Source of the DNA: Fibrobacterota bacterium
GTDB lineage: Bacteria; Fibrobacterota; Fibrobacteria; UBA11236
Length of the DNA stretch: 60,339 nt
NCBI GenBank assembly: GCA_028287505.1
Contig: JAQBPN010000099.1
Span: 1 to 60,339, forward strand
Direction: 5' to 3'
The position numbers were made by a program, and so were the translations under genes. Positions 1 to 60,339 of the stretch are shown in pieces; within the stretch, counting starts at the first letter, position 1; every line of letters starts with the position of its first letter. The notes under the pieces were generated by a model. The model did not search any database, was not told where the DNA came from, and was given only the letters and a program-made list of their open reading frames with translations.

Positions 1-2217
1 TCGGAACTGCTGGGCATCCACGTCGAGGACAAAAGGGCCGGGGTCAAATCCGTCACCTTCCAGGTGAGCATGTGGGATCCCAATACGCAAATGACCTCGA
101 CGGTGAACAACTGGCACTCCATGCAGACGGACGTCTCGGACATCAACGCCTGGAAAACCGTGACGACCTTCGCGGATCAGACCGGAGCCGGCCTAAGCAG
201 GGGGCAGACCGATGCCTGGAAGTTCGGATATACCCTGGCGGCCTCGGTAGAAGGGACGGCGTTCACCGCGACGCAGGTGGACGCCCGCACCGTGCAACTG
301 CAGATCACCCCCGCCGCGAGCTACACCATCTGGATCGCCTGCGCCAGCCGCCAGAACGCCGCGGGCAACAACTCCGCGGCCCAGGCCACCGCGCTCCTCG
401 CCGGCATCAAGACCGCGGGATACGCGGCCACGCTGGCGGCGTATAAGGCCTGGTGGCACGCGTTCTGGGCGAAATCCTTCGTGCAATTCTCCAACACCGC
501 CGGCGACGCGGATTTCCTGGAGAACTACTACTATCTGGCGAACTACCTGGTCGCTTCCGGGTCCTACGGAAAATACCCCTTTCAGTTCATCAACGGCGTA
601 TACCACAGCAATGCCGACCTGGGGATCGATTGGAGCGGCGGGTATTGGTACTGGAACCAGCGCGACGTGCTGAACTCGTTCCTGGCGTCCAACCGCGTGG
701 ACGTCATCGACGGGTACTACAAGCTGTACAGCGATCTGCTCCCCAAATTGAAAGCGCTGACCCAATCCCGGTTCAAGATCGACGGGGTGTGGACGCCGGA
801 GACCATCCGCTGGGACGGGGACGCCACCTGGACCACCAGCAGCACGTTCACGGACAACATCTTCTCGACCGGCGGGGAATTGTCGAACAACATGTTCGAT
901 CGGTTCGAGTACACCCAGGATTCCGCCTTCCTCAAAAATACGGCCTATCCGTACATGAAGGAGTCCGCGAAGTTCCTGGCGGCGAAATATTCCTACAACG
1001 CTTCGACCAAGCAGTATTCCATGGCGTCCTCCAACGTGCATGAGACCTACTGGGACGTGCCGGGCGGGATCATCGATTACGCGGCCGTACGTTCCCTGTT
1101 CCCGAACGCAATCAAGAGCAATAAGGCCTTGAACGACGATCCGGCCTTGGCGGCGAAATGGCAGGACGTCCATGACAACATAGCGCCCCTCAAGACGGAA
1201 GCCGCCGCCGGGGGAATGCGGTACCTGGCCTATGACCCGCCCACGGTGACGTCGCATAACGGCGAGAACGTGGCCAGCGAGATCCTCTGGCCGTACGGCA
1301 TCACGGGCATCGGCGCCCCGGATTTCCAGACGGCTTTGAACACCTTCAACACCAGGCCGTTCCAGAACGCATCCTCCATCATGCCGGACGGGCCGCAGGC
1401 CGATAGGGCCGGGCTCGGGGACGTCGCCTTCACCAATATGAAAGCCGTGCTGTCGAAGAACGTCGCTTATCCCAACGGCCTGAACAACACCAACGGCGTG
1501 CGTTTCGAATTCATGGGCATGCATATGATCACCATCAACGAAGGCTTGCTGCAAAGCTACAACGATACCATACGGGTGTTCCCCGCCGTCCCGACCGATG
1601 CTTCCTTCGCAGGCAAGTTCACCTTGCTGGCCAAGGGCGGATTCCTGGTGAGTTCGGAAAAGGAAGCCGGCGAGATCAAGTATGTGGGCCTCAAGAGCCA
1701 ATATGGAGGCCGGGCGACCGTCGTGAATCCCTGGGGAACGCAGGAAGTCCGGGTCAGCAAGGCTCCCGACAACAGCATCGTCGCCTCCGGCTCCGGCGCT
1801 TTCGTTTCGTTCAGCACGGCGCCCGGGGAGGTGGACATCCTCGAGAGGACCGCCAAGCCCCTGGATGCATTCGCTTTCGGGGCGGTGACGGCGTCGCCCA
1901 ATTACTCCGCGAAGTCCATGACCTACAGCGCGAAAACCGTAAGCCTGGGACAGGGTCAGGGGAAATCGCTTGGGATTGGACGGGCATTGGCCCGCCAAGC
2001 CCCTTCCTTGCGGACCATAATGGCGGCGGCAGGCGATAGGGTATTCATTCCTGACATGGCCGCCAGAGCCGATTATGCCTTGGAGGTTTACACGCTGTCC
2101 GGACAACGCGTCAAAACCGGGGTCATCCGCAGGGCCGTGTTGGATATCCAAAGGGATTTCGGGATATCGAACGGAGTCTACATCCTCCGTATCCGTGCGC
2201 AATCAGGATTGCAATAG
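1..2217 (+). CDS. GH95-like secreted glycoside hydrolase, 5' partial, with C-terminal sorting domain
   Basis: The frame is open from the first base of the window, so the N-terminus lies upstream; about 738 residues are visible. The core is rich in aromatic/Trp segments of an (alpha/alpha)6-barrel glycosidase (NYYYLANYLVASGSYGKYP, DWSGGYWYWNQRDVLNSF, NVHETYWDVPGG, FEFMGMHMITINEGLLQSY) and resembles the GH95/DUF5703-type group, which acts on non-reducing sugar residues of plant or microbial glycans. A beta-sandwich follows (about residues 540-620). The last ~45 residues (ALEVYTLSGQRV...ISNGVYILRIRA) form a sorting-type domain, implying secretion. The stop codon overlaps the 3' end of the opposite-strand kinase gene by 15 bases. 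Substrate is unknown; the family call is from motif resemblance only. Confidence 0.6.
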   Translation, partial: SELLGIHVEDKRAGVKSVTFQVSMWDPNTQMTSTVNNWHSMQTDVSDINAWKTVTTFADQTGAGLSRGQTDAWKFGYTLAASVEGTAFTATQVDARTVQLQITPAASYTIWIACASRQNAAGNNSAAQATALLAGIKTAGYAATLAAYKAWWHAFWAKSFVQFSNTAGDADFLENYYYLANYLVASGSYGKYPFQFINGVYHSNADLGIDWSGGYWYWNQRDVLNSFLASNRVDVIDGYYKLYSDLLPKLKALTQSRFKIDGVWTPETIRWDGDATWTTSSTFTDNIFSTGGELSNNMFDRFEYTQDSAFLKNTAYPYMKESAKFLAAKYSYNASTKQYSMASSNVHETYWDVPGGIIDYAAVRSLFPNAIKSNKALNDDPALAAKWQDVHDNIAPLKTEAAAGGMRYLAYDPPTVTSHNGENVASEILWPYGITGIGAPDFQTALNTFNTRPFQNASSIMPDGPQADRAGLGDVAFTNMKAVLSKNVAYPNGLNNTNGVRFEFMGMHMITINEGLLQSYNDTIRVFPAVPTDASFAGKFTLLAKGGFLVSSEKEAGEIKYVGLKSQYGGRATVVNPWGTQEVRVSKAPDNSIVASGSGAFVSFSTAPGEVDILERTAKPLDAFAFGAVTASPNYSAKSMTYSAKTVSLGQGQGKSLGIGRALARQAPSLRTIMAAAGDRVFIPDMAARADYALEVYTLSGQRVKTGVIRRAVLDIQRDFGISNGVYILRIRAQSGLQ

Positions 2218-5200
2218 AACGGGGGGAGCCGCAGTCCTGTCCAAGGATTCGCGGACTTTCATGGCCAATTGGAAGGGATTGAATGGCTTTTGCAAAAAGG
2301 TTTCTTCCCATTCATTCACTCCTTTCCTCAGTATCGCCTTGTCCAGATATCCGGAGATGAACACGACCGGCAGGCCGGGAAGCAGGTTGTGGAGCCGATC
2401 GATCAGCTCCCGGCCTCCCATATCCGGCATCACAACGTCCGTGATCACCAAGTGAACGGGGTCATGGGGACGGAATATCTTTTCGAGGGCCTCGCGGCCG
2501 TTCCCGGCTTGCAGTACTTTGTAACCCATGGACTCCAAGGCCTTGGATACGAATTTCCGCACTGACTCTTCATCTTCCACCAGCAGAACGGTTTCGTTTC
2601 CCCGGTATGACGAAGGAGTCGATTGCGGAGCCTCGGGCGCCATAACCCCGGGCGCGCCGGCAATCGGGAAATAGATGCGGAAGGTGGTGCCTTTGCCCGA
2701 TTCGCTGGCGACGTCGATGCGGGCCCCGGCCTGCTTCACGATGCCGTAGACCACGGAGAGCCCCAGTCCCGTCCCCTTGCTCGGTTCCTTGGTAGTGAAA
2801 AAGGGCTCGAAGATGCGCGCCATGGTTTCCGAGTCCATGCCCATGCCGGTGTCGCTTACGCGCAGCATCACATAGGGGCCGGAGACTACGTTCGGATGGA
2901 GCCTGGCATAGATCTTATCCAGGAATACCGTGGCCGATTCCACCTCCAACCGGCCTCCATGGGGCATGGCGTCCCTTGCATTCACCACCAGATTCAGGAG
3001 GATCTGTTCTATCTGGCTCCTGTCCGCCCTGATCCAGTCGACTTGAGGACTCAAGGCCGTCGTCAGGCTGATGTCTTCGCCTATAAGGCGTTTGAACATG
3101 CCGTTCATCTCGGAGACGATGGTGTTCAGGTTCCACAACTTCGGTTCCAGGATCTGCTTGCGGCTGTAGACCAGGAGCTGTTTCGTCAGGCCCGCCGCGC
3201 GCTCTCCGGCCTTGAGGATCTCCCGCAGGAAATCATAGAGGGGGTGCGAAGCATCCATCTTGGCCAAGGCCATGGCGCTGTACCCGTTGATGACGGCGAG
3301 AAGATTGTTGAAGTCGTGGGCGATGCCGCCGGTCAAGCGGCCGATGGCTTCCATCTTCTGGGATTGCCGGAGTTGCTGCTCCGCCTGCTTGAGAGGCGAA
3401 ATGTCCTGGAATGCCAGCACCGCTATCTCCGGATTCCCGTCCTTGTCCCGCAATGTCTCCGAGTTGATAAGCAGGGAGCGCGTGCCCGCTGCCCGGTGCC
3501 ATTCCATCTCGAAGTCCTCGAACTTTTCCCCGCGGGAGGCCCGCAGGTCCGGCATGGATTCGGCGGTCAGGCGCACTCCCTGGGAATCCGTGCAGTAGGA
3601 TTGCATCCCGCCTTCCACCTTCGCCTCGCCATCCGGAAACCGGCCTCCGGCCAGGTCCTGCGCCGCCTTGTTGGCAAATAGTACCCGCGCGGATCCAGGC
3701 TCGAGAAGAAGGATAGGCACGGGCATCAGGTCCAGGATGGCGCTCAGCCGCTCGCGCTCCTCCCGCAGTTGGCCCAGGAGCGACTCCCGTTCTTCCCGGG
3801 ACTTCTTTTTCTCGGTGATGTCCTGGAAGATGATGACGCCGGCGGTGATTTTCCCGTCCACGTCCCGGATGGGCGCCGAGTTCACGTTGATCCAACCGCG
3901 AGTGCCGTCGCCCAGCAGGAGTTCTATTTCTTCATCTTGCACGATCTCGCCCATGTCGATGGAGCGTGCCAGTGGCCATTCCTCCGAAGTATACCGGCGC
4001 CCGTCCGGATGGAACCCGGTATACTCGCCATAATTCTCACGGGTGAACGAGGTGCGGAACGGCTGGCGCAGGATCTTCTCGAAGTAATCGTTCGCGGCAA
4101 TCATGCGGCCGGACGGCGCTTCGGCGATAGCGAGGCCGGCGGGAACCTGCTGGATCACCGCCCTTAGGCGGGCCCGCTCGTCTTCGAGTTGGGCGTAGAA
4201 GCCGGCGTTTTCCAATGAGATGGCGGCCTGGGACGCGATAACGTTGAGCACGGAGAGCCGGGTCGGCGTGAATACCCCCGGAGAGAGATTGTTTTCCAGG
4301 TACAGTACGCCCATCAATTTGGATTGCCTGGCGAGCGGCATGCAGAGTACGGAGCGGGGCCGCTTGGCGGCCAGATAGGGATCGGCGGAAAAGAGGTTCG
4401 GAAGCAGGGCGTCGTGCAGAACCACGTTTTCACCGGTCCGCAGTACGTATTGGAAGAGGGATTCGGGGATGTCGCCTGGCATAACCGGCGCGTGACGGAG
4501 GCTGACCTCGACCCGGTCAGGGCCCGTGATGGCATTGGCCTCGATGTAATGTTTGAGAGGGCCTGATGGCGCGTCGCTCCCGGGGCTTCCCGAAAGGATG
4601 AGGAGTCCGTTTTCCGCACCGGCGTGTTCGACCGCGATGGAAAGCAGCTTCTCGATCAGCTTCCCCAGGACGATCTCCCCCGACACTGCCTGCGAGGCCT
4701 TGACCACGGTCATCAGGTCCAACTGATCCACGGGGGCTCCGATGGTGGCGGTGGGGCCGATAAGCGCCTCGTCCCCGATTCCGGGATAGCGAAGGCCTAT
4801 TTGCTTCACCTTTCCCGTCGCCCCCCAGCGGAGATAACCGGCGCGGGCATTGCGGAGATACGTGTGCGCGTTGGTCTCGAAGCCGCGGCCCAGATAAAAC
4901 CGGCCGGCGATCTCATTCGCGAGACTTTCGTTCAGGACGAACCCGTTCTCCCGAGCCGAGCGGATGGCCTGATCGTAAAGGCGCATGGCCTCGAGATCCC
5001 GGCCTTCGATGCGGGCGACTTCGGCCGAAACCAAGGCGTAAGCATTCAAAAAATTCTCGGGGCAGTTGTCGGCCCAATGCCTCAGCTTCAGCCGCTTCTC
5101 GTCGAGCGCTTTGGCGAATTCCACCTGCCGCCGCCCGGATGCATTGGAATAGAGGGCCGCCAGTGTGAGGGCGTGGTAAAAGAGCTGGACGAAAGAAATC

Positions 5201-8200
5201 GGCGAGGACATCACCGCCAAGAGATTCTTTTCCGCCTGGAGCGAGAAGTCCAGGGCCTCGTCGTACCGCTCATGGATGACGGCCGTGATTTGTTTCATGA
5301 TAAGCTGGTGTTCCAGCCCGGTATCGGTGCCCGACTTGGCGATGATGGCGAGGCTCTCGGCCTCATCGAAGGCGCCGTCATCGAAGCTTGCCGGCCCCAG
5401 TGTCAACCCCTTGAGGCAAGCCAGGAATTGCTGCATTTGACGGATCATCTGGTAAATCACTTCATTATGGCTCTGTTTGGCGAACTCGGCATATTTTTTC
5501 GAGTACCTCAAGACATCTTCGATCGTGCTTCCCGTCAAGATGTACTGCCAGCCCAATACGAACGCGATGTAGCTGGCGTAAACGAGATCGCCGACGTTCA
5601 GGCAGGCGACAAAGGCCTCTTCCAACATGGGGAGGCCGGTCGCGAAAGGCTTTCTCCAGCAATGGATGAGGAAACCGTGCAAGAAAAGCATGTAGCCCTT
5701 GAGCTTGTAATCGTTGAGCTTTTCGTTCAACCGGATCGCCAACTCGGAGAATTCGAAGGCCACGGGGATATTCTCGAAAATGCCCGCATGGAGAATGGCG
5801 TTCCAAGCGTAACACAGGCAGGAGGCTTCGGTGTTTCCGTAGCGGAGGGAGAAGTTGACGCCTTTCAGGATGAATAGGGGGAAGACTTTCGACTTTGTGA
5901 TGAACATCGGAGACGTCAATTCCCCGAACAATGCGATTATCGCCCGGGCATCCGGGTCGTCGGCCTCGGGGGCATCGGCCAGATCGGCGATGCGGCGTCC
6001 CCGCAGTTCGATCGGGAACAACCGCCTCTCCTCGTCGATGGCCGCTTCCATGTCTTGTGCCGATTTGGGGAAATTTATTCCGAAGGAGTCCAACCCCTCG
6101 AACCCGACCGCTACCGCGTCCTGGAATCGACCGGCGAATTGGCAAAACTTCATGCGCAGGCCGTAGACCTTGGCGCGATCGGAACGGGACCGCGTCTTGG
6201 CGAGGGCCAGGTTGAACAGATCATCGGCCCGCGCGAATCCGCCGGTCAGGTATTCGCACTCGGCCAATTCCAGGGTCAACTCGAAGGCCCGCCCATATTT
6301 CCCGTTCCAGGCATCGGAATCCAGGAGAGCCATGGCCTGATCCAGGTAATCCCGCGCCGAAGCATAGGCGATGGACGCCTTGGCTTTCCTACCCGCCCTG
6401 AAATTCAAATCGCACAGTATTTCCTTTTCACCGGCATCCGGGATCAAAGCGATTCCGCGGTTCAAGTGGTTGACCAATACGAATATATCCTCTTCGATTT
6501 CCGCTTCCGTCTTTCCCGACAGAATGATGCGGCCGATCCTGAGGTGCTCCCCGGCCCGGGATTCCTCCGGCGTCAGGGAGTACGCCGCCTCCTGGATCCG
6601 ATCGTGGAGAAACCGATAAGTGTCCTTGGTGCGTATGAGAAGGCCGGCCTTTACCGCTTCCCATAAGTCTTCGTGCAGCCGTTCCTGCGGGATGCCCAGG
6701 ACCTTGCTCAAGAGGGCGGCGCCGGCGCTTGCTCCCAACAATGCCAATCCCTTCATCGCATCCTGATTCGCCTTGGTGAACCGTATCAATTTGGATGCCA
6801 TGAGGTCCGCTACGTTATCCGTGTACCCCTTGGCCTGGATGCGATCCATATCCCAGTTCCATGCGCCCGTGCGCGTGTCGAAGGAAAGGATACCCTCTTC
6901 ATAAAGCGCCGTCAGGAACTGGATCGTGAAAAATGGATTTCCGGCCGTTTTTTCATACATGAGCCTCGCGAGCGGATCCGTGCGGCCTGCCGGACCGGGA
7001 AGCGCCCCGGCGATGAGCCGCCCCGCGCCGTCCAGGGAAAGCGGCGCGAGAATGATATGGCTTACCTCGACTCCATAGGCGCGGATGGAATCGAGGGTCA
7101 GCATGAGAGGGTGGGAAGACGTGACCTCATTGTCGCGGTAGGCGCCAATCAAGAGAAGGTAATGGAGGTCCGGAGAGCAGATGAGGTGTTCGAGGAGCTT
7201 CAGGCTCGCCGGGTCCAGCCACTGCAGGTCGTCCAGGAACAGGGCCAAGGGGTGTTCCTTCCGGGCGAACACGCCCAGGAAATTGCGGAACACGGCATGG
7301 AACCGGTTCTGCGCTTCCCGGGAGGAAAGCTCCGGCACGGACGGCTGCCTGCCGATGAGGAATTCCAGCTCCGGGACGAGTTCCACCAGAAGCCGGCCAT
7401 TGGGGGCCACCGCCTCCGATATCCCGGTTCTCCATCGCGCGGCTTCCTCTTCGGGCTTGACCAGGATTTGCCGGACGAGGGTCCCGATGGCATCCGCCAG
7501 GGTAGCATACGGGATACCCCTGTTGTACTGCTCGAACTTTCCCGAGGCGAACAGACCCCGCGGCAGCACGATCACCTTGTGCAGCTCGTTCACCAGCGAA
7601 GACTTGCCCACTCCGGAGTAGCCGGAGACCACCACCAGCTCGGAGACGCCTTGCGTCAGCACGCGGTTGAAAGAGCGAAGGAGGGTGCGGATCTCCCGCT
7701 TCCGGCCGTAGAGGGTTTCCGGAATGAGCAGCCGGGAGGATGCATCCTGTTTGCCCAAGGGGAAAGCGCCGATGCGGCCTTGGGTCTCCCATTCCTCCAG
7801 GCAACGCGCAAGGTCGGCTTCGACGCCTTCCGCGGTCTGATATCTCTCTTCCGCCGTCTTGGCCAGGAGCTTCATGACGATGTCTGAGACTTGGCGGGGA
7901 ACCCGATCCCATGATCCGGCCTGTGTCTCCCTGGTGCGTTCAAAAGGCGGGATGGGCTGCCGGGCCACATGGCAATGGATCCATTCCAGGGGGTCGGAGG
8001 CGGTGAACGGTAGGGTCCCCGTAAGCATTTCGTAGAGGGTGACCCCGAAGGAATAGAGGTCGCTCCTGGAATCGACTGAGCGGTTCATGTATCCGGTCTG
8101 TTCGGGGGCCATGTAGGCCAGGGTCCCGGCGATGACCTGCGGGGGCCCCGGGAGCTGACGTTCGCGGGGGAGGCGGGAAGCGATGCCGAAACCCATCAGT

Positions 8201-8628
8201 CTTACGGTCCCGCCGGTGAGGTCCACCAGGACATTGGAGGGCTTGATGTCCTTGTGGATTAGATTCCGGGCATGGACCTTCCCAATCGCCCCGGCCAATC
8301 CGATGGCTATTCGCAACAAACCGGGTAAGGGCATGGGCGCCAAGAAGGAATCGAGAGGCAGGCCGCCAGGGTCCCGGAGAATGAGAGCCAGCAGCCCCCC
8401 GTTTTCGCGAACCAAAGCCAGGGGTTGAATCGTTCCGGGACCGTCCAGTTCGGGGCGGAGGGAGAACTCGTGTCCGATTTTTTCGATCACGTTCCGATCC
8501 GGATACTGCGAGGCGGGTATCCGGATCAGAACCGGGAGCTGATCCTCCTGTTTCAGGCCCCTGAAAAGCCTGAATTCACGATCTTCCCGGATTTTCTCAA
8601 GGATGGAATACCCTGGAACCACCGGCAT
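2203..8628 (-). CDS. Giant Ser/Thr-kinase-like / AAA ATPase / TPR / GAF / PAS / histidine kinase / receiver protein (kinase domain probably inactive)
   Basis: 2141 aa if started at the ATG at 8628 (MPVVPGYSILEK), where the kinase homology begins; the frame stays open upstream but reads as non-protein sequence. Domains in order: Ser/Thr-kinase fold ~7-270, AAA/STAND ATPase ~305-600 (Walker [10 protein letters not shown] ~336, Walker B LFLDDLQW ~464), helical TPR-like region ~650-1300, GAF ~1313-1480, two PAS domains ~1486-1743, HisKA with H1771 in HDFNN, HATPase_c ~1866-1990, and a C-terminal receiver ~2013-2130 (ITDVVMPDMGG). The kinase domain keeps HKDIKPSN (D127, N132) and APE but has Arg36 where the ATP-binding Lys is expected (VLIRI) and reads GFG instead of DFG (G146). 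This suggests a pseudokinase or sensor module, with signalling through His-Asp transfer. It is a single gene with no partner regulator beside it, and is a paralogue of the protein at 17282-22900. Confidence 0.9.
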   Translation of the reverse strand: MPVVPGYSILEKIREDREFRLFRGLKQEDQLPVLIRIPASQYPDRNVIEKIGHEFSLRPELDGPGTIQPLALVRENGGLLALILRDPGGLPLDSFLAPMPLPGLLRIAIGLAGAIGKVHARNLIHKDIKPSNVLVDLTGGTVRLMGFGIASRLPRERQLPGPPQVIAGTLAYMAPEQTGYMNRSVDSRSDLYSFGVTLYEMLTGTLPFTASDPLEWIHCHVARQPIPPFERTRETQAGSWDRVPRQVSDIVMKLLAKTAEERYQTAEGVEADLARCLEEWETQGRIGAFPLGKQDASSRLLIPETLYGRKREIRTLLRSFNRVLTQGVSELVVVSGYSGVGKSSLVNELHKVIVLPRGLFASGKFEQYNRGIPYATLADAIGTLVRQILVKPEEEAARWRTGISEAVAPNGRLLVELVPELEFLIGRQPSVPELSSREAQNRFHAVFRNFLGVFARKEHPLALFLDDLQWLDPASLKLLEHLICSPDLHYLLLIGAYRDNEVTSSHPLMLTLDSIRAYGVEVSHIILAPLSLDGAGRLIAGALPGPAGRTDPLARLMYEKTAGNPFFTIQFLTALYEEGILSFDTRTGAWNWDMDRIQAKGYTDNVADLMASKLIRFTKANQDAMKGLALLGASAGAALLSKVLGIPQERLHEDLWEAVKAGLLIRTKDTYRFLHDRIQEAAYSLTPEESRAGEHLRIGRIILSGKTEAEIEEDIFVLVNHLNRGIALIPDAGEKEILCDLNFRAGRKAKASIAYASARDYLDQAMALLDSDAWNGKYGRAFELTLELAECEYLTGGFARADDLFNLALAKTRSRSDRAKVYGLRMKFCQFAGRFQDAVAVGFEGLDSFGINFPKSAQDMEAAIDEERRLFPIELRGRRIADLADAPEADDPDARAIIALFGELTSPMFITKSKVFPLFILKGVNFSLRYGNTEASCLCYAWNAILHAGIFENIPVAFEFSELAIRLNEKLNDYKLKGYMLFLHGFLIHCWRKPFATGLPMLEEAFVACLNVGDLVYASYIAFVLGWQYILTGSTIEDVLRYSKKYAEFAKQSHNEVIYQMIRQMQQFLACLKGLTLGPASFDDGAFDEAESLAIIAKSGTDTGLEHQLIMKQITAVIHERYDEALDFSLQAEKNLLAVMSSPISFVQLFYHALTLAALYSNASGRRQVEFAKALDEKRLKLRHWADNCPENFLNAYALVSAEVARIEGRDLEAMRLYDQAIRSARENGFVLNESLANEIAGRFYLGRGFETNAHTYLRNARAGYLRWGATGKVKQIGLRYPGIGDEALIGPTATIGAPVDQLDLMTVVKASQAVSGEIVLGKLIEKLLSIAVEHAGAENGLLILSGSPGSDAPSGPLKHYIEANAITGPDRVEVSLRHAPVMPGDIPESLFQYVLRTGENVVLHDALLPNLFSADPYLAAKRPRSVLCMPLARQSKLMGVLYLENNLSPGVFTPTRLSVLNVIASQAAISLENAGFYAQLEDERARLRAVIQQVPAGLAIAEAPSGRMIAANDYFEKILRQPFRTSFTRENYGEYTGFHPDGRRYTSEEWPLARSIDMGEIVQDEEIELLLGDGTRGWINVNSAPIRDVDGKITAGVIIFQDITEKKKSREERESLLGQLREERERLSAILDLMPVPILLLEPGSARVLFANKAAQDLAGGRFPDGEAKVEGGMQSYCTDSQGVRLTAESMPDLRASRGEKFEDFEMEWHRAAGTRSLLINSETLRDKDGNPEIAVLAFQDISPLKQAEQQLRQSQKMEAIGRLTGGIAHDFNNLLAVINGYSAMALAKMDASHPLYDFLREILKAGERAAGLTKQLLVYSRKQILEPKLWNLNTIVSEMNGMFKRLIGEDISLTTALSPQVDWIRADRSQIEQILLNLVVNARDAMPHGGRLEVESATVFLDKIYARLHPNVVSGPYVMLRVSDTGMGMDSETMARIFEPFFTTKEPSKGTGLGLSVVYGIVKQAGARIDVASESGKGTTFRIYFPIAGAPGVMAPEAPQSTPSSYRGNETVLLVEDEESVRKFVSKALESMGYKVLQAGNGREALEKIFRPHDPVHLVITDVVMPDMGGRELIDRLHNLLPGLPVVFISGYLDKAILRKGVNEWEETFLQKPFNPFQLAMKVRESLDRTAAPPVLLQS

Positions 8629-8841
8629 GTAAGCACGCCTTCGCCTGAATTTTCCGGTTAAAAAAACACTCGGATTAAGTAATAAATTAAAAAAAACCGG
8701 AGCCGGAGATCGGTTCCGGGTCCACGCTCTGAATATCGTTTTTCGGCTGTTCCAGGCCGAGATGGCCGCCGCCACCAGGGTAGGTTCCTTGTCGACGGCA
8801 CCCGTGAAAGGTTGTTTCCATGGAAAACACGGCGAGGGTCC
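8629..8841. promoter_or_regulatory. Divergent intergenic promoter region, A/T-rich
   Basis: This is the only space between two divergent genes, so both promoters should lie here. A very A/T-rich stretch (about 8656-8698, two poly-A runs) is flanked by inverted CCGGTT (8654-8659) and AACCGG (8695-8700). No convincing -35/-10 pair could be fixed by eye. Confidence 0.35.
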
Positions 8842-9291
8842 ATGGATCACAGGAAAATATTCGCATGGCTGACATTGGACATGGCGGTCTTCATCGCCAT
8901 CAATGCCATCCTCATTTCCCGGTTCCCAAAGGTTCTTGCCGGCCTCGGGGACATCAGGTTCCTGCACTTCACGGTACTCGGGTTGGCGGCGTACCGGGCC
9001 TCCAATATCGTATCCAATGAAGTGGTCACCAAACCCCTGCGGGCTCCCTTCGTGGAAGAGGTGGTGAAGGAAGGAAAGACGGTCGAGGAGCCCAAGAAAT
9101 CCGGATTCCTGGGGGCCACGGGGCTGTTGATCTATTGCCCTTCCTGCACCGGGGTATGGCTTTCCGCGGCGTTGGCCTACGCTTACGCGTTTTGGCCGGG
9201 CCGGACTTTCATCGTGGCCTTGTTCCTGGCGATGAGCGCCGTCGAGCGCATCCTGGCCGCGATGATCGGGTGGTTCAAAAGGGTTCCTTGA
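8842..9291 (+). CDS. Small membrane protein, DUF1360-like
   Basis: 149 aa from the ATG at 8842 (MDHRKIFAW); a TTG at 8812 would add ten residues but has no properly spaced ribosome site. The protein begins with a membrane helix (LTLDMAVFIAINAILI), continues with FLHFTVLGLAAYRASNIVSNE, a basic/acidic loop (VEEVVKEGKTVEEPKK), then a YCPSCTGVWLSAALAYAYAFWP segment and a last helix. The Arg-containing second segment and the CPSCTGVW motif match the DUF1360 family, found in spore-forming and other bacteria, function unknown. It is divergent from the giant kinase and convergent with the gene ending at 9328; nothing in the context fixes a role. Confidence 0.65.
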   Translation: MDHRKIFAWLTLDMAVFIAINAILISRFPKVLAGLGDIRFLHFTVLGLAAYRASNIVSNEVVTKPLRAPFVEEVVKEGKTVEEPKKSGFLGATGLLIYCPSCTGVWLSAALAYAYAFWPGRTFIVALFLAMSAVERILAAMIGWFKRVP

Positions 9292-9327
9292 TAGGCGACA
9301 GATCCCGTGGGCCGCCCCATCAAGGCG

Positions 9328-10158
9328 TTACGGAAACCAGAGAAGATAGGCGGAGGCATTGTAGGCCGCCGCGTCCCGATAGCCCCACAGGCTGTGCCCG
9401 GCTTTGAATCCCAGGGCCAGGCCCGCGGACAGGAAATCCTCCACGAAAAGGTTCGGGACCAATCCGGCATTCCATTGCGGCTTGGGACCGTCCCGGCCCA
9501 GCAGGGACTGGCCCAAAGAGGCGGATCGCGCCCAATAGGAGGACTTCCAATACCCCAGCCCCTCCAGGCCTACCTTCCACTTTTCCGAGGGCCGGAAGGA
9601 CAGTTTGCCGCTCGGGTAACCCCCCCAGGATCCGGCCTTGGCGATGGCGTCATCCAGGGCGTATGCCACTTTCGCTTCCATGGAAAACTCCCAGCGCCGC
9701 GAATACCGGGTGATATTGGGATTGACGGCCGCGCCCAGGGTAACCTGAATGTTTCCTGACCCGATCCAGGGATCCCCGTCCCGGGTATCGTAGCCCGCGG
9801 GGAAAATCAATCCCGCGCGGCATTCCACGCCCCCCAGCTTTTGTCCCAGGTAGAATTCCCCATCGCCCAGGGCGATCCGATCGACGGTGCCGGTATAGAG
9901 GCGCTTGGAGGTCCATAGCCAAGGGAGGGATAGGAAGGCGGGTTGGCCGGCCAGGGTTCCATACAGGCCCAGCACGGCGATTTTGTTGAACTCATAGCGT
10001 TCCAATCCGTCGGCATAGGGCTTGGGTACGAATCCGTCCAGGTCTCCGTAGGCGGCCCAGGTTCCCGAGGAAACGGTTGCCAGCCCCAGAGAGGAATTCC
10101 TGGCGGCGGCCGCATGGAAGGGGAGAAGCAGGAAGGCTGCCAACAGGGAGATTTTCAT
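9328..10158 (-). CDS. Secreted, probable outer-membrane beta-barrel protein of unknown function
   Basis: 276 aa, ATG at 10158. A clear signal peptide (MKISLLAAFLLLPFHAAAA) is followed by alternating polar/hydrophobic stretches with many Gly, Tyr and Trp residues, and the chain ends in an aromatic residue near the C-terminus (YLLWFP), as in outer-membrane barrels. The overall layout resembles transporter-type barrels of unknown substrate. It lies 61 bases downstream of the repeat lipoprotein gene and on the same strand, but a 7-bp GC hairpin stands between them (10190-10206), so it may be either the last gene of the envelope operon or a separately transcribed gene. No close family was recognised. 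Confidence 0.6.
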   Translation of the reverse strand: MKISLLAAFLLLPFHAAAARNSSLGLATVSSGTWAAYGDLDGFVPKPYADGLERYEFNKIAVLGLYGTLAGQPAFLSLPWLWTSKRLYTGTVDRIALGDGEFYLGQKLGGVECRAGLIFPAGYDTRDGDPWIGSGNIQVTLGAAVNPNITRYSRRWEFSMEAKVAYALDDAIAKAGSWGGYPSGKLSFRPSEKWKVGLEGLGYWKSSYWARSASLGQSLLGRDGPKPQWNAGLVPNLFVEDFLSAGLALGFKAGHSLWGYRDAAAYNASAYLLWFP

Positions 10159-10189
10159 CGCCCCATGATTCTAACATTAATCGGCCATC

Positions 10190-10206
10190 CGGGCCCGAAG
10201 GGCCCG
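10190..10206 (-). terminator. GC-rich stem-loop between repeat-lipoprotein gene and last outer-membrane gene
   Basis: CGGGCCC and GGGCCCG arms pair perfectly over 7 bp with a three-base loop. No U-tract follows on the minus strand, so this could be an attenuator, an RNA-processing site or a weak terminator rather than a classical one. Confidence 0.4.
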
Positions 10207-10219
10207 ACGGACCGCGGGG

Positions 10220-11761
10220 TTACTGGACGCCCTCTTTTTCGAACCGCAGGTTTTCCAGCAGCACGGTGCCGCCCGCCGCGCCTTCCGGCTTGGTGAGGCT
10301 GAAGGGCAGGCGGTTGAACTCCAGCTTCTGGGAGCTGGTCCAGATCAGCAGGGGCACCACGATGTTTTGCCAGCCCGTCTTGGTGGCATCGTAGCCCACG
10401 TCGATCAGGCGTATTTCCACCGCGTCGGCCAGATGCTTGGACTCGATCTTGATGCGGAGGTCCGGGACTTGGGACTGGATCGAGAACTTCAAAGCCGACC
10501 CGATCCACGAGCTCAGGTTGACGGTATCCTGCAGGCCGGCGTTGTTGATGAAGAGGAGGAATCCGATTCCCCAGGTGGCTGTGAACGTCAGCTTCCGGCA
10601 TTTGGGCTCGAGATTGCATGTGGTCACTTCCTCGCTGCGTCCGGCCAGGATGCCTTTCACCCCCGGGTCGGCGACCGCGCCCACGTCCCCGCCGTTGAAA
10701 TACCAGGTGAGGTTCCAGGGCGGCTTGGTGGCATCGATGGACGGCGTCAGCTTGCCTTTCGTCTTGTAGCCCAGGATCAGCACCGTATCCTGGTCCGGCA
10801 CGGAACAGGTGAACAGATCCTTGCAGTTTGGGTCCTTGCAATCGATGAGGCCGTCGCTGTCGTTGTCGAGGCCGTCCTTGCAGAGCAGGGTGGTGTTCTC
10901 GGCCGGATGGCACACCAGGAAATTCTCGCAGTCCGAATCCTTGCAATCGGTCAGGCCGTCCCCGTCATTGTCCTTGGAGTCCGTGCATAGGGCGGGGGTG
11001 TTTTCCACCGGGCGCTGACACATGGTGAAAGAGCCGCAGCCGGTCGTATCGGCGCAATCGATTTTCCCGTTCGCGTCGTTGTCGATCTTGTCCGTGCACA
11101 GGGAAAGGGTGTTCTCCACCAGCACCGGGGCGCCGCACATTTTCAGGGTTTGGCAAGCGGGATCCTCGCAGTCGATCTTGCCGTTGGCGTCGTTGTCGAT
11201 TCTATCCGCGCACAGAACGGTGGTGTTCTCCAGCGAGGCCGGGGCGGGTTCGCAGATTTTCAGGGGCTGGCATTGCGCGTCCGCGCAGTCGACCTTGCCG
11301 TTGTTGTCATTGTCGATCTTGTCCCCGCAAAGGGCGGGGGTGTTCTCCGCAAGGACGGGTGCCTGGCATTTCTGGAAGGCCTGGCAGCGCGCATCGGCGC
11401 AATCCACCTGCCCGTTGTTGTCGTTGTCGATTCCATCGCTGCAGCGCACCAGGGTGTTTTCCGCATTGTCGGCATTGTTCACCGTCTGGCATGCGGACAG
11501 AAAGCCGCAGGCGGGATCGTCGCAATCGACGAGGCCGTTGGCGTCATTGTCCGCATGGTCCGCGCATGTCTCGGCCGTGTTCTCGACGGGCGTGGGGATG
11601 TAGGCTTCCACCTTGCGCAGTTTGTAACTGTCCTTGTAGTCGGAAATGCATCCGGGGATCAGAAGCCCCGTCAGCAGGGCGGCGGCGCCTATTCCACATA
11701 TTCCGCCGATTGCGCCCATGGCGCTCCAAAACCCCGTGAAACGGTTGCGTCGCATGCTCAT
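10220..11761 (-). CDS. Lipoprotein with seven Cys/Asp-rich repeats and a C-terminal beta-sandwich
   Basis: 513 aa. The N-terminus has a membrane segment ending in a lipobox-like IPGC (Cys38), so the protein is probably lipid-anchored. Residues ~59-320 hold seven repeats of 35-40 residues with the pattern ENT...C.D..DND.NG..DC.D..C, close to the putative metal-binding motif of MopE-type proteins; the DNDxNG loops look like Ca2+-binding sites and the cysteines probably form disulfides. Residues ~325-513 are a beta-sandwich, carbohydrate-binding-like domain (LTWYFNGGDVG, GWQNIVVPLLIW). The start codon lies one base after the stop of the preceding gene, so translation is likely coupled to the Ig/barrel protein. 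Probably a surface or periplasmic-facing adhesin or binding component of the ExbBD-like operon; ligand unknown. Confidence 0.75.
   Translation of the reverse strand: MSMRRNRFTGFWSAMGAIGGICGIGAAALLTGLLIPGCISDYKDSYKLRKVEAYIPTPVENTAETCADHADNDANGLVDCDDPACGFLSACQTVNNADNAENTLVRCSDGIDNDNNGQVDCADARCQAFQKCQAPVLAENTPALCGDKIDNDNNGKVDCADAQCQPLKICEPAPASLENTTVLCADRIDNDANGKIDCEDPACQTLKMCGAPVLVENTLSLCTDKIDNDANGKIDCADTTGCGSFTMCQRPVENTPALCTDSKDNDGDGLTDCKDSDCENFLVCHPAENTTLLCKDGLDNDSDGLIDCKDPNCKDLFTCSVPDQDTVLILGYKTKGKLTPSIDATKPPWNLTWYFNGGDVGAVADPGVKGILAGRSEEVTTCNLEPKCRKLTFTATWGIGFLLFINNAGLQDTVNLSSWIGSALKFSIQSQVPDLRIKIESKHLADAVEIRLIDVGYDATKTGWQNIVVPLLIWTSSQKLEFNRLPFSLTKPEGAAGGTVLLENLRFEKEGVQ
10802..11587 (-). repeat. 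Seven in-gene tandem repeats encoding Cys/Asp-rich modules
   Basis: About 105-120 bases per unit; each encodes ENT-x4-C-x-D-x2-DND-x-NG/DG-x2-DC-x-D. Units are diverged at the DNA level, so they are an old protein repeat and not a recent expansion. Confidence 0.85.
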
Positions 11762-11762
11762 G

Positions 11763-13886
11763 TCAATCCTCGCGTCCGAAGGTCATGGAGAAGTCCAACA
11801 ACACCTTGGGCTTGGGGAGATCCCGGCCGAAGCCCACCTTCAGGGATGCCGTATAGCCCACCCAGCGGAAGGAGCCTTCATGGGTCAGGGCCGCGCCCAC
11901 GTTCTGCTCGAAACCGCGATCGCTGTGGAAGCGGTCTTCCAACCAATAGGCGGGGCCTATTCCGATGGCATGCCCAAGGTTGAGTCCCAACAGGAGGTCC
12001 ACCTGGAGGATCTCGTTGTCGCCGTCCCCATAGGCGTCCACCAAGCGCTCCGCATCCTCGTTGCATTTCAGGAAGCCGGCCACCAGGCTGTCGGCCTGAT
12101 CGGTTCCGGAGCGCAGGTCCTTGAGGCAGGTTTCCAACTGCTGGTTTCCCAACTGGTTCTTCTTGAAATCCTGGGGATTGAAGAGCAGGATGCCCTGCCG
12201 GGCATGGTACTGCGCCAGGTATTTGAAGAAGAAGGGATTGTCCCGCAGGCGGTTGTAGCGGCCGTCCAGGCGCAGCATGAACCCGCCATAGGTGACTCCG
12301 GAGCCTCCCCCGAAATTGAACCCCATGTCCAGGTACATGCGGTTGTTCTCCCCGGCCAGGGACGCGGGCAGGGGTTCGAATCCGGCGAAGAAGAAAGGCA
12401 GGGAGGCTTTGTCCACCTCCGTGAACAGGGCTCCCAGGCGCGCGCGCCCCAGGCGATAGAACGCATCCGCGTTGGCGCCGCCCGTAACCTGCCGGATACG
12501 CAGGTCCAGATCCTGGCGCATGGCTTCGTGGGACAGCACCCGATAGGAGACCATCTGCCGGGCCTGGTTCCCCAATTCGTCCTCGGCGGAAATCTCCATC
12601 ACGTGGCTGCCGGGGCTGCCCGTGGCCAGGGGAATCCGGCCGCCGGTCAGTTCCACGCCGCCGTTTTCCGTGCGGGCCTGGTAGCGTATGTCCTTGCCCG
12701 GTCCTTGCGCCACCGGGGTATAGAAGGAGGGTTGCCCCTCCAGCAATTCGCTGCTGTTCAAGGCGCTCTGGAAGCTGAGGGCGGAAGGCGCGGACAGGTT
12801 GAAGGTTCTTTTGTCCGAAGCTCCCAGGGGATCGGTCGCTTCCAGCCCGAAGGTCAATTGGCTCACCTGCACGGCGTCCCGGACGCGCATGGAAAAGGTG
12901 TGGGTCTCCGCGTCGAACGCCATTCCCTCGGGCAGGGAGAACGGCTTCAGCTTGAGTTCGGACAGAAGGTGATCGGGATCGGAGATGTAGGGTTGGAACT
13001 GCCACACGCCGTTGGCACCCACCTCCCGCGCGGGCTCCCCGCCGATCTTGGGCTTACCGTTCCGGGTTACCGTCAAATCGAATGCCAGTTCATCCGAATG
13101 GTGGGCCGCGTTCTGGGCCTTGACCTTGATTTTCCAGACGCCCGCCTTTTCCGGTTTGCCCACGATGGCATGGGCGCGGTCTTCCCACTTGAGGCCTGGA
13201 GGCAGGCGGGAATCGATGGAGTAGTCCAGATCGGTGGAGGGAGCGGCGCGGTCCACGGCCCATACGGTCCAGGCGAAGGGCTGATCTTCGAAGGCGCGGC
13301 GCGGCGGTTCGGAGACGATGTTGGGCTGGGTATTGGGGATCTCCGGCTTCTTGCCGCCCGGCTTCCCGATGAAGCGCAGCATGCCCAGCAGTTCGTTCGG
13401 GGCCATCACCGTCATCTTGTTGCCTTCGAAGCGGAAGCCGATTTCGGCCTTGTCCGGGACACGGCCGAAGTATTCCTCCAGGATGGTGATGAACTCGGCG
13501 CCCAGGGTATAGGCGATCTTCTCGCGGCCCTCGGCCAGATCGGCGCGGGACTTCCACACCTCGCTGCTGGATTGGGCGGAGAGCTCCACCACGGCCGCGT
13601 TGCGGATCTTATCCAGCACCCCCGCGGACTTCATGGTCTGCCACACCTCTTCATCGATAAGGATCACCTTGTTCTTGAAGCGGATAATGTCCCCGATGGA
13701 GACGCCGCGGCGGAGATCGCCGATCAGGAAAACGGGCTTGCCCTCCGCGTTGAACCGGGCGGTGAATGCGGCCTCCACCTGCTTGTCCGGGATGGACGCG
13801 ACACCGTAATGGTTGAGCGGCTCCTCGGCCTGCGCCGACAGCGCCGCGAAAAGGATCCAGGCCGCCTTTTTCGGGAAATTGCGCAT
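11763..13886 (-). CDS. Large exported protein with Ig-like domains and C-terminal barrel-like region
   Basis: 707 aa from the ATG at 13886, which gives a good signal peptide (MRNFPKKAAWILFAALSAQA); this ATG overlaps the preceding stop by one base (TGATG). Residues ~20-210 form an alpha/beta region of unknown type (GDIIRFKNKVILIDEEVW, EFITILEEYFGRVP). Residues ~215-400 contain putative-Ig (cadherin-like) domains (DYSIDSRLPPGLKWEDR, AHHSDELAFDLTVTR, LPEGMAFDAETHTFSM). The last ~170 residues have Gly/Tyr-rich strands (DMGFNFGGGSGVTYGGFML, LLLGLNLGHAIGIGPAYWL, ending LDFSMTFG) like an outer-membrane barrel. In an operon with TolQ/ExbD-like proteins, it may be the energised or anchoring outer-membrane partner. 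No named family recognised. Confidence 0.65.
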   Translation of the reverse strand: MRNFPKKAAWILFAALSAQAEEPLNHYGVASIPDKQVEAAFTARFNAEGKPVFLIGDLRRGVSIGDIIRFKNKVILIDEEVWQTMKSAGVLDKIRNAAVVELSAQSSSEVWKSRADLAEGREKIAYTLGAEFITILEEYFGRVPDKAEIGFRFEGNKMTVMAPNELLGMLRFIGKPGGKKPEIPNTQPNIVSEPPRRAFEDQPFAWTVWAVDRAAPSTDLDYSIDSRLPPGLKWEDRAHAIVGKPEKAGVWKIKVKAQNAAHHSDELAFDLTVTRNGKPKIGGEPAREVGANGVWQFQPYISDPDHLLSELKLKPFSLPEGMAFDAETHTFSMRVRDAVQVSQLTFGLEATDPLGASDKRTFNLSAPSALSFQSALNSSELLEGQPSFYTPVAQGPGKDIRYQARTENGGVELTGGRIPLATGSPGSHVMEISAEDELGNQARQMVSYRVLSHEAMRQDLDLRIRQVTGGANADAFYRLGRARLGALFTEVDKASLPFFFAGFEPLPASLAGENNRMYLDMGFNFGGGSGVTYGGFMLRLDGRYNRLRDNPFFFKYLAQYHARQGILLFNPQDFKKNQLGNQQLETCLKDLRSGTDQADSLVAGFLKCNEDAERLVDAYGDGDNEILQVDLLLGLNLGHAIGIGPAYWLEDRFHSDRGFEQNVGAALTHEGSFRWVGYTASLKVGFGRDLPKPKVLLDFSMTFGRED

Positions 13887-14428
13887 CAGTTCCGGAATCC
13901 CCGTTTGTTGATCCAATCGAGGTAGCGTTGATGCAGGTTCACGGACTCCGGGGTCTGGTTGTAATCGACCTGGTTGTCCAGGCGGAACCATTTCTTTTCC
14001 TGCGGGCTCCACTTCATGCGGCCGTGGCTGTAGCTGGGGACATTGCTGAATTTCTGGATGTACATGGAGTAGTAGGTCTGCTTGTCCACGTCGTGCCAGA
14101 CCACCATCAGGTTGTCGTTGGCGTCCGCCGCTTCCAGGAAGCGCGCGCCCCCGCCCATTTCCGAGAGGATGACGGAATTGCCGGTCAGGTCGAATGCATC
14201 CTCATACTGGCGGGCGTTCTTGTCTTCCTTCTTGTTGCCCACCACGAATGCGTAGGCTTTCTCCCAGATGGTTTCCTTCTCGGCCCGCTCCAGGCGCGCC
14301 TTGTCCAGGCTCATCATGGGCACAAGCAGCACCATGCGCAGGACCAGGATCACGACCATCACGGTGAGGGCGTCCTCGACGGCCAGGGCGGGTCCCAGAT
14401 CTTCGGCTTCCGATTGGTGGACGTGCAT
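13886..14428 (-). CDS. ExbD/TolR-like single-pass membrane protein
   Basis: 180 aa. A short cytoplasmic N-terminus is followed by one membrane helix (~20-42, ALTVMVVILVLRMVLLVPMM) and a soluble domain. Asp19 (in AVEDAL) sits at the membrane entry, as does the proton-carrying Asp of ExbD/TolR/MotB. The C-terminal ~120 residues (VGNKKEDKNARQYEDAF, WHDVDKQTYYSMYIQKF, MKWSPQEKKWFRLDNQVDY) do not resemble the usual ExbD periplasmic fold or an OmpA domain. The gene overlaps both neighbours by one base, immediately after the TolQ/ExbB-like gene. Likely the periplasm-reaching stator subunit of a proton-driven envelope machine; the assignment rests on topology, the Asp and the gene pairing. Confidence 0.65.
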   Translation of the reverse strand: MHVHQSEAEDLGPALAVEDALTVMVVILVLRMVLLVPMMSLDKARLERAEKETIWEKAYAFVVGNKKEDKNARQYEDAFDLTGNSVILSEMGGGARFLEAADANDNLMVVWHDVDKQTYYSMYIQKFSNVPSYSHGRMKWSPQEKKWFRLDNQVDYNQTPESVNLHQRYLDWINKRGFRN

Positions 14429-15687
14429 CAGTTGATTTCCGGCTTGAGGTGCCTGGGCACGGAGATCTGCGATTGCACCTCCAGGAAGGACCGGTATTGC
14501 CGCTCGTAGGCCAGCAACTCATCCATGCGCTTGGCGAACGTCAGTTGCAGGGGAGGGATTTCCCCCATGCGCTGGGCCACGTGCTGCACGAAGCCTCCCA
14601 GCAGGTCCACGTTCTTGTTCACGCCCGCCTGGGTCTCCAGGATGCGGTGCTCGGTATCCTTCATGGCTTTGGCGAACTGGTTTTCGGATTCCTTGTGCAA
14701 ACGCATCCAGTTTTCCTGCGAGCCCTGGAACAGCATGGTGATATGCTTTTGCGAACTCTCCTTCAGCTCCAGCAGCCGGCCCTGGAACTCCCGTTCCAGG
14801 TCCAGCATCTTCTGCTGGAAGGCCTGTTGCTGCATGAGGGATTTGCCCAAATCGTCCTTGCCGCCCACCTGTTCCCGGATCCAGGGCTGCAGCTCGGTGA
14901 TGCTCCATTCGTCCACGAACCCGTTCACCATTTCGAAGGTGCCGCAGATGCGCTTGAGGATCTGGATGGTCAGGAGTTCGATCAGGATGGAAAGCGCCGT
15001 GGCGATCAGGGTTGCGAGGATGGCGTACTGATCGCCATCGATGGCGCCGGCGATATGCTCGACGAAGCTGGAACCCTTCTCCGCGTTCTTGGGATCCAGG
15101 GTGAGGATGGCCTCGCGCATGGGAGGGAAGGTCATGATCAGGCCGATGAGGGTGCCCAGGAATCCCAGCTTGAGGAGGATGCGGTTGACCGAGGCGTGCG
15201 TCCCCACCTTCTTGTCCACGCTTTTCATGCGGCGCAAGGTGGCATGATCCATCATGGCGGCCATGGGAGCGGTGTCGCCTTTCATGCCGAAGAGCAGGGA
15301 GCGGTTGATGAGATCGAAGAGATGTCCGGAGACGTTCAGGGATTGCAGGCGCCCCTGCAGATCCGTGAGGGAAAGGCCGCGCGCCTGGAGCAGTACGCCC
15401 AGGGTCATTTTCACCTTCTTGAGGCCGCGCGCCAGCACGCGGAGCTGGATCAGCGCCGAGACCTGGCCGAACGCGAAGATGGCGAACATGGTGAGCAGGA
15501 AGGGGTCATGGTACCAGGACGGGATCTTGGGCGCATGCGCCGAGGCCGCATGGCCGGGAGCTCCGATTTGCAGGCATAATGCGGCCAAGGCCAGGATGGG
15601 CACGGGCAGCAGATTGGCCCAGCCGATCATCCTGCCGGTCTTCTCCGCGCTGATCCTGGCGTTGTCCAGAGGCGAATAGCTTTTCAT
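14428..15687 (-). CDS. MotA/TolQ/ExbB-type proton channel protein with coiled-coil C-terminal tail
   Basis: 419 aa from the ATG at 15687, which has GGAAG five bases ahead; a GTG at 15693 would overlap the preceding stop. Membrane helices lie at ~20-42, ~62-83, ~168-188 and ~221-243; the last two (LGFLGTLIGLIMTF and YAILATLIATALSILIELL) match the conserved core of MotA/TolQ/ExbB channels. The loop between helices 2 and 3 is cytoplasmic (~84-167). After the last helix a hydrophilic tail of ~170 residues rich in Glu, Gln and Lys (MLDLEREFQGRLLELKE, HKESENQFAKAMKDTE) should be a coiled coil, longer than in ExbB or TolQ. It would form a proton channel with the ExbD-like protein encoded next. Confidence 0.75.
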   Translation of the reverse strand: MKSYSPLDNARISAEKTGRMIGWANLLPVPILALAALCLQIGAPGHAASAHAPKIPSWYHDPFLLTMFAIFAFGQVSALIQLRVLARGLKKVKMTLGVLLQARGLSLTDLQGRLQSLNVSGHLFDLINRSLLFGMKGDTAPMAAMMDHATLRRMKSVDKKVGTHASVNRILLKLGFLGTLIGLIMTFPPMREAILTLDPKNAEKGSSFVEHIAGAIDGDQYAILATLIATALSILIELLTIQILKRICGTFEMVNGFVDEWSITELQPWIREQVGGKDDLGKSLMQQQAFQQKMLDLEREFQGRLLELKESSQKHITMLFQGSQENWMRLHKESENQFAKAMKDTEHRILETQAGVNKNVDLLGGFVQHVAQRMGEIPPLQLTFAKRMDELLAYERQYRSFLEVQSQISVPRHLKPEIN

Positions 15688-15689
15688 CT

Positions 15690-16829
15690 TCACTTCCTTT
15701 CTTTGGACCGCAGTCCGAAAATCAATTCGCCGCTCCAGGCGACCCGGAATTGGCTCCGGTCGGAACCGAAATAGGCGATCCGTCCCAGTCCCACGCTGAT
15801 GGGAATCGCCTGATCCCCCAATTGCATGGCCGTCAGGCCCACGGGGGCGAAACGATACCAGCCGCCGGGAATGAATCCGTCCGGCGTCACCACCATGCCC
15901 ATGCCCCAGGTGCCCAGGAATCCCGGCAGATCGTCGAAGGCGATGTAATGGATGGGCGCTTTGTAAATGTCCGGCGCGACGGTGACGGTATAGCGGAGGG
16001 CGCCCAGGCGGGCCTCCACGCTATGCGCCAGGGACGGCGGGGAGGTGCTCTCGAATATCTTGACGACCTTGGTTTCGCCGCCCGCCGTGCCGCGTCCGAA
16101 GTACTTGCCCCGCAAATCCGATTCCGCCCAGAAGTATTCGGGCAAGGGCAATGGCGCCCATTGCAAATGGTAGCGGACGAAATCGACTCCCAAGCGCAGG
16201 CCTCCGCCCAAGTGTCCGGCCTTGGCGGCGTAAGGCACGGAATCGGGCAATTCGCCTTTGAAGGAGAGATAATCCACCTCGCCGCCGACATACAGGAAGG
16301 CGAGCTTCTTTACGAATGCGGCTTCCGCCCTCCCCCTGCGGACCAGGACACCGCTGAAGGAATAGTCCAACCCGTAGCCCAGGGTGAGGTTTTCGTCCCA
16401 ATGTCCCAGCCGGCCCCAAAGGCCGTTCCTATCCTGGGTGCTCCACCAGGACCCGGAGCCCTTCTTCGCTCCGGCTTCGGAATCGGCAGGTTCGGCCGGT
16501 GAAATTCCGGACCCTCCGGCCGCCAACTGCGTCCGGATTTCCGGGAAATCGGCCAGCATCTCCTCGGCCCGGGTCTGGTCAAAGCGTCCGACCTCGGTCC
16601 CGTCCAGGAAAACGATCAGCACGGGGGCGGCGCCTTGCCGCATCCAAACCGTCACGCGTCCCGAGGAAAGTTTGGAGGTTTCAATGCCCAGGCGCTTGGA
16701 GACGACCGCCAGAAATCCCCGATCCGAGACGCTCACGCCCGTTCCTTGCGCCAGGGCGGGCATGGAAAGCGACGCAGAGCCAAGGGCAAACACGAAAAAA
16801 ATCGCTTGCGCGATGCGTCGGTTACGCAA
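15690..16829 (-). CDS. Exported probable outer-membrane protein, first gene of the ExbBD-like operon
   Basis: Proposed start is a TTG at 16829, preceded by AAAGGA at a six-base spacing and giving a standard signal peptide (RNRRIAQAIFFVFALG...PALA-Q), 379 aa. An ATG at 16901 would place an implausible 24 residues in front. The mature N-terminal ~90 residues form a small domain (GFLAVVSKRLGIETSKLSSG, VTVWMRQGAAPVLIVFLDG), then a Gly/Ser-rich linker and a ~270-residue region of alternating strands rich in Tyr, Trp and Gly, ending in LIFGLRSKERK, consistent with an outer-membrane barrel. It is translationally linked (2-base gap) to the TolQ/ExbB-like gene. Family not recognised. Confidence 0.55.
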   Translation of the reverse strand: MRNRRIAQAIFFVFALGSASLSMPALAQGTGVSVSDRGFLAVVSKRLGIETSKLSSGRVTVWMRQGAAPVLIVFLDGTEVGRFDQTRAEEMLADFPEIRTQLAAGGSGISPAEPADSEAGAKKGSGSWWSTQDRNGLWGRLGHWDENLTLGYGLDYSFSGVLVRRGRAEAAFVKKLAFLYVGGEVDYLSFKGELPDSVPYAAKAGHLGGGLRLGVDFVRYHLQWAPLPLPEYFWAESDLRGKYFGRGTAGGETKVVKIFESTSPPSLAHSVEARLGALRYTVTVAPDIYKAPIHYIAFDDLPGFLGTWGMGMVVTPDGFIPGGWYRFAPVGLTAMQLGDQAIPISVGLGRIAYFGSDRSQFRVAWSGELIFGLRSKERK

Positions 16830-17281
16830 GGAAAGTCCTTTCGGGATCTGTAAATGACGCCAATGTGATTTTACCAGTCCACCCAGACTGAGGAAAATCA
16901 TCGCAGTCAATATTGCGTCAATCGGACATTGATACCTTTAGGTTGCCGAAGATGCCGGGGCGGTTTTGACCCCACGGTCGGAATCATCCCGGGATTCCCA
17001 GGAGAGGGGCCCCTGGAATGGGAAACCTGAAAACAGGGAATCGGATCCGCGAGAGTGGCTTGGTGTATGGTACTTTTGGAAACTGTTTGTCGAGGCGGCC
17101 GGGGACGAATAAATCCGGTTGCATGCCTTTCCGGCTCCGCCGCTCCGGGCATAGGGACGATAATTTCCCGTTTTTTCTTCTTTTTCAGCGGAAAATCCGG
17201 GTATAAAGGGTAATAATCACATCCTATATAGGGGTCTGGTAATGGAAGATCCACGAGCAGAGGATCGCCTGGGGGGAACGG
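16830..17281. other. Intergenic region, 452 bases, divergent promoters and two hairpins
   Basis: No convincing gene is seen. It must contain the promoter of the minus-strand envelope operon and of the plus-strand giant kinase. Two adjacent hairpins occur at 16994-17019 (ATTCC/GGAAT-type arms with a one-base bulge) and 17026-17037 (CCTG-AAAA-CAGG). Close to the kinase start the DNA becomes A/T-rich (TATAAA near 17203, TATATA near 17225), a plausible promoter zone. A GGGGGGAAC ribosome site precedes the ATG at 17282. Confidence 0.4.
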
Positions 17282-20200
17282 ATGGCCGGTGAATCGGGTT
17301 CAGTGGTAAGCACTTTTCCTTTGGCCGCGAAGAGCGGTGCGGAGGATTACACGCTGGGCCAAATCGTGCATTCCAGTTCCCGCAGCCTTCTGTATCTGGC
17401 TACGCGGAAATCCGACGGTGCATCCGTGATCATAAAGACGATTCCAGATGAATTTCGCGCGTCGGACGCGGACCGGATCCGCAACGAGTATGCCGTAGGT
17501 TTGAAGCTGAATGTTCCCGGCGTGATGCAACCCCTCGAGTTGTGGTCCTATCAAGGCCGGCCCGCGTTGGTGTTGGAGTTTTTCGACGGCCGCCCATTGC
17601 ACAAGGAAATCAAACCGCCCCTGGCGACGGATCGGTTCCTCGAAATCGCCTGCCGCATTACCGCCATTCTTGCCGGCATCCATGCCCGGAAAGTGGTGCA
17701 CAAGGACATCAAGCCGGACAATATCCTGTATTCCGCGAAGACGCGGGAAGTCCGCATCGCGGATTTCGGCATTTCATCGTTCCTGAATTCCCATCGTCCC
17801 CGCCGGGAATCCGTCTGGACCGAAGGATCGCTTCCCTATATGTCTCCGGAGCAGACCGGCCGCATCGACAGGGTCATCGACGCGCGCAGCGATCTGTATT
17901 CCTTGGGAATCACCTTCTACGAGTTGCTCACGGGATCCTACCCCTTCCAGGCCGATGATCCCCTGGAGTGGGCCCATTGCCATATCGCCAAGATCCCCCA
18001 GCCGCCGCGGGAGCGGGACCGGTCCATTCCGGAAATCCTGTCGGCCATGGTGCTCAAATTGCTTTCCAAGGATCCCGAAGACCGGTACCAGAGCGCCCAG
18101 GGGTTGCGCCTGGATCTGGAGGAATGCCGCCGCCAATGGCAATTGACCGGCGCCATCCAGGCTTTCCCTTTGGGCATCAGGGATTTCTCCGAGGGCTTGC
18201 GGATTCCGCGCCGGCTTTACGGACGGGACGTCGAGATCGCCGTCATGAAGGGAGCCTTGCAGCGCGCCGCCGAAGGGGAGGGCCCGGAAATCGCCATGGT
18301 GTCCGGATATTCCGGAGTCGGGAAATCGAGCCTGGTGGAAGTCCTGCGGATGAACAGCCTGGCCGCCCAGGGAATGTTCGTGGCGGGAAAGTTCGATCAA
18401 TACCATCGCGACATTCCTTACGCGACACTGGTGGAGGCTTTTTCCGCCGCCGTCCTGCAGATCCTGGCGGGAGGGGAGGAGCGCATCTCCGATTGGAACG
18501 CGCGTCTCCAGGCCGCGTTGGGCGTGAACGGCAGGCTGATGCTGGAGTTGATTCCCCAGTTGGAATCGCTCATGGAAAAACAGCCGCCCGTGCCGGACCT
18601 TTCCCCGACCGAAGCCAAAAACCGGTTGCGCATGGTGTTCCGCCAATTCATCGGCGTGTTCGCCCAGCAGGATCATCCCCTGGTCCTGTTCCTGGACGAT
18701 ATGCAATGGGCCGATTCGGCCAGCCTGGAAATGATCGCGGATCTGGCCGCCAATCGGGAACTGCGGCAGTTGCTGATGGTGGGCGCTTACCGCGACAATG
18801 AAGTGGGGCCAAGCCACCCGCTCGCGATCGCGATGGAGGCCGTCAGGAAAAGCGGGGTGGTCATCCGGAGCCTGGTGCTTTCCCCGCTATCGGAAACGCA
18901 GCTCTCCTCTCTTCTGAACGATGCGCTGAGGCCCGCTTCCGGAGACCTTTCCCGGCTGACCGCCCTGATCAAAGAAAAAACCGGCGGCAACCCGTTCTTC
19001 GCCATCCAGTTCCTCCTCTCCCTGAACGAAGAGGGTCTGATCCACCGGGATGCGACCGGGGCCTGGGACTGGAACATCGAGGCCATCGAAGCCAAGGGCT
19101 TCACGGAAAACGTGATCGATCTGATGTCCGAGCGCCTGCACCGGCTTTCCCCGGCCGCGCGGGAAACGTTGCAGCATTTCGCCTGCCTGGGCGCCAAGGC
19201 CGGCGTGGGGGACATGGCCAGGGTCCTGGGCAACGCGGAAGAGGATTGCCATGACCGGCTTTCGGAAACCCTCGCGGCGGGCCTGGTGGTATCCTCCTTC
19301 GACACCTTCGCCTTCCTGCATGATCGCGTGCAGGAAGCCGCCTATTCTTCCATCGGCGAGGACCAAAGGCCGGAATGGCATTTGCGGATAGGCCGCCGCC
19401 TTCAGGAGAACCGGTCGCAGGAAGCCATCGAAGAGAAGGTGTTCCTGATCGTGAGCCAGCTGAACCGCGGCATCAAATTGATCCGGGACGAACGGGAGAA
19501 GGAGAACCTTCTCAAGCTGGATACCCTGGCGGGAAGGAAGGCCAAGGCCTCGGTGGCTTACGACACGGCCAGGACCTGTTACTCCTATGCCATAGAATTG
19601 CTGCCCATGGGCGCCTGGAGCCTGCGTTATCGGGAATGCTTCTCCCTGCACCTCGAGCTTTCCGAATGCGAGTTCCTGCTCGGAAATTTCGATCGCGCCG
19701 AGGAACTCGCCCTGATGTTGCTCGAGAAGGCGGATTCGCGTTCGGATCGCGCCGCCGTGTACGAATTGCGCATGCGTTGCCATCAGCTTTCCGGGAAGTT
19801 CGACAAGGCCCTGGCGCTGTCCATGGAGGGCTTGGCCCTGTTCGGGATAAAGTGGCCCGAACGCGATGAGGATATCCTCGCCGACCTGGGCAAGGCCATG
19901 CAGGAAGTGCAGGGCCTGATGCAGGACCGCTCCGTCGATTCAATCCTCAACGCGCCGGTGGCGGAAGACGCGGACGTGAGAGCGCTGATTTCCCTGCTGG
20001 TGGGGACCATACCCAGCACCTTCTACATCAAACCCATTCTGTTCCCTCTGGTGGTGCTGGAAAGCACCATCCAGTCCCTGCGCCACGGCAATGTCGAGGA
20101 TTCCTGCATCGCCTATTGCTGTTATGGGGCCATCATCCAGGAAGACGTGGAGACCGGTTTCCGGATTTCCGAAATGTCCCTGCGCCTGAACGAGAAATTC

Positions 20201-22900
20201 GGGGATGCGAAACGCAGAAGCGCGGTGCTCTATCTCCATGCGGCGCCGCACAATTACCGGAAAAGGTCTTTCGCCTCCAGCTTCCCCATCCTGGAACGGG
20301 GCTATCTCTGCGGCCTGGAAACGGGCGATCTGCTGCACGCCTCCTACAACGCCATCCAGCATGTGTACCAGGCCGTGGAGTCGGGCATGCCGTTCGATCA
20401 GTTGCAGCAACTCACCGCCAGGTACCGGGAGTTCACCCGGCAAAGCCATAATCCGATGGTGGAACGATCCCTCGAGACCGTCGATCAGTTCGTCGCGGCC
20501 CTCCAGGGCAGGACCAAGGGCGCCACCAGCTTCGACGACGGCGCATTCGACGAGAAAGAGACGCTGGATTATTTCGCCAAGGTGGGATTCATCCCCTCCG
20601 TGGCGGCCCACCATATCCGCAAACAGATGCTGGCCGTCCTCAACGGACAGTTCGAAGAGTCCCTGGCCCATGCCGCCCTTGCGGCCGGGGTTTTGCTGGC
20701 CGTGCGTTGCCTTCCCCTGGAAGCCACCTACCATTTCTACCGGGCCTTGGGCCTGGCGGGCCATTATTCCCGCGCGGGCGCGGAACGGCAGGCGGAATTC
20801 CTGCGCGGACTGGAAGAAGAGCAGACCTGGCTGGGGAATGCGGCCAGGCATTGTCCGGAAAACTTCCGGAGCCGCTACCTGCTGGTTTCCGCCGAGATCG
20901 CCCGGCTCGAGGGCAAGGATCTGGAGGCCATGCGCTATTTCGAACGGGCCGTGGAAGCGGCTGAAGCCAACGTGCTGATCCTGGACGAGGCCTTGATCCA
21001 GGAAACCGCCTCCCGTTTCTTCCGCGACAAGGAATTGGGGCACACGGCGGATCAGCATCTGGGCCGGGCCCGCTCGGCCTATCGCAGGCTGGGAGCTTCG
21101 GGAAAGGTCGCGTCGATCGATCTCCACCATCCCCGGCTCCGCACGGAAAAAGGCGTGGGACGGGACACGGCATACGAATCGCATGCGCACCAATTGGATA
21201 TCCTGTCGGTAGCCAAAATCTCCCAGGCCATATCCGGGGAAATCCTGCTGGACGGCCTGCTCCGCAAGATGATGGCCGCCATGTTGGAACAGGCGGGAGC
21301 CCAATGGGGATGCCTCTTGTTGCGCAATCAGGACAAATACATTCTGGCGGCGGAAGCCGACCTGGCCGAAAACGGGTCCGTGACCGTGGTCCTGACTCCG
21401 GCGGACGCGGATCCGAAGGCAGTAGCGCGTCCGCTACCCCAATCCATCCTCGCTTTCGCGGCCCGGAGCAAGAAGCGGCTGATCATGGAAAACGCCGTCA
21501 TGGATGCGACCTTCTCCGTCGATCCCTACATCGTTCGCGCCAGGCCCAAATCGGTGCTGTGCATGCCCATCCTCCGGCAGGGCGAACCGTCCGGGTTGCT
21601 TTACCTGGAGAACAATCTGCTGGCCGGCGTTTTCACCGCCGACAAGCTGGAAATCCTGGAGTTGATAGCCTCGCAGGCGGCCATCTCCCTGGAGAACGCG
21701 CGCCTATACGAAGGCCTGCGGCGGGAATACTCGGAGCGCAAGCAAGTGGAAGAGCAACTTCGCCACTCCCAGAAAATGGACGCCCTCGGCACCCTGGCCG
21801 CCGGCATCGCCCATGATTTCAACAACCTGTTGACCGCCATCATCGGCTACAGCGAAATGGCCTTGATCAACCTGAACGGCGAGGATCGCCTTTTCGGATC
21901 CCTGCGGGAAATCCTGAAGTCCGGAGAAAGGGCGGCCGGCCTCACCCGCCAGTTGCTGGCCTATAGCCGCAAGCAGGTGCTCTCACCCAAGCTCTGGAAC
22001 CTGAACGAGATCGTCAAGGAAATGGAATCCCTGTTGGAGCGCCTCATCGGCGAGTCCGTGACCGTGGACGCGATCCTGGGCATCAATGTGGGGCACGTGC
22101 GGGCGGACCGGGGACAGGTGGAACAGATTCTCATGAACCTGGTGGTCAACGCCCGCGACGCCATGCCCAGAGGCGGTATGCTGACCGTGGAGACCGCAAA
22201 CGTGGAGCTGGGACCGGATTTCTGTTCCGGACATCCGGGCATGGTGCCGGGACCCTATGTGATGATGGCCGTGCGGGACAACGGCACCGGCATGACGCCG
22301 GAGGTCCAGGCGAAGCTGTTCGAACCCTTCTTCACCACCAAGGAAGTGGGCAAGGGCACCGGCCTGGGATTGGCGGTCGTTTACGGCATCGTGCATCAAA
22401 GCGGCGGCGGCATAGCCGTGCAAAGCCTGCTGGGGCAGGGGACCACCTTCCGCATCTACCTGCCGCGCGCCGATTCCGCGCCGGACGAACAGGACGATGC
22501 GATCCTGCCGGGACCGGATCGGAAATCCATGGGAGGGGAAACCATCCTGTTGGTGGAAGACGAAGAATCGGTGCGGAAGTTCACGGCCCAGGCGTTGGAG
22601 TCCCAAGGCTACCAGGTCCTGGTCTTCGCCAGGGCGCGCGAGGCCCTTCTCGCCCTCGACGGCCCGTCCCTGGAAATCCATCTCGTCATTTCCGATATCG
22701 TGATGCCGGATATGGGAGGAAAGGAATTGGCCGAGCGCATCCGGAAGTTGCGGCCCAAGCTGCCGATCCTGTTCATTTCCGGTTATGCCGATCAGCCCGA
22801 GGGCCACGATCCGATCCGCGGGGAAGGGCTCCTGCAAAAACCTTTCGGTCTTTCCGAAATCCTCAAGCGGGTGCGGCAGATCCTTCGCATGCGCTTATAG
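17282..22900 (+). CDS. Trifunctional Ser/Thr kinase / AAA ATPase / sensor histidine kinase with receiver domain
   Basis: 1872 aa, ATG with a GGGGGGAAC ribosome site. Ser/Thr-kinase domain ~23-290 with all key residues: Lys52 (VIIK), D142 in HKDIKPDN, D161 in DFG, and SPE. It is followed by an AAA/STAND ATPase (Walker [10 protein letters not shown] ~343, Walker [11 protein letters not shown] ~471), a long helical TPR-like region ~650-1300, GAF ~1319-1475, HisKA with H1511 (HDFNN), HATPase_c ~1607-1730 and a receiver ~1753-1870 ([11 protein letters not shown]). It differs from its paralogue at 2203-8628 by lacking the two PAS domains and by retaining an apparently active kinase site. Cytoplasmic, no membrane helices. 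Proteins of this architecture are known but their substrates mostly are not. Two palindromic repeats follow the stop. Confidence 0.92.
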
Positions 22901-22997
22901 TGGCTCGTCGCTCTGGAGTTTGCTTAAGCAAACTCCACACTCCTCGCTTTTATAAGTCTGGTGGCTCGTTGCTTTGGAGTTTGCTTAAGCAAACTCC
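22900..22997. repeat. Two 37-bp direct repeats, each containing a perfect 22-bp palindrome
   Basis: Copies at 22900-22936 and 22961-22997 differ at two positions and are offset by 61 bp. Each contains GGAGTTTGCTT followed directly by its reverse complement (palindromes at 22915-22936 and 22976-22997). A weaker third trace of the flank (GGCGCGTCGCTCAGG) starts at 23031. The repeats lie between the convergent ends of the giant kinase and the aminotransferase gene. They may act as bidirectional terminators or be a REP-like or protein-binding element; no long U-tract is present. Confidence 0.75.
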
Positions 22998-23083
22998 TCG
23001 CTTCTCACTTCTTGCTTGATAATTGAATTTGGCGCGTCGCTCAGGTGAATTCCTGGGCGAAATCCATGCTCTTCGCTTTGTGG

Positions 23084-24187
23084 CTATGCGCTGAAGAAGG
23101 CCGAGAGGGCTTCGAGGAAATGGGAGTTCTGGTTCTGGGTTCCGACGGTGACGCGGATCCAGCGGTCCAGGCCGAACCGGTTCAAAGGCCGGACAATCAC
23201 GCCCTGCCTGAAGAGATATTCGCAGATCGCCGCTGCGGATCCGGGAGGCTGAAAGCAGAGGAAGTTCCCCTGGGAGGGCAGGACCTCGCATCCCAGCTTC
23301 TCCAATTCGCGCGTCAGGGACCGCTTTCCCTCGCCGTTCAGGCCAAGGGTCCGCTCCAGGTGCTCGGCGTCTCCCAATGCGGCCAGGGCCGCCTTCTGCG
23401 CAGGGAGATTGACGTTGAAGGGCATTTTCACCTGCCGCAAATCCTTCACTATCGTTTCCGAAGCCATGGCATAGCCCACCCTCAGGCCCGCCAGTCCGTA
23501 GGCTTTGCTGAAAGTCCGCACCGCCACCAGGTTCGGGAAATCCTCCATGAGAGCGGCGGTATCCGGGAAATCCTCCGCATCGGCATACTCGCCATAGGCT
23601 TCATCCACCACGACCAGAACGTTTCGGGGCAGGGAATAGAGAAAACCCGCCAAATCGGTATGGGTGAAATAAAGCCCGGTGGGATTGTTGGGATTGCAGA
23701 GGAAGATCAATTTGGTGCGCGCATCCGCGGCCGCGGAAAAAGCGGGCAGGTCGTAGCGGAGATCCCGCGTGGGAATGGTATGGACCTCCCCGTCGAAAAC
23801 CCTGGCCACGAATTCGTAGTTGAAAAAGGTATGCGTGCCCACCAGAACCTGGTCGCCCGGGTTCAGATAGGTGGCGGCGATGAGCAGCAACACCTCATCG
23901 GATCCGTTGCCGACGAAAAAGTTGCCCGGTTTTTTTCCGGCGGCGGCGGCCAAGGCGGCGCGCAAATCGCCTGCGGATGCGTCCGGATAGACCGACAGGC
24001 TGGCGGCCAGGTTCCTTACGGCTTCCATCGCTTTCGGTCCCGGCCCCAGGGGATTTTCGTTGGAACCCATCTTGCTGATCCGGATGGGCGCGTATCGGCC
24101 CGCCACTTCTTCCGTGCTGCTTCCCGGAACGTACGGTTGCAGGGGGAGCAGGCAATTCCGGAAAGCGGGTTTGATGGAAACCGTCAT
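23084..24187 (-). CDS. hisC: Histidinol-phosphate aminotransferase-like PLP enzyme
   Basis: 367 aa from the ATG at 24187, preceded by GGGGAGGCGGC. It is a class I/II PLP aminotransferase of the HisC type: SNENPLGPGP and YPD near the N-terminus, NPNNPTG, DEAYGEY, and FSKAYGLAGLRVGYA with the PLP-binding Lys at ~225, ending with the usual RVTVGTQNQN. Length is normal. HisC converts imidazole-acetol phosphate to histidinol phosphate, but homologues also transaminate other 2-oxo acids and aldehydes. No other histidine gene is nearby, and the gene is the last of an overlapping operon (ATGA overlap) with citrate-synthase-like and ThDP enzymes, so it may amino-transfer the product of that pathway. 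Confidence 0.85.
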   Translation of the reverse strand: MTVSIKPAFRNCLLPLQPYVPGSSTEEVAGRYAPIRISKMGSNENPLGPGPKAMEAVRNLAASLSVYPDASAGDLRAALAAAAGKKPGNFFVGNGSDEVLLLIAATYLNPGDQVLVGTHTFFNYEFVARVFDGEVHTIPTRDLRYDLPAFSAAADARTKLIFLCNPNNPTGLYFTHTDLAGFLYSLPRNVLVVVDEAYGEYADAEDFPDTAALMEDFPNLVAVRTFSKAYGLAGLRVGYAMASETIVKDLRQVKMPFNVNLPAQKAALAALGDAEHLERTLGLNGEGKRSLTRELEKLGCEVLPSQGNFLCFQPPGSAAAICEYLFRQGVIVRPLNRFGLDRWIRVTVGTQNQNSHFLEALSAFFSA

Positions 24188-25038
24188 GCCGCCTCCCCAA
24201 TCCGCGGTTCCGCGGCTTGCGGCCGCTTTTCCCATTTCCGCTTGGGTGCGCCCAGATAGCCCACGTGGTCGCAAGCCAGGGGAAGCAAGGTTCCTTCCGG
24301 ATTCTCCGAGGCTTCGATATAGCAGGGAAGCATCCCGGCCAGGAAGGCGGGGTACATGAACAGGTAATATTCCCTGGGCGAGAGTCCCATATCGGCGGCC
24401 AGGGCCGCGACCACGCCGCCATAGTTCATATGCATGCGGAAGCGGCCGGACAGCAAGGCCTTCTCGATCGCAAAGGCCAGTTCCAGGTGAGGACCGTCCG
24501 CCAATCCCAAGGAGCGCGCCAGTTTCATTATGGGTTGGATGCGTTCATCCCCGGAGGCGATGGGACGGCCGTACCCGGCCAGGCTGCGGCGGGCGGAAAG
24601 CTCTTTGCCTACCCAAGGCTCCAGTTCACCGCCGGCCGCCAATACGGCGCGGGTGCGGATCAGGAAATCGATCGCGCGGATATCGATGCCGCGCCCGTAG
24701 ATGGACGCTTCCGAGAGGGCCAGGCCGGCGGAGACGCCCAGATTGCCCGTGCTGCGGGAGGAACCGGCCAAAGCCGCCACGCGGTTGTTCCAGATGCGCG
24801 CATCCGGATAGCTGGTATAGGACCACAGGGCCTCCAGCAAGCGGAGTTGCGCTTCCGGAAAGCGGCGCCCCGTAATCCCGAACAGGTAAAGATCGATCCA
24901 CTTCGCATCGCCCAATTCGGCATGGAGATCCTTGCCGCGGAAAACCGCATGGCTGCCCACGAAGCACGCGCCCATGCGGGATTTCAGCCGTCCCACGTTT
25001 TCCCTCAGGAGTTCCGGACCCGTCATGGACTCTTTCAT
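24184..25038 (-). CDS. Citrate synthase-superfamily protein, divergent (second copy)
   Basis: 284 aa from the ATG at 25038, overlapping the preceding stop by four bases (ATGA) and shorter than a normal citrate synthase (~370-430 aa). Recognisable citrate synthase-like segments include ARIWNNRVAALAGSSRSTG, GYGRPIASGDERI (position of GFGHRVY..DPR), MHMNYGGVVAALAADMGL and LACDHVGYLGAPKRKW near the C-terminus. The canonical catalytic His of the HGGA segment and of GFGH are not apparent (GVSAGLALSE and GYGRPI stand there), so the reaction may differ from citrate synthesis. Probably works with the adjacent homologue, perhaps as a heteromer. Superfamily assignment is reasonable; reaction unknown. 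Confidence 0.65.
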   Translation of the reverse strand: MKESMTGPELLRENVGRLKSRMGACFVGSHAVFRGKDLHAELGDAKWIDLYLFGITGRRFPEAQLRLLEALWSYTSYPDARIWNNRVAALAGSSRSTGNLGVSAGLALSEASIYGRGIDIRAIDFLIRTRAVLAAGGELEPWVGKELSARRSLAGYGRPIASGDERIQPIMKLARSLGLADGPHLELAFAIEKALLSGRFRMHMNYGGVVAALAADMGLSPREYYLFMYPAFLAGMLPCYIEASENPEGTLLPLACDHVGYLGAPKRKWEKRPQAAEPRIGEAA

Positions 25039-25868
25039 GGCCGCTTGCCTTGGGGACCGTCCTGCAATTCCATCCGGTAGAAGGGGAAACGCTTGTGGCC
25101 GAATCCGCCCTGCTCCAGGGCGTGCGCGGCCGCGCCGGGAAGGCGCAACAGGAGAAACAGCATCTCGCCTTCTTGGGGAGCGAAACCCAGATCGGCGAAT
25201 GCGGCCGCAGCCATTCCCACCAGGGAAAGCGGATGGCCCGCGGCTTTTTCCATTTCGGAAAGGTGGGCTTGCAGCCATGCGGCCCGGGAATGGGAATCCA
25301 ACTCCGATAGTCGGGCCAGCACCTGTTTGACGGGCGTGGAAGCGCTCGCTCCATGGGGATCGAATCCCGCCGGATGTTCCGCCCGCGGCCAGATGCCGAT
25401 GGCTTCCGGCTCCGCCGCCGTCTCAGCCCATCGGTTCCTCCAGGCCTGCATGTCCTTGCCGCAAGCCGACCAGGCCTCCATGGCCAATACGATTTCCCGG
25501 GATCCGCCCGAAGACCCGGCGCCCACGGCCAAGGCCGCCATCAGCGAAGCCGCCGCGGGAGATCCACCCACGCCGCCGCACATGGCCGCATTGACGGAAG
25601 CGTCCCTGGGTCCCGGATTGGCCAAGGCTACGGCCAGGGTTTCCAGCGCGGCGGCCTGGAGCGGCGAAGGCGCTTCTCCCCGGAAGAGCAGAAAGATCAT
25701 GTCCGCCCAGCCGGCGCGGCCGAGCATGTCGCCATAGACATCGTATCCGTGGCAATAGGCGGCGCGCGCGGCGAAAGGATTGTCCGCCTCGGGCTCTTCC
25801 AGCCAGATGCGGCTGTGCATATGTGCGGGCGTTTGCACGCGCGGCGTTTCCGGGAGGGGATTGTCCAT
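25035..25868 (-). CDS. Citrate synthase / citryl-CoA lyase-like protein, divergent (first copy)
   Basis: 277 aa, ATG at 25868, four bases after the ThDP-enzyme stop. The N-terminus (SRIWLEEPE, YCHGYDVYGDMLGRAGWADM, FLLFRGEAPS) is typical of citrate synthase/citryl-CoA lyase proteins, which begin with a 'RGYD...F.EM.fLLL.GR.P' block. The middle reads GAGSSGGSREIVLAM where HGGA is normally found and PAGFDPHGAS where GFGH is expected, so the His-His-Asp triad seems replaced. The C-terminal part (FLLLRLPGAAAHALEQ) matches the usual end of the fold. It lies between the ThDP enzyme and the second citrate-synthase-like gene; a condensing or lyase step on a CoA ester is one possibility, a regulatory subunit another. 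Confidence 0.65.
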   Translation of the reverse strand: MDNPLPETPRVQTPAHMHSRIWLEEPEADNPFAARAAYCHGYDVYGDMLGRAGWADMIFLLFRGEAPSPLQAAALETLAVALANPGPRDASVNAAMCGGVGGSPAAASLMAALAVGAGSSGGSREIVLAMEAWSACGKDMQAWRNRWAETAAEPEAIGIWPRAEHPAGFDPHGASASTPVKQVLARLSELDSHSRAAWLQAHLSEMEKAAGHPLSLVGMAAAAFADLGFAPQEGEMLFLLLRLPGAAAHALEQGGFGHKRFPFYRMELQDGPQGKRP

Positions 25869-25872
25869 ACGG

Positions 25873-27702
25873 CTACGCTTTCACGCTTCCCAAGGTCTTG
25901 AGGCGCAGCATCATAGGAGGCACTTCCTCCCTGTCGATGCGCACGTCGAGGAGGGTGGGGCCCTTGCGGGACAGCATCGCGGCGAAATCGATGCGGTCGA
26001 AGTCCTCCGGGGACTCGATGACGTGGCCGGGGACTCCCATCGCCTCCGCCATCTTCCGGAAATCCACCCGCGTCAGCTCATAGGCGATCGGTTCCGCTCC
26101 CGCCAGCCTCTGCCCGTGCATGACCATGCCGTAGGCGTGATCGTTGAGGATGACGAAAATGACGGCTAGCTTCTCTTCGGCGGCGGTGGTGATTTCCTGG
26201 CCGCTCATCAGATAGGAGCCGTCGCCGGTGATGCAGACTACGGGGCAGCGCGGATTCCCCCGGGCGATTCCGATGGCCGCTCCGATGGCCCACCCCATGG
26301 GGGCGAACTCCAGGGCGATGCGGAGCCAATTGGCGGTTCCCGAGCGGCGCTCCCCTTCCACGTAGCCGATGGGCTTGACGCGGTGGCCAATCCCCCGGCG
26401 GTTCCAGGGCTGCAGATAATGGGCCGCCCAGATCATGCTGTTGCCGGTATCCGCCAGAAAGCGCGTGGTGGGCGGGAAGCGTTTGGAAAGCTCCTTCATC
26501 AGCCGTTGCGGCTTGATGGGAGTGGCGTCGGAATGGTACTGCTCCGAGGCCTGCAGCGAGACCCCGTAACCGTGGGGTATCCCGGAAGCGGAGGGCGCCC
26601 CCCGGGTCGCTTCGCCCGTGAAGGGTTGGCGGGCCGCGATCATCTTTTCGCAGATGGTGCGGAGCCGGCCCCGCACGTGGAGTTTCGCCATCGGCGAGCG
26701 GATGAGGTTCTCCTCCGATTCGTCCACGTGGATCAGGCGGTTGTTGAGAATGCTTTTGCACCAGCCGCTGCTGGCCAACTCTCCGAAGCCGGTACCGAAG
26801 GCGACGACCAGATCCGGATCGGCCTTGAGCGCGCCTTCCGCGCTGGCGTGCCCGCCGAATCCGAACACGCCGCGGTAGGCTTCGTGGAAGGGGTTGATGA
26901 GTCCCTTGGCGTCCGGCGTGGTGATGAACAGGGCGCCGGTCAGGTTCACCAGGGTCATGATCGAATCCACCGCTTCCGCCGCGCCTTCGCCGATGAGGAA
27001 GACGATGCGCGAGGCCGCGGAAAGCTCCGCATCCAGGAGGGTCACGGTCCGATCGTCCATCAGGGAGGGGCGGTGGCGGAGCAGGGCCGGCAGTTCATGG
27101 CCCGCATGCTTGGGGATGACCAGGCTGCGCAGGATGTCCACGGGGATGGAGAGATGGGCGGGGCCGTTGGGCTTGCGCAAGGCATGCAGGATGGCGTTGA
27201 CCAGCTTGGTTTCCACCTGATCGATGTGCGAAACCAGGGAATTGTAGCGGGTGCAATGGGCGAACATGCCCACGACGTCCACGCCGGTGCAGGAGGACTC
27301 CTGTAGCGCGCCTTTTCCGAAGGAGGGCAGGGCCGGCTGGCCCGTCAGCGCCAGCAAGGGCACGTTGTTGGTATAGGCGCAGGCGATACCGGTGATCATA
27401 TTGGTGGCGCCGGGTCCGGAAGTGGTCATGCAAACGCCCAGGCGGCCGGTTTCCCGCGCATAGCCTTCCGCCATGAAGGCGGCGCCCGATTCATGCCGGG
27501 CCACCACCGGCCGCGGTCCGCCGCGGCGGGCGCTCCGGGCCAGCGCATTGTACAACGGTTCGACCGCTCCGCCGGGTACGCCGAATACGAATTCGACGCC
27601 GGCTCTTTCCAGGCATGAGACGATCAATTCCGCGGCTTCCAACGGGACCGGCGCAGCGAGGGTGTTTTCCGGATTCCGGAAGGATGAAACTTTAGTGATC
27701 AT
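25873..27702 (-). CDS. Thiamine-diphosphate-dependent enzyme, acetolactate synthase-like
   Basis: 609 aa from the ATG at 27702 (MITKVSSF). It has the three-domain layout of acetolactate synthase/benzaldehyde lyase-type enzymes: N-terminal PYR domain with FVFGVPGGAVEPLYNA and the catalytic Glu71 (ARHESGAAFMAEGYAR), central domain, and C-terminal PP domain with the ThDP/Mg2+ motif GDGSYLMSG...ILNDHAYG (~487-518). These enzymes decarboxylate a 2-oxo acid and often join the fragment to an acceptor. No small regulatory subunit (ilvN) and no other branched-chain amino-acid genes are adjacent; instead two citrate-synthase-like genes and a HisC-like aminotransferase follow, so a specialised 2-oxo-acid pathway is more likely than valine synthesis. 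Three GAATTC sites lie upstream (27756-27791). Confidence 0.8.
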   Translation of the reverse strand: MITKVSSFRNPENTLAAPVPLEAAELIVSCLERAGVEFVFGVPGGAVEPLYNALARSARRGGPRPVVARHESGAAFMAEGYARETGRLGVCMTTSGPGATNMITGIACAYTNNVPLLALTGQPALPSFGKGALQESSCTGVDVVGMFAHCTRYNSLVSHIDQVETKLVNAILHALRKPNGPAHLSIPVDILRSLVIPKHAGHELPALLRHRPSLMDDRTVTLLDAELSAASRIVFLIGEGAAEAVDSIMTLVNLTGALFITTPDAKGLINPFHEAYRGVFGFGGHASAEGALKADPDLVVAFGTGFGELASSGWCKSILNNRLIHVDESEENLIRSPMAKLHVRGRLRTICEKMIAARQPFTGEATRGAPSASGIPHGYGVSLQASEQYHSDATPIKPQRLMKELSKRFPPTTRFLADTGNSMIWAAHYLQPWNRRGIGHRVKPIGYVEGERRSGTANWLRIALEFAPMGWAIGAAIGIARGNPRCPVVCITGDGSYLMSGQEITTAAEEKLAVIFVILNDHAYGMVMHGQRLAGAEPIAYELTRVDFRKMAEAMGVPGHVIESPEDFDRIDFAAMLSRKGPTLLDVRIDREEVPPMMLRLKTLGSVKA

Positions 27703-28321
27703 AGTCTGGCGCCTCGGCTTGCGAGTGAAAGAACCAAGTTTAATGGTAAGATGTCGAATTCGGGCGTTACGGAATTCCAAATCCGGAATTCATAACTTTG
27801 AAAGAGGCAATCTAATAAAGCGACCAAGTACGCACAATCCGTAATGGAGTAATAAATATGTAAAGCCTGATCCTGATTTGAGAAATTTCATTTCAAAAAG
27901 GCGAGTTGTATTTTTTTCCGACGCATTGTTGCGAAGAGTCAGAAAATGATTGAATGTGATAAGCGTCTGTAACTATTTGGAATTGTCATTTCGAAGTTGA
28001 TGCAATCCCGATTGCGCGCGTTCCCCTCCCCGTCCGGATCGGCGGGAAATCCGTTTTGTTTACTTTTGCAAACGCATTCATTGGGCCGGGATATTTTCGC
28101 CGGCCTTCCGCAGTAGATTAATGAAGGTCCGGATGGAGGAATCCCGTTCCGCCGCGCCCCTACGCGAGCGGACCCGAATCCTTGTCCCGGGCGTCCCGTT
28201 TCACGGTCCGATCCCGGAATCACCGAGGATAACCAAGTAAAAACTCTACCGGCGGGATCATCCGGAATAAGGGCGGAAAAGCGATAAATTTGAGGGCTAT
28301 AATAGGACGGGGAGGTCGTGG
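27703..28321. promoter_or_regulatory. Long A/T-richer divergent intergenic region, 619 bases
   Basis: No supported gene. It separates the minus-strand ThDP operon from the plus-strand sugar-dehydrogenase module and is clearly more A/T-rich (27790-27990) than its surroundings, which suggests promoters or imported DNA. Three GAATTC sites stand at 27756, 27772 and 27786. A perfect TATAAT (28298-28303) lies just ahead of the dehydrogenase ribosome site (GGAGGT 28311-28316) but has no good -35 partner and would leave almost no leader. Confidence 0.4.
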
Positions 28322-30154
28322 GTGATACAAATGAACGAAATCGGGACCGGTACGAAGGGGTTGGTTTCGCGGCGCGGTTTGGGCGGAATGGGCCTTTGCG
28401 CCCTGCTTTGCCTGGGATCGGGCGCCGCTCAGGGGAAGTTCTCCGTGCCGAATTGTTCCGATGTGACGGAAGGCGAATTCAAGTACGTCCCCTTGGTGGG
28501 AAGGGCTACCAGCACCCAGACTAAGGCGCTCGCCATCGATCCTGATCTGGCGGAGCCCATCCACATGGCTATGGATTTGCAACCCAACAACAAGGTCGAC
28601 ATCTACTTTACGCAACGGAACGGCACGGTGAAGAAATATTCCGGGGCCAGCAACGCCTTGACCACCATCGGCGCTATTCCATCCGGCACGCTTTCGGTCA
28701 ACGGGGAAATGGGTTTGACGGGTATCGCCCTGGATCCTGCCTTCAAAACCAATAATTGGATCTACCTGTTCTATGCCACCAACGGCGATCTGCGGCTTTC
28801 CCGGTTCACCTTGACCGGGGGCACATTCACTGTAGCTACCGAAAAGCGCCTCATCACCTACCGCAAAGTCAGCAGCGCCCACATGGGCGGTGCCCTGGCA
28901 TTCGATTCGAACGGGGATCTGTGGATTTCCTCCGGGAACGACGGGTCGGATTACCCTGGCTCTTATAGCGAAAGCAACGAGGGTGGAAGCAGCGAGGCCT
29001 CATCGGCCAATCTGAACGATTTGCGGGGCGGGATCATGCGCATCCATCCCGACAACTCTACCAAGGGGTATACCATTCCCGCCGGCAACTTCTCCGAGTA
29101 CTGGTCGAACTATTTCAAGCAAAAGGGCAATACCACCCTGGCCGCGGAGTACGCGGACCCGGCCAAGGTCAAGCCCGAGCTTTTCGTGAAAGGCACCCGC
29201 AATGCCTACAATATCGCGGTGGATACCGTGAAGCATTGGGTGGCCTTCGGCAGCATCGGCATCAACGTGACCACCTCCATATCCGAAGCGCATTTCCTGG
29301 TCACGCACCCGGCTTTCGTCGGATATCCTTACTTCGCCGGCGGCTTCGGGACCGAACCGGGAACGGGCTATTATGAGCTATGGTCCGGAGAGGGCGCTGC
29401 CAACTTCTCCTCCTCGCATCCCGGGCTTACGGAATCCAGCAGCGGGCCCGTGAACAACTCCAAGTGGAACACTGGTCCCAAGCAATTGCCTCCCGTAACG
29501 CCGGGCATGCATTCCTATCTGCGCGGCACTGTCGGGGCGGCCGCGGTGACCGGCTCTTTCTACCACTACAATCCAGCCTCCACCTCCAAGGTGAAATTCC
29601 CGCCGCATTTCGAGGGTGTCTGGACCATCACGGATTGGGTCCAGAACAACAACGTCAGCAATCCCAAGGGGGGCGGATTCCAAGGCGTGAAAATCTTCAA
29701 GGTCAAGCCCACCGGGGACGGCCTCCTGGACTCCTTGAAGTGGTTTAAGAACTTCGGGATCCAGGGTGCCCTGGACATGCAGTTCGGGCCCGATGGCGCC
29801 CTGTACATTCTCAACTACGGCAACCTGTATTTCGGAACCTCGGCGGAAGCCAAGATCGCGCGCATCGAATACACGGGTTCCTGCCTCCCCACGACGTTTG
29901 GGGACTTGGTCAGGTCCTCCGATCCGATCGACGTCACCCATGCCGGGGAGCTCTTCGATGTGAAAATGGATGGAGCCTATTCCATCACCATCCGGAATCT
30001 GCAGGGACGCCTGCTGATGCAGCTCCCGGGTCGGAACGGCAAACACACCTATAATATCCGGGAATTGGTGCCCGCGGGGACTCCCTCCGGTCTGCTGAAC
30101 GTGACCGTCTCGGGCGCCGGGGGAACGGAGCGGTTCCGAGTTTTCAGGAATTGA
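28322..30154 (+). CDS. Secreted PQQ-dependent sugar dehydrogenase (GSDH/sorbosone dehydrogenase type) with sorting domain
   Basis: 610 aa from the GTG at 28322, five bases after GGAGGT; the ATG at 28331 is too far from that site. Signal peptide: hydrophobic segment LGGMGLCALLCLGSGAAQG after basic residues. The beta-propeller matches soluble glucose/sorbosone dehydrogenases: GEMGLTGIALDPAF, H187 in AHMGGALAFDSNGDLW with GNDG, GGIMRI, and R293 in GTRNAYNIAVD, equivalent to the PQQ-contacting His and Arg of the family. Predicted to oxidise a sugar or sugar alcohol with PQQ outside the cytoplasm. The last ~75 residues (YSITIRNLQGRLL...RFRVFRN) form a sorting-type domain. Followed after 28 bases by a diheme cytochrome, its probable electron acceptor. 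Confidence 0.85.
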   Translation: MIQMNEIGTGTKGLVSRRGLGGMGLCALLCLGSGAAQGKFSVPNCSDVTEGEFKYVPLVGRATSTQTKALAIDPDLAEPIHMAMDLQPNNKVDIYFTQRNGTVKKYSGASNALTTIGAIPSGTLSVNGEMGLTGIALDPAFKTNNWIYLFYATNGDLRLSRFTLTGGTFTVATEKRLITYRKVSSAHMGGALAFDSNGDLWISSGNDGSDYPGSYSESNEGGSSEASSANLNDLRGGIMRIHPDNSTKGYTIPAGNFSEYWSNYFKQKGNTTLAAEYADPAKVKPELFVKGTRNAYNIAVDTVKHWVAFGSIGINVTTSISEAHFLVTHPAFVGYPYFAGGFGTEPGTGYYELWSGEGAANFSSSHPGLTESSSGPVNNSKWNTGPKQLPPVTPGMHSYLRGTVGAAAVTGSFYHYNPASTSKVKFPPHFEGVWTITDWVQNNNVSNPKGGGFQGVKIFKVKPTGDGLLDSLKWFKNFGIQGALDMQFGPDGALYILNYGNLYFGTSAEAKIARIEYTGSCLPTTFGDLVRSSDPIDVTHAGELFDVKMDGAYSITIRNLQGRLLMQLPGRNGKHTYNIRELVPAGTPSGLLNVTVSGAGGTERFRVFRN

Positions 30155-30182
30155 ACCGCGGAGCCGCAAAAGGCGGTCGGTA

Positions 30183-31649
30183 ATGGATTCTACGGGCCCT
30201 GATCGCGCCGCCGCATCGGCGGCGATTCTTTTTTCCATTTCGGCCTTCTTCGCGTGCTTTCCGCTTCCCGCGGGTGCGCGGCTGGCGTCGGCACTCGTGG
30301 ACTACCGGTCGGGCGATACCGCCTCGCATCCTCCTCCCAGACTCTCCCTTACCGGCCTATACCGGGATATGACGGCCTCGCCCCGCGCGGTTTCCGACTC
30401 CATCTACCCTTATGAAGTGAACGCCCCGTTCTGGAGCGACGGCGCGGGCAAAGAGCGGTTCATCACCGTTCCTTCGGGAAAGACGGTCGTCCCCACGGAT
30501 TCGAACGGGTACATTTTCCCGGACGGATCGGTGTTGATCAAGAACTTCACCTTGGATACGGTCGAAGGCGATACCTCAACCCGTATCCTTATCGAAACCC
30601 GCTTCCTGACCGTATGGCTCGTGGACGGATATCCTTCCTTCTCCGGGCTCAGCTACCGCTGGCGCCGGGATCAAAGCGACGCTGACCTGGTGCCGCAATC
30701 CGGGGCTGATGCGCTAGTGGGCGTGCTCGCGGGCGGGGAAAGCCGAGGATTGCGCTGGCGCTATCCCAGCCAACAGGAATGCAGCCGCTGCCATGTACCG
30801 GAAAGCCGCGGAGCCGCGGGATTCTTCACCCAGCAACTGAACCGGCCCATCCCGGGCCATGCCGGCGGGAACCAACTCCAGGACTTGGCGGACAAAGGCG
30901 TGCTCGCGTTCAATCCCGTCGCGGGTAAGGATGGGGCCTTCCGTTGGCGCGCGCCGGAAGACACCTCAGCCGGCCTGGAAGTCCGGGCCCGGTCCTATCT
31001 GGCTGCGAACTGTTCCCATTGTCACGGCAACCTCTACAACAACCACGCCGACATGAGCTTCGACTATTTCGATTCGGCCCAGACGAATGCCTATTCCCTG
31101 GCCACGGGTTACCCCGGCTATCTGGGTTATCTGGACAGGCCCAAGGATGGCGATGCCCTGTATCCCAAATTCATCTACCCGGGACGGCCGCACAGTTCCT
31201 TCGTACTTTGGAGAATGCTCAACCGGGGAACGTTCGAGGAGACGAACCGGGACCAGATGCCGCCCTTGGGCACTTATCGGATCGATTCGCTCGGGCTCGG
31301 ACTGCTCCGGGATTGGGTATGCAGTCTGGGAAATCCGGCCACGCCCGCCGCGGCCTGCAAGCTTCCGGATGTGTTCTCGGAACCCTATGCGGGCACGGGT
31401 TTGGGCGGGCGGCACGGGAAGTCCGGCCGGCCCCAGGGGCTCAAGGCGTTCCTCCGCGGCCGGGACCTTACCGTGTCATCCGGCCGGGCGAGCGTCCCGG
31501 CAGGACTCCGGCTTTTCGATTCGCAAGGACGGCGGATAGGCATGATGTCCACGGGACCGGGAACATTCCGGATGACGGAGCGACTGCACCGGGGTCTGTA
31601 TTTCCTGAAGGCCGGGCCGGAATTGCTGCGCCTGGAATTTCTGGAATGA
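30183..31649 (+). CDS. Secreted diheme c-type cytochrome (SO2930/TIGR03806-like) with sorting domain
   Basis: 488 aa. Signal peptide-like N-terminus (ILFSISAFFACFPLPAGA). Typical features of the SO2930-type diheme family are present in order: PFWSDGAGKERF, FPDGSVLIKNF, ETRFLT, YRWRRDQSDADLV, YPSQQECSRCH (first haem, C200/C203/H204), NQLQDLADKGVL, YLAANCSHCHGN (second haem, C277/C280/H281) and MPPLGT (M359, probable haem ligand). The C-terminal ~75 residues (LRLFDSQGRRIGMM...GLYFLKAG) form a sorting-type domain. Expected to accept electrons from the PQQ dehydrogenase encoded 28 bases upstream; the two genes are probably cotranscribed. Confidence 0.88.
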   Translation: MDSTGPDRAAASAAILFSISAFFACFPLPAGARLASALVDYRSGDTASHPPPRLSLTGLYRDMTASPRAVSDSIYPYEVNAPFWSDGAGKERFITVPSGKTVVPTDSNGYIFPDGSVLIKNFTLDTVEGDTSTRILIETRFLTVWLVDGYPSFSGLSYRWRRDQSDADLVPQSGADALVGVLAGGESRGLRWRYPSQQECSRCHVPESRGAAGFFTQQLNRPIPGHAGGNQLQDLADKGVLAFNPVAGKDGAFRWRAPEDTSAGLEVRARSYLAANCSHCHGNLYNNHADMSFDYFDSAQTNAYSLATGYPGYLGYLDRPKDGDALYPKFIYPGRPHSSFVLWRMLNRGTFEETNRDQMPPLGTYRIDSLGLGLLRDWVCSLGNPATPAAACKLPDVFSEPYAGTGLGGRHGKSGRPQGLKAFLRGRDLTVSSGRASVPAGLRLFDSQGRRIGMMSTGPGTFRMTERLHRGLYFLKAGPELLRLEFLE

Positions 31650-31732
31650 ACAAACGGCCGATGCGGATTTTGTACAAAAGGACGCCTGGAACGGCCCTCG
31701 GATAGATTCCCCGAATAGTGTCCCTTGATCCC

Positions 31733-32359
31733 ATGGGGACATTTTCAAAACCGCATGCGGGCGTCGCGCTTCTCTGCATTTTCCTTTTTGCGGGATGGGC
31801 CGTGGCCCAAACCGAAATCTACAAGCCCTATAAGAATGCCGCCATGTGGTCTGCGGAGACCTTGTACGTGGGCGCGGGCTTCAGCTACCATGGCGGCGGA
31901 CCCATCACCGTTTCCGTAAAGGGTTCCGAATCCTTGACGGATGGAAAGCTCTACTTCATCAATCCCGCGACCAGCGATACCCTCTATCTGTTCGACAACC
32001 GGGCCGCCCCCGGAACGGCCGTGGAGGTCTCCAAATCGACCCTGGTGCCCAAGGGAGGGGACGTGGTGTTCATGTATGTGCCGGAGAACAACCACGTGCC
32101 CAAGTTCACCGGGGCCAATCGGAGCGCGGACAGATATAAGAGCGCCGAGTCCAGCGACGACAATGTCAAACCCAATTATCGCTACGGGCACCGCTGGTCC
32201 GTGGCCGGCAGGACCAAGGGGGGAGGCGTGGAATTCGGATTCGAAGACTGGGCCTTTTCCGGAAGCGATATGGACTTCGACGATGCCATTTTCGAGGTCA
32301 AGGGCCTGGAGTTGGATGTCCTGCCGCGGTCCCTGAAATCCAGGGATCTGGTTCGCTGA
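31733..32359 (+). CDS. Exported DUF4114-domain protein
   Basis: 208 aa from the ATG at 31733; a GTG at 31718 would add five residues. The signal peptide (AGVALLCIFLFAGWAVAQ) is followed by a beta-rich chain with a C-terminal VEFGFEDWAFSGSDMDFDDAIFEV segment, the hallmark of DUF4114, an acidic, probably Ca2+-binding domain of secreted proteins. No sorting domain is visible. It follows the diheme cytochrome on the same strand after an 83-base gap. Function unknown; possibly surface or matrix associated. Confidence 0.75.
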   Translation: MGTFSKPHAGVALLCIFLFAGWAVAQTEIYKPYKNAAMWSAETLYVGAGFSYHGGGPITVSVKGSESLTDGKLYFINPATSDTLYLFDNRAAPGTAVEVSKSTLVPKGGDVVFMYVPENNHVPKFTGANRSADRYKSAESSDDNVKPNYRYGHRWSVAGRTKGGGVEFGFEDWAFSGSDMDFDDAIFEVKGLELDVLPRSLKSRDLVR

Positions 32360-32615
32360 AGGTCCCGTTTTCCATCCTCAAAATCGTGATATAAGAATCA
32401 CTTGAACGCAAATGTCCTGGAAGTCCTGAATTTTTCGGCCGGACTGTTCCAATCCCATCCCTCTATTCCGCGGGCCCGGGCGCTTTGGATCCGTTGCTTG
32501 CGGTAAAGTGTTCTCTTTTGCGAACATATTCGCGATCCGCGGATTTTCCATGGGATTTTTGGCGGTAGATTGGGAGCACGTTCCTTGGGAGCGGATCCCT
32601 TTTTCCGGAGGTACC

Positions 32616-34094
32616 ATGCGCGCTACTAATGCGTTTCCTTTCATCCTCGCGCTCGCCGCGGCCCAGGCCTTTGCCCAGATCCCGTTCAAAAAAGTTGCCT
32701 TGACCCCCATTACCATGGGGACCACGGAGACCCCGCTTTTTGTGGGCGAAGGCGTCACCGTCGGGGACTTCAATAAGGACGGCAATTTGGACGTGGCCGC
32801 CGGCATCGACATTTGGCTGGGCCCCGACTTCACGAAGAAGCAGAAATACGGAGCCGGCGCCGAGACCTTCAATGGGGCCACCGGATATGCCTCCTATTAC
32901 ATGAACCTTCCCGCCATGGACGTGAACAAGGACGGCTGGATGGATATTCCCGTCAGCGCCGGCGTGGGCGGAAAGGATTTCTGGCTGGAGAACCCCAAGG
33001 GCGGGACCGGCACCTGGGTGGAGCATCCGATTGCCGCCTATGCCGGATTCGAAACCAACTGCCTGTATCCGCTTTTGAAGAATGGTTCCCTGCAATTGCT
33101 CTATGCGACCAACGACAAGAAGGTGGGTTACGCCACTCCCGATCCCGCCGATCCAACCAAGGCGTGGACCTTCCATCAAGTCGGCGACCCCAGCCCTCCC
33201 GGCGGCAGCTACAACGGATACATCCTCAACTCCCATGGGCTGGGAATGGGCGACATCAACGGCGACGGCCGCAACGACGTGATGGTTTCCGACGCTTGGT
33301 TCGAACAGCCGGCCTCTTTGGTGGGCGATCCGCTGTGGATCCGCCATAACTTCGATTTCAATCAGAAAAAAGCCCACCCGGAAATCACCGCTACGAACCA
33401 GGCATGGGGCGGTTCCCATATGTACACCTCCGATGTGGACGGGGACGGGGATTCGGATGTGGTGGCAGCCCTGGACGGCCATGGCTGGGGCTTGGCATGG
33501 TTCGAACAGGTCAAAGCGACCGACGGCAGCATCACTTTCAAAGACCATATCATCATGGGGGCGAGGACCCAGGAGGCCACCTACGGCGTGGCCTTTTCCG
33601 AGCTCCACTCCCTGCAGTTCATCGACCTGAACGGGGACGGCCTGAAGGACATCGTTACGGGGAAGCGTTGGTGGGCGCATAACAAAGGCGGCGCTGATGC
33701 CGAGAACGAGGGGGCGGCCGTGTTGTACGCCTTCCTGCAGAAGCGGGGGGCGGGGCCGGGGACGACCACTTTCACGCCCGTGCTGTTGGACTCCGCCGTC
33801 GGATCGGGTTGCCGCCTGGAAGTCGTGGATATGAACACCGACGGGTATCCGGACGTGGTGGTCGCCGGCAAGAAAGGCGTTTACGTCTACCTCTCCACCA
33901 ACCGGACGCCCATCGCCATCTTGGGCCCGTCCTGGGCGCAGGCTCGCCGGAGCGGTTGGAGGCTTTCCATCATGGCGGACAGGTCTCCCGGCTTGGCCGT
34001 GAGCGGCGGAGTCTCCAAGGCCCTGAACCTGTTGGGCGCGTCCCTGCCGATCCTGGAAGCGTCCCACGGGGGCGTGCTCATCCGCAAGGACTGA
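32616..34094 (+). CDS. Secreted FG-GAP/VCBS-repeat beta-propeller protein
   Basis: 492 aa from the ATG at 32616, with a perfect GGAGGT ribosome site and a signal peptide (MRATNAFPFILALAAAQAFAQ). At least five FG-GAP/VCBS-type repeats with Ca2+-binding loops are readable: VGDFNKDGNLDVAAG, AMDVNKDGWMDIPV, MGDINGDGRNDVMV, TSDVDGDGDSDVVAA, FIDLNGDGLKDIVTG and VVDMNTDGYPDVVV. Such propellers bind surfaces or glycans. The C-terminal ~75 residues do not look like the sorting domain of the neighbours. A hairpin (34101-34135) just after the stop probably ends the transcript. Confidence 0.82.
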   Translation: MRATNAFPFILALAAAQAFAQIPFKKVALTPITMGTTETPLFVGEGVTVGDFNKDGNLDVAAGIDIWLGPDFTKKQKYGAGAETFNGATGYASYYMNLPAMDVNKDGWMDIPVSAGVGGKDFWLENPKGGTGTWVEHPIAAYAGFETNCLYPLLKNGSLQLLYATNDKKVGYATPDPADPTKAWTFHQVGDPSPPGGSYNGYILNSHGLGMGDINGDGRNDVMVSDAWFEQPASLVGDPLWIRHNFDFNQKKAHPEITATNQAWGGSHMYTSDVDGDGDSDVVAALDGHGWGLAWFEQVKATDGSITFKDHIIMGARTQEATYGVAFSELHSLQFIDLNGDGLKDIVTGKRWWAHNKGGADAENEGAAVLYAFLQKRGAGPGTTTFTPVLLDSAVGSGCRLEVVDMNTDGYPDVVVAGKKGVYVYLSTNRTPIAILGPSWAQARRSGWRLSIMADRSPGLAVSGGVSKALNLLGASLPILEASHGGVLIRKD

Positions 34095-34100
34095 GCCGTC

Positions 34101-34135
34101 GGCATGCGTAGGGCCGGTCCGACCCTTCGCATGCC
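34101..34135 (+). terminator. Strong stem-loop after the FG-GAP gene
   Basis: GGCATGCG pairs with CGCATGCC (8 bp), then a T/T mismatch and AGGG/CCCT (4 bp) around a nine-base loop, starting seven bases after the stop. Only a short pyrimidine run (CTCTTCCC) follows, so it is a probable but non-classical terminator. Confidence 0.55.
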
Positions 34136-34161
34136 CTCTTCCCGCGGAAATCCACGACTCC

Positions 34162-36042
34162 ATGGAAGTGCGCGATAATCGCCGCATTAGTACAAGCGAA
34201 GCCATCTCCGAACGACTAGACTTCTTTTGCCCGTGGACTCTCCATGGGCGCGCTAGCATCGCCGGATGGGTAGGATTGGACCGTTTTCTGCGGATTGGTT
34301 GCGCCTGCCTCTCGTTCCTGGCATTGGCGAATGCGCAAGGCCTCGACTCCACGCTGGAAGGCGGATTCCCTACTTTCACCGGACCGGTGCAGACCGTGCA
34401 CCCGGACTACCGGATTTTTTCCCTGACACCGGAAGGCTATGCCTTCAAGGTGACGGGAATGGATTGGATGGCCAACGGGGATTTGGCGGTGCTGACCATT
34501 TCGGACACGGTCTTTCCCGGCACGGGAGGCGGAACGGGAGTGGTTTACAGGCTGAAGGGAGTCAAAGCCGCGGTTTCCAACTCCATCCGGATCGATGAGG
34601 TCTATTCCGGGTTCACGGTGCCATTGGGCCTGGCGGTCATGGATGATTCGATATACGTGTCCGATTTCAATGGGCTGGAAAAACTGGTCGACGTGGATCG
34701 GGACGGGAAGGCGGACAGTCTGGCCACCGTGGCCGTCTATCCGGAAAAATCCACCGTCTCCTTCGGATTGTGGAACGCGAACGTCATCCATTCCGGCGGC
34801 GGATTCTATACGGCCCTGGGGACCTACCATTACGTGGACTCCACCTTCGACACCGCGGTTTGCAAGCCCAAACCCACGCGGGGAATTATCCACAGGATCG
34901 ATAAGAATGGGAATGTCGAGTTCCTGGGTTCGGGTTTGCGCGAGCCCAACGGCCTGGTCTTCGCGTCCGATGGGGAATTGTTCGCGACCGATAATGACGG
35001 CGAATGGGTCCCGAGCAACAAGCTGGTGCACATCCGCAAGGATGCGTTCTACGGGATGTGCGTGGGCACCCGTTGGGATCCATCCCTGGTCTATGCCCCG
35101 CCGGCGATCTGGTTTCCCCATGTGCTGCGGTCGCCGGGCCAGCCGATCCTGATCCCGGCGGGGCCATACAAGGATCAGATGGTGGTGGGGGATTATGCGC
35201 TCCTGACCTTGAGCCGGATTTTCCTGGAAAAGGTGGGCGGCGGATACCAGGGCGCGCTGTTTCCCTTTTCCGGCGGATTGATTTCGGGAGCCCTGCGCCT
35301 GGCGGGCGACGAAGCGGGCAGCCTCTACCTGGGTGAAATGGAGATCGAATCCACGGAAGGCTGGTGGTACGGGCAGCCCGACCGGCCGACACATATCGGT
35401 TACGGGCTCCAGAAAATGGCCTACCAAGGGGATTCGGCATTCGAAATGCTGACGGTGCGGGCCACCCCGAAAGGGTTTTCCATAGGCTTCACGGCCCCGG
35501 CCGGACCTTCCGCGGGCGATCCCGCGAATTACCGGATCCAACAATGGCGCTATCAGCCGACCTTCGAATACGGCGGCCCCAAGCTCGATTCGCAAACCTT
35601 GCGCGCGGACAGGGCCACGTTGTCTGCGGACGGAAAAACGGTGGCCTTGGAAATCCCGGGACTGAAACCGGATCGGGTCGTGCACATCCAATTGCACAGG
35701 GACTTCCGCTCCCGCGAAGGGAAGGCCCCATGGACTTATGAAACCTGGTACACCTTGAATGCGATTCCGGCCGGAGACATCGGCGGGGTCCGGGAGGAAA
35801 CGGCCGCATACGCGACGGCGTTCACGGTCAAGCGGGGAGGGCCTGGGAAAACCGCCATCCATGTCTCCCTACCGGAAAAATACGCCGTCACGATCTGGAA
35901 CCTGCGGGGGACGCGGATCCTTTCCGCTTACGGCGAAGGCCCCGGGGATTTCCTTCTCGATCAAGCGGTGCCCGAAGGGGTGTATCCGATTGTGATCCAG
36001 GCGGCCGGCCGGTCTTACCAGGGCCGCGTCAGGCATTTTTGA
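34162..36042 (+). CDS. Secreted NHL/glucose-dehydrogenase-like beta-propeller protein with sorting domain
   Basis: Up to 626 aa from the ATG at 34162. The first ~38 residues look non-protein; a TTG at 34276 would start directly before a signal peptide-like segment (RFLRIGCACLSFLALANAQG), so the true start is uncertain. The propeller region resembles PQQ-type or NHL sugar-binding propellers: GMDWMANGDLAVLTISD, VPLGLAVMDDSIYVSD, LREPNGLVFASDGELFATDND, VVGDYALLTLSRIFLE and GSLYLGEM. A beta-sandwich (~440-540) follows, then a sorting-type domain (YAVTIWNLRGTRIL...GVYPIVIQAAGRSY). No haem motif. It follows the oxidation module but is separated from it by a probable terminator. Confidence 0.7.
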   Translation: MEVRDNRRISTSEAISERLDFFCPWTLHGRASIAGWVGLDRFLRIGCACLSFLALANAQGLDSTLEGGFPTFTGPVQTVHPDYRIFSLTPEGYAFKVTGMDWMANGDLAVLTISDTVFPGTGGGTGVVYRLKGVKAAVSNSIRIDEVYSGFTVPLGLAVMDDSIYVSDFNGLEKLVDVDRDGKADSLATVAVYPEKSTVSFGLWNANVIHSGGGFYTALGTYHYVDSTFDTAVCKPKPTRGIIHRIDKNGNVEFLGSGLREPNGLVFASDGELFATDNDGEWVPSNKLVHIRKDAFYGMCVGTRWDPSLVYAPPAIWFPHVLRSPGQPILIPAGPYKDQMVVGDYALLTLSRIFLEKVGGGYQGALFPFSGGLISGALRLAGDEAGSLYLGEMEIESTEGWWYGQPDRPTHIGYGLQKMAYQGDSAFEMLTVRATPKGFSIGFTAPAGPSAGDPANYRIQQWRYQPTFEYGGPKLDSQTLRADRATLSADGKTVALEIPGLKPDRVVHIQLHRDFRSREGKAPWTYETWYTLNAIPAGDIGGVREETAAYATAFTVKRGGPGKTAIHVSLPEKYAVTIWNLRGTRILSAYGEGPGDFLLDQAVPEGVYPIVIQAAGRSYQGRVRHF

Positions 36043-36107
36043 CCCGCCGCGGAATCGCATAATCTCCCTATCCCGATGGACGCACCCGCAGGGCGCCGCA
36101 CCCGAGG

Positions 36108-37628
36108 CTAGGCCCTCAGCGCCGATCTCCATTCGCCACCGGACCGGGAGCCGGGCGACATGGATTTGGGAAGGGACCCTTTGATCATGATCATCAAGGT
36201 ATTGATCAATTCATTGAGTTCCTCGGCCTGGGAGGTCAACTCCTCGGAAGCGGAGGCGGATTCTTCCGCATTGGCGGCATTGGACTGGGTGAGTTTGTCC
36301 ATCCGGGTGACGGCCGTTCCGATCTGCTCGATGCCTTTGGCCTGCTCCACGCTCGCGCTGGAAACCTCGCCGATGAGCTGGCTCAGCTTCTGTACGCTCT
36401 CCACGATCTGGGTCAGGATGGTCGCGACCTCCTGCGAAACCGCTACGCCGTTGTCGGCGTTCTTCTGCGACTGTTCGATCAGCGAAGACGTATTCTTGGC
36501 CGCTTCGGCGCTGCGTTGGGCCAGATTGCGCACTTCTTCGGCCACCACCGCGAATCCCTTGCCCGCATCTCCCGCGCGGGCCGCTTCCACGGCGGCATTC
36601 AAGGCCAAAAGGTTGGTCTGGAAGGCGATTTCATCGATGGTCTTGACGATTTTGGCGGTCTGATCGGAGGAGTTTTTGATCTGGCCGATGGCATCGCTCA
36701 TACGGGTCATGGCGGTCCGGCTTTTCTCCACGGCTTGGCGCGTATCATTGGCCATCGCGTTCGCTTGCTTGGCGTTATCGCTGTTCTGCTTGGTCATCGA
36801 GGACATTTCTTCCAAAGAGGCGGAGGTCTCTTCCAGGGAAGAAGCCTGTTCGCCGGCGCCTTCCGCCATCTGCTGGCTGTTCACGCTTATCTCGCCCGAC
36901 GCGGAGGTGATCCTCCCGCTTCCCGAGGACAGAGAATCGATAACCAGGGTCAGGGAGGTGGCGATGAAATGATTGATGAAAATGCCGATCAAGACCACCA
37001 AGCCGATGATGGCGCCGCCCAGGATGAACAGGATCAGGCTTCCCTGTTTGATTTTCCGCGCCGCTACGGACTCGTCATCCTTGTTCCGCTCCGTGGCCAT
37101 ATCGACCGCCTGCAGAATGGCCGCCAGGTGCGCCTCGTATTTTTGCGTGAGAAAGCCGTGCATCAGGTTGTCGACTTTGGCCCGGTCCCCGCGCAATACG
37201 GCCGGGATGAACTCGCGGTCCTTGGTATCCAGGAACTCCAAGGCCGGTTGGTATGATTTTTCCACCAGGGTGGTCTTCAAGTCGCCGACCCCCAGGTCCG
37301 CGATCCAGAAAGCGTGGCGGGTCTCGTAGTCCGCTCTCAAGGTTTTGCTCTTCTCGACCAAGGCGGCCAGCTTTTCCGGATCCTTTTCCGTGGAAAGCTG
37401 GAACGCGTTCAAATAGGATTCCAGCAGATATTCGGGAGGCGGGAGGATATCGGCGATAAGGTCTTTGCCTTGGACGATGTTCTTATAATAGGGCCCGTTC
37501 ACTTTCACCGATGTGAGGGTGCTGAAAACAAACCATCCGAAAATGCCGGAACAGGCGACGATCAGCCCCAGCAGAAGGGCCATCTTGGTTTGCACTCCCA
37601 TGGCTTTTGATCCGGATTGATTTCCCAT
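36108..37628 (-). CDS. Methyl-accepting chemotaxis protein
   Basis: 506 aa, ATG with AAGGGG seven bases ahead. Membrane helix ~14-35, a periplasmic helical sensor domain of ~150 residues ([33 protein letters not shown]), second helix ~190-212, then the long cytoplasmic coiled coil. The signalling tip is intact ([39 protein letters not shown]). No clear HAMP domain follows helix 2, and there is no C-terminal NWETF-type receptor pentapeptide. It should sense a small ligand and signal to CheA; no che genes are in the window. Confidence 0.93.
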
Positions 37629-37808
37629 CTTAGCGCCCCTTCGCGCCCGCGAGCGCGGAATTCGAACCGATATCCTTCAGGTTTGACTTCCATCCCCGAA
37701 AGCATGGAAGGCATCGACGTGAATACTTTAAAGCGTGGCGGAATTCACGGTCAAATATTGTTAAAGCTTAAGACCGCCCGGCCCGGAAACGGATTGGGAA
37801 GATTGGGT

Positions 37809-38816
37809 TTATTTGCTCCTCTTGAAGTACTTCTTCGGCGCCCCGATGCCTTTGCGCATGCGCTTCTGTTCTTCGAGGGGCAGGGCGGCCACGGCCCGGC
37901 ACGCTTCCGAACAACATCCGTCCAGCTTCCCCGCGCAGGGCGCGCATTGGATCATCAGGATATGGCAGCCCTCGTTCCGGCAGTTGTTGTGCGTGTCGCA
38001 GGGCGCGTCGCAAAGATGGCAGGTGGAGACGATGTCCGCGGAGATGCGTTCCGCCATGCGGTTGTCGAAAACGTAATTCTTGCCCATGAATTTGTTTTCC
38101 AGGCCCTGCTCCTTGACCTGGCGGAGATACTCGATGATGCCGCCTTCCAATTGGTACACGCTCTTGAAGCCCTTGTGCCTGAACCAGGCGCTCGCCTTCT
38201 CGCAGCGGATTCCCCCCGTGCAATACATCACCAGGTTCTTGTCCTCCCGATGGTCCTTCAGCTCCGCTTCGATGATATCCAGGGATGCCCGGAATGTGTC
38301 CACGTCCGGTTTCAAGGCGCCCTTGAAATGGCCGATTTCGCTTTCGAAATGGTTGCGCATGTCCACCAGGATGGTGTCCGGCTTCTCGATCAGGCGGTTG
38401 AACTCCAGGGCCTTCAAATGCGCGCCGGTGCGGCCGGCGTCGAAGCTTTCGTCCTCGATGCCGTCCGCCACGATCCTGTTCCGGACTTTGACCTTGAGCT
38501 TGAGGAAGGATTTGTTGTCGTGCTCCACGGCGATGTTGAGCCGGATGCCCCGCAAAAACGGATATCCGTCCAACTGCTCCTTGAGCGCGCCGAAGCGATC
38601 CCCCGGGACGGAAAGCTGCGCATTGACGCCTTCGTGGGCCACGTAAATCCTTCCCAACACGTCCAGTTTTTCCCAGGCCGCGAACCATTCATCCCGGAAG
38701 CGCCGCGGGTCCTCCAAACGGTGGTACTTGTAAAAGGAAACGGTCAGGCGCTCCTTGCCCGCCTCGTCGATCAGTTTGGCGCGCTGCGCCGCGCTCAGGG
38801 TGTTGTACAGGGGCAT
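37809..38816 (-). CDS. trhO: tRNA uridine(34) hydroxylase TrhO (rhodanese-family)
   Basis: 335 aa, normal for the family. The N-terminal acylphosphatase-like domain (ERLTVSFYKYHRLEDP, GRIYVAHEGVNAQLSVP) is followed by a rhodanese domain with the catalytic loop YCTGGIRCEKASA (Cys199) and a Cys-rich C-terminal zinc-type region (CHLCDAPCDTHNNCRN, CAPCAGKLDGCCSEAC). TrhO uses O2 to make 5-hydroxyuridine at the tRNA wobble position. Its start overlaps the stop of the ABC permease by one base, so it is translationally coupled to the exporter. Confidence 0.93.
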   Translation of the reverse strand: MPLYNTLSAAQRAKLIDEAGKERLTVSFYKYHRLEDPRRFRDEWFAAWEKLDVLGRIYVAHEGVNAQLSVPGDRFGALKEQLDGYPFLRGIRLNIAVEHDNKSFLKLKVKVRNRIVADGIEDESFDAGRTGAHLKALEFNRLIEKPDTILVDMRNHFESEIGHFKGALKPDVDTFRASLDIIEAELKDHREDKNLVMYCTGGIRCEKASAWFRHKGFKSVYQLEGGIIEYLRQVKEQGLENKFMGKNYVFDNRMAERISADIVSTCHLCDAPCDTHNNCRNEGCHILMIQCAPCAGKLDGCCSEACRAVAALPLEEQKRMRKGIGAPKKYFKRSK

Positions 38817-39619
38817 CAGGCGACGCTTTCCGCGCTATAGCGCGCGATCAGTCCCGTGCGGATGGCATAGCGGTAGGTGAGCTTGAAAACCCAGAAGGAA
38901 AATCCCAGGTACGCCAGGGACAGGAACGCGCCCGCGGCCATGGATCCGGCGGAAACGGTTCCCGCCGCCAGGCTGGTGCGCATGCCTTCGAACACGTAGG
39001 AAGGGGGAAGGGCGCGGGAAACCATTCGCATCCATGCTGGCAGGATCGAGACCGGATAGAACACGCCGGCGAAAGGGGAAATCAGGATCGGGATGGGCCA
39101 GATGAACCATTCCGACGCGGGACCCAGGCGCAGCACCAGGGCGCACCCAAGGATGCCCAGGGAAATGCCGGTCACGAAAAGGATGGCGATGAAAGGGATG
39201 ACCAACAGCCCGTACGAGAGAAAGGACAGGCCGAACACCGTGGTGGCCAGCACCAGCATCACGGCCAATCCCACGCAACTGGTGAGGACGCTGGTGACGA
39301 CCAGGCCTCCCACGTACTCGGACACGGAAAGCGGCGTGGCGAAAAAATTGAGGAAGTTGCGGGACCAGACATCCTCCAGGAATGCGATGGTGACTCCCTG
39401 CATCACGCGGGTGAGGAAATCCCACAGCAGCACGGCCCCCAGCAGCTTGGGCACGAAATCCATGCCTTGGATGGTGACCGTATTAAGGTACTTGGAAAGG
39501 AATCCCCACAGCACCATATCGATGGCCACCCAGAGGAAAAGCGGCAGGAAGCGGGAAAGGCTGCCGCGCATCAGATAATACTGGCGCAGCACGATGGCGA
39601 AGGTGCGGTTGAAGGACAT
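38816..39619 (-). CDS. ABC-2 type transporter permease
   Basis: 267 aa with about six membrane helices and no signal peptide. The arrangement and segments such as MQGVTIAFLEDVWSRNFLNF, YVGGLVVTSVLTSCVGLAVM, FIWPIPILISPFAGVFYPVS and SRALPPSYVFEGMRTS are typical of ABC-2 permeases of the drug or polysaccharide exporter type. It lies three bases after the ATPase gene and overlaps trhO by one base. Substrate cannot be told from the sequence. Confidence 0.9.
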   Translation of the reverse strand: MSFNRTFAIVLRQYYLMRGSLSRFLPLFLWVAIDMVLWGFLSKYLNTVTIQGMDFVPKLLGAVLLWDFLTRVMQGVTIAFLEDVWSRNFLNFFATPLSVSEYVGGLVVTSVLTSCVGLAVMLVLATTVFGLSFLSYGLLVIPFIAILFVTGISLGILGCALVLRLGPASEWFIWPIPILISPFAGVFYPVSILPAWMRMVSRALPPSYVFEGMRTSLAAGTVSAGSMAAGAFLSLAYLGFSFWVFKLTYRYAIRTGLIARYSAESVA

Positions 39620-39622
39620 GGC

Positions 39623-40363
39623 CTAAACGCCTCCGTAGGCGGGCGCGTCCCGGGCCACGGCTATGAAAAGATCCTCGAGGGATTTCTGTCCGTACCGGGC
39701 CGGCAGGGTCTTGGGATCGCCCTCCAACAGGATGCGTCCCTGGGAAAGGAAGAGAACGCGATCGCAAACCTCCTCCACTTCGTACATGTTGTGGGAGGTC
39801 CACAGCACGCCCCCCATTCCCCCGTCCGCGAAGGCGCGGATGTGCTTGCGGATATCGCTCGCCATGGCGGGATCCAGGGAAGCCGTGGGTTCGTCGAGCA
39901 GCAGGAGGCGCGGCCGGTTGAGCATGGCCTTGGCCAGGGACACGCGCGTCTGCTCGCCGGAGGACAGTACGCCGCATTTGGTGCGCCGGAATTTTTCGAG
40001 ATCGAATTGCACCAGCAATTCCTCGATGCGATCGCGCAGATTCCCGACCCCGTAGATGAGGCCGAAGATGCGCAGATTGTTGTAGACGGTCAGGTTTCCG
40101 GGCAAGGGCGCGTAGACCGCGGCGAAGTTGGTGCGCGCCAGGGCCAGGGCGCGTTTGGCGCGCAGGTCGATGCCTTCTATCCGGATGCTTCCCGTGGTGG
40201 GTTCCAGCACGCCCAGGATCATATTGATGGTGGTGGTCTTGCCGGCCCCATTCGGACCCAACAGCCCGAGGATTTCATTGGCATGGACCTCGAATGATAC
40301 GTCCTTGACCGCCTCGGTGGAGCCGTAGCGCTTGCCCAGGGATTTGACCGAAAGGACTTCCAT
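39623..40363 (-). CDS. ABC transporter ATP-binding protein (ABC-2 exporter)
   Basis: 246 aa. All nucleotide-binding motifs are present: Walker [10 protein letters not shown] (36-44), signature LSSGEQTRV (Ser and Glu replace the common Gly and Gly-Gln spacing of LSGGQ), Walker [14 protein letters not shown] and the switch His in TSHN. Most similar in layout to DrrA/CcmA-type exporter ATPases. It is followed at three bases by the permease gene, with which it forms the transporter. No good ribosome site precedes the ATG at 40363. Confidence 0.93.
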
Positions 40364-40910
40364 AGGGGTCTAACGTAGTTTTTTCCGGTTGGGAGATCCT
40401 TCCTTGAGCCTGCGCTCAAACGGTAAGGCGGAAAAAAGCCCGCAAACCGCGGCATCGGTCCCGCCGGCGCCTCCGATCCCTTGGCCGTCACCTTCGAGCG
40501 TGTCGACCAGGCCACGCTCGAAGGCGGCTTCCACGAGCCGGACCAGCGCCCCGCCAAGGTAACACACAAGGTACCCAAGGCCGGATCGGAATCATGAAGC
40601 GATCCAATCCTGTTTCCGGGGAAGCCCTCAGGGCCGCGGGAGTTGTTTCCCTTCGGGGCGCCGGGGGGTGTAACCAGGACATCAAGGCTTCCGGCCGCCG
40701 CGTACGCTGAAGATGTTTTTTTATGCCCACGAGCAATTATTTCTCCGGCGATATATCCTCATTCTGGCCAAGTAGGTTGGTTCAACCCAATGTTCACAGA
40801 TGTGAATAAAAAATGGATGATTCCGGGTTTTCCCCTGCGGAAGCTCGCACTTGATAAATAGCTTACCTGCCTGATTGCCCGCGCAACGGTTGGACAAGGT
40901 GGGAGTTTAC
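40364..40910. promoter_or_regulatory. Divergent intergenic region, 547 bases
   Basis: It holds the promoters of the minus-strand ABC operon and the plus-strand GH16 gene. A stretch from 40427 to about 40599 reads as a coding-like fragment without a start codon and may be a gene remnant. An inverted repeat TTCACA-GA-TGTGAA (40793-40806) lies about 105 bases ahead of the GH16 start, followed by A/T-rich DNA, a plausible operator/promoter zone. Confidence 0.4.
40793..40806. promoter_or_regulatory. 14-bp inverted repeat upstream of GH16, candidate operator
   Basis: TTCACA, two bases, TGTGAA: perfect arms. It has the half-sites of a CRP-like operator but in the opposite order (TCACA before TGTGA) and with a two-base centre, so the regulator is unclear. 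Confidence 0.3.
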
Positions 40911-41846
40911 ATGATGAAATATCTTTCTGCACTTGCAGCATGCTTGGTCTTGGCCGCCGGGGTTTCCCGCGCCGCGCCCAATTGGGATTTGGTCTGGTCG
41001 GATGAATTCGACAAGCCCGGTTCCCCGGATCCCGCCAAATGGCGCATCCAGGTGGGTCCGAGCATGGTGAACGATGAACTCGAATATTATTCCGATCGCC
41101 CGGCGAACCTGAAGGTCGCGGACGGCAACCTTTATATCATCGCCCTGAAGGAAAATTTCGGCGGAAGGTCGTATACCTCGGGCCGACTGGACACGGAGAC
41201 CAAAGCCTGGTGGACTTACGGCCGCATCGAAATCAAGGCCAAGCTTCCCCAGGGCAAGGGCTCCTGGCCGGCGTTCTGGACCCTGGGCCATGAATGCGAT
41301 AAGCATGAAGGCTGGCCCAATTGCGGCGAGATCGACATCGCCGAGTATGCCGGGAAGAATCCCAACGTGGTGAACACCACCATGCACATGAAGGACATCA
41401 ATTACAAGCTGGGGAACAATCCCCATGGCAGCAAGACCTTGAGCGACGTGGGCGCCAATTTCCACGTGTATGCGCTGGAATGGTACAAGGATCGCCTGGA
41501 CATCTACTTCGACAGCACCAAGGTGTTGACGTTCAAGGATGCGGGCAAGGGTTTCGGTTCCTGGCCCTACTTCAATCCGCAATACGTCATCCTCAACGAA
41601 GCTCTGGGCGGCGGCTACGCGGGCCCGGTGGATAACGCGATGTTCCCGACCCAATGGGTGATCGACTATGTGCGTGTCTATAAGGAAGGGGCGCCCACCC
41701 CGCTGCTCCGGCCCATGGACAGAGGGCCCCGGGCGCGCAACCTGCTCAAGCTGGACGACGAAACGCTCTTTGCCGTCAACGGCAGGCTGGTGCGTCCCAA
41801 GTCCGCCGGTCCGTTCCCGGTCATCGAGGCCGGCTCCAGGAAATAA
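40911..41846 (+). CDS. GH16 endo-beta-1,3(4)-glucanase (laminarinase type), secreted
   Basis: 311 aa from the ATG at 40911, with GGGAG five bases ahead and a signal peptide (MMKYLSALAACLVLAAGVSRA). GH16 fold motifs are complete: WSDEFDKPG, NDELEYYSDRPANLKVADGN, SGRLDTETKAWWTYGRIEIKA, the catalytic GEIDIAEYAG (nucleophile E140, D142, acid/base E145), and HVYALEWYKDRLDIYFD. Ala replaces the usual Met in EIDIME. Cleaves internal beta-1,3- or mixed beta-1,3/1,4-glucan linkages outside the cytoplasm. After the catalytic domain comes a ~40-residue basic tail, not the sorting domain seen in other enzymes here. It works on the same class of polymer as GH81 at 55654. Confidence 0.93.
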   Translation: MMKYLSALAACLVLAAGVSRAAPNWDLVWSDEFDKPGSPDPAKWRIQVGPSMVNDELEYYSDRPANLKVADGNLYIIALKENFGGRSYTSGRLDTETKAWWTYGRIEIKAKLPQGKGSWPAFWTLGHECDKHEGWPNCGEIDIAEYAGKNPNVVNTTMHMKDINYKLGNNPHGSKTLSDVGANFHVYALEWYKDRLDIYFDSTKVLTFKDAGKGFGSWPYFNPQYVILNEALGGGYAGPVDNAMFPTQWVIDYVRVYKEGAPTPLLRPMDRGPRARNLLKLDDETLFAVNGRLVRPKSAGPFPVIEAGSRK

Positions 41847-41868
41847 AACTCTCCGGAACCACCTGCAT

Positions 41869-41887
41869 CCGCTCCCGATGGGAGCGG
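41869..41887. terminator. Bidirectional terminator-like hairpin
   Basis: CCGCTCCC-GAT-GGGAGCGG forms a perfect 8-bp stem between the convergent ends of the GH16 gene and the 1381-aa gene. No U-tract follows on either strand. Confidence 0.55.
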
Positions 41888-41897
41888 TTCAAGCGAT

Positions 41898-44800
41898 TTA
41901 CGCGGCCGGCGTTCTGGTCGGTGGGTTGTCCGGCGGGTTCGGCGGGTTGGCCGAAGGCCCGGCGGACGGTTTCGCTTTGGGGCGCTGGCGCCAGATGCCT
42001 CCCGCGGAAAACCGCTCCCAACTCCACTTCAGCCATTGCAGCAGGCGCCACGCCAGCCACAGGGACCAGGCCAGCATGGCCAGCCTGTAGATCCAGAGCG
42101 GCAGGGAGAACATCCATCCCGTGGGGAAACTTCCCCGGGTCCGATCCAGGAACCAGCGGAGGTAGCCCGCGCTCGATCCATTGCCGGTGACCTGCATGTC
42201 GGGGGCGCTGAGCAATCCCTCCGGCACCGCGGCCAGCAGCATTCCGAAACCCGCCACAGCCAAGGCCGCGCACAGGATTTGGAAAAGGTTATGTTCGTTC
42301 GCCGACCAGGCGGCCGCCCTCTTTTCGCGGTAGCGCAACGCCAGGAACATCGCCAGCAGGGGCGCGGTGGCGTAGAGGTTCACCATGGAAGTGCCCAGGA
42401 ACAGCAGGGCCCAGTCCAAGCCTCCCAAAGGCGTGATTCCGGCGCGGCCCAGCAGGGCCGCCACCGCGAAGAGTACGATGAGCACGCCCCAGAGCAGTAG
42501 CGCCGGACCGATGGCGTTTCCTCCCACCCACAGGATCCAGCGATCCGCGGGGGCGTTGATGCTCAAGGAGATGTTGGCCGCCTCGTCGTCCAGTTCCAGC
42601 TTCGGCGTTTTCTGAAGCAGCCGGATGCCTTCGGGTTGCTTCCAGTCCAGCACGATGTTCTGGACCCCGGGATGCAAGGGCAGGGCCAGAACGCCTTCCC
42701 GCTGGGTCAGCGTCTGGGCCGCGCCGTCGATGGTCAGGTTTTCCAGATGCGCCGAAGGGGGGAGTGTCACGCGGGTTACGTCCCCCTGTCCGGCCCGGAT
42801 GCGCAGACGCAGGTTGGCCGTGCTCTCGCGCTTTCCGGGGGTCAGGGTCAGGGCGGCGGTTTCGATGGTCTTGACCGGACCGGTGGCGGCGGCCGGTTCC
42901 GAGATGGCGATGGCCAGGGTGTCCCCGGGCAATGGCATCCATTGGGGTTCCCCGCCCCCGTCCTTGGGCAGGATGGGCGGGATGCCGGAAGTCTCCACGT
43001 GCCAACGGGAAGAGGCATCCACGCTCCAGGTTTCCGAGCGCCGATCCAAAGGGCCCGCCGCCAGTTTCAGGATCGGGGCGCGGTCCACCACGGAATGCCA
43101 GTTCGCCTCCGCTTGGCCTTCCTGCAGGCTCACCATGGCGAAGCCTTTGGATTGGGCCATGCCCGGCGTGGTGGGATGCTCGAACGCCGGCAAAGGGACT
43201 TCCACCGTGAACGCGCCCTCGCCGGGAGCGATGCGCAGCACGCGGGTTTCCAGGGTCCACTCCTTGTCCAGCACCAGGGTGCGCACCACTTCCACATAGG
43301 GGGGAACGGGATCGGGCGTAAGCTCCGGCCCCTTGTGCACGGACGCCGCGCCTTCCCGGCGTTGCAACACCAGGGCGCCTCCGCCCGTGGTTCCGTTCGT
43401 CAGACCCTGGAGGGAATACTCCGGCGCCTGCACGGTGAGATTCCGGGCTTCATCGCCGAAATTCAATTCCAGGCGCGGGCCCAGGATGCGGCCTTCCATG
43501 ACTACGGCGTGGCGGCCGCGGGGCAGGGCGATGGCCAGCCTGCCGTTGGACAGCTTGACCGCGCCGGCGGCGGGCCTGGCGCCCACACGCAAGGCCACCA
43601 GGGACAATTGGCCTTCGCCCGCTTGCGGCAGGATGGCCAGAGAGGTGTCCACCACGTCGAAGACCAGGGCGATGCTGATATGATCGTCTGCGACGGTGAT
43701 CCGGCCGGAATTCATGGCCGCGCATCCGGGCGCGCAGGAACGGACGGCGGTCATGCGCGCTTCCAATTCCTTGAGCAGGGAATCGGGGGGATAATCCGCG
43801 CGGACCGGCGCCGCGGAAAACAGCATCAGCAGGACGGCCATGGCCCCGGCGCCGGCGCCCAGGCCCTTGCCCCGCGGGCGCAGTCCCGCGGCCATGGGAA
43901 AGGCCAGCAATAGAAGCAAAAGGCCGGGCAGGATGGCCTGCAAGGCGCGCAGGATCCGCGTCAGCCAGGGCCGCACCAGGATCAGTCCGAGGGTCTCTCC
44001 GTCCTGCACCGGACCGGACCAATAAAGAGAGGCGGTTTCCCAGTTCCATTCCGGCTCGCCGGGGCCCGATTGCACCTTGGAGGCGTTGTCATTGAACCGA
44101 TTGCGGCGGACCTGGACGTTGGAAGATCCCATTTTCCGCGGCATGCGTTTGGAAAAGGCCTCTTCCGCTTTGTCCACCTGCATGTCATTCATCGCCTCCC
44201 CGGCGGCGGGCGCCTGAGGGGGCTCCATTTGCTGCGGGGCCACCAGCTTCATCACCACTTGCGAGCCGCCATAGCCTTCCGGCCCGGAGAGCAGGCTGTA
44301 ATTGGCATTGCGGAAGGAGGTGGAACCGGGCCCATCCAATTGCGGGTACAGGGCCTTGCGGGCATGGGCCACGGCGAAGGGAATCCAGATCGCCGCCATC
44401 ACCGCCAAGCTGATAATGCGGTAAGCGTTGGCCGCGGCGCGCAGCCGTCCCTGGGGCAGCACGCGCCACAGGCCGATGGCGGCCAGCAGGTTGAGCCAGA
44501 GCAGGCCGGACAACCCTTCTTCCTGGGACAGCAGCACGAAACAGGGCAGGGCCACCAGGGCGATTTTCCATCCTCCCAGGCGCAGCGCGCCCAAGGTCAG
44601 GATGCACAACAGAAAGACGTCCCAGAGGGACCACTCCGTTACCCAGGAGTTACCCACGGTATCGGGGCCTTCCGCATGGATGAGTTTCCATCCCGGCGGC
44701 AGGTGGAGGGTGGCCTGCACGCTGCCGAAGGACTGGTTCCATCCCGTTGCCGAAAGGGCCCCGCCCCTCCGATCGAAGCGGCTCAAGGCCAGCATATCGA

Positions 44801-46043
44801 GCCGGCCCGCCGGAACCTCCACTCCGGAGCGGTCCTTCAGGGAGGTGAGCATCACCGGATTGTTGTCGACCTCGGCGCGGCCCAATTGATAGCCGCCGCC
44901 CATCTCCAGGCGCGAGCGCAACTGCAAGGCGCCGCCCAACCGATCCCGGATGGTGAATCCCTTGCCCGCGAAGTCCAGCCACATGTCGCGCCGCAGGTTG
45001 AGGTTGCCGGATTGGGGCGCGGGATTGCCGCGCTGCTTTTCTTCGATGCGCAGGGTGTCCCCGGGCTGCATGCGGTAGGCGGGAAGCCCCTTCCACTCCT
45101 CGGGAAGGCCCGACTGGGACGGATCGATCAAGGGCGCGCCCGACAATTCCACCACGCGCAAATCGCGTTGGGCCTCGAAGGACCAGATCTCCTCGTCCGG
45201 CCAAAGGCTGTCCAGCTTGACCATGGCCAGGGACGCGACGGGGGCGAGAAAGCGGCTGACGACCCGGATGGTATGCTCGCCCGATCGGATCTGGGCGCGC
45301 AGCCGTCCGTCCGGTCCGATGCGCATGGGAAGCCCGCTCTCGATGGACAGTACCGCTGATCCCTCCGGCAGAAAACGCCCGGTGAGGATTTCCCGATCCC
45401 GGCCCGAGACGGAAATGGTCAGAAAGGTTTCCAGACGCATGGGAATGCCGTCCATCAGCTTGCGATAGACCCGCAGGGACAGCGGGGCCTCCGCCTCACT
45501 GGTGTCCCGCCGGGCGCGCACACCCAATTGCAAGGCGCTCCCGCCGTCCATTTCCGGCGAAGGGATGTCGCGGCCCTTCAGCCGCAGGGTCAGCAACGCC
45601 GTATTCTCAGGCACCTGCAGGGCGGCCGGACATTCGCTCCAGGAAAAATCCCCGGACAAGGCATGTTCGCCCTGGGCAAGCCGGGCCTGGGGAAATCCGT
45701 CCTTGAGAACGACGGGAACGGGAAGCGAACCGTCCCGGATGTCCTTGGGCCAGGCTTCCGGGCTTCCCGGCAGCCTCACCCATTGGGTGCCGAACACGGT
45801 GACCGCTTGGGAGAACGATCCTCCCTGATCGCCCAGGTCCAATTTCAGGGAACCGTAGGTCACGCATACGTCCCCGCCTTCGGCATCGGTGGGACAGGCC
45901 AGGCCCGGATGTTTGGCCGCGATCCAGCCCATCCAAGGCTTAAGCGGTTCCGGCACGGAAACGTCCCGCGCGAGGACGGGCGCGGCGGCGAGAACCAGGG
46001 AAAGGATTAATGGGAAAGAGCCGGGGATGGGTAACTTACGCAT
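41898..46043 (-). CDS. Very large multi-domain membrane protein of unknown function
   Basis: 1381 aa, ATG at 46043 without a clear ribosome site. A signal peptide (LILSLVLAAAPVLA-RD) leads to a ~450-residue periplasmic beta-rich region; a membrane cluster follows at ~470-565 (WDVFLLCILTLGALRLGG, ISLAVMAAIWIPFAVAHA), another at ~695-745, then a second periplasmic beta-rich region of ~400 residues, and a C-terminal cluster of about five helices (~1165-1345). It ends in a Pro-rich tail (PPNPPDNPPT). The pattern of two exported beta-domains alternating with membrane bundles suggests an inner-membrane envelope protein. No catalytic motif or named family was recognised. A monocistronic gene convergent with GH16. 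Confidence 0.75.
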   Translation of the reverse strand: MRKLPIPGSFPLILSLVLAAAPVLARDVSVPEPLKPWMGWIAAKHPGLACPTDAEGGDVCVTYGSLKLDLGDQGGSFSQAVTVFGTQWVRLPGSPEAWPKDIRDGSLPVPVVLKDGFPQARLAQGEHALSGDFSWSECPAALQVPENTALLTLRLKGRDIPSPEMDGGSALQLGVRARRDTSEAEAPLSLRVYRKLMDGIPMRLETFLTISVSGRDREILTGRFLPEGSAVLSIESGLPMRIGPDGRLRAQIRSGEHTIRVVSRFLAPVASLAMVKLDSLWPDEEIWSFEAQRDLRVVELSGAPLIDPSQSGLPEEWKGLPAYRMQPGDTLRIEEKQRGNPAPQSGNLNLRRDMWLDFAGKGFTIRDRLGGALQLRSRLEMGGGYQLGRAEVDNNPVMLTSLKDRSGVEVPAGRLDMLALSRFDRRGGALSATGWNQSFGSVQATLHLPPGWKLIHAEGPDTVGNSWVTEWSLWDVFLLCILTLGALRLGGWKIALVALPCFVLLSQEEGLSGLLWLNLLAAIGLWRVLPQGRLRAAANAYRIISLAVMAAIWIPFAVAHARKALYPQLDGPGSTSFRNANYSLLSGPEGYGGSQVVMKLVAPQQMEPPQAPAAGEAMNDMQVDKAEEAFSKRMPRKMGSSNVQVRRNRFNDNASKVQSGPGEPEWNWETASLYWSGPVQDGETLGLILVRPWLTRILRALQAILPGLLLLLLAFPMAAGLRPRGKGLGAGAGAMAVLLMLFSAAPVRADYPPDSLLKELEARMTAVRSCAPGCAAMNSGRITVADDHISIALVFDVVDTSLAILPQAGEGQLSLVALRVGARPAAGAVKLSNGRLAIALPRGRHAVVMEGRILGPRLELNFGDEARNLTVQAPEYSLQGLTNGTTGGGALVLQRREGAASVHKGPELTPDPVPPYVEVVRTLVLDKEWTLETRVLRIAPGEGAFTVEVPLPAFEHPTTPGMAQSKGFAMVSLQEGQAEANWHSVVDRAPILKLAAGPLDRRSETWSVDASSRWHVETSGIPPILPKDGGGEPQWMPLPGDTLAIAISEPAAATGPVKTIETAALTLTPGKRESTANLRLRIRAGQGDVTRVTLPPSAHLENLTIDGAAQTLTQREGVLALPLHPGVQNIVLDWKQPEGIRLLQKTPKLELDDEAANISLSINAPADRWILWVGGNAIGPALLLWGVLIVLFAVAALLGRAGITPLGGLDWALLFLGTSMVNLYATAPLLAMFLALRYREKRAAAWSANEHNLFQILCAALAVAGFGMLLAAVPEGLLSAPDMQVTGNGSSAGYLRWFLDRTRGSFPTGWMFSLPLWIYRLAMLAWSLWLAWRLLQWLKWSWERFSAGGIWRQRPKAKPSAGPSANPPNPPDNPPTRTPAA

Positions 46044-46161
46044 GACGAAAAGGTAAGCACTGATCCTGAAAAAGGACTATTTTTTGGAGGCGAAAAAGAT
46101 CCAAATGATAAAGACCAGGACGGACTCCAGCGGGAATCCGGAATTGAAAGGCAATCCTCCC

Positions 46162-46677
46162 ATGAAAAGAATCGTTACGTTGCTCATTGCGTTTGTTTTC
46201 TGCGGGTGCGCGACGAATGGCCAAAGGAGAGGCCCTTCGGAACCCGTTTCGAGGATGTCCAACTTCGACTATGGCGTGGACGTTCTTCCCACCGACGGAA
46301 ACAAAAAGCAGCTTTCGGATTTCAAGGGAAAGAAGATTTCGATTTATTATCTGTCGCCGAAGTGCCCCCATTGCAGGCATGCGATGCCCCACATCGAAAA
46401 GGCCCGCAAAATACTCGACTCCGCCGGATATGAAAGGATAAATATCTGCATCAAGTACAGCACCGATGAAGACTATACGAACTTCATCAGGGATGAAAAG
46501 CTGACCGGTTATTGTTTCAAGGATGCGGATCGGAATTTCGCGAACAAGTACGGAACCGGCTCGGTGCCGGTTTTCCTGGTCGTCAACGATAGCGGGGACG
46601 TGGTCCGTTACAATTCGGTGAGCGATACCCTCGGCAACCAGGTCGCCGCCAACCTCAACGCCTGCTGCAAGGATTGA
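46162..46677 (+). CDS. Thioredoxin-fold lipoprotein with CPHC motif
   Basis: 171 aa from the ATG at 46162, which gives a lipoprotein signal (MKRIVTLLIAFVFCGC, lipidated Cys ~16). The rest is a TlpA/thioredoxin-like fold with SIYYLSPKCPHCRHAMPHIE as active site and GTGSVPVFLVVNDSGDVV around the cis-Pro loop. Likely a membrane-anchored periplasmic thiol-disulfide protein that reduces or isomerises disulfides. Six bases separate it from the next lipoprotein gene. Partners are unknown, but several Cys-rich exported proteins are encoded nearby. Confidence 0.8.
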   Translation: MKRIVTLLIAFVFCGCATNGQRRGPSEPVSRMSNFDYGVDVLPTDGNKKQLSDFKGKKISIYYLSPKCPHCRHAMPHIEKARKILDSAGYERINICIKYSTDEDYTNFIRDEKLTGYCFKDADRNFANKYGTGSVPVFLVVNDSGDVVRYNSVSDTLGNQVAANLNACCKD

Positions 46678-46683
46678 ACGGAA

Positions 46684-47667
46684 ATGCCTTCCAGCTCCCC
46701 GCTTCAATCCGATACTACGGCGCGGATCGCGCGCCCGGCGCCGTGGAGGGCCGCTTGGTTGTTTTTAGCCTCCATCTGTCTTTTCCATTGCGCGGCGAAC
46801 CGATCGAAATTCCCCGTCTATGTAAACGGTAAGCGCATGGCGTACTTCGAAGCCAAGGGAGCGGTGGTGACCGCCACCGTATTCGATATGGAGGGGAGCC
46901 AGGTTTACGCCGCCGACTTCAAAGGCGGGTGCAAAAGCATTTCCCAAGTCGGAACCGAATCGATCGGCACAAGGTTCAGATATGACAAAAGCGGAGGAGT
47001 CGTTTCCAATTGGGAGATCTCCCCGGATTCGGAAAGGTCCGTATATACCGAAAGGCTCGGGAGCGGAAAGGAAACGGAGACCGCGAAGTACATTTACAAG
47101 TATATGAATCTGGATAGCATCGTTTATTCCGACTCATCGGGCAGGGTCGTCCACGTCGATGATTTCGGCGGTCAGGTCTGCATCAATTTCTCCCAGTTCT
47201 ACGTCGCTTTTTTGAACCGGTATTATGCGGCCACCGGACAGGGAGCCCCCTATCTGTATGACACCCTGATCCATGACGAATATTTTCCGGAGTCCGGAAA
47301 ATTGAGCCTGCGGGTCGTCAACAAGCCGGACGCCACCATCCGGACTTCTTACCATAAAAACGGGAATATCAAAAGCAGAAATGAATGCGCGATCGAGAAC
47401 GGCGCCGCATGCAAAGTCGATTTCGTGAATGAGTGGTTCGAATCTGGAAAACCCTCGGTCGAGCAGGGACGTATTGGGACCAGGGTATTTCACAGACACT
47501 ATTTCGAAAACGGGAAGCCCATGACGGAAAGCTTTTATAAAGGGACGAAGCTGGACAGCACCTATAGAAGCTGGTTTGAAAACGGGAATCTCAACCAGAG
47601 GATCGAGTACAAGCTGGGAATCGAATTGAAGATTGAAGAGTGGGATCAGTCGGGAAAAAAGCTGTAG
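46684..47667 (+). CDS. Lipoprotein with MORN_2-type (toxin-antitoxin YwqK-like) repeats
   Basis: 327 aa. A hydrophobic N-terminal segment ends in a lipobox-like FHC (LFLASICLFHCAAN). The C-terminal half has repeats of the MORN_2/YwqK type: SYHKNGNIKSRNE, EWFESGKPSVEQG, HYFENGKPMTESFYKG and SWFENGNLNQRIEYKLG. Such repeats are common in Bacteroidota/FCB lipoproteins of unknown role. It follows the thioredoxin-like gene at six bases, so the two are likely cotranscribed and may share the envelope. Confidence 0.75.
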   Translation: MPSSSPLQSDTTARIARPAPWRAAWLFLASICLFHCAANRSKFPVYVNGKRMAYFEAKGAVVTATVFDMEGSQVYAADFKGGCKSISQVGTESIGTRFRYDKSGGVVSNWEISPDSERSVYTERLGSGKETETAKYIYKYMNLDSIVYSDSSGRVVHVDDFGGQVCINFSQFYVAFLNRYYAATGQGAPYLYDTLIHDEYFPESGKLSLRVVNKPDATIRTSYHKNGNIKSRNECAIENGAACKVDFVNEWFESGKPSVEQGRIGTRVFHRHYFENGKPMTESFYKGTKLDSTYRSWFENGNLNQRIEYKLGIELKIEEWDQSGKKL

Positions 47668-47730
47668 TAGGGCGTCAATGAAAGGCGTTCGGACGGCAAT
47701 CTCATGACCGGCAAAAGCAAAAACCTTTGA

Positions 47731-48093
47731 TCCTTCCTGCTTTGGAGCCTGTACTTCGACATGACCGGCGAGCAGGAAACCAAGGAGGGCTATGGCTACA
47801 TGCTCTGGCTCATCTATCTGCATTATCCCTTGCTCGTTTCCCTGGGCGTGGTGGGCGCCTGCATCAAGGTGATGCTGGTGGATATGGGGGAGGGGGTCCC
47901 GCCCACGGTGCAATGGATGCTCTGCGTCGCCATTTCCACCATTCTTTTCATGATATCCGGCCTGACCCTGATCATGCGGGAAGAAGAAGAGGATAGATCC
48001 TATATCCGCCCGGCGTCGAAGCTGATTCCGGTCATCGTCGGAATCCGCAGCTGGGCGCGGTACAAGTTTACCGAACGCTCGGCGGACGCGTAG
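47731..48093 (+). pseudogene. 5'-truncated LtrA-like membrane protein remnant
   Basis: The open frame starts right after an in-frame stop at 47728-47730 and reads LLWSLYFDMTGEQETKEG then a helix (WLIYLHYPLLVSLGVVGAC) and a second pair of helices (MLCVAISTILFMISGLTLIM). The 'W.LYFD' plus following helices look like the C-terminal third of a low-temperature-requirement A (LtrA) protein, normally ~380 aa with many helices. A 110-aa product from the ATG at 47761 is possible, but it has no obvious ribosome site. Most likely a decayed gene. Confidence 0.45.
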
Positions 48094-48170
48094 GCAAGCA
48101 GGTTATATTTCAGGATTCCCGGAGGCCGATCCGACGGGAGCGAATTATCCACCAGGATTCCGGAGGCACC

Positions 48171-49001
48171 ATGAAGGGCAAACAGGTTTTGATTACAGGT
48201 TCCACCGCCGGCATAGGCAAGGCCGCCGCCACGGCGCTGGCCCGCCTGGGGGCGGGAGTGACAATCCACGGACGGAACGCCGCGCGTTGCGAAGAGGTTG
48301 CCGCGGGTATCCGCGCGTCCACCGGAAATTCCAATATCGACACCTTGGTATTCGACCTCTCCTCCCCCAAATCCCTGACCAAAGCCGTGGAAGCATATAA
48401 GGTCCGGCATCCCAAGCTGGACGTGCTGGCGCTCAACGCCGGGGTTTTCCTCTCCAAACGGGAAGTGAGCGAAGGCGGATTCGAGAAGTCCTTCGCCATG
48501 GGTTTCCTGGGCCACTTCCTGTTGACCCGGCTCCTGCTGCCCAACCTCAAAGCGGCGGGCGAGGCGCGTATCATCACCGTGGCGGCCCCGCTGGATCGCA
48601 TCAAGGTGGACTTCGACAATCTGCAGTTGGTGACCGGCTATTCCTTCATGAAGGCCGTGCCCCAATCCAAGTGCCTGCTGGTGATGGCCATGCTGGATAT
48701 GGCCAAAGAGTACTCCGGCAAGGGGATCACTTCGAACTACATGCACCCGGGATTGGTCAAAACCGATCTATTGAAGGAGACGCCTTGGATATTCCGGATG
48801 CTCCTGAAAGCATTCGGGGCGTCGCCGGAAAAAGGCGCCAAAACCATGGTCTATCTGGCCTCCGCGCCGGAGGTCAAGGACGCCACGGGCAAGTATTTCG
48901 CCGCGTGCGAAGACAAACCGTTCAAGGGCATGGTCGCCGACCAGGCGAACTGGAAGAGGGCCACGGAGATTGGGAACAGATTGTCGGGAACACCGGCATA
49001 G
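48171..49001 (+). CDS. Short-chain dehydrogenase/reductase-fold protein lacking catalytic residues
   Basis: 276 aa, ATG with GGAGG at good spacing. The Rossmann motif TGSTAGIG (10-17) and LNAG (88-91) are intact, and the overall match is to the retinol-dehydrogenase/WW-oxidoreductase-like SDR group. But the usual active-site residues are replaced: the catalytic Asn of the 'NHLGHF' block is Gly (MGFLGHF, ~111), the Ser-Ser block reads TVAAPL (A138/A139), and the YxxxK Tyr is Val163 in KAVPQSKC, with Lys167 kept. NAD(P) may still bind, but normal oxidoreductase chemistry is unlikely. Neighbours give no functional hint. Confidence 0.82.
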   Translation: MKGKQVLITGSTAGIGKAAATALARLGAGVTIHGRNAARCEEVAAGIRASTGNSNIDTLVFDLSSPKSLTKAVEAYKVRHPKLDVLALNAGVFLSKREVSEGGFEKSFAMGFLGHFLLTRLLLPNLKAAGEARIITVAAPLDRIKVDFDNLQLVTGYSFMKAVPQSKCLLVMAMLDMAKEYSGKGITSNYMHPGLVKTDLLKETPWIFRMLLKAFGASPEKGAKTMVYLASAPEVKDATGKYFAACEDKPFKGMVADQANWKRATEIGNRLSGTPA

Positions 49002-49046
49002 CCGGAGTCCCCGATGCGGTAACGCACAAAGGATTTTCCGGTCCGG

Positions 49047-49616
49047 TTACTGAAAGGCGTCCCCCATGACTTCCACCGGTTCCTTTTTCCGGAACCGTTC
49101 ATGGGCGTCCCGGACGATTTCCTTGGCCTGTTCCCGCCCAATCCATTTGAGGACCTCGACGGGAATCTTTTCCAACTCCTTGTAGTGTTGGAAGAAGTGC
49201 CAGACGATCTTCAGGAAGGCCGGGTCCGGATCCGCGGAGTCCCTTTCGTATGGGGAGAGATAGGCGGGGCGGCCCAGGATTTTGTAATCCTCGATGCCGC
49301 GGTCCATCAGGTGCAGGGCTCCCATCACTTCCAGGGTTATCACGGTTCCGGGCTGCAGAGGCGGGCTGTCCAGGACCATGATATCCAGGCAATCGCCGTC
49401 ATCGGCCAGGGTGCTGGGTATGAATCCGTAATTGACCGGGTAGGTCATGTCTTCCGGCAGGACCCGGCTCACGCGGAACAATCCCGTGGGGGGATCGAAC
49501 TCGTATTTGACCCTGCTCTCCCTGGGGATTTCCACGATGGCGTCGACCTGCCTGGGAACCCTGCTCCCGACGGGCGCATCCCGCAAGTCCATTCTCAGTG
49601 CCATTTTCGGTTCCAT
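49047..49616 (-). CDS. ppa: Inorganic pyrophosphatase, family I
   Basis: 189 aa, ATG at 49616 with AAGGAG five bases ahead. Metal and phosphate ligands of soluble family I pyrophosphatase are present: KYEFDPPTG, YPVNYGFIPST, the signature DDGDCLDIMVL (D73, D75, D78; Cys76 replaces the common Pro) and MDRGIEDYKIL (D105, D110, K112). Hydrolyses PPi to phosphate in the cytoplasm and drives biosynthesis. It follows the CHAD-domain gene by 37 bases on the same strand, suggesting a phosphate/polyphosphate unit. Confidence 0.92.
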   Translation of the reverse strand: MEPKMALRMDLRDAPVGSRVPRQVDAIVEIPRESRVKYEFDPPTGLFRVSRVLPEDMTYPVNYGFIPSTLADDGDCLDIMVLDSPPLQPGTVITLEVMGALHLMDRGIEDYKILGRPAYLSPYERDSADPDPAFLKIVWHFFQHYKELEKIPVEVLKWIGREQAKEIVRDAHERFRKKEPVEVMGDAFQ

Positions 49617-49653
49617 ATCGACTCCTTGCGCGCGGTTTGCGCCGCGTCTTTGC

Positions 49654-50580
49654 TTATGCGGCCTGCCGGAGCCCGGCCTTTTTCTTTTTCGGAAGGCCTC
49701 CGGATACCATCCGTCCCAGGTAACGTGCGGGTTTCTCCTTGAACAATGGCGTTCCCAGGCGCCGGCTTTTCTTCCGCGCGTTTTTCAGTTCCTTAGCGAT
49801 GGTTTCCCCGGCCTTCCGGACGGTTTCCGGATCGGGGATCAGGCCCGCGTGTCCGCGGAAATAGGCGTCCAGCACGGTCAGATCATGTTCGTCTCCCAAG
49901 GCATCCTGGAGCCTGTCCAGGCCCTCCAGCATCCCGTCGGCCCGGGCCGTCAGCAGGGGCTTCAAGGCCTCCAACTGGTAGAAATGATCCTTGACGCGCT
50001 TCCTCCAATCATGGAAACCGGAATCGCTGGCCTTTAGAGCCTGTTCGAGGGCCCGTTCGCCCGCCTTTCTCGCGTTCCGGTAGGACCTTCCCAATAATGG
50101 CTTCAGCCGCCGGTAGGCGGTCGTTTCCGGGTCCAGCCGTCCGAACCTCAGGAGGCTTGCCTTCAAAACGGCCGAAGTTTTTCCCAGGATGCTTTTCCCG
50201 CCATCCGGCACATGGATCTTTTCCGATTGCATGGTCGCTTCCAGGCGCTCCCAGGCTTCGTCGATAGGAGCCGGCTTTTTCCGGGAGCCGCGCTTTCCGG
50301 TTTTCCCTTCCCTCAGTTTCCGGAGGGTTTTCCCGAGCACGTGGATTTCCCGCAATGGCCCAAGTCCCAGAGAGGCGCTTTTGAGCGCATGGTTTTCCCT
50401 CCGGAATACGGAATCCGGAAGCGCCGGTCGCAACAGCCGCCACGAGGCGCGCATCCGTTTGATTCCGGTGCGGAGGACGTGGATTTTCTCGGGTTCATCG
50501 CGGCTTTCCATCACCTTGATGGCGCGTCCGACATGTTGCCGCATCGCTTGAACCAATAAGGGGTGGAAGGAAAGGTCCAT
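49654..50580 (-). CDS. CHAD-domain protein (polyphosphate-binding family)
   Basis: 308 aa from the ATG at 50580, where the homology begins (MDLSFHPLLVQAMRQHV). CHAD domains are helical, His- and Arg/Lys-rich and bind polyphosphate. Typical blocks are visible: KIHVLRTGIKRMRASWRLLRP, FHDWRKRVKDHFYQLEAL and LQDALGDEHDLTVLDAYF, plus a very basic tail (GGLPKKKKAGLRQ). The family acts with polyphosphate granules and often lies beside phosphate-metabolism genes; here ppa is next. No CYTH (triphosphatase) domain is attached. Confidence 0.88.
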   Translation of the reverse strand: MDLSFHPLLVQAMRQHVGRAIKVMESRDEPEKIHVLRTGIKRMRASWRLLRPALPDSVFRRENHALKSASLGLGPLREIHVLGKTLRKLREGKTGKRGSRKKPAPIDEAWERLEATMQSEKIHVPDGGKSILGKTSAVLKASLLRFGRLDPETTAYRRLKPLLGRSYRNARKAGERALEQALKASDSGFHDWRKRVKDHFYQLEALKPLLTARADGMLEGLDRLQDALGDEHDLTVLDAYFRGHAGLIPDPETVRKAGETIAKELKNARKKSRRLGTPLFKEKPARYLGRMVSGGLPKKKKAGLRQAA

Positions 50581-50794
50581 GCGGGCCGGCCGGGGAAGAG
50601 GGGTGCTCTTTTCTAAAATCAAAATACCCTTGGTACGGCTGCGTGCAATGAAAAGGTTTCCCCGACCGGACGGAGACGCCGGGGCTATATCGGGGCGGCT
50701 TTGCCAAATCGGCAAGCCGGCTCCATCGGCCCGGATTCCTGACTTTCTAATTTGTACGTGGGTCGACCCGCCGAACGGTTTCCCCGGAGGCGCC

Positions 50795-51628
50795 ATGAAC
50801 GGAAAAATCCGAATCCAGCTTGGAGAAGTCCAAAAGACCCTGCTGATCCCTTTGTGGGGCCGGGCCAGGGAATCTGAAAGGAAAAAGCCGTTGATCGTGG
50901 ACGAACGCGCCCGTGAAATCGTGTCCAAACTGGACTATGATTTCGGAGCGATGTCGGGCCAATTGCCGGACCAGTTCCTCATCAACTGCGCCATCCGGGC
51001 CCATCATTTCGATACCATGCTGTTGAAGATTCTCGGGACCAATCCGGACGCGACCATCGTCAACATCGGGGCGGGCCTGGATACGGGCTTCCAGAGGATA
51101 GACAACGGGAAAATCACCTGGTACGATCTGGACCTGGATGATTCCATGGCCTTGCGGCGGCAGCTGATTCCCGAAAGCGAACGGAATAACTATATCGCCA
51201 AGTCCTTTTTCGACCGCTCCTGGTTCAAGGACATCAAGGTGCGGGGATCCAAGACAATCTTCATCGCCGGCGGCGTTCTCGTCTACCTGAAGGAGGACGA
51301 GGTGAAAGCCATGATCCTGGACCTGGTCCGGGAGTTTCCCGGCAGCGAAATGATATTCGAGATTTATTCGAAACTGCTGTTCTGGATCAGGCGGCGCGCC
51401 GTGGCCAAACGGAAGGGGACGACGGATTTGCTCGCGCCCTTCCAATGGGCCGCGAATTCAGGGAAAGGTATTTCCAGGTGGAGCGACAGGATCAAGGTGA
51501 TCGATGAGTTCCCGTTCTATTCCAGGGTCGACTTTCCGGAAGACTTGGATGAGAAGACCCTGTCCCAATTCAAAACCATCAATTTTCTGAGAATGATGAA
51601 GATGGTGCAGCTGCGGCTGGGACCATAA
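50795..51628 (+). CDS. Class I SAM-dependent methyltransferase, leucine-carboxyl-methyltransferase family
   Basis: 277 aa from the ATG at 50795, with GGAGG four bases ahead. Family signs: KKPLIVDERAREIVSKLDYD near the N-terminus, the SAM motif TIVNIGAGLDTGFQRID, the acidic TWYDLDLDDSMALRR, IFIAGGVLVYLKEDEV and a C-terminal FSRVDFP-like segment. These enzymes O-methylate small molecules or carboxyl groups (TcmP/LCMT group). The gene stands alone, divergent from the CHAD gene and convergent with modE seven bases away. Substrate unknown. Confidence 0.85.
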   Translation: MNGKIRIQLGEVQKTLLIPLWGRARESERKKPLIVDERAREIVSKLDYDFGAMSGQLPDQFLINCAIRAHHFDTMLLKILGTNPDATIVNIGAGLDTGFQRIDNGKITWYDLDLDDSMALRRQLIPESERNNYIAKSFFDRSWFKDIKVRGSKTIFIAGGVLVYLKEDEVKAMILDLVREFPGSEMIFEIYSKLLFWIRRRAVAKRKGTTDLLAPFQWAANSGKGISRWSDRIKVIDEFPFYSRVDFPEDLDEKTLSQFKTINFLRMMKMVQLRLGP

Positions 51629-51635
51629 GGCAGGC

Positions 51636-52442
51636 TTACCACGGCACGCCGATGATGATATTCGATGCGTTGAATCCGGCATGGACCCGATCTCCGGTTT
51701 TAAGGCCGGATGGCCCGGCGTTTTTCTGCGCGGCGGCCACGAGGACGCTTCCTCCTTCGAGTTGCAGGGAATACTCAAAGTTTCCATCCCCTTCGCGGAT
51801 CTCGAGGATTTCCCCTTTCAAGTCATTGTCCTGCTTCCCCTTTTTCTTCGCTTCGAAAGGCGTTACGTCTATCCAATTGGCCTTGATCAGCGCATAGGCC
51901 TCGTCCCCGACGCTGAACCCCAGGCTCTCCAGACCCACTGTCGTTATCCGCGACACAATCTTTTCCTTACCTTTGAGGCCCAGGACGACCATGGTGGTTA
52001 AGGCGTCTTTTTTGATGGAAAGCACTTTTCCGAAAAGTTGGTTCCTGGCGCTGGTCTTCAGGGAGATTTTCCGGGTCAGGCTCAGGAACCGCTCGAAATC
52101 GTGGATCCCGGTGCGCAGTCTCTCCAGGTATTTCCCGTGCTCTTCCCGCAGGATGCGGTACATCTTCAAAAGCTCCAGGCCTTTATCGGTCAAGCGGGTG
52201 CCTCCCCCGCTCTTTCCTCCGGTGGTTCTGGACACCAGGGGCCCGTCGTCCAGGGCATTCAGGTGATCGACGGTGAGCCAGGCGGTGCGATAGCTGATAC
52301 CGACGGCTTTGGCGGCATGCGTGATGGATCCGGTCTCGGCGATTTTTTCGAGGAGCGCGAAGCGGGATTCGTTGAGGAAGCCTTCTCCGCCCCGGCTCAG
52401 GGAAAATTGACCCAGGGCATCAAGGAGTTTTTTTTGGGGCAT
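51636..52442 (-). CDS. modE: Molybdate-responsive transcriptional regulator ModE
   Basis: 268 aa, full length for ModE. The N-terminal winged helix-turn-helix (ETGSITHAAKAVGISYRTAWLTVDHLN, TRLTDKGLELLKMYRIL, ~20-105) is followed by two Mop/TOBE molybdate-binding domains (~130-195, QLFGKVLSIKKDALTTMVVL; ~205-266, LKGEILEIREGDGNFEYSLQ ending ASNIIIGVPW). Dimeric ModE binds molybdate and then its operator. It is the last gene of the porin-modA-modE unit (81-base gap after modA) and probably represses its own operon through the site at 54624-54645. Confidence 0.93.
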   Translation of the reverse strand: MPQKKLLDALGQFSLSRGGEGFLNESRFALLEKIAETGSITHAAKAVGISYRTAWLTVDHLNALDDGPLVSRTTGGKSGGGTRLTDKGLELLKMYRILREEHGKYLERLRTGIHDFERFLSLTRKISLKTSARNQLFGKVLSIKKDALTTMVVLGLKGKEKIVSRITTVGLESLGFSVGDEAYALIKANWIDVTPFEAKKKGKQDNDLKGEILEIREGDGNFEYSLQLEGGSVLVAAAQKNAGPSGLKTGDRVHAGFNASNIIIGVPW

Positions 52443-52523
52443 GGGATTTCCTGATTCGGGAACGGCATGTTCCCATGGCAGGAAAATCTAGTCACTGGAG
52501 CCTCGCCGCGCCGCCATCACCGG

Positions 52524-53276
52524 TCAGGGCAATATGTACCCGTATTTCAGGAAGATATGCCGCGCGGGTTCGGAGTATAAGTACGTCAGGAACTTCGCGG
52601 AAAGGCCGGGGTTGTTTTCCATTCCGTATTTGCAAATCACCGCCCCCTGGGCGATGGGATCATACAAGGTGCTGTCCACCTCTTTCCATCGTCCTTTTCC
52701 CGCCAACTCCGGCGCGAGTACCATGGACTTGGCGCTGATGCCTATGCTCACGTTGCCCGTCAGGACATATTGGCCGACTTGGGAAGTATTGTCCCCGTAA
52801 ACCAATTTGTGCGAAACTTTTTCCAGCACTCCGGATCGTTGCATGGCTTTGACCGCTTCCCGGCCATAGGGTGCCCGGGCCGGATCGGCGATGGCGATTT
52901 TTTGGACCGCCGAATCGGCCAGGATCGCCATGCCTTTGTCCATGTCGAAATCCTTGAGGCTCCAAAGCACCAGCTTTCCGTATGCGTACGGCTTGGGCTT
53001 CCCGATCGCGTAACCCCACTTTTGCAGGGAGTCGGGGAAACTCATGTCGGCGGAGACGAATATGTCGATGGGCGCGCCGTTCCGGATTTGCGAAGCGAAT
53101 TTTCCGGACGCCCCGTATATCGTCTTCACCTCGACTCCGGAGCTCTTCCGGAAATCAGCCTTGAGTTCCTCCATTGCGAATTGGACGTTGGCTGCCACGG
53201 CCGCGGTGATTTGCGCCGCCGCCTGGGCCAGGAAGATCGCAAGGGTCAGACCGAATATCAAGTATGTCCGCTTCAT
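52524..53276 (-). CDS. modA: Molybdate ABC transporter substrate-binding protein ModA
   Basis: 250 aa, ATG with AAAGGA seven bases ahead and a signal peptide (MKRTYLIFGLTLAIFLAQAAA). The ModA pattern is clear: VAANVQFAMEELKADFRKSSG, ASGKFASQIRNGAPIDIFVSAD, IADPARAPYGREAVKAM, LVYGDNTSQVGQYVLTGNVSIG. It is the periplasmic oxyanion-binding protein for MoO4 2-/WO4 2-. It lies ten bases after the porin gene. The permease (modB) and ATPase (modC) genes are not adjacent in this window. Confidence 0.93.
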   Translation of the reverse strand: MKRTYLIFGLTLAIFLAQAAAQITAAVAANVQFAMEELKADFRKSSGVEVKTIYGASGKFASQIRNGAPIDIFVSADMSFPDSLQKWGYAIGKPKPYAYGKLVLWSLKDFDMDKGMAILADSAVQKIAIADPARAPYGREAVKAMQRSGVLEKVSHKLVYGDNTSQVGQYVLTGNVSIGISAKSMVLAPELAGKGRWKEVDSTLYDPIAQGAVICKYGMENNPGLSAKFLTYLYSEPARHIFLKYGYILP

Positions 53277-53286
53277 GCCGGGTCCT

Positions 53287-54585
53287 TTATATCCCGATCA
53301 GCACGCCGAGGGCGAGATAATCGTTCCGCTGCTTGAGCGCGCCTTTTTTGTCGGGGCCTTGGGTGAATTGGGATTTCGCCTCGCCGTCCTGCACCACGTA
53401 ATGCAGGGAAACCTTAAGGCTGTTTTTCTGGATGTACCAGTTGAGTCCTCCATCAAGAACATTGTCCGTTCCGTCCGTATTGATCGGAGAGCTTTTGTCC
53501 CCTATGAATGCGCTATAGAGCAGGGACGGTTCCAGGAACTGGCCCGCGGGGATGGGGATGCTGTAGCCCGCGCGGATATGCCAGACTTTATCCTGGAAGC
53601 TCGTAAAGGGAACATAGGCGGCGTTTTTCTTAGTAGCCGCATACAGGGCCGGAAACGCGTCCGTAAATTCCCGGTACAGGAAATCGAATTCCCCGTCCAA
53701 TTCCAGATAACGCCAATTCAGGAGCAGGCTGGAGCCGTAGACGCTGTTCCGCTTGAAGCCCCCGATATAGGGATTGGCTTGGGTGGTGTCCAATTTCTCA
53801 TCCGACTCGCCTTGCCAGGTCGCGTAAGCGGACAAGGTCAGGCCCGTGCGTTTTCCGAAGGAGTTGAGGTCCGTGGAGAGCTTGTATTCCTTGTTCTCCG
53901 GATCGCCCACGGTGGCGCTCACCCTGCCGGTCAGCAGCGGCGACCACTTCAAAGAGCCGGCGGCAACCGCGGTGGTCTTCTCCTGGTTGGCATCGAAGAT
54001 GCCGAAGTTGTATCCTACGGCCCATTTTTTCACGGAGTCGGCCAGGAAGCCGCCGGCGTTGATTCCGGTTTCACGGCCGCTGGGACGGGTCAGGAGGTGG
54101 TCCCGCACGTAATAATGGGTCAGCGCTTTTTCCAGGGACGGCACGGCGGTGAAAGAGGAAATGAATTCACTGCCCACTTGGGGGCGGAACAAACCCAAGG
54201 ACACATTCGCCCAGGTGGAATCGAGATGGTACGTCATATACGCATCCCAGACCTGGAAGGTGGTGTTGGGCACGATCTGCGGAGTACCCAGGGTACCGGT
54301 ATTCGGATCCTTGCCCAGGTTGTCGTAGGCGAACCAGACGAGATAATCCAGCTTCGGATAGGCCTGGCCTTTCAATCCCAAACGGGCGCGGCGGAAATAC
54401 AGATCGGCCCGCGGATCCGGCACCGGTACGGATTTGGGATCCAGGGTGGCCACGCCCCAAATCTGGTAGGCTTGCATGATCTCCAAAGACTTTTTCCCGT
54501 CGTCGAAAGAGAGTTTCGGCCCGGCGGCGGAAATCCCCGCGATCAATATGGGCACGGCCAGGAGAATTCGAAGGCTCGTATTCAT
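53287..54585 (-). CDS. Outer-membrane porin (phosphate-selective porin O/P-like), first gene of the mod operon
   Basis: 432 aa, ATG at 54585 with AAGGA upstream and a signal peptide (MNTSLRILLAVPILIAGISA). The mature chain follows the porin O/P plan: YQIWGVATLD, DLYFRRARLGLKGQAYPKLDY, FQVWDAYMTYHLDS, VSLGLFRPQVGSEFIS, then many alternating strands and a final LALGVLIGI. Such porins carry anions (phosphate, pyrophosphate). Its place ahead of modA and modE, and behind a ModE-like site, suggests an anion porin specialised for molybdate or tungstate entry. This role is inferred. Confidence 0.8.
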   Translation of the reverse strand: MNTSLRILLAVPILIAGISAAGPKLSFDDGKKSLEIMQAYQIWGVATLDPKSVPVPDPRADLYFRRARLGLKGQAYPKLDYLVWFAYDNLGKDPNTGTLGTPQIVPNTTFQVWDAYMTYHLDSTWANVSLGLFRPQVGSEFISSFTAVPSLEKALTHYYVRDHLLTRPSGRETGINAGGFLADSVKKWAVGYNFGIFDANQEKTTAVAAGSLKWSPLLTGRVSATVGDPENKEYKLSTDLNSFGKRTGLTLSAYATWQGESDEKLDTTQANPYIGGFKRNSVYGSSLLLNWRYLELDGEFDFLYREFTDAFPALYAATKKNAAYVPFTSFQDKVWHIRAGYSIPIPAGQFLEPSLLYSAFIGDKSSPINTDGTDNVLDGGLNWYIQKNSLKVSLHYVVQDGEAKSQFTQGPDKKGALKQRNDYLALGVLIGI

Positions 54586-54623
54586 TGAGTTCCGTCCTTA
54601 TGCGATGTTCGAGTGCGCGAAGC

Positions 54624-54645
54624 GTTATAAACCTGGGTTTATAAG
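54624..54645 (-). promoter_or_regulatory. ModE-type operator overlapping the porin-modA-modE promoter
   Basis: A near-perfect inverted repeat GTTATA-N10-TATAAG (inner arms TTATAAACC/GGTTTATAA around two bases). The 22-base length and GTTATA-N10-xATAAx layout equal those of the E. coli modA operator. On the minus strand TATAAC forms a good -10 hexamer (54624-54629), with a poor -35 (TTCGAC) 17 bases further upstream, so bound ModE would block the promoter. About 38 bases separate the site from the porin ATG. Confidence 0.65.
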
Positions 54646-54749
54646 GGTCGAAATATACTTGAATACATAACGGTTGCAAGGGATCAAAAGAGGACATCCG
54701 ACCCGGCCGAACGGAAGCTATACTTTATCCTTTCCCGAAGGCGGAACGA

Positions 54750-55307
54750 TTGGGGCAATCCACTACTTTATATCGCTTCCACATCAATCTCTCGGACATC
54801 GATCAGGGCGTCTACAAGACCCTGGATCTGAGATTGGCCATGCACCCCTCCGAATCCAACGCCTACCTGGTAACCCGCCTGATCGCTTATGTCCTGAACG
54901 AACAGGAGTTCCTGGAATTCGCCGCGCAAGGCCTGGGGGATCCGGACGCCGCCGGCATCAGCGCGGCCACGCCCAACGGCGAGATCCGCCTGTGGATTGA
55001 AATCGGGAATCCCAGCGCGCGCAAGCTCCACAAGGCCGCCAAAGCCGCGAAAAAGGTGATGGTGTATACCTACAAGGATCCGGAGACCCTGCTCAAGGAG
55101 ATCCGGACCAACAAGGTATTCCATGCGGAGAGCATCGCGATTTACTCGATCGATCCGAAATTCCTGGAACGACTGGCGGGCCGCCTGGAGCGGACCAACA
55201 CCTGGGGAATCATTCTCCATGAGAAGACGCTCAATGTCAGCATCGGGGAGCACTCGGAGGTCACGGACCTTCTCGAGCATACGGTCCAGGAGTCTCCGGG
55301 GCGGTAG
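54750..55307 (+). CDS. yaeQ: YaeQ family protein
   Basis: 185 aa from a TTG at 54750, with AAGGCGG about five bases ahead; the family N-terminus (TLYRFHINLSDIDQGVYKTL) starts right there, and no ATG is close. Family marks: LAMHPSESNAYLVTRLIAYVL, FAAQGLGDPD, LWIEIGNPSARKLHKAAK, VMVYTYKD. The fold is related to PD-(D/E)XK nucleases; the function in cells is still uncertain. It is divergent from the mod operon. Confidence 0.9.
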   Translation: MGQSTTLYRFHINLSDIDQGVYKTLDLRLAMHPSESNAYLVTRLIAYVLNEQEFLEFAAQGLGDPDAAGISAATPNGEIRLWIEIGNPSARKLHKAAKAAKKVMVYTYKDPETLLKEIRTNKVFHAESIAIYSIDPKFLERLAGRLERTNTWGIILHEKTLNVSIGEHSEVTDLLEHTVQESPGR

Positions 55308-55311
55308 GGGG

Positions 55312-55324
55312 CCCGCCCGGCGGG
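55312..55324. terminator. Short GC hairpin between convergent genes
   Basis: CCCGC-CCG-GCGGG, a 5-bp stem between the stops at 55307 and 55327. Too short to be confident. Confidence 0.3.
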
Positions 55325-55326
55325 TC

Positions 55327-55500
55327 TTACCGCAGCAGATTCACCAGGCAAAAACCCAAAGCGACAATCCCGGCTATGATTTGCCCCCACGACTGGGCCC
55401 GGGCGGAAGGGGTTTTCGCCGCGTCTTTCCGCCGCAAATCGTAAACGCCCCAGACCAGACTGACTGCGCCGATTATTCCCAGGATCAAAGGTCGGTTCAT
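55327..55500 (-). CDS. Small two-helix membrane protein
   Basis: 57 aa from the ATG at 55500 (MNRPLILGIIGAVSLVWGVYDLRRKD); an upstream start at 55533 is possible. Two membrane helices (LILGIIGAVSLVWGVY and IIAGIVALGFCLVNLL) flank a polar loop (RRKDAAKTPSARAQS). Membership in a named family is not recognised. It is convergent with yaeQ. Confidence 0.5.
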   Translation of the reverse strand: MNRPLILGIIGAVSLVWGVYDLRRKDAAKTPSARAQSWGQIIAGIVALGFCLVNLLR

Positions 55501-55653
55501 TTTCGATTGGGTTCCATGAGGCTTCGCCTTCATTGTAGCAAAGGGGCCCCCGGCCCTGGGTTCATTTTGACCCTACCCCGGGGAAATTATCCTCGGAGTA
55601 AAAAAACCTTTCCCCTTAGGTTGCCCGAAGGGGTTCAAAGAGAGGGGTTCCAA

Positions 55654-58167
55654 ATGCCGCTAAGGCCGAGTTTTTGCATTTCCGCCCGGTGGATGGCCTG
55701 GATCCTGGCGCTGACCCCGGTTTTGTCCTCGGCCCAAATCGTAGCCGTGGGCAAAGGCAGCTACACCACCACCCTCCCCGCCGGCCGCACCACACCCGAG
55801 GACTCCCTGGGCGTGAAGGTGGATCCCCAGGTCACGGCGGATTTCAACCAGCCGGTCATCACCAATGAATGGTGGTCCTCCTTTCTGTACAAGCGCGTGC
55901 CCAACCAGCACGGCAACTCCGGCAAGAGCTATCCCCACCCCCTGACCATCCGCGGGGCGCCCACGGGTCTGGAAATGGGCTACGCGTCCACCGCCACCAA
56001 GGGCATGGACTGGGAGTGGATCTACGCCGGCGGCACCTATGAGTATCCCCATATCGCGGATATGGTGGTGGGAGTGGAGGGCTTGAACGTGCCCATTTCC
56101 AAGACGGCCGGATATTCGGACTGGGCCGTGACGGCGGATTGGACCATGGGGACCCGGAACCTGCGGGCCACCATGGCGCACGGGAACCCGTACGTCTTCT
56201 TCAAGGTGACGGGCGGGAACGCGAAAGTGGCCTTCGCGTCCGCGCCCACCGTATGGTTCGAGGAGGGGGGTATCCTGGGTGTCACGGTAGCCGGGCACAA
56301 TTGGGGGATCTTCCCGCCTTCCGGTTCCACTTGGACGGGAACCGGAACGGATCGCGTCTCTTCCCTGAACGGCAAGGATTATCTCTCCGTCGCCCTCCTC
56401 CCGGACAATCTCGCCACGGATGACGCCAGGAAGCAGGCCATGGCGCTTTTCCGGGCGCATGCCTATGCTTTCCTGACGCAAACGCGCGCGACCTGGGCCT
56501 ACGATGAAAAGACCTCCCTGGTGACCACCACCCTGGCCACCCGGACCGAGGTCAAGGAAGGAACCGAGACGCGCACCTTGCAGGCCTTGTACCGGCATCA
56601 ATGGCTGCATTCCCCGGACGCCATGACCGCCTATACCTATGCCTCCCCGCGGGGCACGATGAAGCTGATGGAGGGAAACACCGTCACCACCTTGCTGCCC
56701 TTCACCGGTATCCTGCCCGCTTTCCCGGACAAGGGGTACGACAAGACCACCCTGCAGAACTACCTGAACCTGGAAAGCGGCTACAACATTTCCAACGGCG
56801 ATACCTACAATGCGGGCAAGAGCCTGGGCCGCATGGCCATGCTGGTTCCCCTGGCGGACCAGATCGGAAACGCCGCCATGCGCACCGCCTTCATCGATAA
56901 GCTCAAGGCCCAGTTGCAGGATTGGTTCACGGCCCAGGCGGGGAAGACCAGCTCGGTATTCTACTACGACAAGAAGTGGAACATCCTCTTCGGCTATCCG
57001 GCATCGTTCCACTCGGACAACGAAGTCAACGATCACCATTTCCATTGGGGCTATTACATCATGGCCGCGGCCACCATCGCCGAATTCGACCCCGCCTGGG
57101 CGGAGGCGCAGAATTGGGGCGGCATGGTGGAGATGCTCATCAAGGACGCGGCCAATTGGGATGACGCCGATACGCGCTTTCCCCGCTTGCGCAACTTCGA
57201 TCCGTACGCCGGCCATTCCTGGGCGCATGGCAGCGAATACTATGGGCGCGGCAACAATCAGGAATCCTCATCGGAGGCGATGAACTTCCACACCGGCCTG
57301 TTCCTGTGGGGCCTGCACACCAAGAACAAGACCCTGCGGGATCTGGCCATCTACATGTACGTAACGGAATCGTCGGCGGTGCAGCAATACTGGTTCGACG
57401 TGGACAATACCGTTTTCCCTTCGCTCTATCCCAACCCCTGCGTGGGACAGGTGCTGGGCGCGGGCGGGTCCTATTGGACCTTCTTCGGGGCTTCGGCGAA
57501 CTTCATCCACGGGATCAACTTCCTGCCGCTCACCACCGGATCCGCCTATCTGGGCTGGTATCCGGAGAACATCAAGGCCAACATCAACTACATGTACAAC
57601 AACCCGTACACCTACCAGGGGAAAACGGGAACCTGGGACGACGTGATGTGGGGGACCCTGGCTTTCGCGGATCCGGCGGCGGCCCTGGCCCGCTTCGGCG
57701 GGTTCAACGCGTACGCGGCATTCGACGGGGAGAGCAAGGCGCACATCTACCACCTGGTGATGAACCTGAACGCCCTGGGAACGGTGCAAAGCCGCGTGGC
57801 TGCGGACGCGCCTTCTTACGGCGTGTTCGACAAAGGCGCCATCCGCACCTACGTGGCCTACAACCCGGATGCCGCCGTCCGCACCGTGAAGTTCAGCGAC
57901 GGCGGGGTCCTGACCGTGCAGGCCCATTCCATGGCATCCTCATCGGGGCCGTTGCTGCCCATCGGGGTGAGGCCGGGAATCGCGGCGGCGAAGATGAGAC
58001 CAGGAAAGATGGTGGTAGGATCCGCGGGAATCCGGGAAGCCATGCGGGGCGGAAAGCGGTTGTCCGTGTATTCCCAGGACGGCAGGTTGATCTGGAACGG
58101 GACGAGCAAGTTACCTGCCGGTGGGAATTTCGGCAATGGCGTCTACTGGGTTCGTCCCGGTTTGTAA
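55654..58167 (+). CDS. GH81 endo-beta-1,3-glucanase, secreted, with C-terminal sorting domain
   Basis: 837 aa from the ATG at 55654, with GAGAGGGG ahead and a signal peptide (WMAWILALTPVLSSAQ). An N-terminal beta-sandwich (ITNEWWSSFLYKRVPNQHG, NPYVFFKVTGG) precedes the (alpha/alpha)6 domain. GH81 hallmarks are visible: NDHHFHWGYYIMAAA (~460), DPYAGHSWAHG (~518, contains the conserved catalytic-region Asp) and NQESSSEAMNFHTGLFLWG (~535, conserved Glu). Inverting hydrolysis of beta-1,3-glucan such as laminarin, curdlan or fungal wall glucan. The last ~60 residues (KRLSVYSQDGRLIWNG...NGVYWVRPGL) form a sorting-type domain, so the enzyme is exported to the surface. Complements GH16 at 40911. Confidence 0.93.
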   Translation: MPLRPSFCISARWMAWILALTPVLSSAQIVAVGKGSYTTTLPAGRTTPEDSLGVKVDPQVTADFNQPVITNEWWSSFLYKRVPNQHGNSGKSYPHPLTIRGAPTGLEMGYASTATKGMDWEWIYAGGTYEYPHIADMVVGVEGLNVPISKTAGYSDWAVTADWTMGTRNLRATMAHGNPYVFFKVTGGNAKVAFASAPTVWFEEGGILGVTVAGHNWGIFPPSGSTWTGTGTDRVSSLNGKDYLSVALLPDNLATDDARKQAMALFRAHAYAFLTQTRATWAYDEKTSLVTTTLATRTEVKEGTETRTLQALYRHQWLHSPDAMTAYTYASPRGTMKLMEGNTVTTLLPFTGILPAFPDKGYDKTTLQNYLNLESGYNISNGDTYNAGKSLGRMAMLVPLADQIGNAAMRTAFIDKLKAQLQDWFTAQAGKTSSVFYYDKKWNILFGYPASFHSDNEVNDHHFHWGYYIMAAATIAEFDPAWAEAQNWGGMVEMLIKDAANWDDADTRFPRLRNFDPYAGHSWAHGSEYYGRGNNQESSSEAMNFHTGLFLWGLHTKNKTLRDLAIYMYVTESSAVQQYWFDVDNTVFPSLYPNPCVGQVLGAGGSYWTFFGASANFIHGINFLPLTTGSAYLGWYPENIKANINYMYNNPYTYQGKTGTWDDVMWGTLAFADPAAALARFGGFNAYAAFDGESKAHIYHLVMNLNALGTVQSRVAADAPSYGVFDKGAIRTYVAYNPDAAVRTVKFSDGGVLTVQAHSMASSSGPLLPIGVRPGIAAAKMRPGKMVVGSAGIREAMRGGKRLSVYSQDGRLIWNGTSKLPAGGNFGNGVYWVRPGL

Positions 58168-58428
58168 TGTATTTGTCCAATCAACGGATTGGTGTGGCGA
58201 ATACCCGTGGAATAATGGGTGCCGCTGAATTTGCTTTTTATTAGGATCCGGTTTATTTAGATCCAGAATAGGATTCTGTCTCCTTCACCGGGGACTGGGA
58301 AGCCGCTGTCCAACCGCTCTAGGCCATTTTGAAGGGGATCGCCAAACCTCCGGCTTGAGGACGTGTCATGACTAGTGCTTTCCCGGAAGCATCCGAATTG
58401 AACGTCGCTTACTTCCATAGGAGGCCAC
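58168..58428 (+). promoter_or_regulatory. Intergenic region before the PAS hybrid kinase
   Basis: 261 bases. A weak hairpin (CCAATC-AACG-GATTGG at 58183-58198) soon after the GH81 stop could end that transcript. The rest must hold the promoter of the kinase gene, but no clear hexamers were found. Confidence 0.3.
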
Positions 58429-60069
58429 ATGGGTTCCGACATGACAATCGGTTCGACAACGGAAGCCTTGAAAAGCCAGCCGGAGCAGTCGGAAAAGATG
58501 GCACGGGAAAGGAACCTGAGGCAATCCGAGGAGCGCTACCGCCGGCTGTTCGAGACGGCTCAGGACGGGATCCTGATTCTGGATGGCGAAGGCGGGCATA
58601 TCGAAGACGTAAACCCTTTTCTTCTGGAGTTCCTGGGATATTCCCGGGATGAGTTGTTGGGAAAGGAGCTCTGGGAAATCGGGCTCTTCCAGGATATCGA
58701 AGCCAACCGGAAAGCGTTCCGGACCCTGAAGGAAAAAGGGTTTATCCGCTACGAGGATCTGCCTTTGAAAACAAAGCAGGGGTTAAGCCGCGAAGTGGAA
58801 TTCGTCAGCAACACCTACCGCGTGGGCGATAAAGGCGTAATCCAATGCAATATCCGCGACATCACTCCGCGGAAACAGGCGGAAAAAGCCCTCCACCTCA
58901 GCGAGGAGGCGTTGCGCCAATCGAAGAAAATGGAGGCCATGGGCAAGCTTTCCGGAGGCATCGCGCATGACTTCAACAACTTGCTCACGGCGGTAAACGG
59001 CTATGCCGGCATGGCGCTGTCCATGGTCGAACCCGAGGGGACCGTCCACGATTTCCTGACTGAAATCCTGAAGGCCGGGGATCGGGCGACGGCATTGACC
59101 AAGCAACTTCTGGCTTTCAGCAGGCAGCAGATCCTGGCCCCTAAAGTCCTCGGACTGAATTCCATCGTTTCCGAAATGCATGTCATGCTGGCAAGGTTGA
59201 TTGGGGAAACCATGCATCTCCGGGAGGACCTGGACCCGGCCCTCGGTCGCGTGAAGGCCGACCTGGTGCAAATGCAGCAGATTCTCATGAACCTGGTGAT
59301 CAATGCGCGCGATGCCATGCCCAACGGCGGCGACATCACCATCATGACGCGCAACTCCGGTTTGGACGCGGAATACCTGGCCCGGCATCCCGGAACAACC
59401 CTGAATGATTTTGTCATGCTTTCCGTGCGCGATTTGGGCATAGGCATGGACGCGGACGTCAAGGCCCGGATTTTCGATCCCTTCTTTACCACCAAAGAGT
59501 TCGGAAAAGGAACCGGGATGGGGCTGGCCACGGTCCATGGCATCGTGGAACAAAGCGGTGGTCATATCGAAGTGGAGAGCAGTCCCGGCAAGGGTTCCAC
59601 ATTTCGGATTTACCTGCCGCGCACGGAAAAGGAAGAAGAGCGCCCTATAATAGCCCCGGCGGTGGATAACATTGGCGGCAAAGGATCGGAGACGGTGCTT
59701 CTCGCCGAAGATGAAGCCATGGTCAGTACGGTCATCCGCAAAGCCCTGGAAATGTTCGGCTATACGGTTCTGGAGGCGGAGAACGGGTCCGTCGCCCTGA
59801 CTCTTTGCCAAACACACGAAGGCCCTATAGACGTACTTTTGACGGATCTGATGATGCCCAGCATGAACGGAAGGGAGCTGGCCCAAAGCTTCATTCGTTT
59901 ACGGCCGGAAGGCAGTGTCTTGTTCATGTCGGGATATACCGACGATATCATCGCCCAGCAGGGAATGATTGAGGAGGGAGACCGCTTTATCCAAAAGCCG
60001 TTTTCCCCGGCGCGGTTGGCCAAAGCCGTGCGTGAAGTCCTGGAGAAGAATATGTCCAAGCTGGTCTGA
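58429..60069 (+). CDS. PAS-domain hybrid sensor histidine kinase with receiver domain
   Basis: 546 aa, ATG with GGAGG four bases ahead. Soluble, no membrane helix. N-terminal PAS (~35-155, YRRLFETAQDGILILDGEG, FLGYSRDELLGKE), HisKA with H180 in [16 protein letters not shown], HATPase_c (NLVINARDAMPNGGD, FDPFFTTKEFGKGTGMGLA) and a C-terminal receiver ~420-540 with D473 (LLTDLMMPS) and KPF Lys. The HDFNN core is the same subtype as in the two giant kinases. No response regulator follows; signal unknown. Its stop lies four bases from the convergent partial gene. Confidence 0.93.
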   Translation: MGSDMTIGSTTEALKSQPEQSEKMARERNLRQSEERYRRLFETAQDGILILDGEGGHIEDVNPFLLEFLGYSRDELLGKELWEIGLFQDIEANRKAFRTLKEKGFIRYEDLPLKTKQGLSREVEFVSNTYRVGDKGVIQCNIRDITPRKQAEKALHLSEEALRQSKKMEAMGKLSGGIAHDFNNLLTAVNGYAGMALSMVEPEGTVHDFLTEILKAGDRATALTKQLLAFSRQQILAPKVLGLNSIVSEMHVMLARLIGETMHLREDLDPALGRVKADLVQMQQILMNLVINARDAMPNGGDITIMTRNSGLDAEYLARHPGTTLNDFVMLSVRDLGIGMDADVKARIFDPFFTTKEFGKGTGMGLATVHGIVEQSGGHIEVESSPGKGSTFRIYLPRTEKEEERPIIAPAVDNIGGKGSETVLLAEDEAMVSTVIRKALEMFGYTVLEAENGSVALTLCQTHEGPIDVLLTDLMMPSMNGRELAQSFIRLRPEGSVLFMSGYTDDIIAQQGMIEEGDRFIQKPFSPARLAKAVREVLEKNMSKLV

Positions 60070-60073
60070 AGGC

Positions 60074-60339
60074 CTAGCGGGGCAGTTGGAGAATCCCCGG
60101 AGAGGTACCCCTCCAGGCAATGCTGTCGCCCTCTCCCTTGCCTTTGATGGCGATGCCGAACGGGCTCATCAGGGAAATCAATCGGACCGGCACTCCATGG
60201 CTTTCCAATTCGCCCAGGCTGACGCCCACCAGATACCATCCCAGGGTCGTCTCCACCAGGCTGCCGAAACCCACCTTGTCCCGCAACGGTGCGGCGGCCA
60301 TGCGATCCAAGGCATCCAGATTGGCGTTCGTTTCGGAAA
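60074..60339 (-). CDS. Unidentified protein, C-terminal fragment (gene runs off the window end)
   Basis: The minus-strand frame is open to the last base; 87 residues are visible (SETNANLDALDRMAAAPLRD ... GTSPGILQLPR). No motif recognised. Codon use and the tight four-base convergent spacing argue that it is real, but a start cannot be given. Confidence 0.5.
   Translation of the reverse strand, partial: SETNANLDALDRMAAAPLRDKVGFGSLVETTLGWYLVGVSLGELESHGVPVRLISLMSPFGIAIKGKGEGDSIAWRGTSPGILQLPR

Follow-up and report, generated by a model that had tools for sequence, protein, structure and literature searches.

A compact operon in a Fibrobacterota genome, encoding a MotA/TolQ/ExbB-type channel next to exported proteins of barrel-like and Ig-like character, raises the question of whether its products form an ion-driven machine of the cell envelope and, if so, what would carry force from the inner to the outer membrane. 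The operon lies in a window of 60,339 nucleotides (the whole stretch of DNA analysed here), which constitutes one contig of a 6.07 Mb genome.

Operon organization and genomic neighborhood

Five minus-strand ORFs, A to E, follow each other from 16829 down to 10220 with spacings of only -4 to +1 bases (Table 1), and encode proteins of 379, 421, 180, 708 and 513 aa, respectively. This bears out the compact five-gene operon described in a first-pass annotation of the DNA. The Pfam/NCBIfam content of the operon and its neighbors also agrees with that annotation: no known transducer, i.e. no TonB, TolA, Pal or Gld partner, was recovered. The genome possesses its own canonical ExbB and ExbD sets, which are separate from the operon.

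Table 1. Coordinates of the genes and features discussed, as positions in the window
Feature	Position	Strand	Description
Gene A	15690..16829	-	Exported, beta-rich; signal peptide; TTG start at 16829, AAGGA 6 bases upstream
Gene B	14428..15693	-	Channel of divergent MotA/TolQ/ExbB type with 4 predicted TM helices and a coiled-coil tail in the cytoplasm
B Thr181	15151..15153	-	Aligns with ExbB Thr148; invariant
B Thr232	14998..15000	-	Aligns with ExbB Thr181; invariant
B Glu239	14977..14979	-	Last TM helix, invariant; Ala188 in ExbB
B coiled-coil tail	14431..14886	-	Cytoplasmic; length variable; mostly conserved YE+QYR motif at end
Gene C	13886..14428	-	Single-TM protein with periplasmic beta-sheet domain (AF2 model)
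C Glu18	14375..14377	-	TM helix start; acidic in 20/20 loci
Gene D	11763..13886	-	N-terminal domain, 3 Ig domains, predicted C-terminal beta-barrel
D N-terminal alpha/beta domain	13377..13820	-	Best conserved part of D; outside Pfam families
D tandem Ig-like domains (He_PIG/cadherin-like)	12531..13334	-	Pfam, VIA-align
D 12-stranded outer-membrane barrel	11775..12515	-	Predicted model
Gene E	10220..11761	-	Predicted lipoprotein; seven acidic double-disulfide repeats; accessory
E seven repeats	10805..11584	-	4 Cys in every repeat, plus a DxDxNGxxDC loop that looks like a calcium site

Two giant multidomain sensor kinases of 2254 and 1872 aa flank the operon (2203-8967 on the minus strand and 17282-22900 on the plus strand); by eye they combine Ser/Thr-kinase-like, ATPase, GAF, histidine kinase and receiver domains and look like paralogs of each other. 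A further exported protein is encoded on the same strand 61 bases downstream of E (9328-10158), and was left out of the module because no homolog of it was found beside other cassettes. The plus strand at 8812-9291 encodes a small membrane protein, which we take to resemble the DUF1360 family.

Phyletic distribution and a four-gene core

Searches with B in 60 relatives led to the same cassette. Of 168 Fibrobacterota genomes, 17 encode C, exactly the same 17 encode A (profile A4), and 18 encode the N-terminal domain of D, namely those 17 and one in which D lies at the start of a contig. The order A-B-C-D is retained in every locus examined (21 including paralogs), and the pairwise distances of the four proteins, uncorrected for the species tree, correlate at 0.92-0.96. 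Thus, the expectation that the genes would stay together in other Fibrobacterota held for four of them, and on this genomic record A-B-C-D is an all-or-none unit. Homologs of E, in contrast, were found adjoining D only in the two closest loci (L019 and L020); E is therefore an accessory component, and the unit first drawn with five genes has a core of four.

The cassette is dispensable, since the search gave no match in any of the many genomes of genus g4 that it covered, nor in two of the four genomes of genus g2. Three genomes, including the source genome, encode two cassettes each, one being cut by a contig end; the second, diverged A-B-C-D cassette of the source genome (L026, 6213-11717 of contig C35) is devoid of E. 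A scan of 84,980 species by short exact patterns, which may miss homologs, returned 15 loci, and no title among them names another phylum.

Beside A, and divergent from it, several loci of the source genus and of the sister genus carry a sugar-kinase-like gene, which in some of these is followed farther out by an IMP-dehydrogenase-like gene. Flanking genes differ between genera and no conserved substrate gene was found nearby; neighboring genes were accordingly dropped as a guide to what the substrate might be. SprA of the type IX secretion system is encoded by 160 of the 168 Fibrobacterota genomes, including all 89 of high quality; a link to type IX secretion was likewise set aside as uninformative, SprA being near-universal and not tracking the cassette.

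B is a distant homolog of the MotA/TolQ/ExbB superfamily

The Pfam MotA_ExbB model (PF01618) scores B at 15 bits against a curated cut-off of 22.9; its paralog also falls below the cut-off, and among NCBIfam models TolQ is one of the best matches of B, albeit weak and subthreshold. A PDB profile search with full-length B recovered chance coiled-coil matches only, and the channel part was therefore tested alone. The genome encodes twelve clear members of the MotA/TolQ/ExbB family elsewhere, and in a profile-profile comparison (hhalign) against ten of these, of the TolQ/ExbB family, the channel region of B aligned over 157 columns with a probability of 93.2% (E 3e-7), as opposed to a maximum of 4.8% for one reversed and twenty block-shuffled control profiles. 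With E. coli ExbB included in the target profile the values were 89% and E 2e-6, and against the two MotA proteins of the genome the probability was 2%. Hence, the assignment of B as a MotA/TolQ/ExbB-type channel, made at first sight of the sequence, is well supported by profile comparison as one of distant homology, of a divergent TolQ/ExbB type that lies under the Pfam cut-off.

B displays four hydrophobic segments (22-47, 64-88, 169-190 and 222-247). Thr181, Thr188, Thr228, Thr232, Ser235 and Glu239 are identical across all 20 aligned loci, and both pore threonines of ExbB (T148 and T181) are thus kept in 20/20 loci. The coiled-coil tail, initially put at about 150 residues, is indeed present, whereas its length is no constant feature, with an about twofold range among homologs.

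C shares position and topology with ExbD

The product of the next gene had been taken for an ExbD-like protein with a key aspartate, Asp19, at the membrane entry. It does have one N-terminal TM helix with E18-D19 at the helix start. However, Pfam searches with C yielded no family above chance, ExbD/TolR (PF02472) included, and hhalign comparisons with ExbD proteins gave 4-5%, which lies within the range of shuffled profiles, so that kinship with ExbD is not upheld. The choice of Asp19 also had to be given up: position 19 is Asp in 16 of 20 aligned loci and Glu, Asn or Ser in the other four, whereas position 18 is always acidic (Glu in 19 loci and Asp in one). A salt bridge between Arg31 in the TM helix of C and Glu239 of B was likewise ruled out, as Arg31 is replaced by Phe in 8/20 loci while Glu239 is constant. 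The C gene of one locus (L046, 10224-10726) consists of two overlapping ORFs, as though frameshifted, through either sequencing error or decay.

In the AF2 model of C (mean pLDDT 82) the TM helix is followed by further helices and a sheet of six to seven strands, and another helix closes the C-terminus. Foldseek retrieved nothing below E 0.1 with it; VIA-align gave TipC2 (Z 8.0) and polo-box domains (Z 5-7), all in the range of chance resemblance, and ExbD is absent among the matches listed. The periplasmic part, noted early on as unusual, is predicted to be a beta meander with a C-terminal helix, which would be a fold different from that of ExbD. By sequence, the topology of C is that of an axle subunit, and an acidic residue stands where its TM helix begins; C resembles ExbD in position and topology only and is, by analogy, a positional counterpart of ExbD, MotB and GldM.

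Predicted outer-membrane and accessory components

A model of D built from 16 sequences (mean pLDDT 76, pTM 0.40, with region 138-182 poor) places an alpha/beta domain at the N-terminus, followed by three Ig-like domains and, at the C-terminus, by twelve strands. Pfam detects two He_PIG domains in D and recognizes He_PIG in 11 of 12 members, and VIA-align relates the Ig part to SraP, cadherins and dystroglycan with Z up to 12.7. Residues 457-703 superimpose on the porin KdgM (4fqe) with Z 12.0 over 166 of 170 residues at 4.5 A, followed by VhGalP, a Vibrio oligogalacturonate porin (Z 11.4), and FapF (Z 10.4); barrel-fold matches of this predicted model fall at Z 10-12 across 164-190 residues. 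When beta-strand alternation was used as a barrel test, barrel and Ig strands were not separated. Together, the He_PIG domains and the predicted 12-stranded barrel agree with the initial description of D as an Ig/barrel protein. Where the barrel of a protein is C-terminal, its N-terminal part is normally periplasmic; thus, D probably forms an outer-membrane pore whose rod is directed toward the inner membrane, an orientation suggested by the order of N-terminal rod and C-terminal barrel.

The N-terminal domain of D shows 36-67% identity between loci and has no match in Pfam. In a PDB profile search its sole match was TolR (E 1.6), and a stretch at 13727-13805 of the window (about residues 27-52 of the D model), IPDKQVEAAFTARFNAEGKPVFLIGD, resembles LPPEQVVAEVSSRFKANPKTVFLIGG of E. 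coli TolR. This short likeness, which finds no backing in profile comparison, was judged to be due to chance; in an hhalign comparison with 39 ExbD/TolR proteins, E. coli TolR among them, the domain reached 0.1%, a value that does not exceed those of shuffled profiles, and the idea of a transplanted ExbD/TolR periplasmic domain was rejected.

Protein A has no convincing Pfam or PDB profile match. Of its description as exported and barrel-like, the export and the beta-rich character stand, whereas a small outer-membrane barrel would be a guess from its strand-rich C-terminal half. The seven Cys/Asp repeats reported for E are recovered by NF033662 in seven stretches (E 1.2e-55, 184.8 bits against 41 bits). 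The proposal that the C-terminal domain of E is a carbohydrate-binding module found no sequence support in the PDB and was rejected.

Proposed mechanism and alternatives

We propose, at a probability of about one half, that the cassette specifies one conserved ion-driven envelope machine of the TolQ/ExbB-MotA mechanistic class, with D supplying the periplasmic reach. The axle subunits known to date are anchored to peptidoglycan, hand force on to TonB or TolA, or cross the periplasm themselves, as GldM does. The length of C is probably insufficient for the last of these, and C has no partner for the other two, while the conserved domain of D at the end of the rod could meet C near the inner membrane. 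The outer-membrane protein itself would thus provide what TonB, TolA or GldM provide elsewhere. By analogy with 5:2 motors (PMC9389320), B would oligomerize, presumably as a pentamer, in a ring around the TM helices of a C dimer. Proton flow past Glu18 of C and Thr181, Thr232 and Glu239 of B would cause C to turn or rock, and the periplasmic beta domain of C would then act on the conserved N-terminal domain of D, which the Ig rod would hold near the inner membrane. This action might open, pull or position the barrels of D (and A). The proton drive, the 5:2 stoichiometry and the contact between C and D are inferences, as would be any role in adhesion or secretion of the kind suggested at the outset. 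The more specific form of the proposal, a separate proton-driven machine that dispenses with an inner-membrane transducer, its new axle C acting directly on a pore D equipped with its own Ig rod and docking domain, is advanced tentatively. The cassette would most likely serve to let a polymer through the outer membrane in a gated manner or to handle it there, a weak suggestion drawn from the barrel resemblance and the repeats of E.

TolQ's place among the best, though subthreshold, NCBIfam matches of B, the link that D would make between outer membrane and periplasm, and the failure to find a conserved substrate gene nearby would all suit a Tol-Pal-like or envelope-maintenance device, in which B and C would power D and A in tethering or constricting the outer membrane, with no transport. 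We consider this unlikely: the cassette is present in only 17 of 168 genomes, compared with canonical ExbD-family proteins in all 101 genomes sampled, and the operon contains neither Pal nor an OmpA-type peptidoglycan-binding domain. Surface proteins often contain Ig-like domains and disulfide-rich repeats of the kind seen in E, which would fit a surface-motility or adhesion motor where B and C drive the movement or display of A, D and, in some species, E. Gliding is moreover powered by related motors (PMC9389320). Such a motor is nevertheless doubtful, given that most loci lack E, that no large adhesin is conserved nearby and that SprA does not track the cassette. A sensor, with D and A detecting an outside cue and gating an ion leak via B and C, and with the coiled-coil tail of B relaying the signal inward, would draw on the conserved end of that tail and on the signaling tail of ZorA, a known relative, but is quite improbable in view of the variable tail length and the lack of a conserved cytoplasmic partner gene.

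Relationship to known systems

The ion-driven machine proposed here shares with the ExbB/ExbD/TonB and TolQ/TolR/TolA-Pal systems a homologous, if distant, channel protein with both pore threonines, followed by a gene for a single-TM protein with an acid at the TM entrance. It differs from them in that B has four predicted TM helices rather than the three of ExbB and TolQ, in that C shows no detectable homology to ExbD or TolR and has a predicted periplasmic fold that appears different, and in that the cassette lacks TonB, TolA, TolB and Pal while including genes for predicted outer-membrane barrels. With the MotA/MotB stator it has in common the four predicted TM helices of B and a partner with an N-terminal TM helix; however, B is not recognizably close to the MotA proteins of its own genome (the 2% hhalign value above), and C has no peptidoglycan-binding domain. 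In GldL the conserved TM glutamate E49 is needed for proton-driven motion (PMC8986121), and the invariant Glu239 of B is comparable to this essential residue. As in GldL/GldM, a separate partner protein would extend into the periplasm, but C has only about 180 residues and is probably too short to cross it, so that D would have to span the compartment, and GldK and GldN are absent from the operon. ZorA/ZorB of the Zorya defense system likewise pair an ExbB-like channel with a coiled-coil cytoplasmic tail; a PADLOC search of the five proteins nevertheless gave no match at E 1, which lends no support to a Zorya identity, and the operon encodes predicted outer-membrane barrels in place of ZorC, ZorD and ZorE. 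Finally, D resembles the KdgM-family oligogalacturonate porins and FapF in its predicted 12-stranded barrel, but is set apart by its three Ig domains, its conserved N-terminal domain and its tie to an inner-membrane channel. Going by the predicted model, this likeness is one of shared fold, not of shared family.

Generic ion transporters are described as widely diverse in a recent survey of MotAB relatives (PMC12505986), and a TonB/ExbB/ExbD operon comes up for discussion in a proteomic analysis of F. succinogenes (PMC6851124). Our literature search found no paper naming both Fibrobacterota and ExbB.

Implications

B has true kinship with known channels; what could set the system further apart is its new axle, together with the built-in outer-membrane arm. 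A handful of systems (Ton, Tol, Agl and Gld) have shown how ion flow at the inner membrane is turned into work at the outer one. If the proposal is true, this compact, obligate four-gene set would be simple enough for expression and testing of the entire force path, and would add to the variety of partners known for the ExbB fold.
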